This document shows, in pieces, positions 1 to 46,121 of a DNA stretch of 46,121 bases. The DNA is taken from the IMG/VR virus record IMGVR_UViG_3300018429_000062, positions 1-46,121 of that record. One strand, 5' to 3'. This DNA is from a virus. Each line of letters opens with the position of its first letter. Within the stretch, counting starts at the first letter, position 1. Made by a program: the position numbers and the translations under genes. The notes beneath the pieces are model-generated. The model searched no databases. It saw only the letters and a list, made by a program, of their open reading frames with translations, and was not told where the DNA came from.

Positions 1-885
1 TCACGCTGAGATCCAACGGGCGCCAAAGTCAGGAGAGAACTTCGAGATGACAGCGGTATTGAGCGAGCCGCCTGAATCCTGGAAGGCGAGCAACTCGACG
101 TAGTCAGTGACTGCTGCAGCTCGAATCTCAGTGTAGACGCTGATGATCGTCTCTACCGAGCCAGCGCTGGCGGCGGCGACGAGGCCGGCGCCATAACGGT
201 CCGCGATATTCCCGTTCATTTGGATCTGTATTGACCGCGAACCAGTTGCGTGGAAAGCAAAGCCGACGTTTGCAAACACGGCCCAGAGTCCGACACGGTT
301 TAGGGTCAAGCGGGAGTTGTTGGTTGAAGTGTCGTGGATGGAATTATTATCCCAGCGCTCGGAGTTGAAGTTGAGAGCGGTGAGGTTCGCATTCGCAAGC
401 GACTGCGTGGTGCTGTGGAAAACGCGAGCGTGTGGAGGTGCGGCTGTCACTCCGGTGGTTGGGGTAATCTCGGGGCTGAAGGCGTAGACGTGGGTGCCAT
501 CGTGCCAGACCGCGCGACAGTAGCCGCTATTGATGTCCACGCCAGTAGACCCGCCGGCGCTCGTTTTAATCGTGAGCTTGAAGTTTCCGGAACTGGCGTT
601 CCAGATAATAAAAACCCGGTTGCGATACTTGTCGGCGGTGGTCGTGTCGATGGTGATTACCCGCGCGGCCGTCAGAGTTGTGGTGAACTTCAACGCAAGA
701 GTGCGCGACTCTCGGGCTCCATCTATATCGCGGATAGTGTAAGCAGCGTCGCCCTGGGCAATGGCGAGGTAGCCGGCGAGGGCACGATTGAGCATCTCGG
801 AATTGTCGGACCAGGGCGTCCAGATTTCATCCGTGTAGCGATCGGGTTTCTTGAGGCCGAGTTGATCTGTAAGAGTAATTGCCAT
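1..885 (-). CDS. Tail fibre / receptor-binding protein with C-terminal C1q/TNF-like domain
   Basis: 294 aa, complete (stop at 1-3). The N-terminal half (about 1-140) looks like a short baseplate-anchoring beta region typical of phage tail appendages. The C-terminal part from about residue 155 (starting ARVFHSTTQSLANANLTAL) has the alternating hydrophobic pattern and the WAVFANVGF / IQIQMNGN spacing of C1q/TNF-like jelly rolls, which form trimeric knobs on phage fibres. It is the last gene of the late operon seen here, directly after the host-specificity protein, the usual place for a receptor-binding appendage. The 64-bp gap upstream holds a degenerate copy (930-949) of a 20-bp palindrome found elsewhere in the prophage. 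Host receptor unknown. The fibre role is confident from context; the fold is inferred by eye. Confidence 0.72.
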   Translation of the reverse strand: MAITLTDQLGLKKPDRYTDEIWTPWSDNSEMLNRALAGYLAIAQGDAAYTIRDIDGARESRTLALKFTTTLTAARVITIDTTTADKYRNRVFIIWNASSGNFKLTIKTSAGGSTGVDINSGYCRAVWHDGTHVYAFSPEITPTTGVTAAPPHARVFHSTTQSLANANLTALNFNSERWDNNSIHDTSTNNSRLTLNRVGLWAVFANVGFAFHATGSRSIQIQMNGNIADRYGAGLVAAASAGSVETIISVYTEIRAAAVTDYVELLAFQDSGGSLNTAVISKFSPDFGARWISA

Positions 886-929
886 ATTGCGTTTCGGAGG
901 TTAAGTGGTTTGTCGCCGGATTATTTGGG

Positions 930-949
930 GACTCAAAATGTTTCGAGTT
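930..949. repeat. Degenerate copy of the 20-bp AACTC-N-AAACGTTT-N-GAGTT palindrome
   Basis: This 20-mer matches the orientation AACTCCAAACGTTTCGAGTT at 17 of 20 positions. It lies in the gap between the fibre gene and the host-specificity gene. The three exact copies are at 11332-11351, 24404-24423 and 36197-36216. Confidence 0.55.
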
Positions 950-3900
950 CTAAACAAGCGCACTGGCCGGAATGCCCGGGCCCACAAGGGACGAATATTG
1001 CGTGACGGTTATTTCCAAATCGCCCAAGGGAACGGGCCCGCCGAAGTGAGCAGTCTGCAGATCGACTGGGTAGACGCACTGCGGCCGGCCAATGCCGGCA
1101 ATCGCATCGGTGACTGTAGCGATGTTTGTGTCCGGAGGCGGTATCAAATACTCGATCGCGAGCGGGCCGATTTCAGACGGCCGCTTGCCGCTGCGATAGG
1201 CGACAACGCTGCCGTCGTTGACATACTGCTCATAGACCAACAGCTCCCCATTTAAGATTTGAAAGCGAGGCCGCATCGGATAACCATTGTCCGGGTCCAG
1301 GGTGGGGTCCAGAGTGGGAGAGCTGTATTTCGTGACAAAACCGCTTGTCGGGTCCCACTCCTGCACGATAAAGGCATTCGGCGGCGCCGAGTAAGCAAAG
1401 AGAATCTGCCACCAGGTGGTCTCATAGTCACCGCTGCAAATCTTCAGAACGCCGATACCGGCCGCGTCAGCATGAGAGTCCACCGTCGCCTCGAAAAAAC
1501 TGTTGTAAGGATCGAGACGAATGTCGCTGCGGTAGCGAACCTCATCCGGGAAAAATTCCGGATCCAGAATTTGAACTCTGTGCCAGGGCACCGGCGCGCC
1601 TGTCGGGTTGCGAACCCAGATTTCGTGTTTGAGAGTTGCGCCGTCGAATATCGCAACGCGGTACAGCTCTTCTTCGTCGAGAAGCGGAACGCCAAGGATA
1701 GGCAGGATCACGCCCGCCTGGCGCGCCCGGCGAACCCATTCTATGAAGCGGTTGCCGGCAGTGTCGTTATATCCGCGAATGTTGGTTGGACTGAGGTGCT
1801 TCTTACTGTAGCCCTCGAATGTGAATGGAACAATCGCAGCATTAGCCTGCGCCTGGCCAACTGAGATTGCTTTGAAGTTTCGCGCGCGGCGCAACTCGGC
1901 CGGATCCTCTCTGCGAAACTTCACTGCATCATTCAGCAACACGACCGTAGCGCCGGAGTCTGCCCCAGCTCGCGCCGCCGTCTCGGTGCCGTTCAATCCA
2001 CGTAATAGATTAGTGAGTAGATACCTGGCCACGTAAGGCGCGGTTGCGGCTTGGGGCGTTACGGTGGCAAAGCGCAGGACTTCGGCCGTGGCGCCGGATC
2101 CGCGGACCATCTCATTTACCGGCCGGGATAGCATCTCATCTTCCGTAATCGAGGCGATCACGCCGTCGTCATGCAGCAGATCGATGACGAGCTGAGTAGT
2201 GCGGTCAATTGAAAGCGTGTCGGTAATAGGAGCCAACGCGTTGGTCAATACTCCCATGGTTGCCGCGCGATCGAATCCGGTGATGCGATCGTATTGCCCA
2301 GTCAGTTCCTCTTTGAAGAGATGCGCGCCCTGCCATTTGCCGGTTAGTGTTTCGGCCTGGCCGCGCGGGCAGACCGCAACGTAATAACCGAGGGCGTCAT
2401 CTTCGAGGCGAAGCGGTGGCAGATCCATGAGCGCAAGAAACGTATTTGGCGGAAAGGCCACTGCCGGCGACTCGCTACCAGTACCGACTGCCCCAACTCC
2501 GGTCTGGGTGGAGAGCGCCGCCTTCTCCGGAATAGCCCTCCACTTAATCATCCCGTTAAAGCCCGCCTGCTTCCCGACAAGGCGCGCGCGCCAGGTGCGG
2601 TCGCTCAGCACGAGTGTGCCAACGTCCGTTGGGGTCAGATAACGAAACTCCGGGCCAGTCACAAATCCCAAAGGCTTGCCTTTAAGAACATTTTCATAGA
2701 CCAGGCGTTTGGCGACCGCATGGGCAGTATCTTTATCGCTGACAATCGGAAAGGTATAAGTAGCCGGGTCGACTGAATTGCCAACCTCGCGCGTGTAGTG
2801 TTGGGTTCCGCCGTGAAACTCTTTTGAGGCGGCAACGTCAAGATAGAGAACGTCGGCCGAAACAGGAATATCGGTCCCCTCGACGTGGTCAACCGTGACG
2901 GCCGCCTGGGGACGCTCCTCGCCCTCCTCATGCGCCGTCATCTTGTTTTCCGGAATCGAGAAGGATGAGGCGCCGCCGCGCGGGACTGCGACAACCTTGC
3001 CGCCAATAGGTACGACGTCGAAATTAAACCATGCCTGCAGCGAATCGACATAATCACTCAGCGGCGCCCGGCGATCGACAATAAAGCCTTCGATAATCGG
3101 AATCCCGTCGAGCGCTGAGAAGTCGAATTCTTCAGGAAGGCTGCCGCGGTCAAGATACATGTCGGCCATGCAAGCGCCGAGGTCCTGGATATCCGGCTCG
3201 ATCTCGAAAGTGAAATTGCTGAGCCGAGGTCCCTTGAGCGAGTACTGATCTGCCACCATGTATGCAACGCCACGATGCGCGGAAGTGGCGCCGGCGCCGT
3301 GAATGGCGACCAGTGCCGGCGACTGCAGCTGAGTCTCAGTGCCGAGGTAAAGTTCGAACGGCGACTGCCCACCGTTGGCAAAGGTCCCGGTCACTTCGCC
3401 GCGGGGATTTCGGGCAGGAGCGAAATTGTAGTAGCGCCCCGGACTGTCGAGGTCTGAAGGATAGGGATCCGTTGGATGGATAACGCCGGTGACGTCGTCA
3501 ATCAGATCGGGAAACGCAAAAATCTGGTCAATCGAAAGTGTCGAGGCCGTGCCGTTGGTGATCTTCACCGTGTTGTTTCCGAGATTCATGGAAACAGCCA
3601 ATGAGTATTCGCCTAAAGCTCCTGAGGTTGACGGCAAGGTAACCGGGTGGTCAGTCGAGTTGACGCGGACCGTTGCCGAAATGCTGGCGTTGGCCTGGTA
3701 ATAGATAACGAGGCTCACTGTGCCGACGACTGCGATCGGCACCGTGTTCCACTGGACCGAGCCGGTGTTCGGCAGGTTTACTTTCCGACCGCCGGCGCAC
3801 GTGGCATCCACCGCAACCGCGGCGCCGCCGGCGAGAGTATTCCCCGATCTTTCTGCAGGGAGGTAGCTGGCCGGCATGTTGAAGACAACTTCGTCGTCTT

Positions 3901-4279
3901 CCTTGATCTGCAGAAAGGATCTGATTGGTCCCTGGCAGACAGCAATGGCGAAGGTTTTCTTATAACTGAAATTATTAGTTGTCGGTTCGGCAGGTCGCCC
4001 GCCGCCGGCCTTTCCTCCGGAGCGTCCCGGCGTGGTCGATTTGATTTCTCTGGTGCGCGAGCCGTCGATTACGTTTCCTGACACGCGCACGCGTCGACCG
4101 TAAACCTTGATTTTGGTTCCACCCTCTTCAACTGTTTGAAACCGCAGGTCATCCAGCCGCCCTTTATCGAGCGGCGCCTGCTTCGGGGCCTTCGGGGCAA
4201 GTGCGTATTGCGCGGCCATTGCGCCCGCTTGCACTGCCAGAAGAATGAGCAGCACCGTGCCGCTAATAGGATCAGCCAT
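950..4279 (-). CDS. Tail tip host-specificity protein (lambda J / GTA gp15-like)
   Basis: 1109 aa. The N-terminus has a hydrophobic stretch (about 7-25, TVLLILLAVQAGAMAAQY) followed by DLRFQTVEEGGTKIKVYGRR, the usual opening of this tail-tip family. Residues about 190-260 form a beta-rich insert resembling a carbohydrate-binding module. Residues about 325-460 (HRGVAYMVADQYSLKGPRL, FEIEPDIQDLGACMADM, VDSLQAWFNFDVVPIGGKVV) match the phage-tail_3 type core. The C-terminal 400 residues are variable, as expected for receptor recognition. It overlaps the end of the NlpC/P60 gene by 8 bp and completes the order DUF2460 - DUF2163 - NlpC/P60 - host-specificity known from gene transfer agents and related siphophages. 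Its predicted role is forming the central tip that contacts the cell surface. Confidence 0.88.
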   Translation of the reverse strand: MADPISGTVLLILLAVQAGAMAAQYALAPKAPKQAPLDKGRLDDLRFQTVEEGGTKIKVYGRRVRVSGNVIDGSRTREIKSTTPGRSGGKAGGGRPAEPTTNNFSYKKTFAIAVCQGPIRSFLQIKEDDEVVFNMPASYLPAERSGNTLAGGAAVAVDATCAGGRKVNLPNTGSVQWNTVPIAVVGTVSLVIYYQANASISATVRVNSTDHPVTLPSTSGALGEYSLAVSMNLGNNTVKITNGTASTLSIDQIFAFPDLIDDVTGVIHPTDPYPSDLDSPGRYYNFAPARNPRGEVTGTFANGGQSPFELYLGTETQLQSPALVAIHGAGATSAHRGVAYMVADQYSLKGPRLSNFTFEIEPDIQDLGACMADMYLDRGSLPEEFDFSALDGIPIIEGFIVDRRAPLSDYVDSLQAWFNFDVVPIGGKVVAVPRGGASSFSIPENKMTAHEEGEERPQAAVTVDHVEGTDIPVSADVLYLDVAASKEFHGGTQHYTREVGNSVDPATYTFPIVSDKDTAHAVAKRLVYENVLKGKPLGFVTGPEFRYLTPTDVGTLVLSDRTWRARLVGKQAGFNGMIKWRAIPEKAALSTQTGVGAVGTGSESPAVAFPPNTFLALMDLPPLRLEDDALGYYVAVCPRGQAETLTGKWQGAHLFKEELTGQYDRITGFDRAATMGVLTNALAPITDTLSIDRTTQLVIDLLHDDGVIASITEDEMLSRPVNEMVRGSGATAEVLRFATVTPQAATAPYVARYLLTNLLRGLNGTETAARAGADSGATVVLLNDAVKFRREDPAELRRARNFKAISVGQAQANAAIVPFTFEGYSKKHLSPTNIRGYNDTAGNRFIEWVRRARQAGVILPILGVPLLDEEELYRVAIFDGATLKHEIWVRNPTGAPVPWHRVQILDPEFFPDEVRYRSDIRLDPYNSFFEATVDSHADAAGIGVLKICSGDYETTWWQILFAYSAPPNAFIVQEWDPTSGFVTKYSSPTLDPTLDPDNGYPMRPRFQILNGELLVYEQYVNDGSVVAYRSGKRPSEIGPLAIEYLIPPPDTNIATVTDAIAGIGRPQCVYPVDLQTAHFGGPVPLGDLEITVTQYSSLVGPGIPASALV

Positions 4280-4895
4280 GATTTAAGCAATCAGCAGTCA
4301 GCAAACAGCAATTAGCCAAACCAGGGAATCGAAAAGCGGCTGAAGCCAGTCGCCGGTGTCCCGGGCGCAAAGGTTCTTTGACAACCCGCTCGTTGAACCA
4401 GGTGGCGTGAATGAGCATGAGCTCGTAATCACCTGGGACCAGCACGCCGACGTGGGTTTCTTCGCCGGGTTGCTGGCGCAGCTCGCGCAACAAGAGAACG
4501 TCTCCTGGTAAAGCATCAGCAACGGGGGTCTCTTCCAACTCATTTTCAAGACCGGCGCGAAACTCTTTCGGATCCGGGTTGACCTGGTAGTTGTCGCGAT
4601 GTTGGTGACGGGGCGTGTGGCCCAGGGCCGAGCTTATTGCGAACAAAAGTCCTCGGCAGTCCAGCCCAAATTCCGCATCGCGACCCTGGTGACGGAAGGG
4701 CACGTCAACGAATTTGTTAGCGGCGGCAATGATGGCCTTGCGAGTGATGAGTGATGGGTAATGAGTGATGAGTTCCCACTGACCCTCGGCGGTTTCACGG
4801 TAGAGCCCCGCGCCCTGCCAAGCCGGTATGTCACCTGGATCCATCGTGAAATAATAGGCACCCGGTTGAATCTCTTCTTGCTGCTCACTGCTCAC
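4272..4895 (-). CDS. NlpC/P60-family tail-tip peptidoglycan hydrolase
   Basis: 207 aa. The motif FGLDCRGL gives the catalytic Cys80 (family consensus DC(S/L)GL), followed by ALPGDVLLL and THVGVLV (His148), so a Cys-His pair with the expected spacing is present. GTA gp14 and lambda K proteins use this fold to cut peptidoglycan during entry. The GTG start at 4895 lies in a 7-bp tandem repeat (GTGAGCA four times), giving several alternative GTGs, of which only this one is in frame without an early stop. Residues about 44-52 (THYPSLITR) are encoded by another heptamer-like repeat block (4746-4780), and the C-terminal CCLLTADCLNHG by a third (4283-4318). These look like repeat-driven length changes outside the catalytic core. 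Confidence 0.87.
   Translation of the reverse strand: MSSEQQEEIQPGAYYFTMDPGDIPAWQGAGLYRETAEGQWELITHYPSLITRKAIIAAANKFVDVPFRHQGRDAEFGLDCRGLLFAISSALGHTPRHQHRDNYQVNPDPKEFRAGLENELEETPVADALPGDVLLLRELRQQPGEETHVGVLVPGDYELMLIHATWFNERVVKEPLRPGHRRLASAAFRFPGLANCCLLTADCLNHG
4283..4318. repeat. Degenerate heptamer repeat block
   Basis: Short units of the type CAGCAGT/CAGCAAA/CAGCAAT run over this stretch at the NlpC/P60-host-specificity gene junction and encode the last residues of the hydrolase. Confidence 0.6.
4746..4780. repeat. Degenerate heptamer repeat block inside NlpC/P60 gene
   Basis: Units close to GTGATGA / GTGATGG / GTAATGA repeat in the coding sequence and add a loop (HYPSLIT) before the catalytic core. 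Same class of repeat as at 4878-4915, 43012-43055 and 44404-44445. Confidence 0.65.
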
Positions 4896-4915
4896 TGCTC
4901 ACTGCTCACTTTCTT
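4878..4915. repeat. Exact heptamer tandem (TGCTCAC x4) at a start codon
   Basis: Four copies of TGCTCAC on the plus strand read GTGAGCA on the coding strand and supply the GTG start of the NlpC/P60 gene. Slippage here would move the start codon between frames. Confidence 0.75.
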
Positions 4916-4916
4916 T

Positions 4917-5816
4917 CTAAACTGCTCGGTCAACGCGGTTCAACTCCTCAATGTTCGTGATGTAGGCGAAGCCGCCGTGATTAAACCCATTCTCATACAG
5001 CTCACACTGCGTCATCGTGCGATCGCAGCCTTCAATAATTGTGAATTGGTCGCTCACCGCAATGGCGAAAGGCGTGTCCAGGTGGAATATGATCTCCTTC
5101 GTGGCGTTGTCGTAACTCTTGATCTGGAATGTGCGGCCGGTGTTCAACCCGCTGGTGAAAGTCACCCGGCCGTTTGCGTAAGCAACGGTTGGGGATGGCA
5201 GGGCGGACGCGCGGAAAGTGTTTTGCGCGTCCGGTACTGAAGTCACGACCTTGCCTGTGCGAGTCAGGGCCGTTAGGTCTTTCTTGCAGAAGTTATCGCC
5301 AAAGACTTTGACCCGGCTGCAATGGGCGGTGTAGATACCGCAAATCTTCAGACGCGCAATCGAGGTGAGTTGGCGCGCTTCAGCCTTGAATCCCTGGCCC
5401 TCTTCACGCACCGTCCCCAGCGGTCCGGCGAACTCAATCAACTGGCCCTTTTTAGGCTCGCGGTAATCGATGAAGAATATCTCGAGCTTGGCGCCGTTCC
5501 AGTCGCCGGCGTTAATTGCGGCTTTGGTTAAGACTGTATCGTCGAAGATGGAAAGGAACTCTGCGCCGGCGCCTTCCTGTCCGGCCTCGCTATCGATCGC
5601 CGCCGGGATGATCCCGCCGTTTGTGCGGAAGACTATGGAGTGCCCGGGCAGAGTCAGGTCTTTCGTGTGCGACGTCGCGCCGATCGCGTCGTTAATGATC
5701 GAGTCCGCGGCCGGTGTTAGTTTCCAGGCGTAAGCGGCCGTCACCGGATCCTGCAGGAACGTAATCAGGCTGGTGGCGTCGTAAGGCGACTGGTAGTTGA
5801 TTGGAACTTCTGGCAT
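4917..5816 (-). CDS. DUF2163 / phage BR0599-type tail tip protein (GTA gp13-like)
   Basis: 299 aa. The C-terminus carries the family signature: GCDRTMTQCELYENGFNHGG, that is C-x6-C followed by an FNHGGF-type ending. The mid-region cysteines (ICGIYTAHC, NFCKKDLTAL) are also typical. This family lies between DUF2460 and the NlpC/P60 peptidase in gene transfer agents, as it does here (4272-4895 downstream, 6221-6961 upstream with one small gene between). In GTA structures this protein belongs to the hub/megatron assembly at the tail tip. ATG at 5816. No oddities beyond normal family variation. Confidence 0.86.
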   Translation of the reverse strand: MPEVPINYQSPYDATSLITFLQDPVTAAYAWKLTPAADSIINDAIGATSHTKDLTLPGHSIVFRTNGGIIPAAIDSEAGQEGAGAEFLSIFDDTVLTKAAINAGDWNGAKLEIFFIDYREPKKGQLIEFAGPLGTVREEGQGFKAEARQLTSIARLKICGIYTAHCSRVKVFGDNFCKKDLTALTRTGKVVTSVPDAQNTFRASALPSPTVAYANGRVTFTSGLNTGRTFQIKSYDNATKEIIFHLDTPFAIAVSDQFTIIEGCDRTMTQCELYENGFNHGGFAYITNIEELNRVDRAV

Positions 5817-5856
5817 CGGCGCTGCGCGCGACGGAAGACGGGGTGACCGCCGACCG

Positions 5857-6228
5857 TTACTTGTCGGCCTCCTGCATCTTCTTGAGATTGGCGACCTGGC
5901 GTTGGTGCTCGGCGACGATCAGTTTGTAGAGTTCGCGCCGGCGCTCGAGCTGGCGCACGTCAACCACGCGAGTGGGAGAATTAATTCGCAGGTTTTCTTC
6001 GAGCTCGTGGAACAGAGGGTTTTGCAACTCGATGCTGCGGACCAGGTCATTCCATGAACTTAGGAGTGTGGTAGCGCGATCGAGCGGGGCATTGACCGTA
6101 GACCGAGGACCGGCGACCGCGCCAATCAAAAGCCCAACGGAGATGCAAAGGACGACGGCCGCAACCAATGTGATCGTTGTCAGCCGGACTTTGGACTTTG
6201 GACCTTGGACGTTGGGCACTTTAAGCAA
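5857..6228 (-). CDS. Small membrane-anchored coiled-coil protein in tail-tip cassette
   Basis: 123 aa. One hydrophobic segment (about 18-40, ITLVAAVVLCISVGLLIGAV) is followed by charged helical sequence (LERRRELYKLIVAEHQRQVANL) likely to form a coiled coil. The first dozen residues (KVPNVQGPKSKV) are encoded by a heptamer-type repeat (GGACTTTGGAC...), and the linker VAGPRSTVNA by another, so the true start could be slightly inside. It is inserted between the DUF2460 and DUF2163 genes, where gene transfer agents have nothing, which suggests an accessory gene such as a spanin- or superinfection-type membrane protein. No family recognised. Confidence 0.55.
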   Translation of the reverse strand: MLKVPNVQGPKSKVRLTTITLVAAVVLCISVGLLIGAVAGPRSTVNAPLDRATTLLSSWNDLVRSIELQNPLFHELEENLRINSPTRVVDVRQLERRRELYKLIVAEHQRQVANLKKMQEADK

Positions 6229-6961
6229 TCTCCCTCACTTCTCGCATCGGGATGGAGGGCAACGGGCCCGCACCCTCCCTGACTACCCATTCGGCCCCAG
6301 GCGAGGAATCGCGTGGCGCCATGTTGTAGAAAATCTCGTCAGCCGGCAGCGTGTCTTCGGTAAACCGAACGGGCACAAAGAAACATCCGGACCACTCAAG
6401 AATGTGCCCATTAGCCGGCACATTGCCCGGGGTGAAGCGAATGATTCCGTCCTTGGTCGCGATAGCCGGCGAACCTTCGTAGCCGTTTAGAAAGTTGTAA
6501 TGAGTGCCTTCGGTTTTGAGAATCGAGTTGACATAGATCTTGATCGTGTTCTTCTCGGCTTTGGTGATATTGCGGACGTCTGAATTGCCGATGTCGGTGT
6601 AGGTCTTGGTGAGCTGGAAGTCGGTAATGACGCCGTTTCCGGTGGCGAATGCCATCAACGCAGTTTCGCTGCCATCGACGGCCTGGTAATCAGCCAGGTC
6701 GCGAATCAGGAATGAGCGAGCCATTGCTTTACGACAACGGAAGAAGCTTCTAATTGTACGCAGGTCGGTAAGGGTGCGAATGCCGTGCGTCGCGTTGAAG
6801 TTGAGTAGGCCGTCATCCCACCAGGCGGTGCGATACTCGCCGCCGTTGCCTAACGGAATAATGCCAGTCTTGTACTCAGGCGAGGAGGAGAGTCTTTCAA
6901 GTGAAAGCGGATATCTAACAGGATCATGTGCCACGCTCGCGAGGATAGGAGCGGGGCGCAC
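6221..6961 (-). CDS. DUF2460 distal tail protein (GTA gp12-like)
   Basis: 246 aa. The family pattern is visible: an N-terminal YPLSLERLSSSPEYKTGIIP segment, the GEYRTAWWDDGLLNFNATHG region, then IRSFFRCRKAMARSFLIRDLADY, which corresponds to the DUF2460 'ffraR.G.a.gF..rD..Dy' core. The C-terminal half holds the beta-hairpin segments of the ring-forming domain. DUF2460 proteins close the end of the tail tube and seat the tip. It follows the tape measure gene (stop at 6980) with a short gap, as in other siphoviruses. ATG at 6961. Confidence 0.85.
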   Translation of the reverse strand: MRPAPILASVAHDPVRYPLSLERLSSSPEYKTGIIPLGNGGEYRTAWWDDGLLNFNATHGIRTLTDLRTIRSFFRCRKAMARSFLIRDLADYQAVDGSETALMAFATGNGVITDFQLTKTYTDIGNSDVRNITKAEKNTIKIYVNSILKTEGTHYNFLNGYEGSPAIATKDGIIRFTPGNVPANGHILEWSGCFFVPVRFTEDTLPADEIFYNMAPRDSSPGAEWVVREGAGPLPSIPMREVREIA

Positions 6962-6979
6962 TCTTTTTTTGTTAAGGGA

Positions 6980-9900
6980 TTATCTCGAGCCGCGAATGCG
7001 TGTTATGCCCTCGGCCGCAGCTCGCCCCAAATCGCGTTTAAGGGTCGCCTCATTCTGTTTGAAGCCGTGATAGTCCTTCACGTTTGGAAACACTGCGCTC
7101 ACGCCGCCCAAGTTGTATGTGTCCCCTGCCAGCGCGGGCTGGAAGCCACCGGCGGGAACAAAGTCGCCCATAGCGAAACGAGGTATGCGATCGGCAATGC
7201 CTGAAAGAATTGAATCTGACGTGAATCCTCCCCGCGCAAACTTGGAGAACGAAGGCAGGATGCCAGTGCGACGAATGAAACGGGCCAGCAACTTCGCGGT
7301 TCGGTCCGCGTACTTTGGATCGGTAGTGACCACCAGCTCATCGTGGCCACCTTCGGCAACCTGGATGATGCGGCCGTTTGCCGCAGCAGAGAATTCCCCA
7401 CCTGCAGCCGCGCGACCAAACAAGCCTGCGAACGCTCCGCCGATACCCGATCCCGTTGTAGATCCGGCGGAGCCGGCGGCGGAATTAAGCCCACCGCCAA
7501 AAATTGAAAGTGCCGCCTGAATCAATTTCAGCGCGATCATCTTGACGATAATTTTCTGAAGCTCTTCGATCACCGAGAGGGCCATATTGCGGAAGGCCTC
7601 AGTGATTGTAAGCGTGCCGGCTGCCACTTCATTCAGGGACAAAAGGAAGTCTTCAATTCCTCCGACGGCCGAATCGATGAAGGTATCCTTGATTGTCTGC
7701 CCGAGAGTCCGATACTCGTTCTTGAGTTCGGCGACCGCTGCTCGCTCGCGCTCCAGCGCAGCAAGCACAGCCGGATTAGTAGAGTTTGCTGCCCGCGCTT
7801 CCAGAAGCCGCAGGGTTTCCTCCGCCATCTTGATCTGCTCTTTCCGGATGGCATTGACTTTTATCTCCGCCAGGAACTGAGTGAGGACATTCCGAGAGCC
7901 CTCTTCCCGAAGCGTGTTGATGCGTGCCTCATTCAGTTCCTGAGCACGCTGCCCTTGGGTAATCTTTGCGTAGATCTGGCCTTCGAGCCCGAGTTGTTCC
8001 TGGCGAAGCTCAAGCATCTCGGCCGCGAATTCGTTGCCTTTCTGCCTAGCTTCATTAATCAGAACTTGAAGTTCAGCAATGCGCGCGCGCGCGTCAACAA
8101 GCGGACCGAGTCCTTTGTCGCGATCGATCTCATCGATGACGGATTGGAGTTGGTCCTGGAAAGAGCGACCTGCGGCCTCTTCCTTCTCAGCTAAGTCGCC
8201 GGCCAACCTCCCGCGTTTGCCGAGCAGCTCTACCAGCTTTTGATTCAGACCAACGACGGTGGTTTCGGTGTTTTTCGTCTCGTTCGCTACCCTAGCGGTT
8301 TTCTCAGCAACGTCGAGTTCCTTCGGGTCCGTGTCATTGATCTGGTTGACGTTGTGTGCGAGACGATCACGCTCGTTAACAATTGCCTGCTTGGCAGCCT
8401 CGATATCGAAGTCGAGCTTCTGGCGCTGAAGCCGGTCCTCTTCGTCGTAATAGTCCCGGAGCGAAATCTTTCGTTTCTCAAAGCTTTCGCGGACCGCTTC
8501 CAGCTGTCGTTCAAGCGAATCCTTGAGCAGGGTAAGGGCAGAGTCCGCTGCGGCTTTGTTGAAGCCGAAGACTGAGTCGAAAGTATCGTCAGGACTGCTC
8601 TTACGTGGGGCGGCGCCACCGCCACCGCCCTTACCTGCTCCCGCAACCTTTGGATTAGGAGTCACCGTTGTCTCAAAGTCGGTGACAGCACGTTTGATTG
8701 CCTCGCGGCGATCGTGAATGGCCTGGAAGGGATTCACCTTTGCCGGCGCGGGAACACCGCCTCCCGCCTTTCCGATGAGAAAGGCGAGGAATTCATATTG
8801 CGCGGTGAAAGTCCGCAAGGCCGCGAGGCTGAAACGAAGCGACTCAATAAAGGGCGCTAACGCCGGGCCCAACCCGCGAATTAATCCGAGGGTGAGGTTG
8901 AGAGAAACGTTAATTAAGGCGATGGCGTCGCGGCTGGTGAAGATGTTCCCCGCCAGTCGTCCCCACTCAAGGGCAATCCCCACAACCGCTCTGAAGATGC
9001 TGCCCACCAGAGTGAGAATTCCTTCAATCTGCTGCCGGTTGGCCTGGATGTAACGAGAGATCGATTGGGCCCCATTAATGAGCCTTTGAACAAAGTCCCC
9101 GCCAAGGGCGATCGCGCGCACGAAGATTCCGTCGAGGAGATCGGCAAGATCTGAAAAGGATTGCTGCAGACGGGCATTCTTGAAGTCGAAAATTTGCGGG
9201 AGGATCGCCAGGAATTTCGACTTCAGCATCGCGAAAGCTTTGGTAGTAGCTTCGCCCGCAAAGACGTTCAGCGCTTCCTCAAAGTTGGAGGAAAGGCCGT
9301 CCATGGTCTCTGCGGCCTTCACGCCGGCCAGAGTGAAGTTTGCGAGCCGCTTATTCAGCTCTTTGGCGAGGGTCCCCTGCTCTTTCCATTTCTTGACCAG
9401 TTCGTTGCTGATACCAAGAATTTTTCCGAGGCGAGCATCTTCATTGATTGTTCCCTCAAGAATCGCCCTAACTTCCTGAGCCACCTGGTGCATTGGCAGC
9501 CCGATGGCGCCGGCGGCCTGGACTATCTGCACTGTGGTTTCGCGGATCTGATCGAGAGTCAGCCCGGCGGCAAGACCAGGACCAACGGCGGATTGAAAGG
9601 CGGGTGCAATCTGCTCAAAGGTCGCGACGGTGTTAATGGCGTCGATCTTTAATTTTTGGACCTGAGCATCCGCGAGACGCAGTCCTTGGTTTAGGGCGTC
9701 TGGCCCATCGAGCTTTTGGCCGGCCGCACTCAACGTGGCAAGACTAATTATGAGGGCGGCGATGCCGAGCTTCGTCTGTTCGAACTTGGAATTAAGATTG
9801 ACTCCAAACTTCAGGAGTGGGAGTAGCGCGACGGCGCCGATGGCGGCGAGAGCGGCAACGCCAACACCGACCGCGGCGAGCGCCGCAACTACGGCCGCCA

Positions 9901-10612
9901 GTGCTCCCACAAGCCCCACAGCCAGCAGTTTCGTGCTCCCGAAACCTGCGCCGAGCTGACCGAGCCAACCCAGCAAACTGGAAATGACGCCTGAAGACTT
10001 TGGTCCGAGGGTAGTCGAAAGCTTTGCCGCGTCACCCTCGAGAGCAGTCAGCGGTGCACGCGTCTGCTTGGCTGAACCGGACAAAAGTGTGAGTGCGTTA
10101 CGAAAAAAGCCCACTCTCGAGGCACCCTGCGTTCCCAGTTGGGCGGCCTGGGCGTTGGTCCGATCGAGATGGGTGCCAACTCCGGACACAGCACGGCCCG
10201 TAGAGGAAAAATCGTCTCGTATGCGCGAAGCTCCAGATCGTAGAGTCTGGAATGTGGCAGTGCCTTTGGTTTTAATGGCATCGAAACGCTCGCCCCAGGT
10301 TTTCAGAAAATCAAGGGCGGCGCCGGCCGCAGCAAGGCCTTGGATTGTCGAAGAGAGAAGCTTGATTGAATTGCTAAGCCGGCCGGGCTGTTTCTCATCG
10401 ATGTGAGAGATCGACTTATTGAGATCCGTAATCGCGCCCGAAAGTTTTTGAACATCCGCTGAGCCACCCTTCAAGCCGGAGGTGTTGAGGTTAATCTTCC
10501 CCTCACCATTCGCCTTGATTTCTTTCAGGACAGTAGAAAGCACCTTGAACTGAGGCAGTCCATCGATGGCTCCCTGAATGCGAACACGAATGTCTTCTTG
10601 TGCGGTGCCCAT
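6980..10612 (-). CDS. Tail tape measure protein
   Basis: 1210 aa, the longest gene of the tail module, as expected for the ruler that sets tail length. Long helical and coiled-coil stretches flank a strongly hydrophobic region at about residues 225-275 (GLVGALAAVVAALAAVGVGV) that could insert in the host membrane. A second helical block (about 690-1000) is rich in E, K, Q and R. The C-terminus is glycine-rich (GGGLNSAAGSAGSTTGSGIG) before a short folded end. It sits after the tail assembly chaperone and before DUF2460, the conserved place. At about 3 residues per nm of helix it would predict a tail of roughly 180 nm (inference). Confidence 0.93.
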   Translation of the reverse strand: MGTAQEDIRVRIQGAIDGLPQFKVLSTVLKEIKANGEGKINLNTSGLKGGSADVQKLSGAITDLNKSISHIDEKQPGRLSNSIKLLSSTIQGLAAAGAALDFLKTWGERFDAIKTKGTATFQTLRSGASRIRDDFSSTGRAVSGVGTHLDRTNAQAAQLGTQGASRVGFFRNALTLLSGSAKQTRAPLTALEGDAAKLSTTLGPKSSGVISSLLGWLGQLGAGFGSTKLLAVGLVGALAAVVAALAAVGVGVAALAAIGAVALLPLLKFGVNLNSKFEQTKLGIAALIISLATLSAAGQKLDGPDALNQGLRLADAQVQKLKIDAINTVATFEQIAPAFQSAVGPGLAAGLTLDQIRETTVQIVQAAGAIGLPMHQVAQEVRAILEGTINEDARLGKILGISNELVKKWKEQGTLAKELNKRLANFTLAGVKAAETMDGLSSNFEEALNVFAGEATTKAFAMLKSKFLAILPQIFDFKNARLQQSFSDLADLLDGIFVRAIALGGDFVQRLINGAQSISRYIQANRQQIEGILTLVGSIFRAVVGIALEWGRLAGNIFTSRDAIALINVSLNLTLGLIRGLGPALAPFIESLRFSLAALRTFTAQYEFLAFLIGKAGGGVPAPAKVNPFQAIHDRREAIKRAVTDFETTVTPNPKVAGAGKGGGGGAAPRKSSPDDTFDSVFGFNKAAADSALTLLKDSLERQLEAVRESFEKRKISLRDYYDEEDRLQRQKLDFDIEAAKQAIVNERDRLAHNVNQINDTDPKELDVAEKTARVANETKNTETTVVGLNQKLVELLGKRGRLAGDLAEKEEAAGRSFQDQLQSVIDEIDRDKGLGPLVDARARIAELQVLINEARQKGNEFAAEMLELRQEQLGLEGQIYAKITQGQRAQELNEARINTLREEGSRNVLTQFLAEIKVNAIRKEQIKMAEETLRLLEARAANSTNPAVLAALERERAAVAELKNEYRTLGQTIKDTFIDSAVGGIEDFLLSLNEVAAGTLTITEAFRNMALSVIEELQKIIVKMIALKLIQAALSIFGGGLNSAAGSAGSTTGSGIGGAFAGLFGRAAAGGEFSAAANGRIIQVAEGGHDELVVTTDPKYADRTAKLLARFIRRTGILPSFSKFARGGFTSDSILSGIADRIPRFAMGDFVPAGGFQPALAGDTYNLGGVSAVFPNVKDYHGFKQNEATLKRDLGRAAAEGITRIRGSR

Positions 10613-10657
10613 AAAAGCGACGGACGACGGCAGACCGGCGACCGGCGCTAGAATGGA

Positions 10658-11322
10658 TTAGGAGGCGAGGATTTTTTTGATCCCGTCTTTGTCGCCGCTA
10701 AGCGCGAGCTGAATGGCGAGGAGTGTGTGGCCTACTTCGGCGCGGTCTCGTTTGTCGAACTCTATTCGGATGGCTGCAATTTGGGCGAGGGTATATCGCC
10801 GGACTTCACTGACCGGGAGGCCTCGAGAAATGAATTCAGCAAGGACTTGATGGAGCTGTAGCCCTCTTTTAGCTGACCCACCTGCTCCTTCGTGACTCCG
10901 AACAGTTCCAGGACCTCGTCCTGGTTCTGGACGAAAAAATCTTTGTTCCTCTTGTAGACCTTCCCGAACAGCTTAATCAGATCCACCACTTTGGCCTTTC
11001 GCAGGAGCGCGGCCATCTCGTCAATCTGGGTCGTGTCCTCCTCCGGAGTGACGGCAACTGCGAGCGCGCGAAAGGCATGATCGCCGCCTCGAGTGAAAAC
11101 TTTGTATTGATTGAACGATTTGTGAAGCGCGCCGCCCACTTCGTCAGTGATGATGCCGGCGTCGCTGAGCGCGTCGATGCACTTCAGCACCTCCAGCATT
11201 TGCCAGCCCTCGAACGGGCTGACGGGAAACTCTTTCTTCTCGCCGCGGATTGTTAGGGTGAATTTCTCGTTGTCGGCGCCCAGGATGGCGGCGAGCTTTT
11301 GGGTGTCTGTGGTCATAGTCAA
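10658..11322 (-). CDS. Frameshifted tail assembly chaperone (gpG-T-like fusion, -1 frameshift)
   Basis: After the stop of the short chaperone (10762) the -1 frame stays open to TAA at 10658-10660. It reads through LAEFISRGLPVSEVRRYTLA and IEFDKRDRAEVGHTLL to DKDGIKKILAS, a sensible helical domain. The same frame has no start codon of its own and remains open upstream past 10933-10939, where the coding strand has T TTT TTC in the zero frame (Asp-Phe-Phe, GAT TTT TTC), a canonical X-XXY-YYZ slippery heptamer. Slippage there would join a Gly/Pro/Arg-rich linker (RPEPGRGPGTVRSHEGAGG) to the T-like domain. A second possible site is G-CTA-AAA near 10865-10871. Siphophage tail chaperones are classically made this way, directly upstream of the tape measure gene. 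Confidence 0.82.
10762..11322 (-). CDS. Tail assembly chaperone, short form (gpG-like)
   Basis: 186 aa, zero-frame product. The N-terminus (KFTLTIRGEKKEFPVSPFEG) and the helical remainder fit tail assembly chaperones that coat the tape measure protein before tube polymerisation. It lies between the tail tube gene and the tape measure gene. The ATG at 11322 is preceded by a gap holding an exact copy of the 20-bp palindrome (11332-11351). The slippery TTTTTTC heptamer lies about two thirds along the gene. No other oddities. Confidence 0.8.
   Translation of the reverse strand: MTMTTDTQKLAAILGADNEKFTLTIRGEKKEFPVSPFEGWQMLEVLKCIDALSDAGIITDEVGGALHKSFNQYKVFTRGGDHAFRALAVAVTPEEDTTQIDEMAALLRKAKVVDLIKLFGKVYKRNKDFFVQNQDEVLELFGVTKEQVGQLKEGYSSIKSLLNSFLEASRSVKSGDIPSPKLQPSE
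10933..10939 (-). promoter_or_regulatory. Programmed -1 ribosomal frameshift slippery site (TTTTTTC)
   Basis: On the coding strand the zero-frame codons are GAT TTT TTC, so the heptamer T-TTT-TTC permits both tRNAs to re-pair after a -1 slip. The new frame is open to 10658. No downstream stimulatory structure was proven by eye. Confidence 0.65.
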
Positions 11323-11331
11323 GGTTTGGGC

Positions 11332-11351
11332 AACTCGAAACGTTTGGAGTT
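11332..11351. repeat. 20-bp palindrome, copy 1 (AACTCGAAACGTTTGGAGTT)
   Basis: Dyad AACTC-G-AAACGTTT-G-GAGTT, self-complementary at 18 of 20 positions, located 10 bp upstream of the tail assembly chaperone start. Identical copies are at 24404-24423 and 36197-36216. It could be a regulator-binding site or a REP-like dispersed repeat. Confidence 0.8.
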
Positions 11352-11525
11352 GAGCGAGGGAACCGTTTTTGACGCGGCTCCCTCGCCTTCACTACTGGCT
11401 GCTCAAGAAAAGATGTTGCGACCACCAACCGAATCCCGGTCCGCAGAATTTGGTCAATGGCTAGAGGCCGGAATCGGACCCCGGCCCCGCATCGCCCTTG
11501 AACAGCCAATCTTTTGTCAATGTGG

Positions 11526-11544
11526 CACGGGCGTCCCGCCCGTG
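11526..11544. repeat. Hairpin CACGGGCG-TCC-CGCCCGTG
   Basis: A perfect 8-bp stem with a 3-nt loop in the 256-bp gap between the tail tube gene and the chaperone gene. The remainder of this gap (11323-11578) holds no convincing gene. It resembles dispersed GC-rich hairpins of soil bacterial genomes and could also attenuate transcription after the abundant tube gene. Confidence 0.55.
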
Positions 11545-11578
11545 ATATCACGCGCAAGATGGCGCGGGCCACTTTCAA

Positions 11579-12355
11579 TTACTCCAGCGGAATATAGCGT
11601 CCGAACTGGAGGAAATTTGCATCCGCCGCGCGCGTTGGATCCGCCAGCACTCGCGCTTCGATCGGAAACTTGTTGAATTCCTCATCAATCAAGTTGAACT
11701 CCGAAATCGCTTTCGGTTTGCAACGGTAAAATTCATACGCCAGCTTCTTGTTCGGCGAGACGGCCGTATTCAAACCTTCAAACCGGAAGTAGCGCTCCAG
11801 CCCGTTGTTCACATAGAACGGGAACAGAATCTCCTGCGCGTAGGTATACGCGAGCTTGAAGGGTTGCGTGAATGAGCCTAGGGACACGATCTTGATGCGG
11901 CCATAGGCAGCATCTTCGAGTGTGTAATGCGTGTTTAAAGTCAGGGTTGCGGGCGAGCCGGCCGAATCGGTAATCACCAGCGAAGTGATGTTGCCGTGCT
12001 TTGAGAAAATGTAATCGCCTACGGCGACGGTGCCCTGCGTTTCCGCCGTAACTGACGTGCCCGCATTGCTTACCTGGGACGAGTTTAGTCCCATCTCAAC
12101 GTTGCCTTTTGTAAGCCAGCTGAATTCGAAGCTCAGCGTCGCCTGACCGGGTTTAACCAAAACTGAGTCCACCAGCCGGTTGCCGCTGTAAGATTCCTTC
12201 GCTTCCACCTCTTCCTGCTGCAGTCCAAACTTGACTGCGGAGGCATTGCCGACCCAGCGAAAGCCGGCCACGAGGCCTGCGGAGTCGCGGGTGCCTTCAT
12301 AAAGTTTTCCCTGAAAGCTGACCCGGTCGGTATTGTTAACAATTGATATAGGCAT
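11579..12355 (-). CDS. Major tail tube protein
   Basis: 258 aa. Beta-rich, with the N-terminal pattern of siphophage tube proteins (VSFQGKLYEGTRDSAGLVAG, FGLQQEEVEAKESYSGNRLV) and the C-terminal LAYEFYRCKPKAISEFNLID segment seen in tube subunits of this type. An extra central beta domain (about 100-165) may project from the tube surface. It follows the tail terminator gene and precedes the chaperone pair, the conserved tube position. ATG at 12355. Confidence 0.8.
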   Translation of the reverse strand: MPISIVNNTDRVSFQGKLYEGTRDSAGLVAGFRWVGNASAVKFGLQQEEVEAKESYSGNRLVDSVLVKPGQATLSFEFSWLTKGNVEMGLNSSQVSNAGTSVTAETQGTVAVGDYIFSKHGNITSLVITDSAGSPATLTLNTHYTLEDAAYGRIKIVSLGSFTQPFKLAYTYAQEILFPFYVNNGLERYFRFEGLNTAVSPNKKLAYEFYRCKPKAISEFNLIDEEFNKFPIEARVLADPTRAADANFLQFGRYIPLE

Positions 12356-12367
12356 CAGTGTTCCTCT

Positions 12368-12811
12368 CTACGCTTCCCAGGCCTCCCGGGGATATTCAAT
12401 TTTGAAAACCAGCCGCACGCCGGAAATTCTCTCGCCTTCATCGTCCAGCTTCAGCTCCTCGCTTACCGGAAGTGTCCGGAGCGCTAGACCTCCCCAGCGC
12501 GGGTCCGTGCCGATTGCCGTAATGACGTCGGCTAATGCCGCTCGCGCTTTCGCGGCTGTTTGATTCACCTCAGCCAGGAGCAACGAAGCGTCGATCGTTA
12601 ACTGCCTCACGAATGCGCCGGTATTCTTGTTGTCAATCAGCGCTTCCTCAATCGGGTCACTCAGAAGACTGCAAGGCAAATTGTCAAGGTCGACCGGGAC
12701 CAGTTGCCACTCGAATACTTTCTGGCCAACGTTTGACGCGTAAGCGTTGGCCGTCGTGGCAGTAGCAAAGCGAACCTTGACCGCGTCGAAGATGGTTTGG
12801 CGTTTGCTCAT
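12368..12811 (-). CDS. Tail terminator / tail completion protein
   Basis: 147 aa. The N-terminal helix (KRQTIFDAVKVRFATATTAN), the PVDLDNLPCSLLSDP motif, and the LTIDASLLLAEV and GGLALRTLPVSEELKLDDEG strands match the gpU/terminator-like fold that caps the tail tube and docks it to the head. It lies between the head-tail joining protein and the tube protein. Assignment rests on pattern and position. Confidence 0.68.
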   Translation of the reverse strand: MSKRQTIFDAVKVRFATATTANAYASNVGQKVFEWQLVPVDLDNLPCSLLSDPIEEALIDNKNTGAFVRQLTIDASLLLAEVNQTAAKARAALADVITAIGTDPRWGGLALRTLPVSEELKLDDEGERISGVRLVFKIEYPREAWEA

Positions 12812-12853
12812 GTTCGATAAGCTTTAGCTTGTCGACAACTGAAGTTTGTCGGA

Positions 12854-13162
12854 CTACACCCGAATCGAGACGGTCGAAATTCCAGTGCCGTCAGGCTTCG
12901 GCGGTTTCACAATCCTATAGGTCGTGCCGGCGACAAGAATCTTGTGCTCGGTGGTTACTCCGGCCAGGTCAGAAGTTTGGCAAACGAACGACGGCGCATC
13001 CGCTGAAACCTCCGCATCGAAAAGCTTCAACTCCTCAATCGGTGTCTCAAGAATTACCTTGATGGTCCGGACGTCAACGCCGCCGGCGGTCTTAATCGTC
13101 GCCTCGCCTGCAAAGCCGTTGGTGGTATCAAAGAACAGCGAAAGATTTTCGTTAAAAGCCAT
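12854..13162 (-). CDS. Head-tail joining protein (gpFII-like)
   Basis: 102 aa. The length and beta-strand pattern (NLSLFFDTTNGFAGEATIKT, VRTIKVILETPIEEL, HKILVAGTTYRIVKPPKPDG) fit the lambda FII-like attachment proteins that complete the head and provide the tail docking site. It lies between the small capsid-proximal protein and the tail terminator, where FII genes lie. No unusual features. Confidence 0.68.
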   Translation of the reverse strand: MAFNENLSLFFDTTNGFAGEATIKTAGGVDVRTIKVILETPIEELKLFDAEVSADAPSFVCQTSDLAGVTTEHKILVAGTTYRIVKPPKPDGTGISTVSIRV

Positions 13163-13250
13163 TGGTTAATCCCGCGCCGGCTAATGGGAAAGAACTGTAG
13201 ACTTGGAGGTTACTTCGTGCCTCCCTACCAGACGGCGCGGGAAACTTTGT

Positions 13251-13694
13251 TTAGCCGGCGTAGAGCTCCTGGCCAAATCCGCGCGTCTCCGCCGAGTCCG
13301 GCGTTTGCTGCAGGCCAAACATCTGGGCGAGCACTGTCGAATAAGTTCCGGCCGAGCCGTCGCCAGTCGTAAACGTCAGATCAAGATAGCGCTTGCGTCC
13401 GAGCATGTTGACGTGAATTGCGACAACGGTGTCGTCAGCAGTTGCCGAAGGCAGCGTCGCTGGCAAAACTGAAAAGTCCGCTCCCGGTACGTCAGTCGCT
13501 CCGGACATACCGGAATCGTCAGACTCGGTCAGCTTCAGGGCCGCAACCGCAATGTCCATCGCGCCAAGGACTATCAGGAAGGTCACCCAGCCGGCGCCCA
13601 CTGCGTCGAGAATGGCTGTAGTCACGGCGGCGTTGTCGCTAATAACCTTCGGCGACCCCACGATTACGGTTCTGTGTCTCAGTGCTTCGATCAT
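13251..13694 (-). CDS. Capsid-proximal virion protein (putative head decoration)
   Basis: 147 aa, one domain. The segments AILDAVGAGWVTFLIVLGAM, ALKLTESDDSGMSGATDVPG and VVAIHVNMLGRKRYLDLTF recall a family regularly found directly downstream of HK97-type capsid genes. Function is not established. A head decoration or stabilising role is inferred from position and from the small, compact beta-rich sequence. It is separated from the capsid gene by a pair of hairpins (13717-13786). Confidence 0.62.
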   Translation of the reverse strand: MIEALRHRTVIVGSPKVISDNAAVTTAILDAVGAGWVTFLIVLGAMDIAVAALKLTESDDSGMSGATDVPGADFSVLPATLPSATADDTVVAIHVNMLGRKRYLDLTFTTGDGSAGTYSTVLAQMFGLQQTPDSAETRGFGQELYAG

Positions 13695-13716
13695 TTGCTT
13701 TTCCTTTTTTGGAGTG

Positions 13717-13786
13717 GGACAGGCATTCCTGCCTGTCCGTTCCGTTCAGTTCACACCTACCAACCTGACAGGCAGGAACGCCTGTC
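13717..13786. repeat. Pair of mirrored hairpins after the capsid gene
   Basis: The first hairpin is GGACAGGCA-TTCC-TGCCTGTCC (13717-13738), a perfect 9-bp stem. The second (13767-13786) is GACAGGC-AGGAAC-GCCTGTC and is nearly the reverse complement of the first, so the two can also pair with each other. They lie between the capsid polyprotein gene and its downstream neighbour, where RNA stems could set relative expression by processing or partial termination. No T-run follows. They may also be dispersed host repeats. Confidence 0.65.
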
Positions 13787-13790
13787 TTAC

Positions 13791-16085
13791 TTACGCCGCG
13801 GCGGTTATCAGCGCGACGAGCGGACCAGGGACGCGCAGGCCTGCGGTGGCTGAAGCGTTACCGACGTCGTGCGGCACGATATCGAACCGTGCAGTCGATT
13901 TGATAGAGATCAGCCCCTCCTCGAAATCCGTATCGTTCGCCTCGGTCTGGCGCACTGTGATACCCCGGCGATCGCCGAAGTCGACGGCCGCATAGAGATC
14001 ACCGAAATAGCAGCAGACCTGGTTGTTGTCCGTAACCTTGGGCATCGTCTGGAAGATATGGACCGGGTAACCCAGGAACACCTTCTGCCGCATGTTCTGG
14101 ATTTCGCCTGCGGTGACACCGCCGGCCGCCAGCATCAACGGGACCATCACGCCATAAAAGAAGGCGCGGCTGCAGTAGAAAGCGGCGCGCTCGTTGTCCG
14201 CATATTGCGGCAACAGGGCTACGAGCTTGGTGAAATCGCCCATGACGATTTCGCTATAGAGGTTGCCGCTGGCCACGACCAGACCGGCGATGTTGGCGAT
14301 GGTGGCGTGGAGTTTCTTGAAGGCGGCCCCGATTCCAAGAATGCCGTGGAAGGCGCTGGTGCCGTCGGCGTTTACAAAGGCGTCGTCTTCCGCTTCGGCA
14401 AACCCGCGGGATTGTTCTCCAATGATTTCATCGGCCATGCCAATCAGCGAGTCTTCGGTGAGCTCGTCTTCGATCTTTGTGATGATGCCCCACTGGCGAG
14501 CAATCAGCTCGAAGCTGTTCCAGGTCTTTTTCTGTTCCTGGACTTTGCGAGTGACGCCGACGGCGCCAATTGGTTTCGCCTTCATCCCGCCCTTGACGCG
14601 TCGCACCAGTTTGGTTGCGCTGGCCATCTGATTGACGCGGGCAAACTGCCGCACGATGCCGACGCGCTCGCGAAGGTCAAGCGTTACTGAATCAAACTCT
14701 TGCGGAACCCAGATGCTGCCCGACTCATTGTCAGACTCGCTCTGAGCTCGTTGGAGAGCGAGGCCGTGGTCCTTGCACCACTCTTTCGCCCGTCTGAAGC
14801 CGAAGACACCGGCGGCGAGAAACTTGCCGTATCGGACGGCCTCTTTCTCGGTTTTGAAATTGCGCAACTTGCCGACCGCGCGCAGGCTAACGTCAACTGG
14901 CCCGTCGCCACTCATGCGCGCCCCGATTGCTTCAGGCTCTTCCTCTTCCGGCTGGTTATCGTTGGCGTGTTTCTTGCGATCCTCGCGAAGGGCCTTGCGG
15001 AATGCATGTTCGTCCGGCTCATCCTCGAGCGCGCGATCGGAGGCGATGCGCAGGAAGCGCTTCTCTTCGACCGGGCCAAGGGCGGCCGCTTTGGCTATTG
15101 CGCGGAACAGCGCACCATAGTTGGTGACCTCGGCGCCGCGTTCCGGCTCATCGTCGTCGTCCTCGTAATGGACGCGGCAGTCTTCGTTTTCGCAAGCGGC
15201 GTCGGTGGCTTTGCACTCGACCTCGTCTTTTTTCTTTTTCAGTTTTCGCAGGGCCATTGGTTTCCTCACTTGACGTTTTAGTCGACGCTTCTTTGCGCTC
15301 CGGACAGCTCCGGTCTCGATGACGGGCGCAGTTTCGGATTGCTCAGAAGGGTTATTTGGGGATGGAGGGACGGAGCGGATTTCGTCACCCGCTCCGCGCG
15401 TGGCAGGTCCACCAGCGTCAGCCGGTGGTTCTGAAGATTGGTCTGAAGATTCGAGCGCCTTGCCAAACCCGACCGTGTAGTCGGCAGGGTCGGTGACGCC
15501 AGCTACATGAATTGGTGTCCACTTGAGGACGCGGTAAATGTCGTCGCCGTCGTCGGCAGTGCCTTCCCAGCGAATGTCGTCAACGGTGTAACGGAAACTG
15601 GTATTGCAACGAATGCCGTCGGCAATGTCCTTAAGCTCCCAGACTGCGTCCGGACGTTCTGAGAAAAATATGTCGCAACGGGATTTGTTACCGTCGAACT
15701 TCGCGGATTTCTTGACGACGACGCCGAGCTGCTCGCCCCAATGCTCTTTCACATAGGCGCCACCGTTATTCAGTCGTTTGAAGTTGGCCGCGCCAGGTGT
15801 GTGGTCGAGGATTTCCCAGCCGTACCAGCGCTTGTAAGGCTCATCGCTGGCGAAGCTGACGCCGCGCACAATCCGTTTAACGAGGTCCACGTCGAGCGCG
15901 CGCTCTTCGCCGTCGGTCTCTCCCCCAGTGAAGTAACGTTCCTGCTCAAGAGATTCATTCAGATCGCGGACAAGGAAGGCGGTGCGGCCGGCGCGATCGA
16001 GCGCGAGGTATTCGACGCGCTTCGCCTGCAAGGCTCTGATTTCTTCGGCAGTAAGTTTCGGGCCTTGGCCCTTCGGTCGCTTCAT
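13791..16085 (-). CDS. Fused prohead protease - spacer - HK97-type major capsid protein
   Basis: 764 aa. Residues about 35-215 form a prohead-protease-like domain (ALDVDLVKRIVRGVSFASDE, RCNTSFRYTVDDI, KWTPIHVAGVTDPADYTVGF), resembling the S78-like family. Residues about 216-440 are charged and low-complexity with basic and acidic tracts (AKKRRLKRQVRKP, EDDDDEPERG), plausible as a delta/scaffold domain cut out on maturation. Residues about 455-764 match the HK97 capsid fold (GSIWVPQEFDSVTLDLRERV, TWNSFELIARQWGIITKIED, FVNADGTSAFHGILGIGAAF). Protease-capsid fusions are known but a minority. The linker EPPADAGGP is encoded by a REP-like hairpin (15409-15428). Lies between the portal region and the joining genes. 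Confidence 0.85.
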   Translation of the reverse strand: MKRPKGQGPKLTAEEIRALQAKRVEYLALDRAGRTAFLVRDLNESLEQERYFTGGETDGEERALDVDLVKRIVRGVSFASDEPYKRWYGWEILDHTPGAANFKRLNNGGAYVKEHWGEQLGVVVKKSAKFDGNKSRCDIFFSERPDAVWELKDIADGIRCNTSFRYTVDDIRWEGTADDGDDIYRVLKWTPIHVAGVTDPADYTVGFGKALESSDQSSEPPADAGGPATRGAGDEIRSVPPSPNNPSEQSETAPVIETGAVRSAKKRRLKRQVRKPMALRKLKKKKDEVECKATDAACENEDCRVHYEDDDDEPERGAEVTNYGALFRAIAKAAALGPVEEKRFLRIASDRALEDEPDEHAFRKALREDRKKHANDNQPEEEEPEAIGARMSGDGPVDVSLRAVGKLRNFKTEKEAVRYGKFLAAGVFGFRRAKEWCKDHGLALQRAQSESDNESGSIWVPQEFDSVTLDLRERVGIVRQFARVNQMASATKLVRRVKGGMKAKPIGAVGVTRKVQEQKKTWNSFELIARQWGIITKIEDELTEDSLIGMADEIIGEQSRGFAEAEDDAFVNADGTSAFHGILGIGAAFKKLHATIANIAGLVVASGNLYSEIVMGDFTKLVALLPQYADNERAAFYCSRAFFYGVMVPLMLAAGGVTAGEIQNMRQKVFLGYPVHIFQTMPKVTDNNQVCCYFGDLYAAVDFGDRRGITVRQTEANDTDFEEGLISIKSTARFDIVPHDVGNASATAGLRVPGPLVALITAAA
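15409..15428. repeat. REP-like hairpin inside capsid polyprotein linker
   Basis: CCACCAGC-GTCA-GCCGGTGG, a stem with one mismatch that encodes PPADAGG-type residues in the protease-capsid spacer. Related hairpins are at 37318-37337, 38885-38905 and 39400-39419. Confidence 0.6.
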
Positions 16086-16115
16086 CGCCGATGAGGATCA
16101 GCGAGGACGAAATTG

Positions 16116-16439
16116 TTAATTTGAATTGCGCCGTCTGTTTTTGCTTCCCAGTCGAACTCCGACTCGAAAGTTCAAGGAGGGCAGATCCAGCGCTTTCTGA
16201 ATCCTCCCCAGTGTGCCGTCGGCCTTCCATTCCGAATACCGGCGAAAGGCAGAATTGCGGTTGCTGAAATCGGCAAACCGTTTTCCGGTCAAGCCAATTG
16301 TCAGAACAGTGTTGGCAGCCGCGCGCAGATCGGCCAGAGGCCTCCCGCGACCTTGCTCACCGCCGCGTCGGCCTACATCGCGCGCTCTGGAGGGAATCAA
16401 GGCTTCGACAATTTGCCACTGGTCGTTCGTTAGTTTCAT
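16116..16439 (-). CDS. Stand-alone IS5-type transposase N-terminal domain (DUF4096-like)
   Basis: 107 aa from the ATG at 16439. The sequence KLTNDQWQIVEALIPSRARD, GRGRPLADLRAAANTVLTIG and FRRYSEWKADGTLGRIQKAL matches the DNA-binding N-terminal domain of IS5-family transposases. No DDE catalytic domain follows, and no terminal inverted repeats were seen nearby. A longer upstream reading is possible but lacks a plausible start, and the domain itself begins at this methionine. It sits between capsid and portal genes on the structural strand. It is either a remnant or a small domesticated DNA-binding protein; the open frame favours retention. Confidence 0.6.
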   Translation of the reverse strand: MKLTNDQWQIVEALIPSRARDVGRRGGEQGRGRPLADLRAAANTVLTIGLTGKRFADFSNRNSAFRRYSEWKADGTLGRIQKALDLPSLNFRVGVRLGSKNRRRNSN

Positions 16440-16484
16440 GGCCGGTGAGAATAGCGCCGGAGGAACGGCATATTTTGAGATAGA

Positions 16485-16754
16485 ATGCGAGCCATGGAGG
16501 TGAGGTTCTATAGAGAAGGGTCGGGAGCTTTGAGGCTCTTTAAGCAAGGGGCCGGGTTGTATAGCGACAGGAGGGCGGCCAAGAAGGACGAGGTCGTAGT
16601 TCTCAAGGCTCGCGTCTCGCACTCGATCGTCGCGGTTACCGTAGAGAGAGATGAGCTTAGAGATGAATCGCTTTTGACTCGTTTGATTGACGAGATGCGG
16701 TTTGCGGCAAAGCGAAGGGAATTACCGACAGGTCAGTCCGGCGTGGTGGAGTGA
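16485..16754 (+). CDS. Hypothetical protein on the opposite strand (moron candidate)
   Basis: 89 aa. Not recognised. Basic and compact, with VRFYREGSGALRLFKQGAGL at the N-terminus and VSHSIVAVTVERDELRDESL before the C-terminus. It runs against the late operon, like independently expressed accessory genes acquired between structural genes. It is divergent from the transposase-domain gene (starts 45 bp apart), so a shared promoter region is possible. ATG at 16485; a second ATG four codons in is equally possible. Confidence 0.45.
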   Translation: MRAMEVRFYREGSGALRLFKQGAGLYSDRRAAKKDEVVVLKARVSHSIVAVTVERDELRDESLLTRLIDEMRFAAKRRELPTGQSGVVE

Positions 16755-16867
16755 CACCTATGTGGAAAGAGGCCGTGCAGGCAAATCGATCTGCGAACCA
16801 CACCAGAGGGCACTGCAATGTGACCGCCTGCACGCGCGGTTCCTTCGGGGACACGGACTGATTTAAA

Positions 16868-17077
16868 ATGAGTCGCACCTACGAATTACTTTGTCACGAC
16901 TGTCGCTGTAGCTTGTGGATTGGTCAGGGATCCGGCGATGGGGCCTACATCTACGGTGACGAAGGGCATCGCAAGGCGCTGCGCGACTTCCTATTCAGCC
17001 ACCAAAATCACAAACTCGAATTCGGTGACGACGAGCCATTTTCAGCGCTTGACTACAAGAGTCTCGATCCTGATTAG
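16868..17077 (+). CDS. Small conserved-looking protein with CxxC pair (moron candidate)
   Basis: 69 aa. It opens with TYELLCHDCRCSLWIGQ, giving three cysteines (C-x2-C-x-C), then YGDEGHRKALRDFLFSHQNH and the acidic tail FGDDEPFSALDYKSLDPD. The sequence looks like a folded small protein rather than an antisense artefact of the empty region it occupies. It is co-oriented with the gene at 16485 and opposite to the structural operon, between transposase-domain and portal genes. Function unknown. Confidence 0.55.
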   Translation: MSRTYELLCHDCRCSLWIGQGSGDGAYIYGDEGHRKALRDFLFSHQNHKLEFGDDEPFSALDYKSLDPD

Positions 17078-17119
17078 TGAATTTTTGTCTTATCCGCGTT
17101 CATCCGTGTAAGTCCGCGG

Positions 17120-18757
17120 CTAGTCTTGCTTCTTCGGCTTGTCTGCGGAATCTGTGGAATCTGCGGATGCGTCCGCCGCCGGCGCAATCGCGCCCGGGCG
17201 CGCGGGCGAGATATCCACTCCCGCAGCTTCAGCCGCGGCGTTCTCAGCTCCCAGCGTCTCAATCACGTCCGTGAATTCCACATTACCCAGTTCCGCCAAC
17301 TCGTCTGTGCGGGTGGTCATGCCGATTGAAATTGCCTTTTCAATCGCCGTGATATCGTCCACCGGTTGCATGTAAGCCCAGCCGCGTGGAATGAACCGCG
17401 GGTTGCTGAGCCGGGCCAAGTCAAGCGGGGAAAGAGCAATCACACCTTCGACCATGCAGCTCTTCAGCCAGGCGAGATAGATTCGGCGCAGGTAGTGAAG
17501 AATCAAAAAGAACTGCAGGCCGCGCCACCAGTCGCGTTCGCCCTGGAGCCCGATGCGCGCCGACGAGAAATTAACTTCCTTCAGATCTGAGGCGAAACTG
17601 AAATAGGCGGGACCGAGCGAGCAGGCGACGCCGTGCAGCATCGCGCTATTAAACGGGCCAAACATTTCGGACGGGTATTTCGGATCGAAGGGGACAAAAT
17701 CATATTCCCCGATAACGTCAAACTGCCCGGGCGCTACTCCGTCCGGCAATTGCGTTCCTCTCAGTCCCTGTCCTTCGGCTTCGCTTGTCTGCGGAAGAAA
17801 GCTCGTGTCGTTGTTGCCAAGGCCAAAGTCGCCAAATTCGTTTTTCTGGTTCTTGAAGAAACCCTGCTTCGAGGCCCCGATGCGCGCCGCAATAATCGCG
17901 GCTTCGTCAAACGAGCCCATGTGCCAGAGCTTCGTCATTGCCGCATGCGCCCAGGGGACGCCGCGCGTCGAAGTGTCGTCACCGCAGTTTTGGTCAAACG
18001 GCAGGAAGGTGTGAATGATTTCTTCCGCCGGCACGGGGGTGCGCTGGCGCACGTTGGGAGTAATTCCGGCGGCCGCGTCATCGGCCGGCGGTGTGAGCCA
18101 ATAGGCGACCGGGCGATCGTTGGAATTTAATTCCACCGACATAATGACCCGATTTCCATTAGGTCGCCGTTCGTTGTAAGTCTCGTCGAGCCAAGCGACG
18201 TCGAGGGGTTTCACTGCGATGCCGTAAGGATTGTCGGCCGGGACCAGGCGCGCGAGTGTTTCGCCGTCGCGCGCAAGCTGGGTCTGAGCCTTCAGAAGAA
18301 TATCGAGCAACGACTGTTGGCCGTTGGCGGAAGCATTTTCCGGGTAAGAGAAAGTGGACCAATGGTCCTGGACTGGGCGGTTTAGTTTTTCGTCTGGTTT
18401 ACCTCGAGGTGTTTTCGCGCGCGCCTGCAGGCGCATGCCGGTAGGGGCGTCGGGCAATTGATCGGAAGCCGGTCCAACGACGTTCACCCGGTTCATCCGG
18501 AGAAACTGAATCATGTAGTCGTTATTGCGGGAGAGTTTGCGGCTGGCATTTCTGAGCACACGCAGGTCGCGGTATATGTGGACCCGCGGCGACGAACCCA
18601 TGTCGAAAAGGAAATCGCGATTGGTGCGAGTTCGGCGGGCAGCCTGGTAATTACGGCTGCCGGTCATCAATTGACGATTGCGGCGATCACGAAGCTGTTC
18701 AGCTTCTCGCTCGCGCAACGCTTCGGGTATGCCCAGGGAAATGAATGAATCCGCCAT
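17120..18757 (-). CDS. Portal protein (lambda gpB-like family)
   Basis: 545 aa. Family landmarks in order: SRNYQAARRTRTNRDFLFDM near the N-terminus, LRNASRKLSRNNDYMIQFLR, the DPI-like PVAYWLTPP segment, VPAEEIIHTFLPFDQNCGDD, RGVPWAHAAMTKLWHMGSFD, AAIIAARIGASKQGFF, then the FSSARIGLQGERDWWRGLQF clip/stem region. This is the lambda-type portal that forms the dodecameric DNA gateway. The C-terminus (about 520-545) is low-complexity (ASADSTDSADKPKKQD) and encoded by repeat-like DNA. It is paired with a gpA-type terminase upstream. Confidence 0.93.
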   Translation of the reverse strand: MADSFISLGIPEALREREAEQLRDRRNRQLMTGSRNYQAARRTRTNRDFLFDMGSSPRVHIYRDLRVLRNASRKLSRNNDYMIQFLRMNRVNVVGPASDQLPDAPTGMRLQARAKTPRGKPDEKLNRPVQDHWSTFSYPENASANGQQSLLDILLKAQTQLARDGETLARLVPADNPYGIAVKPLDVAWLDETYNERRPNGNRVIMSVELNSNDRPVAYWLTPPADDAAAGITPNVRQRTPVPAEEIIHTFLPFDQNCGDDTSTRGVPWAHAAMTKLWHMGSFDEAAIIAARIGASKQGFFKNQKNEFGDFGLGNNDTSFLPQTSEAEGQGLRGTQLPDGVAPGQFDVIGEYDFVPFDPKYPSEMFGPFNSAMLHGVACSLGPAYFSFASDLKEVNFSSARIGLQGERDWWRGLQFFLILHYLRRIYLAWLKSCMVEGVIALSPLDLARLSNPRFIPRGWAYMQPVDDITAIEKAISIGMTTRTDELAELGNVEFTDVIETLGAENAAAEAAGVDISPARPGAIAPAADASADSTDSADKPKKQD

Positions 18758-18810
18758 CGCCGGGCAGAGTAGGGGCTGGTGAGTTGGTTTTTTGTGGGAG
18801 AGGAAAGCCG

Positions 18811-18945
18811 GTCCGCAGATTACGCAGATTACGCAGAGGCCATTGCCCGATTTCTGGTCTCAGCTGAGACGAAGAAACAAGCAATCTTTTTCAGTACACT
18901 TCTGTGTAATCTGTGTAATCTGCGGAATCTGCGGAATCTGCGGAT
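18811..18945. repeat. Inverted blocks of ATCTGCG-type heptamers
   Basis: In the 193-bp gap between the portal and gpW-like genes, 18811-18838 reads CGCAGATTA repeats and 18903-18945 reads the complementary orientation (TAATCTG, GGAATCTGC). The two blocks could fold into a long imperfect stem. No gene is supported here. Confidence 0.7.
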
Positions 18946-18950
18946 AGCTC

Positions 18951-19502
18951 CTAAAATCTTACGTTGATCTTGGGGAAGAAGTCCCCGCCTTCATTAACGC
19001 GTTTCATGCGTCGTTCAGAATTCACCACGCCAGACCAGTAGCCGATCGCCTTGAGAATTTCAGTGTGAGACTCAAACTGCATTTGCCGGCCGGCGATCGT
19101 GTAGGTTCCCTGGATTAGGGACGCCTTTGTTTTCGAGAGCGTAATTAATGCGGCGAGAACCTGCTCGGCGTCGGAGCGTGTGTCGAGTGCTCCTGCGGCG
19201 GGTTTGGCTTTGATAACGAGTTGCTGATCGACGAGGTAGTATTTCTCGATTCCCAGTTCCACCCAACCGACGAGGCGATATGTGCCGGCGGTCTTATCGC
19301 TGGAAGTGCTCGAAATAGTGATTAGAAAATCGTCGCCGTCAGCCGTGGCTGTGACGTCGATCCCGGTGGCATCCGGACCGCGGAGGGCATACTTCAGCAA
19401 CCAGCCGTCGCCCGCCGGATAGTCCTCAAGCGACTTAGACCACGACACCGTCGCGCCGGCGATGAATGTGCGGGGTTCGTAGGTTGGTACGTCTTTTGAC
19501 AT
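18951..19502 (-). CDS. Head completion protein with gpW-like C-terminus
   Basis: 183 aa. The N-terminal half looks like an Ig-like beta domain (RTFIAGATVSWSKSLEDYPA, GDDFLITISSTSSDKTAGTY, EKYYLVDQQLVIKAKP). The C-terminal half (LDTRSDAEQVLAALITLSKT, QGTYTIAGRQMQFESHTEIL, ERRMKRVNEGG) resembles small gpW-type head-tail connectors, with helices around a beta hairpin and a basic end. Proteins of this two-part architecture are common between the lambda-type terminase and portal, as here. The connector role is inferred. Confidence 0.65.
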   Translation of the reverse strand: MSKDVPTYEPRTFIAGATVSWSKSLEDYPAGDGWLLKYALRGPDATGIDVTATADGDDFLITISSTSSDKTAGTYRLVGWVELGIEKYYLVDQQLVIKAKPAAGALDTRSDAEQVLAALITLSKTKASLIQGTYTIAGRQMQFESHTEILKAIGYWSGVVNSERRMKRVNEGGDFFPKINVRF

Positions 19503-19507
19503 GGAGG

Positions 19508-20092
19508 TTAAGGAACAAGCACGTTAGCAACCGGGACGCCGTTGGTGTCTGTGAGATAGCCGAAGACGTCGACTTTGCACGTAAGAAAGGAGCCGTGCGG
19601 ATTGAGGACCTTGAGCCCCAGCACTTCGGCGGCAGTTCCAACCGTGGGACTGGGATTCATAAGGTTCGCAGCGTTCGGAATGTCAGCGATGTTTAGATTG
19701 AGCGCTTGCGCGGTACCGAGAGATCCAGCAGTGTTAAAATCGACTGAGGCAACATCACTAACTCCACCGTCCCATCCAATGCTAAAGGCAGCGGTGCCCG
19801 GAGAACCCGACGATTTGTGCATCACGATATTCGTTAGGACAGCTCTTCGACTGGCGGGACAGGTATAGAGAGGCTGTTTAGCCTCTGTGTCTTCGTTGAG
19901 GTTACCCAGTGTCGAGGAAAGCAGGATCGGCATCGTGCCCGTGTTGGTCGCTGGGATCGTTGCCGCAACAGCGTTCAGCTCAGCTTGTGTGGCCACCTCT
20001 ACTCCAGAGGCTTCCGGTAGAGCAGCCCAGAGTTGAGCGAGAGTTAAGCCAAAGCGGCGATGTAGCCAGGCAGCGAGTGTTTCAGCAGACAT
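19508..20092 (-). CDS. Putative virion protein between terminase and head genes
   Basis: 194 aa, not recognised. A short helical start (SAETLAAWLHRRFGLTLAQL) is followed by beta-rich, Ser/Thr/Asn-rich sequence (TCPASRRAVLTNIVMHKSSG, VSDVASVDFNTAGSLGTAQA, SFLTCKVDVFGYL) like phage surface or decoration proteins. It is translated just upstream of the gpW-like gene (5-bp gap) and follows the large terminase gene. It could be a head fibre or decoration protein. No catalytic motif seen. Confidence 0.55.
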   Translation of the reverse strand: MSAETLAAWLHRRFGLTLAQLWAALPEASGVEVATQAELNAVAATIPATNTGTMPILLSSTLGNLNEDTEAKQPLYTCPASRRAVLTNIVMHKSSGSPGTAAFSIGWDGGVSDVASVDFNTAGSLGTAQALNLNIADIPNAANLMNPSPTVGTAAEVLGLKVLNPHGSFLTCKVDVFGYLTDTNGVPVANVLVP

Positions 20093-20147
20093 AATGGAAA
20101 TTCCCCCAGCGCGGCACTATGAGGCAGCGCGAGTTCGTTTTTTGGCC

Positions 20148-22406
20148 TTAGAACCGAGTGCCGAAGTTGCGCCCGCGGCGGCGGGGACGAGTTTCGGGTT
20201 TCGAGTTTCGAGTTTCGGGTTCGGAGTCGGCTGAAGGCGAAACTTGCTGGTGGATTTCATCGCAACGGTAGCTATGAGCGAGCTGGCCGCTTTCGTGAGT
20301 TTCGTAGTTTCCTTCGGCGGCAAGCGTGCAGCCCTGACAGCAGAAATCGAAACCGAGCCGGGTTATGCGATCACAGTCTGGCTTGTCGCAGCGTTTCCAG
20401 CCTGGGGGAATTGGGAAGGGGATCGGGCGTCGGGTGGCGGGCGCCGGTTCGGATTCAGCAGGGGCAAGCCCGCCTTCCTCACCCCGAGACATTCCATCTT
20501 GAGTTGGTTCTTCCTGCAGATCTGTTTCATCCGCGTTGATCTGTGGCTCCTTGAATGTCGGCTGGCGGTTATTGGCACGATTCGCAAACTGCCCCGCCAG
20601 CCAAAGCAGATTCGGATTAATGATCGCCAGAGCGCAGCGCGCGTAAACCCAGGTGTCGAGCGCCTCGTTGCGCATGCCGGGTTTAAGAGGTTCATACGCG
20701 CGGACAATCCGGCGGCCACTCTTAACCGGGATCTTATGTTCGCTGAGTATCTGGCGGAAGTAAGCTTCGTCGAACCTGATTTCTTCGATCGGGAAATGGA
20801 CGAATCCGGGCCCGGCTTCAGCCACGCGCAGGCCTGCGTAAATAATGTCCTTCGCCGCGTTTGTTCCCAGGCTGTAAAGCTTCACCGGCGGACGGCCCCA
20901 GAGAGTTGGCTTGCTAATGAGCGGCGCCGTGTAACTACTTGAGCCCTTAATCGCGAATATTCGCAGCCCGCGATTCTCGCGGCAAAATCTTCTGACGTGG
21001 TCCGGCTGGAAACCGGTATCGATGCAGCTAATCGCAATTCGCAAGTCGCCGCCGTCCTCATAAGGAAACTTTCGGAGCAGCTCGAGCTTCAGCCGGTTCC
21101 AGGTTTCAGCGTGCAGCGGATCGCCCTCGATGATGATGTGATCAATTGCCCAGCACTCGTTGTTGAGTCCCCATCCCCACACCGCCAGTTCAATCCGGTT
21201 TCCCTGGACGTCAATCCCACCCGTCAACAACAAGACTCCTCGCGGGACGAGGCCGTAATAATTCTCGCGACGCTCCCGGAGTGTTTTTGTTTCGACTTTG
21301 GTGTCGTCATCCTGCCAGCCTTGAGCTTTTGAGGTGTTAACCCAAACCTTCAGCTCATTCTTGTCGCCGCTACGCTTCGCTTTGAGGAAGAGTTTGACGA
21401 CGTGCAACCAGGTGGCGTTTGGGAAAGGCGAATAGAGTTTGTTGAGGTGGAAACCGGCGATTCCTTCACAAGGCCTCTCGGCGAGCCAATGACCTCCCGT
21501 CAACATTTCCGGCTTGAAGTCCTCCTCGATTGTGCACCCATTTTTTTCGCATAGGTACCAGGCTTCTTTCGGATTCTCGCCTTCCCATCGAACCTGCTCC
21601 CAGCGCAAGTGCTGATAGTGGTGACACCGGGGACGAGGGCATCTCAGGAAGTAACGCCGCTTGTCGCTGTCCTCGTATTCGCGTTCGATGGGCGAGAACC
21701 GCGGCGCGTCGATCGGGGAGCCTGGCGGCGGCTCCGGCCGATTGCGCGGAGTGGATAGGAGAAAGACCAGGCGGTCCTCAAAGGTTTCAGTGCGCAGCAC
21801 AACTATGTCGACATAGTTTCCCTCGGGCGTGGGTAGGTAGGCGTCCATCTCATCGCATATGACCACTTCGCGCGGGCGAGATGAGCCAGTAGCGGCCGAC
21901 GTCGCCCATCCAAGCGACAGATGCGCACCGGGAAACTTCTTTGCCTTGATGGTGTTGCCGGAGTCGCGCGTGCGCGCGTCTTTGCTCAGTGCTTTGAGCA
22001 CCGGCGTGTCGCGAATCATCGTCGCCAGGCTTTCGGTCGACCAGGCTTTAACCTTGTCTTCGTTTTCAGCCGTGTAGTGAATGCTTGAAGGCTTGGCGTA
22101 GATCCGATGGAGAATGACGTTGTTGGCTACTTCTGTTCCGGCAATCTGGTTTGGCTTTACAAAGACGACCTTCCAGATTGTCGGATCCGAACAGCAATCC
22201 ATGATCTCCCGCAGGTAAGGAACGAAATCCGTTGACCATGGTCCGGGTCGGGCGGAGCGTTCGGGCGCCAGCACACGGTATTTGTCAGCGCACTCGGAGA
22301 CCGTGATCGAGGAATCCGGAATGCCGATCTTGGCGGCGGCGAAGAAGAGCTCCGTAAGAAGCGCCTGTTGCTGCGATTGCAGACCGATGATCCCGTTGCC
22401 GCTCAT
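20148..22406 (-). CDS. Terminase large subunit (lambda gpA-like)
   Basis: 752 aa. The ATPase shows VVFVKPNQIAGTEVANN, the gpA family's deviant Walker A, and VVICDEMDAY, Walker B. The nuclease half shows LLTGGIDVQGNRIELAVWGW, ISCIDTGFQPDHVRRFCREN and the C-terminal NEALDTWVYARCALAI. An added tail carries a Cys/His segment (CDKPDCDRITRLGFDFCCQG, then HESGQLAHSYRC) likely to bind zinc. It ends with a heptamer-repeat-encoded stretch (ETRNSKPETRPRRRG, 20188-20225). Packages DNA together with the small subunit encoded just upstream (4-bp ATGA-type overlap at 22403-22406). Confidence 0.94.
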   Translation of the reverse strand: MSGNGIIGLQSQQQALLTELFFAAAKIGIPDSSITVSECADKYRVLAPERSARPGPWSTDFVPYLREIMDCCSDPTIWKVVFVKPNQIAGTEVANNVILHRIYAKPSSIHYTAENEDKVKAWSTESLATMIRDTPVLKALSKDARTRDSGNTIKAKKFPGAHLSLGWATSAATGSSRPREVVICDEMDAYLPTPEGNYVDIVVLRTETFEDRLVFLLSTPRNRPEPPPGSPIDAPRFSPIEREYEDSDKRRYFLRCPRPRCHHYQHLRWEQVRWEGENPKEAWYLCEKNGCTIEEDFKPEMLTGGHWLAERPCEGIAGFHLNKLYSPFPNATWLHVVKLFLKAKRSGDKNELKVWVNTSKAQGWQDDDTKVETKTLRERRENYYGLVPRGVLLLTGGIDVQGNRIELAVWGWGLNNECWAIDHIIIEGDPLHAETWNRLKLELLRKFPYEDGGDLRIAISCIDTGFQPDHVRRFCRENRGLRIFAIKGSSSYTAPLISKPTLWGRPPVKLYSLGTNAAKDIIYAGLRVAEAGPGFVHFPIEEIRFDEAYFRQILSEHKIPVKSGRRIVRAYEPLKPGMRNEALDTWVYARCALAIINPNLLWLAGQFANRANNRQPTFKEPQINADETDLQEEPTQDGMSRGEEGGLAPAESEPAPATRRPIPFPIPPGWKRCDKPDCDRITRLGFDFCCQGCTLAAEGNYETHESGQLAHSYRCDEIHQQVSPSADSEPETRNSKPETRPRRRGRNFGTRF
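20188..20225. repeat. Heptamer repeat block in terminase C-terminus
   Basis: Units CGAGTTT / CGGGTTT / CGAGTTT / CGGGTTC repeat and encode ETRNSKPETR-like residues at the end of the large terminase. Confidence 0.7.
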
Positions 22407-23152
22407 TTGGCAAACTTCCCCGGGTCAGCGCGGAACTCTCCGAATATCTTCCGGAAATCACGGCGGAGGGCGGAGCTAACTTCTTTGGTGGTTTTAAGCT
22501 TGTGGATTCGCGGTGCTGCGGTGGTCGGATAAGTGTCGAACCGGGTGTAGAGACCTTTCAGCAGGAGGCCGAAGTATTCGCAGGCCTCGGTGAAGTCGAC
22601 CGCGCGGCCTTTGAGCTTGTCCAGTTTGAAGCGCTTGGTCTCTTTGCTTATCTGGGCGTCTTCCAAGCGCACGTCGCCGAGTTTCGGGTTGCCGATTTCC
22701 TCTTCGAGAATGGATTCCAGTTGCGGGGTCAGCTCATACTCTTTGAGCTTCTCGCGTTCCCGGAAGGGTTTTATTTTGTGCTTGCGGACGTATTTGAGGA
22801 TGACTGCGCGGTCGCAGTCGAAGTCCTGGGCGAGCTCACTCGTGTTCCGGATCGGGTAGCCAGAAGGGGAGAGTTCCGGGGCCGCGGAATTCCCCGCCGC
22901 GGAAACGTCGATCGGTGGATTCTTCGATTGGCCGGCTGGAGATGGGACTGCGGGCGCGTCCCGCCCGCTCTTTTCGTCTTTCCCTTTTTCTTTTTCGGGG
23001 ACCCGGTCGCTATCGCGCTCGGTTCCTGACTTCTTCTTCGGTTTCGTCTTCCATGTCTTCTCCGTTTGAGTCTTCGCCGATTGCTCGCGCGAGCCGGACT
23101 TCCTCGGCTGCTTTGGCGAGCTGGCGGAAGTAGGGCCGCGCCTGTCGGGCAT
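22403..23152 (-). CDS. Terminase small subunit candidate (Nu1-like), start uncertain
   Basis: 249 aa from the ATG at 23152; a start at 23209 would give 268. The folded part begins at about residue 100: NTSELAQDFDCDRAVILKYV is a winged-helix/excisionase-like DNA-binding helix pair, followed by long charged helices (ERNK-rich) and AVDFTEACEYFGLLLKGLYT. The position immediately before gpA fits the Nu1 role of recognising the packaging site. The first about 100 residues are low-complexity, and up to 23010 they share DNA with another gene in a different frame (23010-23219). No in-frame ATG, GTG or TTG exists after that gene's stop, so either the overlap is genuinely dual-coding or an unusual start or frameshift is used. 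Confidence 0.62.
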   Translation of the reverse strand: MPDRRGPTSASSPKQPRKSGSREQSAKTQTEKTWKTKPKKKSGTERDSDRVPEKEKGKDEKSGRDAPAVPSPAGQSKNPPIDVSAAGNSAAPELSPSGYPIRNTSELAQDFDCDRAVILKYVRKHKIKPFREREKLKEYELTPQLESILEEEIGNPKLGDVRLEDAQISKETKRFKLDKLKGRAVDFTEACEYFGLLLKGLYTRFDTYPTTAAPRIHKLKTTKEVSSALRRDFRKIFGEFRADPGKFAK

Positions 23153-23219
23153 AGAATTGTTCGAGGTGCTCCCGCTCGCGTCTGAGGTTCTTGAGTCTTT
23201 TCCTCTCATTCATGGTCAT
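23010..23219 (-). CDS. Small charged coiled-coil protein upstream of terminase
   Basis: 69 aa: a basic start (NERKRLKNLRREREHLEQFY), RQLAKAAEEVRLARAIGED, then an acidic stretch. It is almost certainly helical. Its ATG overlaps the stop of the preceding gene (ATGA at 23216-23219), which supports real translation by coupling. It shares its DNA with the N-terminus of the small terminase reading in another frame. Function unknown; a packaging or DNA-binding accessory role is possible from location. Confidence 0.62.
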   Translation of the reverse strand: MTMNERKRLKNLRREREHLEQFYARQARPYFRQLAKAAEEVRLARAIGEDSNGEDMEDETEEEVRNRAR

Positions 23220-23368
23220 CCCAGGCGGGCGAGTTTTCGTTCGCGCTTCCGAATGCGTTGAGCCATGCGGGCATTTTTCCAGCGAGCGTAGCGCCCGCCG
23301 CAGCCGTCAAGGTCGGGGGCTATTGGCTTTCGGTTGTGCCTCATCCAGAAAACCAGGTAGTCGCTCAT
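23216..23368 (-). CDS. 50-aa basic protein, translationally coupled
   Basis: 50 aa. It begins MSDYLVFWMRHNRKPIAPDL and ends ARMAQRIRKRERKLARLG, strongly basic. Both ends overlap neighbours by ATGA (23365-23368 upstream, 23216-23219 downstream), so three short genes form a coupled chain leading into the terminase. Not recognised. The density of Arg and Lys suggests nucleic-acid binding, but this is inference. Confidence 0.6.
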   Translation of the reverse strand: MSDYLVFWMRHNRKPIAPDLDGCGGRYARWKNARMAQRIRKRERKLARLG

Positions 23369-23592
23369 CGCGGAGCCCCGGATCCATGAATAAGCAGACG
23401 GTTAGAGTTGCGTCGACGCCGGCGTCGTTCGGCCTCGGCCTTGATCCTCGCCACGCGGGCGGGTCGACTAGGATCTTCTGCCGATGGAGAAGGGCGTGCC
23501 GAAATTGAAGACGTCCCTGCTCGCCCAGTCTTAAGCAGGCCAAAGAAATTTGCGGCTAGCACCGCTAGGATGTGTGGTTGGCTTTCGGTCAA
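23365..23592 (-). CDS. 75-aa hypothetical protein upstream of terminase genes
   Basis: 75 aa. It opens TESQPHILAVLAANFFGLLK and ends with an arginine run (RIKAEAERRRRRRNSNRLL). The stop overlaps the next start by ATGA (23365-23368). The N-terminal helix recalls short proteins found before terminases in other phages, but no family is named with confidence. Confidence 0.55.
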   Translation of the reverse strand: MTESQPHILAVLAANFFGLLKTGRAGTSSISARPSPSAEDPSRPARVARIKAEAERRRRRRNSNRLLIHGSGAPR

Positions 23593-23621
23593 TTCTCTAC
23601 CTCCGGCGTTCAGACTGGTCT

Positions 23622-24221
23622 TTACCTGGCTGTTTTTATTGCGTCAGCAAAATTCTGCGCGAAGGTGGGACCGAATCTTTGCGTTACCGTCTGCCTGACC
23701 GCCCTCGTCATAGGATCCTTCTTTGGTCGCCGGGTGCTGGGCTTGAGTACGTAGAGCACTTCCAGATCGCCGGGGCGCAATCCACGTCGCCTCACTAAAA
23801 GCCTTTGCCCGGTCCGCGCGGTAACGATGAAAGCGCCCTTACCTATGAGCGACCGCGGACGCTGGCCGGCTCGAATCACTTCCCTGCCGGTGGGGCGAAT
23901 CGCGCGGGTCGGCACGGCCACGCTCGAGCGTCCGGCCGAAGGTACGTGCGTTTCACCTCTTTTGAGTTTGGCCAGGAAGTCGGCGCTGGATTTAACTTCC
24001 GAGGAGAGATCACCCCTCGTGGCCATCTTGATGTGTACGCCCAACGCGTTTTGCGGGAGGTACCACGGCGTGCGGGGCTTCAGCACTTTCTGGATTTCCT
24101 TGACGGCCGCGGTCTGGCCCTGTTTGGCGATTTGCGTGAGTGTCTTCGCCGCGGCGAATACGAGCTGCTTATCGAGGTTCAGCAGACGATTGATGTTTTG
24201 CGAGACGGAGATGGAAATCAT
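23622..24221 (-). CDS. Putative neck / tail completion protein (HK97 gp10-like)
   Basis: 199 aa. The N-terminal helix with AAAKTLTQIAKQGQTAAVKE and the KPRTPWYLPQNALGVHIKMA segment, then a basic beta region (GAFIVTARTGQRLLVRRRGL, LEVLYVLKPSTRRPKKDP) and a helical end (PTFAQNFADAI), resemble HK97 gp10-type and related minor tail proteins. The location, far upstream of the other connector genes, is unusual. ATG at 24221 directly follows the TAA of the preceding gene. Function inferred only. Confidence 0.52.
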   Translation of the reverse strand: MISISVSQNINRLLNLDKQLVFAAAKTLTQIAKQGQTAAVKEIQKVLKPRTPWYLPQNALGVHIKMATRGDLSSEVKSSADFLAKLKRGETHVPSAGRSSVAVPTRAIRPTGREVIRAGQRPRSLIGKGAFIVTARTGQRLLVRRRGLRPGDLEVLYVLKPSTRRPKKDPMTRAVRQTVTQRFGPTFAQNFADAIKTAR

Positions 24222-24437
24222 TTACGCTCGCTCCCACGTGTGCAGCCCCCCGCCAGATTGGCTGCCGAACAACCTCCGGACTGTGTTGTCGATGAACTGC
24301 GGACGAATGTTGCCCGTGTCGATTACCAGGAACCAGGGTGGCGAATTCTCGCCAGTGGAAGTCACAACTATGCGCACGACCGGCCGAGGCGGAACGCGCG
24401 CGGAACTCGAAACGTTTGGAGTTGGCACCAGGGCCAT
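24222..24437 (-). CDS. 71-aa hypothetical protein with palindrome-encoded N-terminus
   Basis: 71 aa. Residues 5-12 (PTPNVSSS) are encoded by an exact copy of the 20-bp palindrome (24404-24423). The remainder (RPVVRIVVTSTGENSPPWFL, NIRPQFIDNTVRRLFGS) looks like a small beta-alpha fold. The start abuts the upstream stop (TAAATG), and its own TAA abuts the next ATG, so it belongs to a coupled chain. Function unknown. Confidence 0.5.
   Translation of the reverse strand: MALVPTPNVSSSARVPPRPVVRIVVTSTGENSPPWFLVIDTGNIRPQFIDNTVRRLFGSQSGGGLHTWERA
24404..24423. repeat. 20-bp palindrome, copy 2
   Basis: Exact match to AACTCGAAACGTTTGGAGTT, here inside the N-terminal coding sequence of the 71-aa gene, where it reads PTPNVSSS on the minus strand. 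Confidence 0.8.
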
Positions 24438-24878
24438 TTACTTCTTCAAGCGCACGTTTACCGAGTGCTTGTGTTTGAATTTCGCGAGCTTCTTCACCAC
24501 CGCCGCTGGGAGGAACTTGTCCGTTGGGCTGATTAGCACCTTGAGACAACTATAGAAAGTCGCGTTGCGCTTGGCGGTTGGCACGGCCCTCAGAAAGTCC
24601 TCGGCGCTAATCTCGCGGCAGCCGTTGTCCTTCACTTCCGCAACAGCACCGCCGCAGTCTACCTGGGACACGGCAACGGTCTCGCCGTCGGCAGAGATGC
24701 CGACCTTCAAGCGCGCGCCGATGGTCGCCTCCAGCGTGGCCATCCTTTCGTAAAGCGGATCCAGCTTTAGCGCGGCCTCGTTTTCGAGCTTTAGAGCGCG
24801 CTGCTTCAGACGCTCCCATTCGGCAAGCGCGGGTTCGACACTCTTGATGATTCTGGTGGCAGTGTTCATGGCGGGCAT
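24438..24878 (-). CDS. 146-aa hypothetical helical protein
   Basis: 146 aa. The N-terminal two thirds is coiled-coil-like (PALAEWERLKQRALKLENEA, ERMATLEATIG), then a small domain with ISAEDFLRAVPTAKRNATFY and a basic tail (KKLAKFKHKHSVNVRLKK). The first ATG lies within a hairpin (24871-24889), and a second ATG at 24869 may be the true start. It is followed by TAAATG coupling to the next gene. A DNA-binding or nuclease-inhibitor-like role is conceivable but unsupported. Confidence 0.55.
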   Translation of the reverse strand: MPAMNTATRIIKSVEPALAEWERLKQRALKLENEAALKLDPLYERMATLEATIGARLKVGISADGETVAVSQVDCGGAVAEVKDNGCREISAEDFLRAVPTAKRNATFYSCLKVLISPTDKFLPAAVVKKLAKFKHKHSVNVRLKK

Positions 24879-24889
24879 TTTCTGCCCGC
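24871..24889 (-). promoter_or_regulatory. Start-codon hairpin GCGGGCA-loop-TGCCCGC
   Basis: A perfect 7-bp stem with a 5-nt loop (GAAAA on the coding strand) covers the first possible start codon of the 146-aa gene. It could hide the ribosome entry site. Confidence 0.4.
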
Positions 24890-24894
24890 GGAGA

Positions 24895-25251
24895 TTAGTT
24901 TTTGCGGAATATGAGAAAGGTGATTGTCGGCACGAGAAACTGCAGGGTCCCCAGGATGCCGATTGCGATCCAAATCATGCGACGGGTCCAGTCGACCTTT
25001 TCTGTCAGGCCGGACATTTCGGTTTTCTTTTCGCCCAGCTCTTCCTTGGTAGTTTTCTGGTGCTCCTCCAGAGCTTTTCGCAAGATGTCTAAGTCGCCGT
25101 AGCCGGCCTTTTCCTGCGCCAGGCGATCAATTCGAGCGGAGAGGGCGGTCCGAGTCTCCTGAAGCATCGACGACAAGTTGTCCACTTTGGTGTCGATGCG
25201 AATCAGGAGATCGTGATCTGAGGTGTTCGCGGGCGTTGTTCGTGGTCCCAT
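24895..25251 (-). CDS. XhlA-like membrane protein (holin-associated candidate)
   Basis: 118 aa. A soluble N-terminal part with SDHDLLIRIDTKVDNLSSML and heptad-like charged helix (about 20-85) leads to a single C-terminal transmembrane segment (about 92-114, MIWIAIGILGTLQFLVPTIT). This architecture matches XhlA/haemolysin-type proteins coded beside phage holins and endolysins. No endolysin gene is seen next to it, so lysis genes may lie outside the window, or the function may be different. Confidence 0.62.
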   Translation of the reverse strand: MGPRTTPANTSDHDLLIRIDTKVDNLSSMLQETRTALSARIDRLAQEKAGYGDLDILRKALEEHQKTTKEELGEKKTEMSGLTEKVDWTRRMIWIAIGILGTLQFLVPTITFLIFRKN

Positions 25252-25262
25252 CGGAGCCGCCT

Positions 25263-25496
25263 TTACGCAGGGTTAGCGTCAAGCCATTCCTGGGACAGTC
25301 GCACGTTGAGTTCGAGCGCTTGCCTTAGATTTTTGAGGTTGTCACTGCCGACAGCAACGAGCACCTGCCCGCCGATACTGCAGAGATTGCCGGCCAGGTC
25401 GTCAGTTCCCTTTGCATCCGGGTCAAGAGCTTTCAAAGTTTGACCGACGCCCGACAGCTGACTACCGGCGATGAGATAAATAATCTTCTTGTTCAT
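25263..25496 (-). CDS. 77-aa hypothetical protein
   Basis: 77 aa from the ATG at 25496; a longer TTG reading exists, but AAAGG lies 8 bp before this ATG. The sequence NKKIIYLIAGSQLSGVGQTL, LCSIGGQVLVAVGSDNLKNL, ELNVRLSQEWLDA is compact and mixed alpha/beta. It precedes the XhlA-like gene in transcription order. Not recognised. Confidence 0.55.
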   Translation of the reverse strand: MNKKIIYLIAGSQLSGVGQTLKALDPDAKGTDDLAGNLCSIGGQVLVAVGSDNLKNLRQALELNVRLSQEWLDANPA

Positions 25497-25577
25497 GGAG
25501 GTTAACCTTTCATTCCCAGCGGATTCCAACTCGATGGCAAGATAGGCGAACGGTGAAAGGTTTGTTTGGGAAAAGGA

Positions 25578-26033
25578 TTAAGGGTGAGTATGGACGAGGG
25601 ACCAAACCCAACGCGGCCGGCCGCCGGTTCCTTCGACCGGATCGCGGACCGCCTTTTTCTCGACGAGCTTTAGCTTTTCGAGTTCTTTAAGAATTTCATC
25701 AAGCACCCAACGCGATAACAGTGTGGACTCCTGCAGTTCCTCGGTTTCACAAGCCGTCCACCGCTCCATCTCGAGAAGAACGCTGTCGCGGTCACTCTTT
25801 CTCGTCGCCTGACCAAACCGGTGGGCTTTGACGATCGCTTCCTGGAGGAGATCGCAAAGTTCGGGCTCTTCAATGAATCGATAACGAGCCTGCAAGAACA
25901 GGAGCTCTTGCTCCAAATCGCGGGCTCTTTCACGCTTTTTCTCGGAGATTCGCGCCCGTTTGGTTTTATTCGGAGCGGAAGGCGGAGGTTGGCCCGTACC
26001 TGAAGGATTCGTCGGGCTTGAGTGTGTTTCCAT
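25578..26033 (-). CDS. Winged-helix protein at the head of the late operon
   Basis: 151 aa from the ATG at 26033. A basic coiled coil (TKRARISEKKRERARDLEQE) is followed by a C-terminal winged-helix pattern (TLLSRWVLDEILKELEKLKL, then the wing GTGGRPRWVW). As the first gene before the late genes, with a 210-bp non-coding gap upstream (26034-26243), it is a candidate late regulator. This is inference from position and fold. The longer upstream frame passes through the gap and is not supported. Confidence 0.55.
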   Translation of the reverse strand: METHSSPTNPSGTGQPPPSAPNKTKRARISEKKRERARDLEQELLFLQARYRFIEEPELCDLLQEAIVKAHRFGQATRKSDRDSVLLEMERWTACETEELQESTLLSRWVLDEILKELEKLKLVEKKAVRDPVEGTGGRPRWVWSLVHTHP

Positions 26034-26243
26034 TCGCGAATAACTCTCAGAATGCAAAAAGCCTGGCGCGGCGGCCAAAACGATAAAGTTTGAACTGGCG
26101 CCAGATTAAGCGGATGCCCATACCATATTCTGAGATGCGTTGATGATGATTTTCGAAAAATTTCTATCCCTGGCGACTGCTTGAGCCCGCACGGGACTCT
26201 CGGCGCTCCATTCTCCAGAGAGAACCTAACGGGGGGTAGGGCC

Positions 26244-26456
26244 TCATGCTGCGGCAGCGGCGACGTCCTCATCGTGCCAGTCGTAAGCCAGCAGCTCTTT
26301 AGTGCAAGAGACAATTTGTGCTTGGTTAAGAACAAGGCGCGATCTTGATGAATGGATTTGATTGAGCAGACTGCCAGCCCGCTCGAGCGAGGCCTGGCTT
26401 TCTTCCAGCTCGCGCAAGATTGAGGAGCGCTCTGTGGACTGTATGAATTTATGCAA
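26244..26456 (-). CDS. 70-aa helical hypothetical protein, TTG start
   Basis: 70 aa. TTG at 26456 preceded by GGAG at 8 bp spacing. The sequence is helical (STERSSILRELEESQASLER, QAQIVSCTKELLAYDWHDED) and ends in a run of alanines. It follows the recombinase gene (stop 26506) by about 50 bp. Upstream in-frame sequence overlaps the recombinase and is ignored. Function unknown. Confidence 0.5.
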   Translation of the reverse strand: MHKFIQSTERSSILRELEESQASLERAGSLLNQIHSSRSRLVLNQAQIVSCTKELLAYDWHDEDVAAAAA

Positions 26457-26505
26457 GGAAGTTTCTCCGCGTTGAGAGTATAGCGGAGAAGTGGTCCAAA
26501 GGGAT

Positions 26506-27519
26506 TTAATTTTCGTCGGTTGGCTCACTCTGCAGAGGCAGCGGTACCTGGCTATAACGACCACCGTAAGGAAGACTGACTGTGCCTGAGGCCGTGCGCT
26601 TTGCCTTCTCACCTCGTCGGTTGTAGATACCGGTTGTGCTCACGTTCGCATGACCGAGCAGCTCCTGGACTGTAAGCACGTCGGTCCCACTGTCGAGAAG
26701 GTTAGTGGCAAACGTGCGTCGGAGATCGTGAGGGGTGGCCTTGATGTTCGCCTCGCGCGCACGTCGTATGACAACGTTATAGAACGACTGTCCGCTGATT
26801 CGATCGGTGACAACCTTACTGCCACGTAGACGGTAGAACAATGGCCCCGGTTCCTCGCCTCGTATCTTCAGCCAATCACGTATGGCCATGCGCGCCGGCG
26901 CTGCACGTAGGTAGACCATGCGCTCCTTCTCTCCCTTGCCCAGCACACGCAGACCACCATCTGCTTCCGTGTAACCAATCAAATCCAACGATGCACACTC
27001 AGCCCTGCGCAATCCGCCCGTAAAGAACACTGCGAGTATTGCCGCATCGCGCACGCCGGCGAGAGACTTATCCAAAGCGCAGGCGTGCATCATTGCGGCT
27101 TTGTCTTCTTCCGTAAGTGCACGGCCGGAAGCCAGCTTCTTTCCCCGGGGCCCGGAGATTGAACGCAACTGTTCGCAGACATCGGCCGGGATAAGTCCAC
27201 ACTGCCAGGCCACCTTGCCCACTCCCCGGAGCGCAACCAACGTAGCCCGCACATACGACGGCGCAGCGCCTTCCTTCTGCAATTTTCCTTTTGCGATTAG
27301 TGCGATTTCAGGGAGGCAGTGAGGGTCGAGCTCGGGAAAGCCGGCCAGGGTAAGGGCGCGTTCTATCTTCGCGCGCATTGAGCGCGGGCCATCGATCCCC
27401 GAAAGAGAGGCGAGATAGACTTCAACAGGATTTGCGTTGCGTGAGCGTGCCACGGGGAACGCTAGCACTGTCGCCGGCTGAATTTTCGCGACGCGTTGTT
27501 GGGACTGATTAGTTGCCAC
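26506..27519 (-). CDS. XerC/D-like tyrosine recombinase (second recombinase of the prophage)
   Basis: 337 aa from GTG at 27519 (GAGAGG seven bases upstream). Catalytic residues visible: Arg in TGGLRRAECASL, Lys in the GKGEKERMV hairpin, H-x-x-R in TPHDLRRTFATNLL, His in LLGHANVSTTGIYNRR and the Tyr in that last motif. An N-terminal SAM-like core-binding domain precedes. It lies immediately after the replication initiator, far from the attachment site, so it is less likely to be the integrase than the gene at 43062. Plausible roles are dimer or concatemer resolution of the phage genome, or a captured integrase of a nested element. Confidence 0.9.
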   Translation of the reverse strand: MATNQSQQRVAKIQPATVLAFPVARSRNANPVEVYLASLSGIDGPRSMRAKIERALTLAGFPELDPHCLPEIALIAKGKLQKEGAAPSYVRATLVALRGVGKVAWQCGLIPADVCEQLRSISGPRGKKLASGRALTEEDKAAMMHACALDKSLAGVRDAAILAVFFTGGLRRAECASLDLIGYTEADGGLRVLGKGEKERMVYLRAAPARMAIRDWLKIRGEEPGPLFYRLRGSKVVTDRISGQSFYNVVIRRAREANIKATPHDLRRTFATNLLDSGTDVLTVQELLGHANVSTTGIYNRRGEKAKRTASGTVSLPYGGRYSQVPLPLQSEPTDEN

Positions 27520-27530
27520 GATGTTTCCTC

Positions 27531-28715
27531 TCAACTCGCTTCCGCAGTTCTGAATACATTTCCGGCCGCCGTGTGCCGGCACGGCCGTGAGTTAGGCAGA
27601 GACCACTCAACGTCAAAACCGTCGCAGCCCGCTTCACTCAGCGCCTGTCCCAGCAGGTTTGCATAGTTCACTTTCACCCAGTCTCGGACCACCTGATTAG
27701 GCGCCCAGAGGTGAAGAATGCGTCGCACCACGTCCAGTTCCACGAGGCGAATAGGGATCAACCACGTCTCGAACCCTTCACCGTGCAGTTTGGTGGAAAG
27801 TGAAGCGAGCACCTGATTCCAAACTGTGTTTCCGCTTTCTTCCGGTTCGGCGTATGGAGCTTCGCTGGTTTCGATTCCGGTGGCCTGACAGTGCGGGCAT
27901 ATCTGGCAGGGGCAAGGTCGATTCTTGAGCCCGGCGCCAAGACAGCTTTCGCAGTCAGCGTTCGGAGCCATGAGGTTTGGGTTCACCGTCCGCGGTGACT
28001 CAAACTGTTCAACCACACTCGAGCCTCCGGAATACAAGTCGGGCTGCACCGGCTCACGTTCCCTCGAGAGCCAGTGGAGCAGTCGACCTTTGTTCGGCAC
28101 AGTTCCCTCCTGCGCACAGTGGAAGACGAGTTTGTTTCTTACATGCTCGATCAGCGCCGGTGGATATAACTTGCTCGCAACCAGGTTCTCAACGAACGCC
28201 TCATCCAGCGGTTCTTTCTTAAAATCCTTTGTCTCGGTTGGAGCAGCAGCAGCTACTGGTTCCTTACTACTGGTTAGATCCTTATAGGGGGTTATAGGGG
28301 GAGTGACTTGAGATTCGGAATTTTCCGAAGTTGAGATTCGGAATTCTCCGAAGTTGGAGTTCGGAATTTCCGAAGTTGGAGTTCGGAATTTCCGAAGTTG
28401 AAGTTCGGAATTCTCCGAAGTTGGCGGTCCCGCTGGAGGTCCAAAGTCCCGGACCTTAAGCGGTGGAAAATCACCTACCAAAAGCTCCACCCTATGTCGA
28501 CCCAGCCGCTTGATCCAACCCTTTTCGATGAGCTTAGTCTTGCAGTCGGAAACATGGGTGTAACTGCAGCGCATCTCGGCCGCGAGGGTGGTGTTCGACG
28601 GGTTGCAGAGCCCCGAGGCAGTATTGCGGTGGAAGCAATAAAGCTCATAGAGGTGCCATGCGCCGGCTGTCAATTCCTTGCGCCGACGAATCGCGTCATC
28701 TGGTAATCGCGCCAC
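27531..28715 (-). CDS. Replication initiator: wHTH + DnaA domain-I-like C-terminus, origin iterons inside gene
   Basis: 394 aa. Residues about 15-82 form a winged helix (AWHLYELYCFHRNTASGLCN, NTTLAAEMRCSYTHVSDCKT). Residues about 92-140 are encoded by five DNA iterons. Residues about 254-282 are Cys-rich (CESCLGAGLKNRPCPCQICP), DnaJ-zinc-finger-like. Residues about 293-365 resemble the DnaA N-terminal domain (VWNQVLASLSTKLHGEGFET, WAPNQVVRDWVKVNYANLL), which recruits DnaB in host initiators. The layout parallels lambda O, with a DNA-binding N-terminus, iterons in the middle of the gene and a C-terminus contacting the helicase-loading machinery. The stop is followed at once by the recombinase's ribosome-binding site. 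Confidence 0.8.
   Translation of the reverse strand: MARLPDDAIRRRKELTAGAWHLYELYCFHRNTASGLCNPSNTTLAAEMRCSYTHVSDCKTKLIEKGWIKRLGRHRVELLVGDFPPLKVRDFGPPAGPPTSENSELQLRKFRTPTSEIPNSNFGEFRISTSENSESQVTPPITPYKDLTSSKEPVAAAAPTETKDFKKEPLDEAFVENLVASKLYPPALIEHVRNKLVFHCAQEGTVPNKGRLLHWLSREREPVQPDLYSGGSSVVEQFESPRTVNPNLMAPNADCESCLGAGLKNRPCPCQICPHCQATGIETSEAPYAEPEESGNTVWNQVLASLSTKLHGEGFETWLIPIRLVELDVVRRILHLWAPNQVVRDWVKVNYANLLGQALSEAGCDGFDVEWSLPNSRPCRHTAAGNVFRTAEAS
28281..28302. repeat. Direct repeat TTATAGGGGG x2 beside iterons
   Basis: Two copies of TTATAGGGGG lie next to the five iterons inside the initiator gene. They may be part of the origin as an unwinding or protein-binding site; inference only. Confidence 0.5.
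28314..28419. repeat. Five iterons (putative replication origin) within the initiator gene
   Basis: Cores at 28314-28329, 28337-28352, 28360-28374, 28382-28396 and 28404-28419, each TTCGGA-(3 or 4 nt)-TCCGAA, spaced 23, 23, 22 and 22 bp, about two helical turns. The spacing change shifts the reading frame between copies, so different peptides result (TSENSELQ, LRKFRTP, SEIPNSN). Conservation is therefore at DNA level, not protein level. This strongly resembles the lambda origin, whose iterons lie inside gene O. Confidence 0.82.
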
Positions 28716-28759
28716 GAGGTTGTTTGTTTACACTATAGAGAACAGAGCAACTAAAACGT

Positions 28760-29074
28760 TCAGCGGCGTGGCAGCCGACCTTGTTGACCTCGCCGCCACG
28801 GTCCGCGCACTACATTCGCCAGGTTAGCCGGCTTCTTCTTCGCAAACTGCCTGGCGTGTGTGCACGTCGCAAAATGATTCTTTCGTAGCACAAAACCGCG
28901 CTGTTTTACCTTCGCGCGCTCGTCCTTTGGAACGATCTCGTAGGTCGTGCCAGTGACGAGAATATTCCCGTCGGCCGAAGGCTCAACTTCAATCGGCGCC
29001 TTGTTGTGTGGCGGTTTCACATACCGACACATCATTATCTGGGCGCCACACTTTTCGCATGACCCGATGCGCAT
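28760..29074 (-). CDS. Small zinc-binding protein
   Basis: 104 aa. CEKCGAQIMMCRYVKPPHNK at the N-terminus offers C-x2-C and a third Cys with a His. The middle TYEIVPKDERAKVKQRGFVL and FATCTHARQF supply further Cys/His. The C-terminus is basic (VRGPWRRGQQGRLPRR). It is the last of three small Cys-rich genes after the E1-like gene, before the replication initiator (44-bp gap). Function unknown; nucleic-acid or protein-binding zinc ribbon likely. Confidence 0.6.
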   Translation of the reverse strand: MRIGSCEKCGAQIMMCRYVKPPHNKAPIEVEPSADGNILVTGTTYEIVPKDERAKVKQRGFVLRKNHFATCTHARQFAKKKPANLANVVRGPWRRGQQGRLPRR

Positions 29075-29079
29075 TTGCC

Positions 29080-29307
29080 TTAGACCGGCGATCGTCTGAG
29101 CCCGCAGCGACTCCGAGCGCGAGTTGTGGGGTCTCTCTTTCGTTCCAACTGATAGACCGGATACCAGAAAACCGAGAATTCATTCACCTCGCCACACCCT
29201 TTGCACTCCTCCTGAACCTCTTGTGGGGGACCGTCGGAATCTTCGAGCCAAACGGTCAAGGGTGCTTGGCACTTAAAACATTTGTCTTGTAAGGGCCAAG
29301 AGCTCAC
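29080..29307 (-). CDS. Zinc-ribbon protein, GTG start overlapping upstream stop
   Basis: 75 aa from GTG at 29307 (GTGA overlap with the stop of the previous gene). Two Cys pairs: CFKCQAPLTVW and ECKGCGEVNEF, a classic ribbon. The C-terminus is basic. It is coupled in the PRTRC operon downstream of the E1-like gene. Function unknown. Confidence 0.62.
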   Translation of the reverse strand: MSSWPLQDKCFKCQAPLTVWLEDSDGPPQEVQEECKGCGEVNEFSVFWYPVYQLERKRDPTTRARSRCGLRRSPV

Positions 29308-29525
29308 GCCGCCACCACGATCCTTTCTTCCAACAAGGTCTTGCCGCTGAGGTCCGCATTGGCCAAGGGATCCCATGTTGACTGGCACCACTCGCAATAC
29401 ATCACGGTGCAGGTCCATTGCTTACCCACAAAGGTTTTCGGTAGCGTTTCATCGAGTCCGCAGTAGGGGCAAAGCACCGATTGACGTTGGACTCGCACGA
29501 CCTGAATTCTTTGAAGATCGGCCAC
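29304..29525 (-). CDS. Zinc-ribbon protein directly after the E1-like gene
   Basis: 73 aa from GTG at 29525, which follows the ThiF stop by one base (TGA-G-GTG). VLCPYCGLDETLPKTF and WTCTVMYCEWCQSTW give two Cys clusters spaced like a ribbon or treble clef. Overlaps the next gene by GTGA. An upstream ATG at 29564 would lie inside the E1 gene and is less likely. Role unknown; a partner of the conjugation system is only a guess. Confidence 0.6.
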   Translation of the reverse strand: MADLQRIQVVRVQRQSVLCPYCGLDETLPKTFVGKQWTCTVMYCEWCQSTWDPLANADLSGKTLLEERIVVAA

Positions 29526-29526
29526 C

Positions 29527-30516
29527 TCACGCCACCATGCTCCTTGCCTCTTCCCGCAACACAAACTCCACCGGCCGTTGGATCTCCTTCGCGATCTCCT
29601 CAGGCGTGCAATAGAAAGATTTCACTGTTGTGGAAGCGAGGTTCGCAACCGACTGGTAAACCTTCAGGTCCTCGGTCACCAGTAACCGGGTGAGCAGGTT
29701 GTTGGCCATCCACGCGACGGCCGGATTGATGTTGAGCGATTGCAGGTTGGCCATCTGCAGTTCCGCGCAGCTCATTTCCGGCGCGTCAGTTTCATCACGC
29801 CCAGGGACCAGCAGCGACGGATACTGCAGCGCCGGCGACGGCAGCGCCACGCAATAGCCTGGACTCTTAACCCGGCCGTCAATCATCGGGCTTCGCTTAA
29901 CGAAGGCGCCCTCGCAGCTCGCCGGCGTCGCCGCCGTGCCGAGCATCACGCGCCCGGTGTCCTTCAGGTTGCCGCAGTCGAGCCACCAGAATGTTGGCAA
30001 GGCGTTTGGCCCAACGCGTTCCGGATTGTGCTGGAGCGTGGCGCTAAGCGTTTGTCGCGCGCGCGCATTGTCGACGCAGCCGACGATCACAATCAGCTTC
30101 GCATCGGGATTGAGGAACCGTTCTGAGTACTCCTCCGGATAGGCCGTGACGTCTAGCCCCCAGGCATTGCCGACTCGCCGCGCCAGGGCGATCGCCTTGT
30201 TCTCGCCCACCTCAGCCCGGCAAAACTTTTGCCGGCCGATGTTCTTTTCCTCAACCACGTCCGGATCGCAAAGCGAGAGCTGCACGGTCTTTTGATTGCT
30301 CTGAATCACGTACATCAACCGGGCGATATGCTCCACCGTGTAACTACCGATACCCCCGCAGCCGGCTACGACAATTTGTACTGACTTCCAATCGTCAGTG
30401 ACCACCGTCGCCGCATTCATGAAGTCCAGATTCAAGCCTGGCGCTGGGACCGCAGGCATCTTGCCTTCCGTTTGCTGCTTTGGCCCAACCTGCTTCCGAC
30501 TCTTCCCTCTCTTCAT
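29527..30516 (-). CDS. PRTRC-type ThiF / E1-like ubiquitin-activating protein
   Basis: 329 aa. GCGGIG at 52-57 is the nucleotide-binding loop. CDPDVVEEKNIGRQKF (83-98) has the Asp that coordinates Mg-ATP and the Asn-x-x-Arg-Gln motif of E1 adenylation domains. VGCVDNARARQTL and WWLDCGN follow. MSCAELQMANLQSLNINPAV (248-267) matches the PRTRC ThiF C-terminal signature and offers Cys250 as a candidate catalytic cysteine. The family adenylates the C-terminus of a ubiquitin-like protein. In the operon it follows the E2, JAB and two unknowns, overlapping the upstream gene by ATGA. Confidence 0.92.
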   Translation of the reverse strand: MKRGKSRKQVGPKQQTEGKMPAVPAPGLNLDFMNAATVVTDDWKSVQIVVAGCGGIGSYTVEHIARLMYVIQSNQKTVQLSLCDPDVVEEKNIGRQKFCRAEVGENKAIALARRVGNAWGLDVTAYPEEYSERFLNPDAKLIVIVGCVDNARARQTLSATLQHNPERVGPNALPTFWWLDCGNLKDTGRVMLGTAATPASCEGAFVKRSPMIDGRVKSPGYCVALPSPALQYPSLLVPGRDETDAPEMSCAELQMANLQSLNINPAVAWMANNLLTRLLVTEDLKVYQSVANLASTTVKSFYCTPEEIAKEIQRPVEFVLREEARSMVA

Positions 30517-31004
30517 ATCTTGTAACCCTCTTCGTTTCGCCCGGGTGTCCGGTTTCTTATTTCCAAAAGCTGAATGGGATCTCCGTCTGGAAAACGGTTC
30601 TGTAGGCGGCCGGATATTTCCTGCGCGTAATTAGCGATCAGGTCATTCGACAAATCGCAGACGGCAGACTTTGGATTTTCGACGTCCATCATGATTTTCT
30701 CGATAACACCCGCGGGCAGGTAATCGCGAAGTAAAAGATAAAGAAAGACTGTTGACCGATCCGAGGTTCTAACGCTCATGCTTTGTCGACGCTCCTGGCC
30801 CTCGGCTAGGTAATCGATATCGGATGGGTGGTAAGGCCTTGAGTGTTTTGCTTCACTAAGACGCACAGCTACGTGTGGACCACTTGCTCCGGTTATGACT
30901 CCGAAATTGCCCAGTGCTTTTACAACCCGATTCTTGAAGGCGGGAACACCGTAGGTGTTGCGAATATATTCAAGAGGATCGTAGCTTCTGCTTTGCCCGC
31001 CCAT
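30513..31004 (-). CDS. PRTRC-operon protein of unknown function (163 aa)
   Basis: 163 aa. The N-terminal half (SYDPLEYIRNTYGVPAFKNR, GVITGASGPHVAVRLSEAKH) looks like an SH3-type barrel. The C-terminal half is helical (VFLYLLLRDYLPAGVIEKIM, SNDLIANYAQEISGRLQNRF). The stop overlaps the E1-like start (ATGA). It is preceded by GGGGAGGG, which also encodes the end of the upstream gene. Not part of the canonical PRTRC set as I know it. Confidence 0.6.
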   Translation of the reverse strand: MGGQSRSYDPLEYIRNTYGVPAFKNRVVKALGNFGVITGASGPHVAVRLSEAKHSRPYHPSDIDYLAEGQERRQSMSVRTSDRSTVFLYLLLRDYLPAGVIEKIMMDVENPKSAVCDLSNDLIANYAQEISGRLQNRFPDGDPIQLLEIRNRTPGRNEEGYKI

Positions 31005-31010
31005 CTCGGA

Positions 31011-31247
31011 TTAGCCCTCCCCTTTTAGGAATTCATCGTTGGCTTCCTGCTCGTGAAATCGAACCAACCGGTCCTGAAAATCACTCTTATCAGCCGGGTG
31101 CGCTAACACAACAAAGCTTCCGGGCTTTCCCTGCTGTCGAATTACTAGGTATTCCTGCCAGTGACCCATCTTGTAATGATCGAGCGTTCGGCGCACTTCG
31201 GTCATTACAATGCCAAGGTCAGCCGCCAGATCTTGCTGAGTCGCCAC
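31011..31247 (-). CDS. 78-aa PRTRC-operon hypothetical protein
   Basis: 78 aa from GTG at 31247 (GAGAGG upstream), overlapping the end of the JAB gene by 29 bp. An N-terminal helix (ATQQDLAADLGIVMTEVRRT) reads like an HTH start, then YLVIRQQGKPGSFVVLAH and a helical acidic end. Function unknown. A small regulator or adaptor is possible. Confidence 0.55.
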   Translation of the reverse strand: MATQQDLAADLGIVMTEVRRTLDHYKMGHWQEYLVIRQQGKPGSFVVLAHPADKSDFQDRLVRFHEQEANDEFLKGEG

Positions 31248-31944
31248 TAGCCTCTCCCTTCACGCAATCGATCACGCCCGGCGGCATCTCAAAAAACTCA
31301 CTCGCCGGATACTCAAACAAGTGGCCAAACAGCCCGACTCTTGTGCGAATCGCGGGAGTGAGAAATATCGTTCCAATGACCCCGTAAACCCGGAAGCTCA
31401 TCGCGCCCTCGTCGACGTCGTCTTCCTCGCTAAACTTCGCCTCCAGCTCATGATGGCTGTGCACTTCAATCAGCGCCTCCGCTTCCGCGGTGCCCGGGCC
31501 TCGGGCTAGCGGCGCCACGCGACGCTCCGTACCGTGCTGCTCCGGAAACACCAGGTGCCAACCATTCGACGACATGACGGGCGACGGACGACGGACGACC
31601 GCAGCCTGATCTTCTCGGTCGGTCGTCGGTCTGCCGTCGTCGGTCGATTCGAACCGCAAATAGAACAACGCCTCGCGTCTTTCCTTCTTCGCGATGGTCT
31701 GCGAGATGGTGAACACGAGCGTTAACAGTTGGACCGGGACTTTCGGATACCCCCATTGCACGTAAGGCTCAAGCTCTCGCAGCCCACGCACCGACGCATC
31801 GGCTACTGGCAAACAAACCTCTAACCCAGGGCGCCGGCCGCGCGTGAATATGCCGTTCGCCGCCAGCACGTAATCCTGCAGCAGTGACTCGTCGACCGGC
31901 GGCAGCAACTCGCCGCGCCTGGCAATGTGGTGTTCAACCAGCAT
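31219..31944 (-). CDS. PRTRC protein A: JAB/JAMM metallo-isopeptidase
   Basis: 241 aa from the ATG at 31944. The JAMM core is IEVHSHHELEAKFSEEDDVD: H-x-H followed by S-x-x-D, preceded by a conserved Glu, all zinc ligands or catalytic. FRVYGVIGTIFLTPAIRTRV and LFGHLFEYPASEFFEMP are typical PRTRC A sequence. JAB proteases cleave isopeptide bonds or trim the Ubl precursor. A loop (about 100-125, DDGRPTTDREDQAAVVRRPS) is encoded by heptamer-like repeats (31573-31648) and lies outside the core. It overlaps the 167-aa gene upstream by 11 bp. Confidence 0.86.
   Translation of the reverse strand: MLVEHHIARRGELLPPVDESLLQDYVLAANGIFTRGRRPGLEVCLPVADASVRGLRELEPYVQWGYPKVPVQLLTLVFTISQTIAKKERREALFYLRFESTDDGRPTTDREDQAAVVRRPSPVMSSNGWHLVFPEQHGTERRVAPLARGPGTAEAEALIEVHSHHELEAKFSEEDDVDEGAMSFRVYGVIGTIFLTPAIRTRVGLFGHLFEYPASEFFEMPPGVIDCVKGEASGDSARSGG
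31573..31648. repeat. Heptamer repeats inside the JAB gene
   Basis: Two blocks of GACGGAC / GGTCGTC-type units lie in the coding sequence and produce a Thr/Asp/Arg-rich loop between the two halves of the JAB protein. Confidence 0.7.
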
Positions 31945-32437
31945 GCTTTTTCTTGCCTGTCTCCCCAATCGCCGGAAGTAGCGGCGCTAGCGCTCCCGGA
32001 GAACACAGTTGCCCTACTTGAGGCACGATGTGCTCGCCGATAGTCCGCCCGTCGGGCATCAGAATGTGAGCTAGAAACTCTTCCTCAAAGTCGGTAATTC
32101 CGCTTTCAACAGCTTCGAGTTTTGCTTTAATTGCCAGCGCCAGCGCACGCCACCGCTGGCGGCAAGCTTGCTCCCACTTCTTATGTTGCTGGTCTATCGG
32201 ATAAGTGTTTTTTGTGAGCTCCCCATTCCGAGTCTTGAAGATAAACTCGTCCTCGGTGCGACTGGGCAGAGGTAACTCAAACTTCAAACGTCGGTCAGAG
32301 AGTTCGAAAATGATTGCCGACCGCGAGTCTTCCTCGAAGAAGGCGTATTTGCTGGCGCCATAACGCTGAAGCGTAGATTTGATCTCTGCCTGGCTGCGCT
32401 CGCTCGATACTGTGGTTTCGGAAGCATATCTGCTCAT
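31934..32437 (-). CDS. Conserved phage/MGE protein of unknown function (167 aa)
   Basis: 167 aa. The motif series SETTVSSERSQAEIKSTLQR, YGASKYAFFEEDSRSAIIFE, WEQACRQRWRALALAIKAKL, ESGITDFEEEFLAHILMPDG, RTIGEHIVPQ is one I recognise as recurring in phages and mobile elements, without known function. Here it is inserted between the E2-like and JAB genes with overlaps on both sides, so it is cotranslated with the conjugation system. Single-strand annealing or DNA-binding functions have been guessed for phage genes of this position, but nothing here shows it. Confidence 0.72.
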   Translation of the reverse strand: MSRYASETTVSSERSQAEIKSTLQRYGASKYAFFEEDSRSAIIFELSDRRLKFELPLPSRTEDEFIFKTRNGELTKNTYPIDQQHKKWEQACRQRWRALALAIKAKLEAVESGITDFEEEFLAHILMPDGRTIGEHIVPQVGQLCSPGALAPLLPAIGETGKKKHAG

Positions 32438-33273
32438 TCCGGCATTTCTCCCGTCTCGAAATATCCCCGAATCGCTTTGTCCAGCGTGACGCCGGTGTGC
32501 GGAACTTGGCGCATCAGATCCTGAACTGGATACGGTTCAAAAGTCGGAGGGTTAGGAGGTCCGCCGTCGATCGTGATTTGCTGCCATCGTGGCGCCCGCA
32601 ATACCAACCGCACATCGTCCTTGTGCTTCTTCGACTTCCCTTCGCACCGGTGATTGTTAAAGGTGGACTTAATGAACAGCTCAAACGCGTCGAAGATGGT
32701 TCGCGCGGTCGCGCTGGGAGGTTTGAGCAATCCCCAGCAGATCGCGGCGTTGGCTTCCACGTTTGGCAGCGGGCAACGATAGACCTCGAAGTAAGGATCG
32801 AGCTGCGGCGTCTTCACCGCCCAAACGAAGTACTGCGTTCCAATTCCGAAGAACACCAGCCCGGGCAGCGGTGTCTTGATGCGATCAATCTCAGAAGTGA
32901 CGACTGGCGACCGCTGACCGGCGACCGTTGGGGTCGCGCCGTCCTCGCCATCGGTCTGCGGTCCGCTGTCTGCAGTCGGCGGCGCGAGCGCCTCCCTCGT
33001 CAGCTCGAGCTCATGCACACCTGGTGGAATAAATGCGACTGCCCACTCGCCCTTGCGGCCGTCGCCCCAGCGCACAATCTCCGGCCGCAGCCAGCCCGAG
33101 TCGATCGGGATGCCCGAGAATGCTTCGCGCACTGACGCATGCGAAACAAACTTCTCATTGCGGCCGCCCTCGATGTTCCTCATCCGCACGAGAAACTGGC
33201 CGTCGCGAAATTCAACGCACGGATTCTCAACTGCACTCTGCACCGGCGATAGAAGATTTTGACTCGCACTCAT
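32434..33273 (-). CDS. PRTRC protein B: E2-like (Prok-E2_D) ubiquitin-conjugating homologue
   Basis: 279 aa. Recognisable PRTRC B blocks: GEWAVAFIPPGVHELEL (76-92), PLPGLVFFGIGTQYFVWAVK (135-154), PYFEVYRCPLPNVEANAAIC (160-179) and FELFIKSTFNNH (197-208). This family is the prokaryotic E2-like group D. The likely active cysteine is Cys179 in AAICWG. Residues about 95-130 (ADSGPQTDGEDGATP and following) are a low-complexity loop encoded by heptamer-like repeats. It overlaps both neighbours by ATGA. It is expected to accept the Ubl from the E1-like protein at 29527-30516. Confidence 0.86.
   Translation of the reverse strand: MSASQNLLSPVQSAVENPCVEFRDGQFLVRMRNIEGGRNEKFVSHASVREAFSGIPIDSGWLRPEIVRWGDGRKGEWAVAFIPPGVHELELTREALAPPTADSGPQTDGEDGATPTVAGQRSPVVTSEIDRIKTPLPGLVFFGIGTQYFVWAVKTPQLDPYFEVYRCPLPNVEANAAICWGLLKPPSATARTIFDAFELFIKSTFNNHRCEGKSKKHKDDVRLVLRAPRWQQITIDGGPPNPPTFEPYPVQDLMRQVPHTGVTLDKAIRGYFETGEMPE
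32898..32975. repeat. Heptamer repeats inside the E2-like gene
   Basis: Units of the type GCGACCG / CTGACCG and CGGTCTG / CGGTCCG form a loop-encoding insertion in PRTRC B. Confidence 0.6.
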
Positions 33274-34391
33274 TCGAATTCCTCCGCCCCTTCAGTTAGT
33301 GCCAACAGCGCAGCCTCATCAAACGGATTCAAGTGGAGCAACTGATGCGGCAACGCCACCAACTGCCCTCGATGGTCAATGCCCGCTGGCCTTCCAATTC
33401 CAGCTTCGATCAAGTCCTCCGGCAACATGCCGGCAAGACCGGACTGGATCTCGACTCGCGCCGCCTCGTTCCAGAGATGAATCGCGGCCGCAATTCGCGT
33501 CTGCGGATCCTCTAGAAACCAGTTGTGGAGAGTGGTCATTGCGATCGCGGTATAGCGCGCTTTGGCCCACCTGATCGAGAGCCCTGCCATCTGCTGCAGT
33601 GACCACTTGAATCCCACCTGGCCGTAACCCGGCGGCAAGTCGAGCCAAACGTTTCCCGTCTTATAAGAGATCATGTCGAAGGCCATCGGCAGCCACTTGA
33701 GCGGCTCGCCTTCGACGCGGCAGGAATAAACAAACTGCGTCCACCCAATCGAGGCGAGCGGCGGCGCCGGCGTCTCGATACCCTCGAAGTCGTTAAGCTC
33801 ATCTAGGCCGTAACGCTCAACCATCCACTTCCAGGCGGCGTTATCTTTTGCCACCCAGCCGAGCGTAACCGCCAACTGAAATGGGATCGGAATGTCTTCC
33901 AACTCAAACCTGCCCGGCGCCCACGAATAGATCTGCATACCGCGCACAGGAATCATTGGCAGACAGAAACCCGGATCGCGCTCCAAGACTTCAGCTAGTT
34001 CGATTTCTGGATCTACGACAAGCGGAAAGAAGTTGTCGGCGCCGTGAATGAGAAGGTAGAACTCGTGCTCGCGCTGGGTGGAGTAGAGTGGCGCTGTGGA
34101 GCGCGCGTAATGTTCCGGAAGCAGCGCGCCATAGATGGCCATCAAGTCCGCAGCCAGATGCAGACGCGCTTCATATACCTTTTGCCAGTCGAAACTGCCG
34201 ATGAACTGAGGACTTGCGAGGCCGCGCATCGCCGGCAGCGGACTGAGCGCCTCGAGATATTCAGCGGCGCCGAGCGGCGTGCGGGTCCGCATCCGGCCGA
34301 CTAGAAACGTAGTCGCGCGCCCAAGACTCACCAGCTCACGACTAGCGAGCAGATGTTCAGAGACTGACGATGTTGCGAGGGTAGTGCTCAT
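33270..34391 (-). CDS. PRTRC-cassette protein in the 'F' position (function unknown)
   Basis: 373 aa. Not recognised by motif. Sequence features: LGRATTFLVGRMRTRTPLGA near the N-terminus, FDWQKVYEARLHLAADLMAI, WAPGRFELEDIPIPFQLAVT, WKWMVERYGLDELNDFEGIE, and a helical C-terminal half (RWAKARYTAIAMTTLHNWFL). In PRTRC cassettes the usual order is E, C, F, B, A, ThiF. This gene lies between the C-like and B genes, so it is called F-like by synteny only. Coupled to neighbours by TAAATG upstream and ATGA downstream. Confidence 0.55.
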   Translation of the reverse strand: MSTTLATSSVSEHLLASRELVSLGRATTFLVGRMRTRTPLGAAEYLEALSPLPAMRGLASPQFIGSFDWQKVYEARLHLAADLMAIYGALLPEHYARSTAPLYSTQREHEFYLLIHGADNFFPLVVDPEIELAEVLERDPGFCLPMIPVRGMQIYSWAPGRFELEDIPIPFQLAVTLGWVAKDNAAWKWMVERYGLDELNDFEGIETPAPPLASIGWTQFVYSCRVEGEPLKWLPMAFDMISYKTGNVWLDLPPGYGQVGFKWSLQQMAGLSIRWAKARYTAIAMTTLHNWFLEDPQTRIAAAIHLWNEAARVEIQSGLAGMLPEDLIEAGIGRPAGIDHRGQLVALPHQLLHLNPFDEAALLALTEGAEEFE

Positions 34392-34649
34392 TTAGAAACC
34401 AATCGGCACAACCTGACTCGCCACGGGCGGCGCCTGTTGGCACCTCGCGAAGGCGTGCATCACCGCGCGCCCTTCCTTTTCACCGGCGACGATCGCCGCC
34501 TCGACGCGCGGCGACCGGAGCAGCTTCTCGATATCCTCGCGATGTCCGCGCGTCTCCATCTGCATCACTTCCGCCGCTAATTCGATTGCCGGATTCACAT
34601 ACTCCGGAGCCGCGGCGAGGGTTTCCAGAACTTCCTTCTGTGCGTTCAA
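34392..34649 (-). CDS. 85-aa helical PRTRC-operon protein, TTG start
   Basis: 85 aa from TTG at 34649, with GGAGGG seven bases upstream inside the previous gene's last codons. Helical: EVLETLAAAPEYVNPAIELA, GHREDIEKLLRSPRVEAAIV, GRAVMHAFARCQQAPP. Function unknown. Confidence 0.55.
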   Translation of the reverse strand: MNAQKEVLETLAAAPEYVNPAIELAAEVMQMETRGHREDIEKLLRSPRVEAAIVAGEKEGRAVMHAFARCQQAPPVASQVVPIGF

Positions 34650-34653
34650 GCTA

Positions 34654-34923
34654 TTACCCTCCAATCACACTGGGAAACTCTTCACTCTCGAGTTTCTTGT
34701 TCTTCTTAGCGGCCAACACCTCAGTCATGATCGCTTTCAGGTTTAGTCCACCGGAAAGCATGAGCATGAAGAGAAGGGGAACCAAGTCTGAGTCTTTCCG
34801 CGTCTCCAATGCGTCAGCGGCATCCATGGCCTGCTTACCCAATTCGCGGAGTTGGCCCGCCATTCGCGCGCGTTCGCGCTGGCTGAAGTCTGGCTCAAAT
34901 ATTGCGGGGGGGGGTTGACTCAT
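34654..34923 (-). CDS. 89-aa helical protein ending in Gly-Gly
   Basis: 89 aa. Predicted helical (SQRERARMAGQLRELGKQAM, DADLVPLL-type hydrophobic segment, LNLKAIMTEVLAAKKNKKLE), ending SVIGG. The terminal Gly-Gly is tempting next to E1/E2/JAB genes, but the GGAGGG that encodes it is also the ribosome-binding site of the next gene, so it may be coincidence. The start overlaps the end of the Ubl-like gene, and both run through a C9 homopolymer (34906-34914) whose loss of one base would fuse them. Confidence 0.55.
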   Translation of the reverse strand: MSQPPPAIFEPDFSQRERARMAGQLRELGKQAMDAADALETRKDSDLVPLLFMLMLSGGLNLKAIMTEVLAAKKNKKLESEEFPSVIGG

Positions 34924-35143
34924 CCTTCATCCTTCCGCCTTCATCGTTGCCTTTTCCCGTCCCGCGCTTCACCACGCTGGCGGTGTGCGCCGAGCCAGAG
35001 GCGCCCCCGCTAACGACGGTGATGATCGCATTCTCCACGTCAGGAAAATCGACGCTCAGCGCGGCCTTTATTGCTTCTGGGCCAGCTTTGATAATTGCAT
35101 CGTCCAGCGTGACGGGCTTGCCCTCGATGTTCACAACTCCCAT
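34895..35143 (-). CDS. Ubiquitin-like protein candidate (PRTRC protein C / Prok_Ub)
   Basis: 82 aa from the ATG at 35143 (GGAG eight bases upstream). An upstream TTG adds two residues. The size and pattern match PRTRC C: a first strand (GVVNIEGKPVTLDD), a helix (GPEAIKAALSVDF), PDVENAIITVVSGG, then a last strand VVKRGTGKG (58-65) ending in the small-residue tail expected of the family. Here a further 17 residues follow (NDEGGRMKDESTPPRNI), partly encoded by heptamer-like repeats; the JAB could trim this extension. Location between ParB/zinc genes and F-B-A-ThiF equals the PRTRC C position. The assignment is by pattern and synteny, so moderate. Confidence 0.62.
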   Translation of the reverse strand: MGVVNIEGKPVTLDDAIIKAGPEAIKAALSVDFPDVENAIITVVSGGASGSAHTASVVKRGTGKGNDEGGRMKDESTPPRNI

Positions 35144-35145
35144 TT

Positions 35146-35346
35146 TCAAATCTCCAGTTTCAAATCTGAGATTCCGCTACCAACCGTTGCCGTGCAACTG
35201 AATGAATCAACGCGTTTGCCAGAACCTGAGCAACGAAGTCCGGGCGCCCAGTCGTGACTTGATAGGTAATCAAAGCTGTCAAAGCCGGTATAGATTTCAA
35301 TTCGCTTATCACAGTCAGGGCAGTCTACTTTCGGATTTCTGACCAT
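35146..35346 (-). CDS. 66-aa zinc-ribbon protein
   Basis: 66 aa. VDCPDCDKRIEIYTGFDSF gives C-x2-C, and LRCSGSGKRVDSFSC gives two more Cys. The stop overlaps the region just before the Ubl start. Its C-terminal residues (SGISDLKLEI) derive from a repeat-like AAATCTC stretch. Function unknown. Confidence 0.58.
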   Translation of the reverse strand: MVRNPKVDCPDCDKRIEIYTGFDSFDYLSSHDWAPGLRCSGSGKRVDSFSCTATVGSGISDLKLEI

Positions 35347-35599
35347 CTTTCGCCTTGGCTCTCAGCGCCGCCAGCGCCGATTCCTTATGCTTCGGGCAAT
35401 AGTCGAGACTGACTCCCTTGCCTCGAATTCGCGTCGCGCACCGGCTGCACATTTTCTGATCGCAAGTCTTGCCGTCCCCCACTTCAAAGTCGCATTCAAG
35501 TTCAACCCACCGTTCGGCACATAGGCGGCATCTTGTTCGTCGGGCCCGGCTGCGACAAAGAAAGGACCCGTCGCCAAGGTTGATGCACTCGCGCGGCAT
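35315..35599 (-). CDS. Cross-brace-like zinc protein next to ParB
   Basis: 94 aa from the ATG at 35599, four bases after the ParB stop. Ligand-like series: C24-x2-C27-x8-C36-x9-C46-x4-C51-x2-C54-x13-C68-x2-H71, eight positions compatible with two zinc ions. Families of this pattern (CDxxxGDGKTCDQKMCSRC region) recur in phages beside ParB-like genes. RING-like or B-box-like behaviour would be interesting beside an E1/E2 pair, but nothing proves it. A longer upstream frame overlaps ParB and is rejected. Confidence 0.65.
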   Translation of the reverse strand: MPRECINLGDGSFLCRSRARRTRCRLCAERWVELECDFEVGDGKTCDQKMCSRCATRIRGKGVSLDYCPKHKESALAALRAKAKDGQKSESRLP

Positions 35600-35603
35600 G
35601 GCC

Positions 35604-36992
35604 TCACCGCTTCTTCGCTGGCTTTTTCTTCGCAGCCGCGGCTTTCTCCTGAGCGTTTTGCGAAGCCTTCCACCCCAGTCTCTTTCCGTTCTTCTTTGTC
35701 GGACGCGCGGGCGTACTCTTCGACTTTGGACTTTGGACTTTCGACGTTGGACCCTTCTCCCCCAGCGCCGCTGCAATCATCTCGATTACAGCTTCCGGCA
35801 TCCGCGGAACCTCTACAGACCCAATGAGCTTGCGCACTGCCTTCTCGCGATCGGTCGACGCGTTGACCGTAACGTTCACCCCTGGGACTTTCGGAATCCA
35901 CGCGAAGCTAAGCGTGAGCATTCGCCCTTTCAGCAAATCCTCAATCGCCACCTGCTTCTGCGGCGCCGGGAGCTCTGACACCCTGCCTGCATCAGCTGGC
36001 GGATCCGCAAACCGCCGCTTGTCCGTAACCTTCAGCTGTTCATCCGGAGCAGAGATCGAGGCCTGCCCAGTCGCCTTCTTCTTCGCGCCAATGTTCGCTG
36101 TGTTTCTAACCTTGCCGTCTCGGCCCTTCGTCACTCGCGGCGCCGGCGCAGCCGGGGCACTAGCCCGACCGTGAGAGAGGGCTCCACCTGCGGGCGAACT
36201 CGAAACGTTTGGAGTTGGGCCATTGAGCTCGCGTCGAAGTTTCGAAACAAACGGCTCGCTCGTCCGCGTCTTCTCCGCTATCCAGCCGTTCGACATTACG
36301 GACCATTCCGGATCCCTCAGCATCGTCAGCACGGCGTTGCGCTTCTGCTCGTTTGTGCGGGGCAGGCCGTGGCTCGCGTTCTCGCCAAGTGAAAACAAGA
36401 CTGCGTCGCGCTGTGTTCCCTGGCGAATTTCACACTCGGTCCGCGCCTGCCCGTTCCTTTCGTCCGCTGCAGTGCGATGAAAGCCGCGGCCCAGCCAATG
36501 ATTCTTGCCGTCATAGAAAACGATACTCGGCTTAAACTTCGCGCCTGCTTTCTTGTCCTCGGCGTAACGAGCCACGGTCGCCAGGTCCAGCCCTTCGCGC
36601 GGCTGAGTTCCGCCGTCTCGCCGAATTTTCTTTATCGCGAGCATCTGCCTGGGCGCGGCTGTCGCCGTCTCTTCTTCTCCCGGTTGCTGCCCACCGTCCT
36701 TCGCCAACTGCTTCACCCGCTTCTTAATCTTCACCCGCGAAACTTTCTTCCCTTCGCTGCGCGTTTGCAGAATCAGCGCGCCTTCAATCGCCTCGTCCAG
36801 GGTTTTCACCGGCGTCGTGGCCAACTGCAGCTTTTGATTGCTCACGAGGAAGAGGGGATTCTCCTGATCATCGTTCTTCACCCGGCGCTCGATCTTCCAG
36901 CCCGCGTCTTTCAATTCCGCCGGCAACGCGGCGCCCGCGAGCGAAGAGGCTGACTGTTGATTGCCTATTGCTGTTTCCTCACTAGCCGCCAT
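35604..36992 (-). CDS. ParB-like protein of the PRTRC cassette
   Basis: 462 aa. The ParB/sulfiredoxin-type domain spans about 115-205 (AIKKIRRDGGTQPREGLDLA, IVFYDGKNHWLGRGFHRTAA, LFSLGENASHGLPRTNEQKR). It is followed by an HTH (about 235-256, NGWIAEKTRTSEPFVSKLRR), then a long basic low-complexity linker. A small beta domain lies near 350-405 (LTLSFAWIPKVPGVNVTVNA). Residues 259-266 (PTPNVSSS) are encoded by an exact 20-bp palindrome copy, and ADPPADAGR by a REP-like sequence. The tail is lysine-rich. ParB is the namesake of the PRTRC cassette. It may bind DNA and set the cassette's specificity. Confidence 0.88.
   Translation of the reverse strand: MAASEETAIGNQQSASSLAGAALPAELKDAGWKIERRVKNDDQENPLFLVSNQKLQLATTPVKTLDEAIEGALILQTRSEGKKVSRVKIKKRVKQLAKDGGQQPGEEETATAAPRQMLAIKKIRRDGGTQPREGLDLATVARYAEDKKAGAKFKPSIVFYDGKNHWLGRGFHRTAADERNGQARTECEIRQGTQRDAVLFSLGENASHGLPRTNEQKRNAVLTMLRDPEWSVMSNGWIAEKTRTSEPFVSKLRRELNGPTPNVSSSPAGGALSHGRASAPAAPAPRVTKGRDGKVRNTANIGAKKKATGQASISAPDEQLKVTDKRRFADPPADAGRVSELPAPQKQVAIEDLLKGRMLTLSFAWIPKVPGVNVTVNASTDREKAVRKLIGSVEVPRMPEAVIEMIAAALGEKGPTSKVQSPKSKSTPARPTKKNGKRLGWKASQNAQEKAAAAKKKPAKKR
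35708..35750. repeat. Heptamer repeats in ParB C-terminus (GACTTTG units)
   Basis: Units GACTTTG / GACTTTC / GACGTTG repeat and encode PTSKVQSPKSK-like residues in the ParB tail. The same unit type occurs near 6187-6214. Confidence 0.7.
36197..36216. repeat. 20-bp palindrome, copy 3
   Basis: Exact AACTCGAAACGTTTGGAGTT inside the ParB-like gene, read as PTPNVSSS on the minus strand. Confidence 0.8.
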
Positions 36993-37119
36993 TCCTCTCG
37001 TCCTCCCTCACGCTGCCCGAGTACCGGATCGCGGTCTTGCGCGCGGCGATGCTTTCATTCATCACGCGAATCTTTCGCTGCCAATCCAGCTCTTCCGGCT
37101 GGGCAGGGGGGGCGGGCAC
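36982..37119 (-). CDS. Short ORF overlapping the ParB start (start uncertain)
   Basis: A frame open from at least 37197 reads TRRIWDWLNNLHLELPEDRQ, then APPAQPEELDWQRKIRVMNE and ends SVREDERNGG at TAG 36982-36984, overlapping the ParB ATG by 11 bp. The sequence looks protein-like and the overlap fits the operon style. The first standard start in frame is GTG at 37119 (45 aa). The upstream part may have been cut from its original start by the MITE at 37347-37587. Confidence 0.4.
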   Translation of the reverse strand: MPAPPAQPEELDWQRKIRVMNESIAARKTAIRYSGSVREDERNGG

Positions 37120-37317
37120 AGGTACCTCAGCAGCTTGCCTGTCCTCCGGAAGCTCGAGATGGAGATTGTTAAGCCAGTCCCAAATACGGCGCGTGTGTTT
37201 TGTTAGTCGTGGTAGGATGGGGTCAACCTCCTTACGTGGAGCGTTTGGGTTTTCGTTTGGCGCCAGGCTGGCCTTCCCGCAAAGACTTCCGCCGCCCTGG
37301 CGCTTTTCTTGTCAGAA

Positions 37318-37337
37318 CCACCTGCGTTAGCGGGTGG
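37318..37337. repeat. REP-like hairpin CCACCTGC-GTTA-GCGGGTGG
   Basis: An 8-bp stem (one wobble) with a GTTA loop, immediately left of the MITE target duplication. It reads PPANAGG in a minus-strand frame. Related copies are at 15409, 38885 and 39400. Confidence 0.7.
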
Positions 37338-37346
37338 GCTTGCTTT

Positions 37347-37587
37347 GGGAATTACATACCTGAGTCCCGCGTACCGGATTTCCACCGTCATGCAGCTTCA
37401 AGTGCGGTTCCTGCCGCGTGGTGGCAGTTACGACCATTACGCCGCAAGTCCTACCACCGCCGACTTATCCCGGATCGCTCCGGAGGCTTCCTAAGCTGTC
37501 ACCGCCAACCGTGTGTCCCGTGAGACCGTCCATAAAGGCGATTGATGTCTCCCCACACCGACTACGGGACTCAAGTATGTAATTCCC
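37347..37587. mobile_element. 241-bp MITE with 23-bp inverted repeats and 8-bp target duplication
   Basis: The left terminus GGGAATTACATAC-C-TGAGTCCCG (37347-37369) and the right terminus (37565-37587) are reverse complements with one mismatch. CTTGCTTT flanks the element on both sides (37339-37346 and 37588-37595), a perfect 8-bp target duplication. There is no transposase inside, so it must be mobilised in trans. The insertion point lies at the stop codon of the 83-aa gene (TAA at 37594-37596). It separates that gene from the ParB operon by almost 400 bp without a supported gene (37120-37593). Confidence 0.88.
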
Positions 37588-37593
37588 CTTGCT

Positions 37594-37845
37594 TTAGTCA
37601 GGTGGATCCAGCGCCAAATTCTCGACGCGCATATCAATCAGCACTCTGCGATCTGCATCGGCCTCGTTGCCAGTGCAATTGATAGCGACGCCCTTGCCTT
37701 CCGGCCATCGTGCAAGTTCCGCAAGAATGAGTCGCTTGACAGCATCTATCTGCAGTCCGGAGTCACCCTTGAAAGTCGTTGACGCACGCTCGACCCTCGC
37801 CGCGCAACCCTTGGGTGTCCCCGTCACTCGAATCGACCAGCTCAT
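37594..37845 (-). CDS. 83-aa phage protein of unknown function
   Basis: 83 aa: SWSIRVTGTPKGCAARVERA, IDAVKRLILAELARWPEGKG, GVAINCTGNEADADRRVLID. Small phage proteins beginning with SWSI-x-VTGTP recur in early regions, function unknown. It overlaps the HTH gene upstream by ATGA and ends at the MITE target site. Confidence 0.65.
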   Translation of the reverse strand: MSWSIRVTGTPKGCAARVERASTTFKGDSGLQIDAVKRLILAELARWPEGKGVAINCTGNEADADRRVLIDMRVENLALDPPD

Positions 37846-38240
37846 CCAGTTTTCCTTCCGCCGACGCCACTGAGAATTGATAGCTGACCGCTCTCGAGCA
37901 TTTCGGCAATCTTCGCTTCCTGAATCGAGGAGTAGCGAATAACGGTCGGGGCCAGTTGGACGCAGGGAATTTTCTTAGCGCGTCGTAGCCGGGCCAGCGT
38001 GTCTTTGGAGCATCCAATGCGATCGGCGAGCTGCGCCTCCGTGTACCAATTGAGTTCCGCGCGCGTCGCCTCTCGCTGCAGCCGGCGGTTCTCTTCCTGG
38101 GCATTCATGAGCGCATAGGTCGCGCGTCGCAGCATCCCGACAACGTCCCCTTCCACGTTGATTAATTCAGTCAAGAGCGCGTCGATCTCATCGCTGCTCC
38201 GGCTGTCTGCCGTATGCTGTCTGCCGTCTGCTTCCTTCAT
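37842..38240 (-). CDS. HTH (excisionase/MerR-like) DNA-binding protein
   Basis: 132 aa. A helical N-terminal half (EIDALLTELINVEGDVVGML, NAQEENRRLQREATRAEL) is followed by an HTH: NWYTEAQLADRIGCSKDTLA then RLRRAKKIPCVQLAPTVIRY, the helix-turn-helix-wing of excisionase-type proteins. The first dozen residues (EADGRQHTADSRS) come from a CTGTCTG-type heptamer block (38204-38232). It could be the excisionase or an early regulator. Overlaps both neighbours by ATGA. Confidence 0.7.
   Translation of the reverse strand: MKEADGRQHTADSRSSDEIDALLTELINVEGDVVGMLRRATYALMNAQEENRRLQREATRAELNWYTEAQLADRIGCSKDTLARLRRAKKIPCVQLAPTVIRYSSIQEAKIAEMLESGQLSILSGVGGRKTG
38204..38232. repeat. Heptamer repeat (CTGTCTG/CCGTATG units) at a gene start
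   Basis: It encodes the disordered first residues of the HTH protein. The same class lies at 38562-38605. Confidence 0.6.
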
Positions 38241-38554
38241 ACAAACGCCCTCAAGTCGTAAGACACGTGCACATCCACCGCCCGAACCGGGAAACCCAAA
38301 CTGGCAATTGCGTCGCGAGCTATCTTCGGCGCCACGCCAAACTTCTCAGCAATCCACGTCGCCAGTCGATCACTTTGCCCCTCGCTCAATTTCTCGATAT
38401 CGAGGCTGTACACCTCAACGTCGGCTTCATCCCCGAGGTTGGCAAGATGGGTTTGTGGAGATTTCAGAGGCACTGAGTCCTGCCCCAACACGCGCAGCCA
38501 ATCGTCGTAGCGCGGCGACTGCGGATTCAGGATGGCTTTAAATAGTTCCGGCAT
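38237..38554 (-). CDS. 105-aa early protein of unknown function
   Basis: 105 aa: ELFKAILNPQSPRYDDWLRV, VEVYSLDIEKLSEGQSDRLA, FGVAPKIARDAIASLGFPVR and the end VDVHVSYDLRAFV. It looks like a folded alpha/beta protein. The stop overlaps the HTH start (ATGA). No function assigned. Confidence 0.62.
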   Translation of the reverse strand: MPELFKAILNPQSPRYDDWLRVLGQDSVPLKSPQTHLANLGDEADVEVYSLDIEKLSEGQSDRLATWIAEKFGVAPKIARDAIASLGFPVRAVDVHVSYDLRAFV

Positions 38555-38557
38555 TTC

Positions 38558-38764
38558 TTAATTCTTCCGGCTGTTTGCTGTCTGCTGGTTGCTAGTTGCT
38601 TTTTCCCTCAGCCTCTTATTCAGCTTCACCAGTTGCAGGAATATCGCCACCAGCATCACGTCGATAAACACAATGCTCAGAGCCACCATGGCCCAAACGG
38701 CGAGCACATACATCAACGTGTCGCTCGGCGGCCCAGCTTGGAGTGCTGCAATCATCGCGAACAT
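38558..38764 (-). CDS. 68-aa single-span membrane protein
   Basis: 68 aa. One clear transmembrane segment (about 17-46, LMYVLAVWAMVALSIVFIDV) is followed by a basic tail (KLNKRLREKATSNQQ). The last residues (ATSNQQTANSRKN) are encoded by heptamer-type repeats (38562-38605). Could be a superinfection-exclusion protein, but nothing specific shows it. Confidence 0.5.
   Translation of the reverse strand: MFAMIAALQAGPPSDTLMYVLAVWAMVALSIVFIDVMLVAIFLQLVKLNKRLREKATSNQQTANSRKN
38562..38605. repeat. Heptamer repeats encoding a membrane protein tail
   Basis: Units TGTTTGC / TGTCTGC / TGGTTGC / TAGTTGC repeat at the end of the 68-aa gene. Confidence 0.65.
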
Positions 38765-38790
38765 AAGAACCTTCCTCCTGCTTACTGATT

Positions 38791-38870
38791 TTGGCGATGG
38801 CCCAATGCCTTGCGGATCATGAACCAGTTTCGTCGTTTCGCCGCGAACTAGCCGCTTGGGCCATCACCAA
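38791..38870. repeat. Inverted repeat, 15-bp arms (TTGGCGATGGCCCAA)
   Basis: Arms at 38791-38805 and 38856-38870 differ at one position and enclose about 50 bp. This belongs to the 750-bp stretch 38765-39514 that holds no supported gene and is made largely of inverted repeats. Confidence 0.65.
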
Positions 38871-38884
38871 AGCCTTTGTCAAAG

Positions 38885-38905
38885 CCACCCGCGTTAGTGG
38901 GGTGG
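38885..38905. repeat. REP-like hairpin (CCACCCGC-GTTA-GTGGGGTGG)
   Basis: Same GTTA-loop hairpin family as 37318-37337 and 39400-39419, in the gene-free stretch. Confidence 0.6.
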
Positions 38906-39127
38906 TCCCGACCCCCCATGTAATTGGCGGCGACTCAATGCTTGTCGGCTGTCTGCTTGGATTCAAACTGCCGCTCTTCAACTAGCCAAGCGCACGCGCG
39001 CTCTTGAGCCGCCACCAAACTTTTTGAGATCTTCAATCTCAAATTTCAAATCTGAATTGCCTGCGCCCTGCTCCCGCTTTCGCGGGCAACTGTCCGATAC
39101 GCAGGCTGCCGGGACCGGTCGGCATTT

Positions 39128-39259
39128 CAGAGAATGAAGCGGGGACCTGCGGGCGGGAGACTTTGGGGCCTTCGCCGGGGTCTTTCGGCAGGGATGGGTG
39201 ATCACTGTGGTCAGACTCAACGCTGGCGCCACCGCCCGCGGGTCCCCGCTTCTTCTCTG
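39128..39259. repeat. 132-bp inverted-repeat element (arms about 28 bp)
   Basis: The left arm 39128-39156 (containing AAGCGGGGACCTGCGGGCGG) and the right arm 39232-39259 are reverse complements with one mismatch and one base gap. The 75-bp interior has no gene. No target duplication was found, so it may be a large palindromic repeat rather than a recent insertion. Overlapping frames over this region are repeat artefacts. Confidence 0.65.
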
Positions 39260-39399
39260 TGTTCGTGGCGGAAGCTCGCGTCCTCAACCCCGCGCGCCTC
39301 GCCACGAACGAGGGCTCCAAACACGGCAAACCGGGGAGGTTCGCGCCGCATGCGCTGCACGCCCGAGCAACGCCTTGGAGCCACTCTTTCTTGTCAGAA

Positions 39400-39419
39400 C
39401 CGCCTGCGTTAGCGGGCGG
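39400..39419. repeat. REP-like hairpin CCGCCTGC-GTTA-GCGGGCGG
   Basis: A near-perfect 8-bp stem with a GTTA loop just downstream of the CII-like gene (39515). It could also act as its terminator, though no T-run follows. Confidence 0.65.
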
Positions 39420-39514
39420 GCCTAACAATAAATTTCAAAGAACTTTTGTCACTATAAAAACTAAGCGGGCGCTTGGTTCAGCCATCTCACCTACCGTTCC
39501 ACGCGCCCGCATCG

Positions 39515-39970
39515 TCAGCCGGCCTCGCTCTTACCCGCGCCGGCCACGCTCAATTTCGTTCTCCGCACAGACAGTTCAAGGAGATCTCGAAACGCGCTGA
39601 TTGCCTCCGAGATCTCCTTTTGCACTTGCGCCGGGTCCCCCTCGACCAGCGCGGCGGATATCGATTCGCCTGATTCCTCTACCACCTTCGCCACGGCCTC
39701 TGTCCAATCAACCAGTCTTCCCTTCTCCGAGCGGGCGCGCCGCAGCTCCACCACGCGGGCGCGAAAGTCCTCAAAGATGGTCTCCGCGCCGAGTGGGTTT
39801 TCCGCATCGATGGCCAGAAAGAGTTGGAGGAATCGGGAATAACGGCAGAACTTGGGGTCGGAGAGTTCCTTATAGACGGTGTTCTTATGGAGGCCCAGTC
39901 GCCCAGCCACACCCTTGGTCAGGTGCCCGTCTTTAATCGCCGTCTCTATTACCTGCAGTGGTTCCAGCAT
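39515..39970 (-). CDS. CII / CP76-like HTH regulator candidate
   Basis: 151 aa. The N-terminal HTH (VIETAIKDGHLTKGVAGRLG, LHKNTVYKELSDPKFCRYSR) is followed by FLQLFLAIDAENPLGAETIF and a helical C-terminal half (EAVAKVVEESGESISAALVE, EISEAISAFRDLLELSVRRT). The layout resembles phage regulatory proteins of the CII/CP76 group, and its place in the early leftward operon fits. Followed by repeats and no gene for 750 bp. Confidence 0.6.
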   Translation of the reverse strand: MLEPLQVIETAIKDGHLTKGVAGRLGLHKNTVYKELSDPKFCRYSRFLQLFLAIDAENPLGAETIFEDFRARVVELRRARSEKGRLVDWTEAVAKVVEESGESISAALVEGDPAQVQKEISEAISAFRDLLELSVRRTKLSVAGAGKSEAG

Positions 39971-39979
39971 GGTGAGAGG

Positions 39980-40240
39980 TCAACTCTGCGTAATCGTTGC
40001 GCGAACGAGCGTTCCTTCGTAGCTCTTGCCTTGGGAAACTGCGGCCTCTGCCGAATCCAGTTCCTGCTGCAATGTCCTGAGGTTCGTCTCTTCGATTTCG
40101 AAGTTTGATTCGCCCGGCAGAATTAGCGAGTTGCCGATGAATTTTGACACCTCAACAACCCACTCGCCGGTGCCTTCGGCCTCAAATGTCAGGGTGTTAA
40201 ATTCGTTCTCACCCTTCATCTGGATTTTGATTCGCGCCAT
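39980..40240 (-). CDS. 86-aa early protein of unknown function
   Basis: 86 aa: ARIKIQMKGENEFNTLTFEA, EGTGEWVVEVSKFIGNSLIL, NLRTLQQELDSAEAAVSQGK. A beta-rich N-terminal half and a helical end. Ten bases upstream of the CII-like gene, same operon. Not recognised. Confidence 0.58.
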   Translation of the reverse strand: MARIKIQMKGENEFNTLTFEAEGTGEWVVEVSKFIGNSLILPGESNFEIEETNLRTLQQELDSAEAAVSQGKSYEGTLVRATITQS

Positions 40241-40390
40241 TTCTCAAATCTCCAATCTCGAATTTCAGATCGATTCGCTTACAAAACTTCTGGTATCCGG
40301 GTGGAATCTTCCCGCGCCTTCCCACTATCGCCAGACGCCCGCCCGCGCTTAAAGTGCAGCACGATGAAAGAGTCCTTGCGAAACAAACGC

Positions 40391-40564
40391 TTAAGCCGCG
40401 GCTTCGGCAGCTTCGACTTGATCAAGCCTCTCAATTAGCAGCTTGTAGGCAGCAGTCGCGTTTGCTTTCAACTTTTGCGCGTCTTTGTAACGACGAAAGC
40501 GAGCAGCGTCCTCCCCTTCCAACTGGACGTTGATCTGCATCGTTTCGGTCTTAAGGTCTTCCAT
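40391..40564 (-). CDS. 57-aa ribbon-helix-helix candidate, first gene of the early operon
   Basis: 57 aa, ATG at 40564, TAA at 40391-40393. TETMQINVQLEGEDAARFRR has the beta-strand then helix opening of CopG/Arc-type ribbon-helix-helix proteins, followed by KLKANATAAYKLLIERLDQV and an alanine-rich end. It is the first gene after the strong leftward promoter (40612-40640), with an ATCGGTAGTGAT half-operator in its leader. A Cro-like early regulator is a fair guess. Confidence 0.6.
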   Translation of the reverse strand: MEDLKTETMQINVQLEGEDAARFRRYKDAQKLKANATAAYKLLIERLDQVEAAEAAA

Positions 40565-40579
40565 TATGCGTTACTCCCA

Positions 40580-40590
40580 ATCGGTAGTGA
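40580..40590. promoter_or_regulatory. Operator half-site ATCGGTAGTGA
   Basis: Shares ATCGGTA with the palindrome at 40667-40684. It lies in the untranslated leader of the first leftward gene, where repressor binding would block early transcription. Confidence 0.5.
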
Positions 40591-40611
40591 TTCAAGAACT
40601 CGGTGAAGCGC

Positions 40612-40640
40612 TTTATACGTCGCCTAAACTCTCTTGTCAA
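40612..40640 (-). promoter_or_regulatory. Near-consensus leftward early promoter
   Basis: On the minus strand: TTGACA (40640-40635), a 17-bp spacer, TATAAA (40617-40612). It would start transcription near 40605, about 40 nt before the first early gene at 40564. Its position in the divergent control region next to the repressor gene is that of a phage early promoter. Confidence 0.8.
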
Positions 40641-40666
40641 GCTATATTTTCAATGACTCACTACCC

Positions 40667-40684
40667 ATCGGTATTACTACCGAT
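40667..40684. promoter_or_regulatory. Operator palindrome ATCGGTA-N4-TACCGAT
   Basis: A dyad of 7-bp arms between the leftward early promoter and the repressor gene. A related half-site lies at 40580-40590 and a GGTAGTGAGTC-like site at 40655-40665 on the minus strand. Expected to bind the XRE repressor (40793-41212) or the ribbon-helix-helix protein. Confidence 0.7.
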
Positions 40685-40792
40685 GATAGGTACTTCATTG
40701 ATTAGAGGTAATAACGGAAATGGACCCGCTCCTATATGAATTCATTAGGGTTTCTCGCCTCCGTTCTACTCCCAAACGAAGGACACGAACTG

Positions 40793-41212
40793 ATGGAAGG
40801 TTTTGGCTCGCTGGCGGAGTACGCCAGCAGAGTGAGACATGACAAGGGGCTGTCGCTCATGGATGTTGAGCGGGCAAGCGCTCGCCACGGTGAAAAAATC
40901 GCTGGCAGCTACGTTTCGCGAATCGAAAACGGCCTCAGCCTCAATCCGAGCAAGGATAAGTTGATTGCATTAGCGCACGGGCTTGGCGTGCCGGAGGATT
41001 TGCTGTTCACGATAGCCCGCGGTAAGGCACCCAGGAACGACACCGAGGCTCGCGAGGTTCAGCTGACGGCCCACTTTCGACAATTGCCGGATGCCTATCA
41101 GGAAGATGTTTTGCGATTCGTTAAGTCGTTGCATGGAGCTCACGCGTTGCCCGACCGCGAGGCGAAGAGCATCAAGGGCACGAAGAAACGCTCCGGCTCC
41201 CGCGCCGCCTAA
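40793..41212 (+). CDS. XRE-family phage repressor candidate
   Basis: 139 aa from the ATG at 40793 (AAGGA nine bases upstream); an upstream ATG at 40736 gives 158 aa but lacks a ribosome-binding site. HTH_3 domain: SLAEYASRVRHDKGLSLMDV, GSYVSRIENGLSLNPSKDKL and IALAHGLGVPEDLL. The C-terminal part is helical (TAHFRQLPDAYQEDVLRFVK) with a basic end. No LexA-like protease site is visible, so induction would not be by self-cleavage. Divergent from the early operon, with shared operators between. Confidence 0.78.
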   Translation: MEGFGSLAEYASRVRHDKGLSLMDVERASARHGEKIAGSYVSRIENGLSLNPSKDKLIALAHGLGVPEDLLFTIARGKAPRNDTEAREVQLTAHFRQLPDAYQEDVLRFVKSLHGAHALPDREAKSIKGTKKRSGSRAA

Positions 41213-41249
41213 GTGAAATATTCATTCCCCGTTTTTGGAGGTTCCCTCA

Positions 41250-41630
41250 ATGGAAACGGTTTTCCTCATTCGTAGTAGCTCAAACCCTGATGAGCCTTAC
41301 AAACTCCGAGTTTCGAATAGTGACGGCCTCACGCTGAAGCTGCGATGTTTCTGCCCGGCCGGCGTGCAGCAGGCGCTTTGCAAGCATGTCCTCGGCCTGC
41401 TCTCCCGAAAGATAGAATTTCTGTACGCTGACCAGGTTGAGTCCCTTGATGAGGTCCTTGCGTTCCTCGATCGCGCCGGCACGCTGAAACGAAGCAGCGA
41501 AATGCTGGCCGAAATCGCCACCCTCGAGGCCGAGTTCAAAGTCGTAAAAAAAGAATTTGAGAGGAAGCGAAGCGAACTCAGGGATAGTTTTTGTACAACT
41601 CTGCGGGAAGGAGTGACTCATTCGGAATGA
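41250..41630 (+). CDS. SWIM zinc-finger protein
   Basis: 126 aa from the ATG at 41250 (GGAGG eight bases upstream). FCPAGVQQALCKHVLGLLS completes a SWIM motif, C-x-C-x(n)-C-x-H. The C-terminal half is coiled-coil-like (SSEMLAEIATLEAEFKVVKK). SWIM domains bind DNA or proteins. Here it is a small accessory gene after the repressor. The end overlaps the antisense HAD gene by a few bases. Confidence 0.68.
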   Translation: METVFLIRSSSNPDEPYKLRVSNSDGLTLKLRCFCPAGVQQALCKHVLGLLSRKIEFLYADQVESLDEVLAFLDRAGTLKRSSEMLAEIATLEAEFKVVKKEFERKRSELRDSFCTTLREGVTHSE

Positions 41631-41935
41631 GAATCGAAACTCCTAACTACCCGGGTGAAGCGAATCCAACTCCAGCCCTTATCGTCGACGATCGCCTCGG
41701 GCTTTCCGATGATCACGTCGAAAACGTCGGTAACGCTAAAGAATTCAGCCGCGCGGCGGGCATGAGCCTCGCCCCGCGCAGACCAGAGCATGAGAGTTTT
41801 GCCCTCTGCCTTCCGCTCACGACACCAGGCGATGAGTCTTTCATTCAGAATGCCGTAAGCGGCAAGAGTGCCGTCAACATCTACGGCAATCACATTGCTT
41901 CCTTTAAAGGCTTGTCGCTTTCGGATAGGTCTCAT
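41618..41935 (-). CDS. HAD-superfamily phosphatase-like protein
   Basis: 105 aa from the ATG at 41935. Motif I VIAVDVDGTLAAYG (nucleophile DxD), motif II TLMLWSARGEAHARR, and IIGKPEAIVDDKG near motif IV are in order, with a short or absent cap. This matches small HAD hydrolases found in phages, sometimes called polynucleotide-kinase-type phosphatases. It is antisense to a longer plus-strand frame here, but the ordered HAD motifs decide for this strand. It diverges from the secreted-protein gene, whose start overlaps. Confidence 0.8.
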   Translation of the reverse strand: MRPIRKRQAFKGSNVIAVDVDGTLAAYGILNERLIAWCRERKAEGKTLMLWSARGEAHARRAAEFFSVTDVFDVIIGKPEAIVDDKGWSWIRFTRVVRSFDSHSE

Positions 41936-42460
41936 CTCAGGCGACCTTACCACGTAGTTTGGGCGCTTTTCCTGCTTGCCCTCTTAACAGCCATTTCCCC
42001 TTCTAGTTCGACCGCTCAAAAGAAAGAGGGTGCCAAGCCGCCGCGACCGGAAGTTGCCAAGGCGATTGAGGCCCTTAAGCTCGTGAGGACCGCAAGCAAG
42101 TTTAGCGAGAACTACGACGACTATCGGAACCGCGTGATAGACGCGAAGGCTGCCGTCGAAGGGGCCCAGGAAGTTCTCGAAGATCGTTTTCCCGACTTAA
42201 AGCTGAAACTTCAACTGACCGAGACAATTCACGACTACATGTACGGCAAATCAGCGTGGCATTTGATGCAGACGGACGGATGGATGGATATAGACAAGGA
42301 TGAGATCTTTGCCGGCCCAATGTTGAAAAGCTTTCCGTCGATTCCGATTCACGAGTCCCGCGGCAAACGCGTAGTTTACCGCTCTCAAGTGCTGGAGATC
42401 ATGTGGAAATCCGCAAGCGACAACTTAGATAAAGCCGCGCAGCTAGCGAAAGAGCAGTAA
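41912..42460 (+). CDS. Secreted or lipoprotein-like protein, TTG start
   Basis: 182 aa from TTG at 41912 (AAAGG just upstream). The frame extends further left but is antisense to the HAD gene there. A signal-peptide-like start (VVWALFLLALLTAISPSSST then AQ) is followed by a helical soluble domain (PEVAKAIEALKLVRTASKFS, VEGAQEVLEDRFPDLKLKLQ, SASDNLDKAAQLAKEQ). As an exported protein in the lysogeny region it is a candidate lysogenic-conversion gene. Function unknown. Confidence 0.6.
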   Translation: MSLSDRSHLRRPYHVVWALFLLALLTAISPSSSTAQKKEGAKPPRPEVAKAIEALKLVRTASKFSENYDDYRNRVIDAKAAVEGAQEVLEDRFPDLKLKLQLTETIHDYMYGKSAWHLMQTDGWMDIDKDEIFAGPMLKSFPSIPIHESRGKRVVYRSQVLEIMWKSASDNLDKAAQLAKEQ

Positions 42461-42472
42461 CCGATCCTTCCC

Positions 42473-42500
42473 ACTTATGAGAATAGATATTCTCATAAGT
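42473..42500. promoter_or_regulatory. Perfect 28-bp palindrome (ACTTATGAGAATA-GA-TATTCTCATAAGT)
   Basis: 13-bp arms around a 2-bp centre, no mismatch, AT-rich, 26 bp upstream of the zinc-ribbon gene at 42527. There is no T-run after the dyad, so an operator is more likely than a terminator. It is unlike the other repeats in the window. Confidence 0.75.
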
Positions 42501-42526
42501 GGAGCGCCGGTAAAGAAGGATTGAAT

Positions 42527-42727
42527 ATGGGAAAAGACCTCTTAGGCGACATTGAGATTCCGATCAAGTGCCCGAAGTGTGGCAAGGAACTGAAGGAGAA
42601 GATTGCTCGGCTTAAAAACAACCCTCGTCTTCGCTGTCCGGGCTGCGGAACCACAATCGCTGTCGACGGAAATGAGCTTCGGAAGGCCACCAAGCCGTTT
42701 GACGACCTTGGCAAACTCTTTAAGTAG
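42527..42727 (+). CDS. 66-aa zinc-ribbon protein
   Basis: 66 aa from the ATG at 42527 (GAAGGA upstream). Two clean Cys pairs, KCPKCGKELKEKIAR and RCPGCGTTIAVDGNE, form a zinc ribbon; a basic/hydrophobic tail follows. Lies between the perfect palindrome and the integrase. After its stop, 42728-43061 holds no supported gene and ends in a heptamer block. Confidence 0.65.
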   Translation: MGKDLLGDIEIPIKCPKCGKELKEKIARLKNNPRLRCPGCGTTIAVDGNELRKATKPFDDLGKLFK

Positions 42728-43011
42728 GGCCGGGTAGCGCTTCTTGAAGCCCCTCAGTTCGATAAGCGCCTCGACGGCAGTCTCCGTTTCGGTCTCAATT
42801 ATTGCTGTGCAGTTTTCCATGGCCAGGAAGCATAGTCCCCGCCAGAGAGGATGATTTGAAACAGTGGCAGCTAAGAAAGTTAACAGTCGCCGCCCAGGCC
42901 GCGATTCGACCAAGCGGCCCGCGCTCATGAAGCGGGACGATTGAGGTTCCGTATGCAACAAACACGGCATTCTATGCGCCGCTCCGCCCCTTTGATGAAA
43001 CGATTCTCCGT

Positions 43012-43055
43012 TTTCATGGAACACTGCCCACTGCTCACTGCCCACTGCTCACTGT
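43012..43055. repeat. Heptamer repeat block before the integrase
   Basis: Repeated CACTGCC / CACTGCT units (the same family as 4878-4915) end 7 bp before the integrase ATG at 43062. Confidence 0.75.
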
Positions 43056-43061
43056 TTTGTT

Positions 43062-44312
43062 ATGCCTCGAGGTGACCACTCCGGATCGGTAATCATCATT
43101 CCTGCGGTCAAAAACGGCCGCCGGGTAATCACGCCTGAGAAAATCTACGTCCGCAAACGCTACAAGGATCCGGCCACTGGAAAGCTGCGCGAAAAGAAGC
43201 GATTAGTCCAAAGTCGCACCGAGGCCCGGGAAAAGCACCCTGATCTGCTGGACGAAATTAAGAGCGACAAAACCAAGTTAGTCCAACCCGCCCCGACAGG
43301 CATTACTTTCGACCATCTCCTAGCCTACTTCCGAAAGCATTATGCAAAGCCAGCCAAATATCGCGGCGACGTCAAGGTCGAGGGCTACCGGTCAATTAAT
43401 ACCGTCAACTTCAACCTCAAAGTCCTGGAAGAGAATTTCCGCGGCCGGCTGCTGAAGTCCATCACGTATGACCAGCTTCGCGCTTTCAAGGAGCTGCGCC
43501 TGCGCACGCCGATAGTCTTCGTTAATAGTCAGAGGGAGCGCCAGGCAGCATCGGTGCACCGGGAGCTGCAGCTTCTTCGCCGGCTGTTCAACGTGGCAGT
43601 TCGAAAGAAGTGGATGCCCGAGAATCCGTTTCACCAGGGCGACACTTTAATTAAGACAGCCTCGGAGCCGGCGCGCATGAGGATCCTGACACAGGTGGAA
43701 GAGGCACAGCTCCTGGAGCGTTGCATTGGTCCACGCGAGCACCTCGGTCCATACATCATCTTCGCGCTCGAGACAGCGATGCGGGAGAACGAACAACTTG
43801 AGACGAAGTGCTCAGACGTTGACCTGGATGCCGGCGTCATCGGGGTGCGGAGAATGGGAGACAACCCGAAGCGAGGCTTCGATCGCCTGGTGCCGATATC
43901 GGATCGGCTCCGGCCGGTGCTGGAGAAGTTGATTGCAGATGCCGGCGGCGGCAAGGCGCCACTCTTTAAATTCCGGGAGCTGAAGCGATCGTTTCACACC
44001 GCGCTGCGTCTCGCCGGCATTGAAGGATTTCGCTGGCACGACTTGCGGCACACAGCGATCACCTGGATGGTGGCGGCCACTGACAACCCGGCCACGGTAA
44101 TGAAGATCAGCGGGCACACCCAGTGGCGCACGTTTCTCCGTTACGTGAACATCAACGCCGAACTGGTGCGGGGAGTGGCAGCGCAGATGAATGCGCGCCG
44201 GGCGGAAACTGCCAACGTCATCACATTTCCCGCTTCAAAGGGGCAGGAAGAGGGGCATGGCAAAAAGCCCCCAGTTCCCGTTAAGCCTCGCTCAGCGCGA
44301 AAACGTCAGTAA
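43062..44312 (+). CDS. Phage integrase (tyrosine recombinase) at the attachment site
   Basis: 416 aa. N-terminal arm-binding region (IYVRKRYKDPATGKLREKKR), core-binding domain (about 85-195), and catalytic domain: ALETAMRENEQLETKCSDV (Arg), the GDNPKRGFDRLVPI hairpin, FRWHDLRHTAITWMVA (H-x-x-R), ISGHTQWRTFLRYVNIN (His and the nucleophile Tyr). The basic tail KPRSARKRQ ends 14 bp before the tRNA-Arg 3' end. Location and length identify it as the element's integrase, distinct from the XerC/D-like protein at 26506. It would act on the tRNA 3' attachment site. Confidence 0.93.
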   Translation: MPRGDHSGSVIIIPAVKNGRRVITPEKIYVRKRYKDPATGKLREKKRLVQSRTEAREKHPDLLDEIKSDKTKLVQPAPTGITFDHLLAYFRKHYAKPAKYRGDVKVEGYRSINTVNFNLKVLEENFRGRLLKSITYDQLRAFKELRLRTPIVFVNSQRERQAASVHRELQLLRRLFNVAVRKKWMPENPFHQGDTLIKTASEPARMRILTQVEEAQLLERCIGPREHLGPYIIFALETAMRENEQLETKCSDVDLDAGVIGVRRMGDNPKRGFDRLVPISDRLRPVLEKLIADAGGGKAPLFKFRELKRSFHTALRLAGIEGFRWHDLRHTAITWMVAATDNPATVMKISGHTQWRTFLRYVNINAELVRGVAAQMNARRAETANVITFPASKGQEEGHGKKPPVPVKPRSARKRQ

Positions 44313-44326
44313 ATACACTAGAAAAA

Positions 44327-44345
44327 TGGTGCCCCCGGCGCGATT
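44327..44345. other. Predicted attachment site core at tRNA 3' end
   Basis: The tRNA 3' end, including the encoded CCA, faces the integrase, the normal integration point. The exact core cannot be fixed because the other junction is outside the window. Confidence 0.6.
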
Positions 44346-44403
44346 CCAACGCGCGACCTCTCGCTTAGGAGGCGAGCGCTCTATGCAACTGAGCTACGGG
44401 AGC
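44327..44403 (-). tRNA. tRNA-Arg (anticodon CCT)
   Basis: 77 nt with encoded CCA and a T-run after it. Acceptor stem GCTCCCG/CGGGGGC (one G-T pair), D-arm GCTC-loop-GAGC, anticodon arm CTCGC-CTCCTAA-GCGAG, variable loop AGGTC, T-arm GCGCG-TTGGAAT-CGCGC. Anticodon CCT reads AGG. Position 19 is C and position 56 is G, a swap of the almost universal G19-C56 tertiary pair that keeps base pairing. It is the integration target of the prophage. Confidence 0.95.
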
Positions 44404-44445
44404 AGGTTGGTGAATGGTAAATGGTAATTGGTGAATGGTAAAGCG
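44404..44445. repeat. Heptamer repeat block upstream of the tRNA (GGTAAAT/GGTGAAT units)
   Basis: Repeated GGTGAAT / GGTAAAT / GGTAATT units lie just beyond the tRNA 5' end, outside the prophage. So the repeat class occurs in host DNA as well. Confidence 0.7.
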
Positions 44446-44470
44446 AGGTCAGTTCTAACAAGTAAACTGT

Positions 44471-44691
44471 CAGCTCTACAAATCGAACCGCCAGCTTTGC
44501 AAGTCAGACCAGCAGCTTTACAAGTCAGACCACCAGCTTTACAAATCAGACCGCCAGCTTTACAAGTCAGACCCTCAGCTTTACAAGTCAGACCCTCAGC
44601 TTTACAAGTCAGACCCTCAGCTTTACAAGTCAGACCCTCAGCTTTGCAAGTCAGACCCTCAGGTTTACCAGCCAGACCGCCAGCTCTGCGA
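44471..44691. repeat. 21-bp tandem array, about 10.5 copies
   Basis: Units starting CAGCTTTACAAGTCAGACC at 44471, 44492, 44513, 44534, 44555, 44576, 44597, 44618, 44639 and 44660, then a partial unit. The four central copies are identical, and outer copies are more diverged, as in arrays that expand in the middle. One plus-strand frame is open through it (unit ALQVRPS), but there is no start or codon evidence for a gene. Located in host DNA between the tRNA and the amidohydrolase gene. The whole stretch 44404-44801 has no supported gene. Confidence 0.9.
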
Positions 44692-44801
44692 AACCTCAGC
44701 GGGCTCTGCGTTTCCGCGGTTAATATTACCTGGATTACCAGTCACCGCAGAGGCGCCGAGACGCAGAGATAACCAGAGAAAAATTTGGGGTTGAGAACGC
44801 C

Positions 44802-46121
44802 CTAATTCCCTGCCCTCGCGGTCGTTTTCGCAAGTGGTTGAAAATCAAACACCAGGTTAGCAAACGCCTTGATGCCTGCGTCCAGACGGCTGTCGTCAAT
44901 ATAAAAGTCCGGCGTGTGATGCGGCGCGGCGTCTTTCCGGTTTTTTCCCTTCGGCATGCCCCCCACGTTGAAGAAAAATGCCGGAGCTTTCGCGCGATAA
45001 AAAGCAAAATCCTCCGCGCCCGTTACCCAATTAGACTCTGACAAATTTTCTTTCCCAACTGCCTTCTCAAGCGACGCTAGCGAAGCCTGAACCAACGCGG
45101 GTGTGTTGTAGGTAACCGGAGTCTTCACGTCGATCGTTACCTCCGCCGTCGCGCCCACGCTCTCGGCAATTTTCTGCGCCGTGAGTTTTATCTTTTCGTG
45201 AACTTCCTTCTGCATCTGCTCGTCGAGCGTGCGAATCGTTCCCGCCATGATCATTTCTTCAGGAATGATATTTTCGCGCACGCCACCGTTGATTCGTCCA
45301 ATTGTGATAACTACCGGCGCCTTCGTCAGTTCTGATTGACGCGAGACGATCATCTGTAGGCCAGTGATGATTTGGCTGGCAACCGCAATTGGATCAACTC
45401 CGGTCCAGGGGGTGGAGCCATGCGTCTGTTTGCCCTTCACTTTTATGGTGAACCAATCAGACGCCGCCATAAACGATCCCGACCGGTACCTAATCTTTCC
45501 AATTTCCGTGAGCGCATCAATGTGGATTCCGAAAATCGCATCAATCTTCGGATTATCCATGACGCCTTCTTTCACCATCAGCGGCGCGCCTCCCTCCTCA
45601 CCAGTGGGCGGGCCTTCCTCGGCAGGTTGAAAAATAAAAACCACCGTGCCCGGGACTTTGTCCTTCATCTTTGAGAGCACGGTTGCCGTTCCCAAAAGCA
45701 TCGCCACATGTGAATCATGTCCGCATGCATGCATAACCCCCACCGGCTGTCCGTTGTATTCAGATTTTTCTTTTGAGGCAAAAGGAATATTCACGCGCTC
45801 GGTGACCGGCAGGCCGTCCATGTCGGCGCGCAGACCAATCGTCGCGCCGGGCTGGCCGCCCTTCAGTATTCCGACCACGCCTGTCTTCGCGATCTTTGTG
45901 CGAACTTCCAATCCGAGCCCGCGCAGATACTTTTCCACAAACTCAGCTGTTTTGAACTCGCGGTTGCTGAGCTCAGGAAACTGGTGCAGGTGGCGTCGCC
46001 ATTCGATAACCTGCGCCAACACTTTCTCCGTCTCGGCGTTGATCGCCGCACTCATGTCCGCCGCAAAACTCTGATTCACTATCAGCGAAACAACAAACAA
46101 CACCGAAATCAGTTTTTTCAT
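44802..46121 (-). CDS. Secreted M20-family amidohydrolase (host gene)
   Basis: 439 aa, complete: the ATG is the last three bases of the window. A signal peptide (about 1-20, KKLISVLFVVSLIVNQSFA) is followed by an M20 peptidase/aminoacylase: EWRRHLHQFPELSNREFKTA, GLRADMDGLPVTE, MHACGHDSHVAMLLGTATVL (metal ligands), FQPAEEGPPTGEEGGAP, GKQTHGSTPWTGVDPIAVAS, and APHHTPDFYIDD at the end. Related enzymes hydrolyse N-acyl amino acids or similar amides; export suggests a periplasmic substrate. It marks host chromosome to the right of the prophage. Confidence 0.93.
   Translation of the reverse strand: MKKLISVLFVVSLIVNQSFAADMSAAINAETEKVLAQVIEWRRHLHQFPELSNREFKTAEFVEKYLRGLGLEVRTKIAKTGVVGILKGGQPGATIGLRADMDGLPVTERVNIPFASKEKSEYNGQPVGVMHACGHDSHVAMLLGTATVLSKMKDKVPGTVVFIFQPAEEGPPTGEEGGAPLMVKEGVMDNPKIDAIFGIHIDALTEIGKIRYRSGSFMAASDWFTIKVKGKQTHGSTPWTGVDPIAVASQIITGLQMIVSRQSELTKAPVVITIGRINGGVRENIIPEEMIMAGTIRTLDEQMQKEVHEKIKLTAQKIAESVGATAEVTIDVKTPVTYNTPALVQASLASLEKAVGKENLSESNWVTGAEDFAFYRAKAPAFFFNVGGMPKGKNRKDAAPHHTPDFYIDDSRLDAGIKAFANLVFDFQPLAKTTARAGN

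Follow-up and report, generated by a model that had tools for sequence, protein, structure and literature searches.

The prophage early operon described here very probably carries a phage-borne, PRTRC-like (Iyer type 6d) cassette for conjugation of a ubiquitin-like protein (Ubl), a reading that concerns its biochemistry and not its role. Comparison with relatives also supports a point that is new here, namely that the Ubl would be made as a precursor, with a C-terminal tail in this phage and fused or tandem domains in related ones. The window, that is the whole 46,121-nt stretch of DNA analysed, from a soil bacteriophage, is a tailed prophage by gene content (TerL, 1.7e-200; portal, 2e-62; tail proteins). 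Its integrase gene adjoins a tRNA-Arg; the left attachment site was sought within the window, where the end of the tRNA-Arg is not convincingly repeated. An M20 peptidase gene flanks the prophage. The original prediction had announced a complete E1-E2-JAB-Ubl system in the phage early region, and this was supported: the four parts were found in a single chain of genes with overlaps of 4-29 nt and few gaps, each gene lying at the position and on the strand that it had given. The chain reads as follows.

35604-36992, minus strand: ParB-like protein whose C-terminal domain is that of the E position and whose tail is rich in Lys, a weak assignment from similarity to other ParB-like proteins
35146-35346, minus strand: 66-aa Cys-containing ORF between the ParB-like gene and the Ubl
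34895-35143, minus strand: Ubl of PRTRC_C/Prok_Ub type, 82 aa; its start codon, ATG at 35143, is preceded by GGAG
35143-34949, minus strand: predicted mature Ubl, residues 1-65, ending TGKG
34895-34948, minus strand: codons of the 17-residue extension after Gly65 (NDEGGRMKDESTPPRNI) plus stop, a propeptide predicted from tail/JAB covariation to be removed by the JAMM protease
34654-34923, minus strand: 89-aa ORF overlapping the Ubl end, relatives not found
34392-34664, minus strand: o90, helical domain ending P-x-GF, in many relatives fused in frame after the Ubl Gly
33270-34391, minus strand: F-position protein, all-helical, 373 aa (model pLDDT 77.5, pTM 0.72)
32434-33273, minus strand: E2-like conjugating enzyme (Prok-E2_D/PRTRC_B-like), Cys179, downstream His208
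31934-32437, minus strand: 167-aa accessory protein, with a homologue (43%) behind E1 in locus L015
31219-31968, minus strand: JAMM/JAB metalloprotease (PRTRC_A-like), E99, H170-S-H172, S180xxD183
31011-31247, minus strand: 78-aa ORF, relatives not found
30513-31004, minus strand: 163-aa accessory protein whose N-terminal ~55 residues recur right behind E1 in betaproteobacterial prophages
29527-30516, minus strand: E1-like activating enzyme (PRTRC_ThiF-like), 329 aa, GCGGIG, D84/D86, N92-R95-Q96, K107, D149, Cys250

For each of the three enzymes, the best family was one of the PRTRC families (NCBIfam TIGR03734-TIGR03742). E1 matched TIGR03736 PRTRC_ThiF at 2.5e-41, its 141.6 bits falling just short of the cut-off of 144.75, as well as PF00899 (3e-14). 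E2 matched TIGR03737 PRTRC_B at 2.5e-11 (43.4 bits, cut-off 131.45) and PF14460 Prok-E2_D (4e-17), and the JAB matched TIGR03735 PRTRC_A at 7e-10 (38.7 bits, cut-off 101.8) and PF14464 at 1.4e-4, also below cut-off. Because the window proteins score below the curated PRTRC cut-offs, the system is, as judged from sequence, a diverged PRTRC-like one of Iyer type 6d. The active-site residues originally named for E1, E2 and the JAMM protein proved correct and are conserved in de-duplicated relatives: Cys250 of E1 and Cys179 of E2 are each invariant (74/74), D86 of E1 is kept in 73 of 74, and the JAMM residues are invariant in 58/58. A His at the spacing of His208 in the window E2 is not universal among relatives. 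A PDB sequence search found no relative with a solved structure for either the E2 or the Ubl.

PRTRC-type systems were predicted in 2006 as operon type 6d (Iyer 2006; PMC1779556). The window displays several traits of this type: a small Ubl with a conserved Gly (74/74), here followed by the 17-residue tail; an E2 whose conserved Cys179 is accompanied by a downstream His (His208) replacing the classical one; separate E1-like and JAB proteins in one operon; and a largely alpha-helical extra protein, as predicted by the F model. Type 6d JAB proteins begin with an alpha+beta domain in which an Arg and a Trp are conserved (PMC1779556); the N-terminal region is present in the window JAB, with a weak DUF2016 match (0.015). 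The gene order ParB-Ubl-o90-F-E2-JAB-E1 was colinear in related loci L007-L026 and L085-L100, L007 and a few others being without JAB. This order is shared with PRTRC cassettes, for which we take ParB-(E)-C(Ubl)-F-B(E2)-A(JAB)-ThiF(E1) to be canonical, as are the E2 catalytic Cys and downstream His, the conserved Gly end of the Ubl and the helical F-position protein. Apart from its scores under the cut-offs for ThiF, A and B, the window differs from PRTRC in that the E-position domain is fused to the ParB-like protein, the Ubl is extended or fused at its C-terminus, additional small ORFs are present (two of them separate JAB from E1), the cassette lies in a tailed prophage and some relatives have no JAB; in addition, no PRTRC D (StbA) gene was found in the cassette. 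Its position, between the early regulators or the ParB-like gene and the packaging genes, is conserved in sister phages. Between the window and locus L009, cassette proteins are 42-71% identical, and TerL 32%.

The window Ubl gave no direct Pfam, NCBIfam or PHROG match. It is 71% identical to the L009 Ubl and 48.5% to that of L008, and it joins the iterated family at 3e-11. Among 34 sampled Ubl relatives, 15 matched PF14454 Prok_Ub and 18 TIGR03738 PRTRC_C, the only families matched. The C-terminal Gly is kept in all 74 de-duplicated loci, and in 120/120 before de-duplication. The model of the L008 Ubl-o90 protein shows the order beta-beta-alpha-beta-beta, with most Ubl blocks at pLDDT 79-94 and with DKG65 right after the final strand; the linker that comes next is of low confidence. 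This two-domain model had no Foldseek match at E<=0.001, and hhalign comparison of the Ubl family with ThiS/MoaD profiles gave no signal. The proposal that 34895-35143 encodes a Ubl is thus supported for the PRTRC_C/Prok_Ub type, through the families of its relatives and through the beta-grasp strand order predicted in the 48.5%-identical homologue, a fold that the search did not confirm.

Beyond the ...TGKG end, the window Ubl carries 17 residues. In relatives, the junction after the Gly joins the Ubl in frame either to a helical domain, the Ubl-o90 fusions being joined at ...KG, or to further Ubl copies, with 2-4 tandem Ubls ending GVKG/GTKG in large phages, four of them in KLEB27-3. The helical fusion domain of these relatives is the separate gene o90 in the window. 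In loci without JAB, the Ubl stops exactly at the Gly in 18/18. After de-duplication, a naked Gly was found in 16/16 JAB-less versus 10/58 JAB-bearing loci (Fisher p=8e-10), corresponding to 4-7 independent changes on the tree; with so few independent events, the sign test on the tree gave p between 0.06 and 0.5. The sister contrasts were window/L009 versus L007, L004 versus L090 and L021 versus L101, and the tree held no contrary pair. No PRTRC_A match was present anywhere in 13 of these JAB-less records or genomes (positive controls, 2/2). That the JAB-less loci all end at a naked Gly speaks for maturation of the Ubl by the JAMM protein. The 10 de-duplicated JAB-bearing loci with a naked Gly indicate that JAB must have a job besides tail removal. 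The original prediction included neither the tail of the precursor nor the helical partner domain, nor the protease-tail link.

The window F-position protein had no match in Pfam, NCBIfam (including TIGR03742 PRTRC_F) or PHROG; the protein at the same position in L005 does match PRTRC_F. Since Foldseek gave no PDB or BFVD fold match at E<=0.001, no function was assigned to F from its fold. As for the predicted ParB-like protein, it is 45% identical (4.6e-36) to an L019 protein that matches PF02195 ParB_N at 2.4e-4, below cut-off; it has no match of its own in the Pfam, NCBIfam or PHROG libraries, and the evidence is weak. Its Lys-rich tail was considered as a general conjugation substrate and rejected, the tail being found only in the window clade, L022 and L026. 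No E3 or substrate of the conjugation was identified.

PRTRC cassettes had been described as known mainly from plasmids and integrative elements. This needs correction, E1 being present on at least 117 contigs of IMG/VR as well as in several cultured phages. The search for the same cluster in other phages showed that at least 14 viral contigs with a terminase have such a cassette, as do the cultured phages BgVeeders33, KLEB27-3 and Arash; single-protein scans of viral contigs using E2 or ParB gave no relatives. The large virulent-type phages KLEB27-3 and Arash carry E1, E2, JAB and Ubl, and the same system occurs on plasmids and in prophages. In Arash (OQ632216), the Ubl ORF as corrected here is complement 180513-180713.

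According to these comparisons, the Ubl would be made as an inactive precursor, from which the JAMM protease would remove the 17-residue tail by a cut after Gly65; it would likewise free the fused helical domain of relatives or split their tandem Ubl copies. The conserved residues and the E1 homology suggest that E1 adenylates the Gly and loads the Ubl on Cys250. E2 would take it on Cys179 and hand it to substrate, most likely to lysines, and the JAMM protein may also take it off again. Regarding the role, we tentatively favour the reversible modification of proteins handling the element's own DNA, in replication or maintenance, because of the conserved position of the cassette in sister phages and its presence on plasmids and in virulent phages. 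We rank it over host or counter-defence targets and over phage exclusion. A broader view is likewise tentative: several kinds of tailed phages (temperate ones from soil, prophages of betaproteobacteria and large phages of virulent type) might encode their own reversible Ubl tagging of phage or host proteins in infection. The Ubl would be kept in precursor form, blocked by a tail, fused to another domain or as poly-Ubl, until a phage JAMM matures it, and some virions might even deliver E1 and E2.

Eukaryotic ubiquitin is likewise made as fusions to ribosomal proteins or as polyubiquitin, cut at the C-terminal Gly by USP/UCH proteases. The likeness, a Ubl encoded in tandem or joined in frame to another domain and cut at its C-terminal Gly, is an analogy only, as the fusion partner is unrelated and the protease here is a JAMM. 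With CBASS, where Cap3 is the JAMM enzyme of reversal, the window shares E1/E2 chemistry with JAMM reversal. However, Cap2 is an E1-E2 fusion that conjugates the CD-NTase rather than a Ubl (PMC12355090), whereas E1 and E2 are separate in the window and no CD-NTase was seen in the cassette. Type II Bil (BilABCD) also has separate Ubl, E2, JAMM and E1, and its JAMM protease trims the Ubl C-terminus, exposing the Gly (PMC11354881). In contrast to the single Ubl and short 329-aa ThiF-like E1 of the window, the BilA protein consists of two Ubl domains, and the E1, BilD, is a pseudodimer in which one half is active and the other inactive; Bil genes form bacterial defence operons, and not an early operon of a phage that includes a ParB-like gene.

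It is unlikely that the cassette is a prophage-borne kin of these defences that shields the lysogen by attaching its tag to sensor proteins or to those of incoming phages. JAMM maturation of the Ubl is common to Bil-type systems, and at the domain level the window E1 is weakly similar to a PADLOC E1-E2 (1e-11) and the L009 E1 to BilD (3e-5), but the 25 best PADLOC matches of the window E1 included no Bil protein, and the other cassette proteins had no match there. Moreover, the genes sit inside the early operon, and sister phages have them at this same place, not at a variable end, and the virulent-type large phages that carry them are not residents guarding a host. A known defence system was rejected, E1 having weak domain matches only. 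Host takeover or counter-defence, in which the Ubl would be put on host or defence proteins early to inactivate them, with JAMM limiting or reversing this, is somewhat less doubtful. It would suit KLEB27-3 and Arash, and in Arash E1 (gp246c) and E2 (gp248c) are named structural proteins in GenBank after virion mass spectrometry (PMC10585845). Yet the Arash virion set of 116 proteins is rich in enzymes and its authors allow for carry-over (PMC10585845), plasmids and prophages, which leave the host alive, have this system too, and no host target is known.

Two readings would deny the conjugation chemistry or the Ubl itself. Sulfur-carrier chemistry, with E1, Ubl and JAB in sulfur transfer of the cofactor or siderophore type and the E2-like protein incidental, draws on E1 being a ThiF homologue and on JAB in some ThiS/MoaD operons (PMC1779556); with the E2 Cys invariant and no rhodanese, sulfurtransferase or metabolic gene seen among the cassettes examined, it is hardly credible. 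Nearly as improbable is that 34895-35143 is not a Ubl and the tail/JAB pattern a phylogenetic accident. The lack of a direct family match and the few independent JAB changes would allow it, but the syntenic position, the identity to the L009 Ubl, the graded similarity to PRTRC_C via intermediates, the universal Gly and the tree without a contrary pair all speak for the Ubl.

None of the 26 papers using the term PRTRC, out of 5.39 million open ones, reports a tested function in its title or abstract. A little-studied bacterial 'ubiquitin' system thus becomes testable in virus infection, given complete phage versions, invariant active sites, a clear prediction of Ubl maturation, JAB-less natural controls and cultured phage hosts. 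If active, they would amount to ubiquitin-like cascades encoded by viruses, whose fused or poly-Ubl precursors parallel the ubiquitin genes of eukaryotes. The virion proteomics of phage Arash is already published and can be re-searched cheaply, which is worthwhile because the Arash Ubl appears to be annotated in the wrong reading frame.

The window, an IMG/VR virus record 46,121 bases long, has genes for the large terminase (E=1.7e-200), portal (2e-62) and tail, and an integrase (43062-44312) adjoins a tRNA-Arg gene in its right part. The cassette is a minus-strand gene chain running from 36992 to 29527, with overlaps of 4-29 nt and few gaps, in the order ParB-like, 66-aa ORF, Ubl, 89-aa ORF, o90, F, E2, 167-aa ORF, JAMM, 78-aa ORF, 163-aa ORF and E1. 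Profile searches gave the matches listed here for the three enzymes.

Main cassette genes of the window
29527-30516, minus strand: E1, ThiF-like activating enzyme (TIGR03736, 2.5e-41)
31219-31968, minus strand: JAMM protein (TIGR03735, 7e-10)
32434-33273, minus strand: E2 (PF14460, 4e-17; TIGR03737, 2.5e-11)
33270-34391, minus strand: F-position protein
34392-34664, minus strand: o90, helical domain
34895-35143, minus strand: candidate ubiquitin-like protein (Ubl), 82 aa
35604-36992, minus strand: ParB-like protein

The original observation that E1, E2 and JAMM lie in one chain of overlapping genes is borne out. All three score under the curated PRTRC cut-offs, the E1 by only 3 bits, so they are diverged relatives and not formal PRTRC members. 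The cassette was also considered as a known defence system and rejected, the PADLOC search giving only weak domain matches of E1.

Active-site residues were counted in 74 de-duplicated loci for E1, E2 and Ubl, and in 58 for JAMM. The E1 glycines G52, G54, G55 and G57 were present in 74/74 loci together with K107, D149 and the predicted D84, N92-R95-Q96 and Cys250; the predicted E2 Cys179 was equally invariant (74/74). The conservation of the JAMM residues, raised at the same time as that of E1, was complete as well (E99, H170, S171, H172, S180 and D183 in 58/58). The C-terminal Gly of the Ubl was found in all 74 loci (120/120 before de-duplication), and the downstream His of E2, His208 in the window, is absent from some relatives. 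Of the traits of the 'type 6d' operon that Iyer et al. described in 2006 (PMC1779556), the window proteins share those that were compared: a small Ubl whose C-terminal Gly is conserved, a His downstream in E2, JAB and E1 as separate proteins, and one more protein that is helical.

A family-library search gave no direct match for the 82-aa Ubl. The syntenic Ubl of a related locus, L001, matches PRTRC_C at 2e-4, and iterated profiles joined the window protein to it at 3e-11. Its relatives matched Prok_Ub (15/34) and PRTRC_C (18/34), and no other families. We looked at an AlphaFold2 model of a Ubl-o90 fusion from another locus, L008, whose Ubl part is 48.5% identical to the window Ubl. Strands were predicted at 2-6 and 9-13, helices at 15-20 and 22-31, and strands at 41-45 and 54-58, with pLDDT of 75-94 by block; the DKG65 segment lies beyond the last strand and leads through a low-confidence linker to a confident helical domain. 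In this model, the strand and helix order is the minimal beta-grasp order. Neither Foldseek with the two-domain model nor hhalign of the Ubl family against ThiS/MoaD supported a beta-grasp, so the assignment is based on family membership and strand order.

The window Ubl continues for 17 residues past ...VVKRGTGKG. Elsewhere o90 is fused in frame directly after the Ubl Gly (e.g., L010-L015, L018, L022, L085, L087-L089; further L094, L095, L097-L100), and in betaproteobacterial prophages other tails follow the same Gly. Tandem Ubls were also found. Bacillus phage KLEB27-3 gp199 (L006:2709-3425, OM634661.1), annotated as hypothetical and located near E1 (gp194), JAB (gp195) and E2-like (gp196) genes, contains four near-identical copies each ending GVKG (junction GVKG/MARTVKYG), resembling polyubiquitin. 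Two Ubls in tandem occur in a 251-kb IMG/VR contig (L070:4582-4947), and three Ubl-like repeats ending TGTKG in Vibrio phage D69 VPHD69_0307 (L169:4301-5092), adjoining an E2-like gene, JAB and a split E1 frame.

The JAMM gene of the PRTRC_A-like family is missing in 18/120 loci, and in 18/18 the Ubl ORF stops exactly at the Gly (L007, L029, L030, L043, L045, L058, L090, L101, L105, L107, L112, L114-L116, L122, L123, L129, L132). After de-duplication at 85%, 48 loci had JAB and a tail, 10 JAB and a naked Ubl, 16 no JAB and a naked Ubl, and 0 a tail without JAB (Fisher p=8e-10), an association that holds at tail thresholds of 3-20 residues. For 13 JAB-less loci the entire record or genome was searched with PRTRC_A, several of the viral records being fragments; no match was found (positive controls 2/2). 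JAB gain or loss requires at least 5-7 changes on the E1 tree; independent pairs changed in the same direction or not at all, never in the opposite one, and 4-7 pairs are too few for significance in a sign test (p 0.06-0.5). The clearest cases are contrasts between sisters in supported clades (97*): the window and its sister phage L009, with JAB and tail, contrast with sister phage L007, where the E2 and E1 genes overlap, JAB is absent and the Ubl ends at Gly; L004 versus L090 and L021 versus L101 are further such contrasts. The simplest reading of these sequences is that the JAMM protein would cut the Ubl precursor after Gly, so that loss of JAMM must bring loss of the tail as well.

The sequences themselves show which genes are present, how the precursors end, that the catalytic residues are invariant and that tail and JAMM covary. 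In the mechanism we propose, JAMM would trim the precursor, E1 would adenylate the Ubl and then bind it as a thioester on Cys250, and the Ubl would pass to E2 Cys179 and be conjugated to a substrate. JAMM would also deconjugate, a route closed to systems that lost it.

The same cluster was sought in other elements, and relatives were found in viral contigs, plasmids, prophages and phages. A profile of five E1s reached at least 117 viral contigs in IMG/VR and at least 94 genome contigs, E1 also matched 376 plasmid and 36 phage records, and the order ParB-Ubl-o90-F-E2-JAB-E1 is repeated in close and distant relatives. A terminase (two families searched) was present in 14/28 tested PRTRC-bearing IMG/VR records, so the window is not exceptional in its phage setting. 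Compared with those of L009, the window's cassette proteins are 42-71% identical, the ParB-like protein being lower at 37% over its matching part, and the terminase is 32% identical; the cassette was either exchanged as a unit or constrained more strongly.

Salmonella phage Arash is virulent, its authors finding no lysogeny genes (PMC10585845). It carries E1 (gp246c), JAB (gp247c) and E2 (gp248c) side by side, and a 66-aa ORF ending RTGTKG (OQ632216.1 complement 180513-180713; L168:107-307), whose frame overlaps the annotated gp251c, is a likely Ubl. GenBank labels E1 and E2 structural proteins, following virion mass spectrometry. The virion table includes Gp246-Gp249 and Gp251, the authors allowing for carry-over of abundant enzymes (PMC10585845); its numbering seems off by one relative to GenBank. 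These entries likely reflect at least expression during infection.

In Acinetobacter phage ME3 (L171:5736-8846), the JAB gene is interrupted exactly at the HxH motif by a ~2-kb stretch with a group I intron (81 bits) as well as a tRNA-Met, and the two halves are annotated as distinct genes. In Bacteroides phage crAss001 (gp79-gp76, L172:5250-9660), ThiF-like gp76, gp77 with a JAMM motif HSHNNMATFFSGTD and gp79, whose start is ubiquitin-like in appearance, lie together near replication genes; this is possibly a separate ubiquitin-like set of crAss-like phages.

The cassette is common to plasmids, prophages and virulent-type phages. In the early region of the window and of L009 it sits between the ParB-like gene and the packaging genes; in L007 it precedes the terminase. 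We tentatively favour the element's own DNA-handling proteins as its targets. Modification of host or counter-defence targets, ranked second, is rather unlikely, and exclusion of other phages, ranked third, is improbable.

Among the 26 open papers using the term PRTRC, titles and abstracts mentioned no tested function. We found no paper on phage-borne PRTRC-type cassettes in a search of open papers, so an earlier description elsewhere is possible. Single PRTRC genes are already annotated in phages, e.g., 'PRTRC system protein A' in ME3. The cassette described here is a phage-borne, diverged PRTRC-like system whose Ubl precursors are tailed, fused or arranged in tandem.

Other features of the window were observed. 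The 163-aa protein (30513-31004) has an N-terminal stretch of ~55 residues that reappears in genes right behind E1 in betaproteobacterial prophages (L048, L060-L062, L065, L069, L084) and is an accessory part common to distant cassettes. The F protein gave an all-helical model (pTM 0.72) with no fold match in PDB and BFVD. The extreme C-terminus of o90 and its fused homologues is mostly Gly-Phe (GF). The ParB-like or upstream protein of the window, L008, L009, L022 and L026 has a Lys-rich C-terminal tail (12-15 Lys within the final 45 residues), possibly a conjugation site or DNA-binding part confined to the window's clade. A replication-initiator-like protein (27531-28715) has DnaA domain I (PF11638, 6e-14) close to its C-terminus, and ~22-nt repeats inside its gene (28299-28429) are origin-like in appearance. 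The early operon contains a second tyrosine recombinase (26506-27582; PF00589, 1e-27), 21-nt tandem repeats (44428-44721) immediately adjoin the tRNA-Arg attachment region, and repeats of ~35 nt are scattered upstream of early genes (37305-37339, 39387-39421; also 38872 and 15396), two copies being 94% alike.
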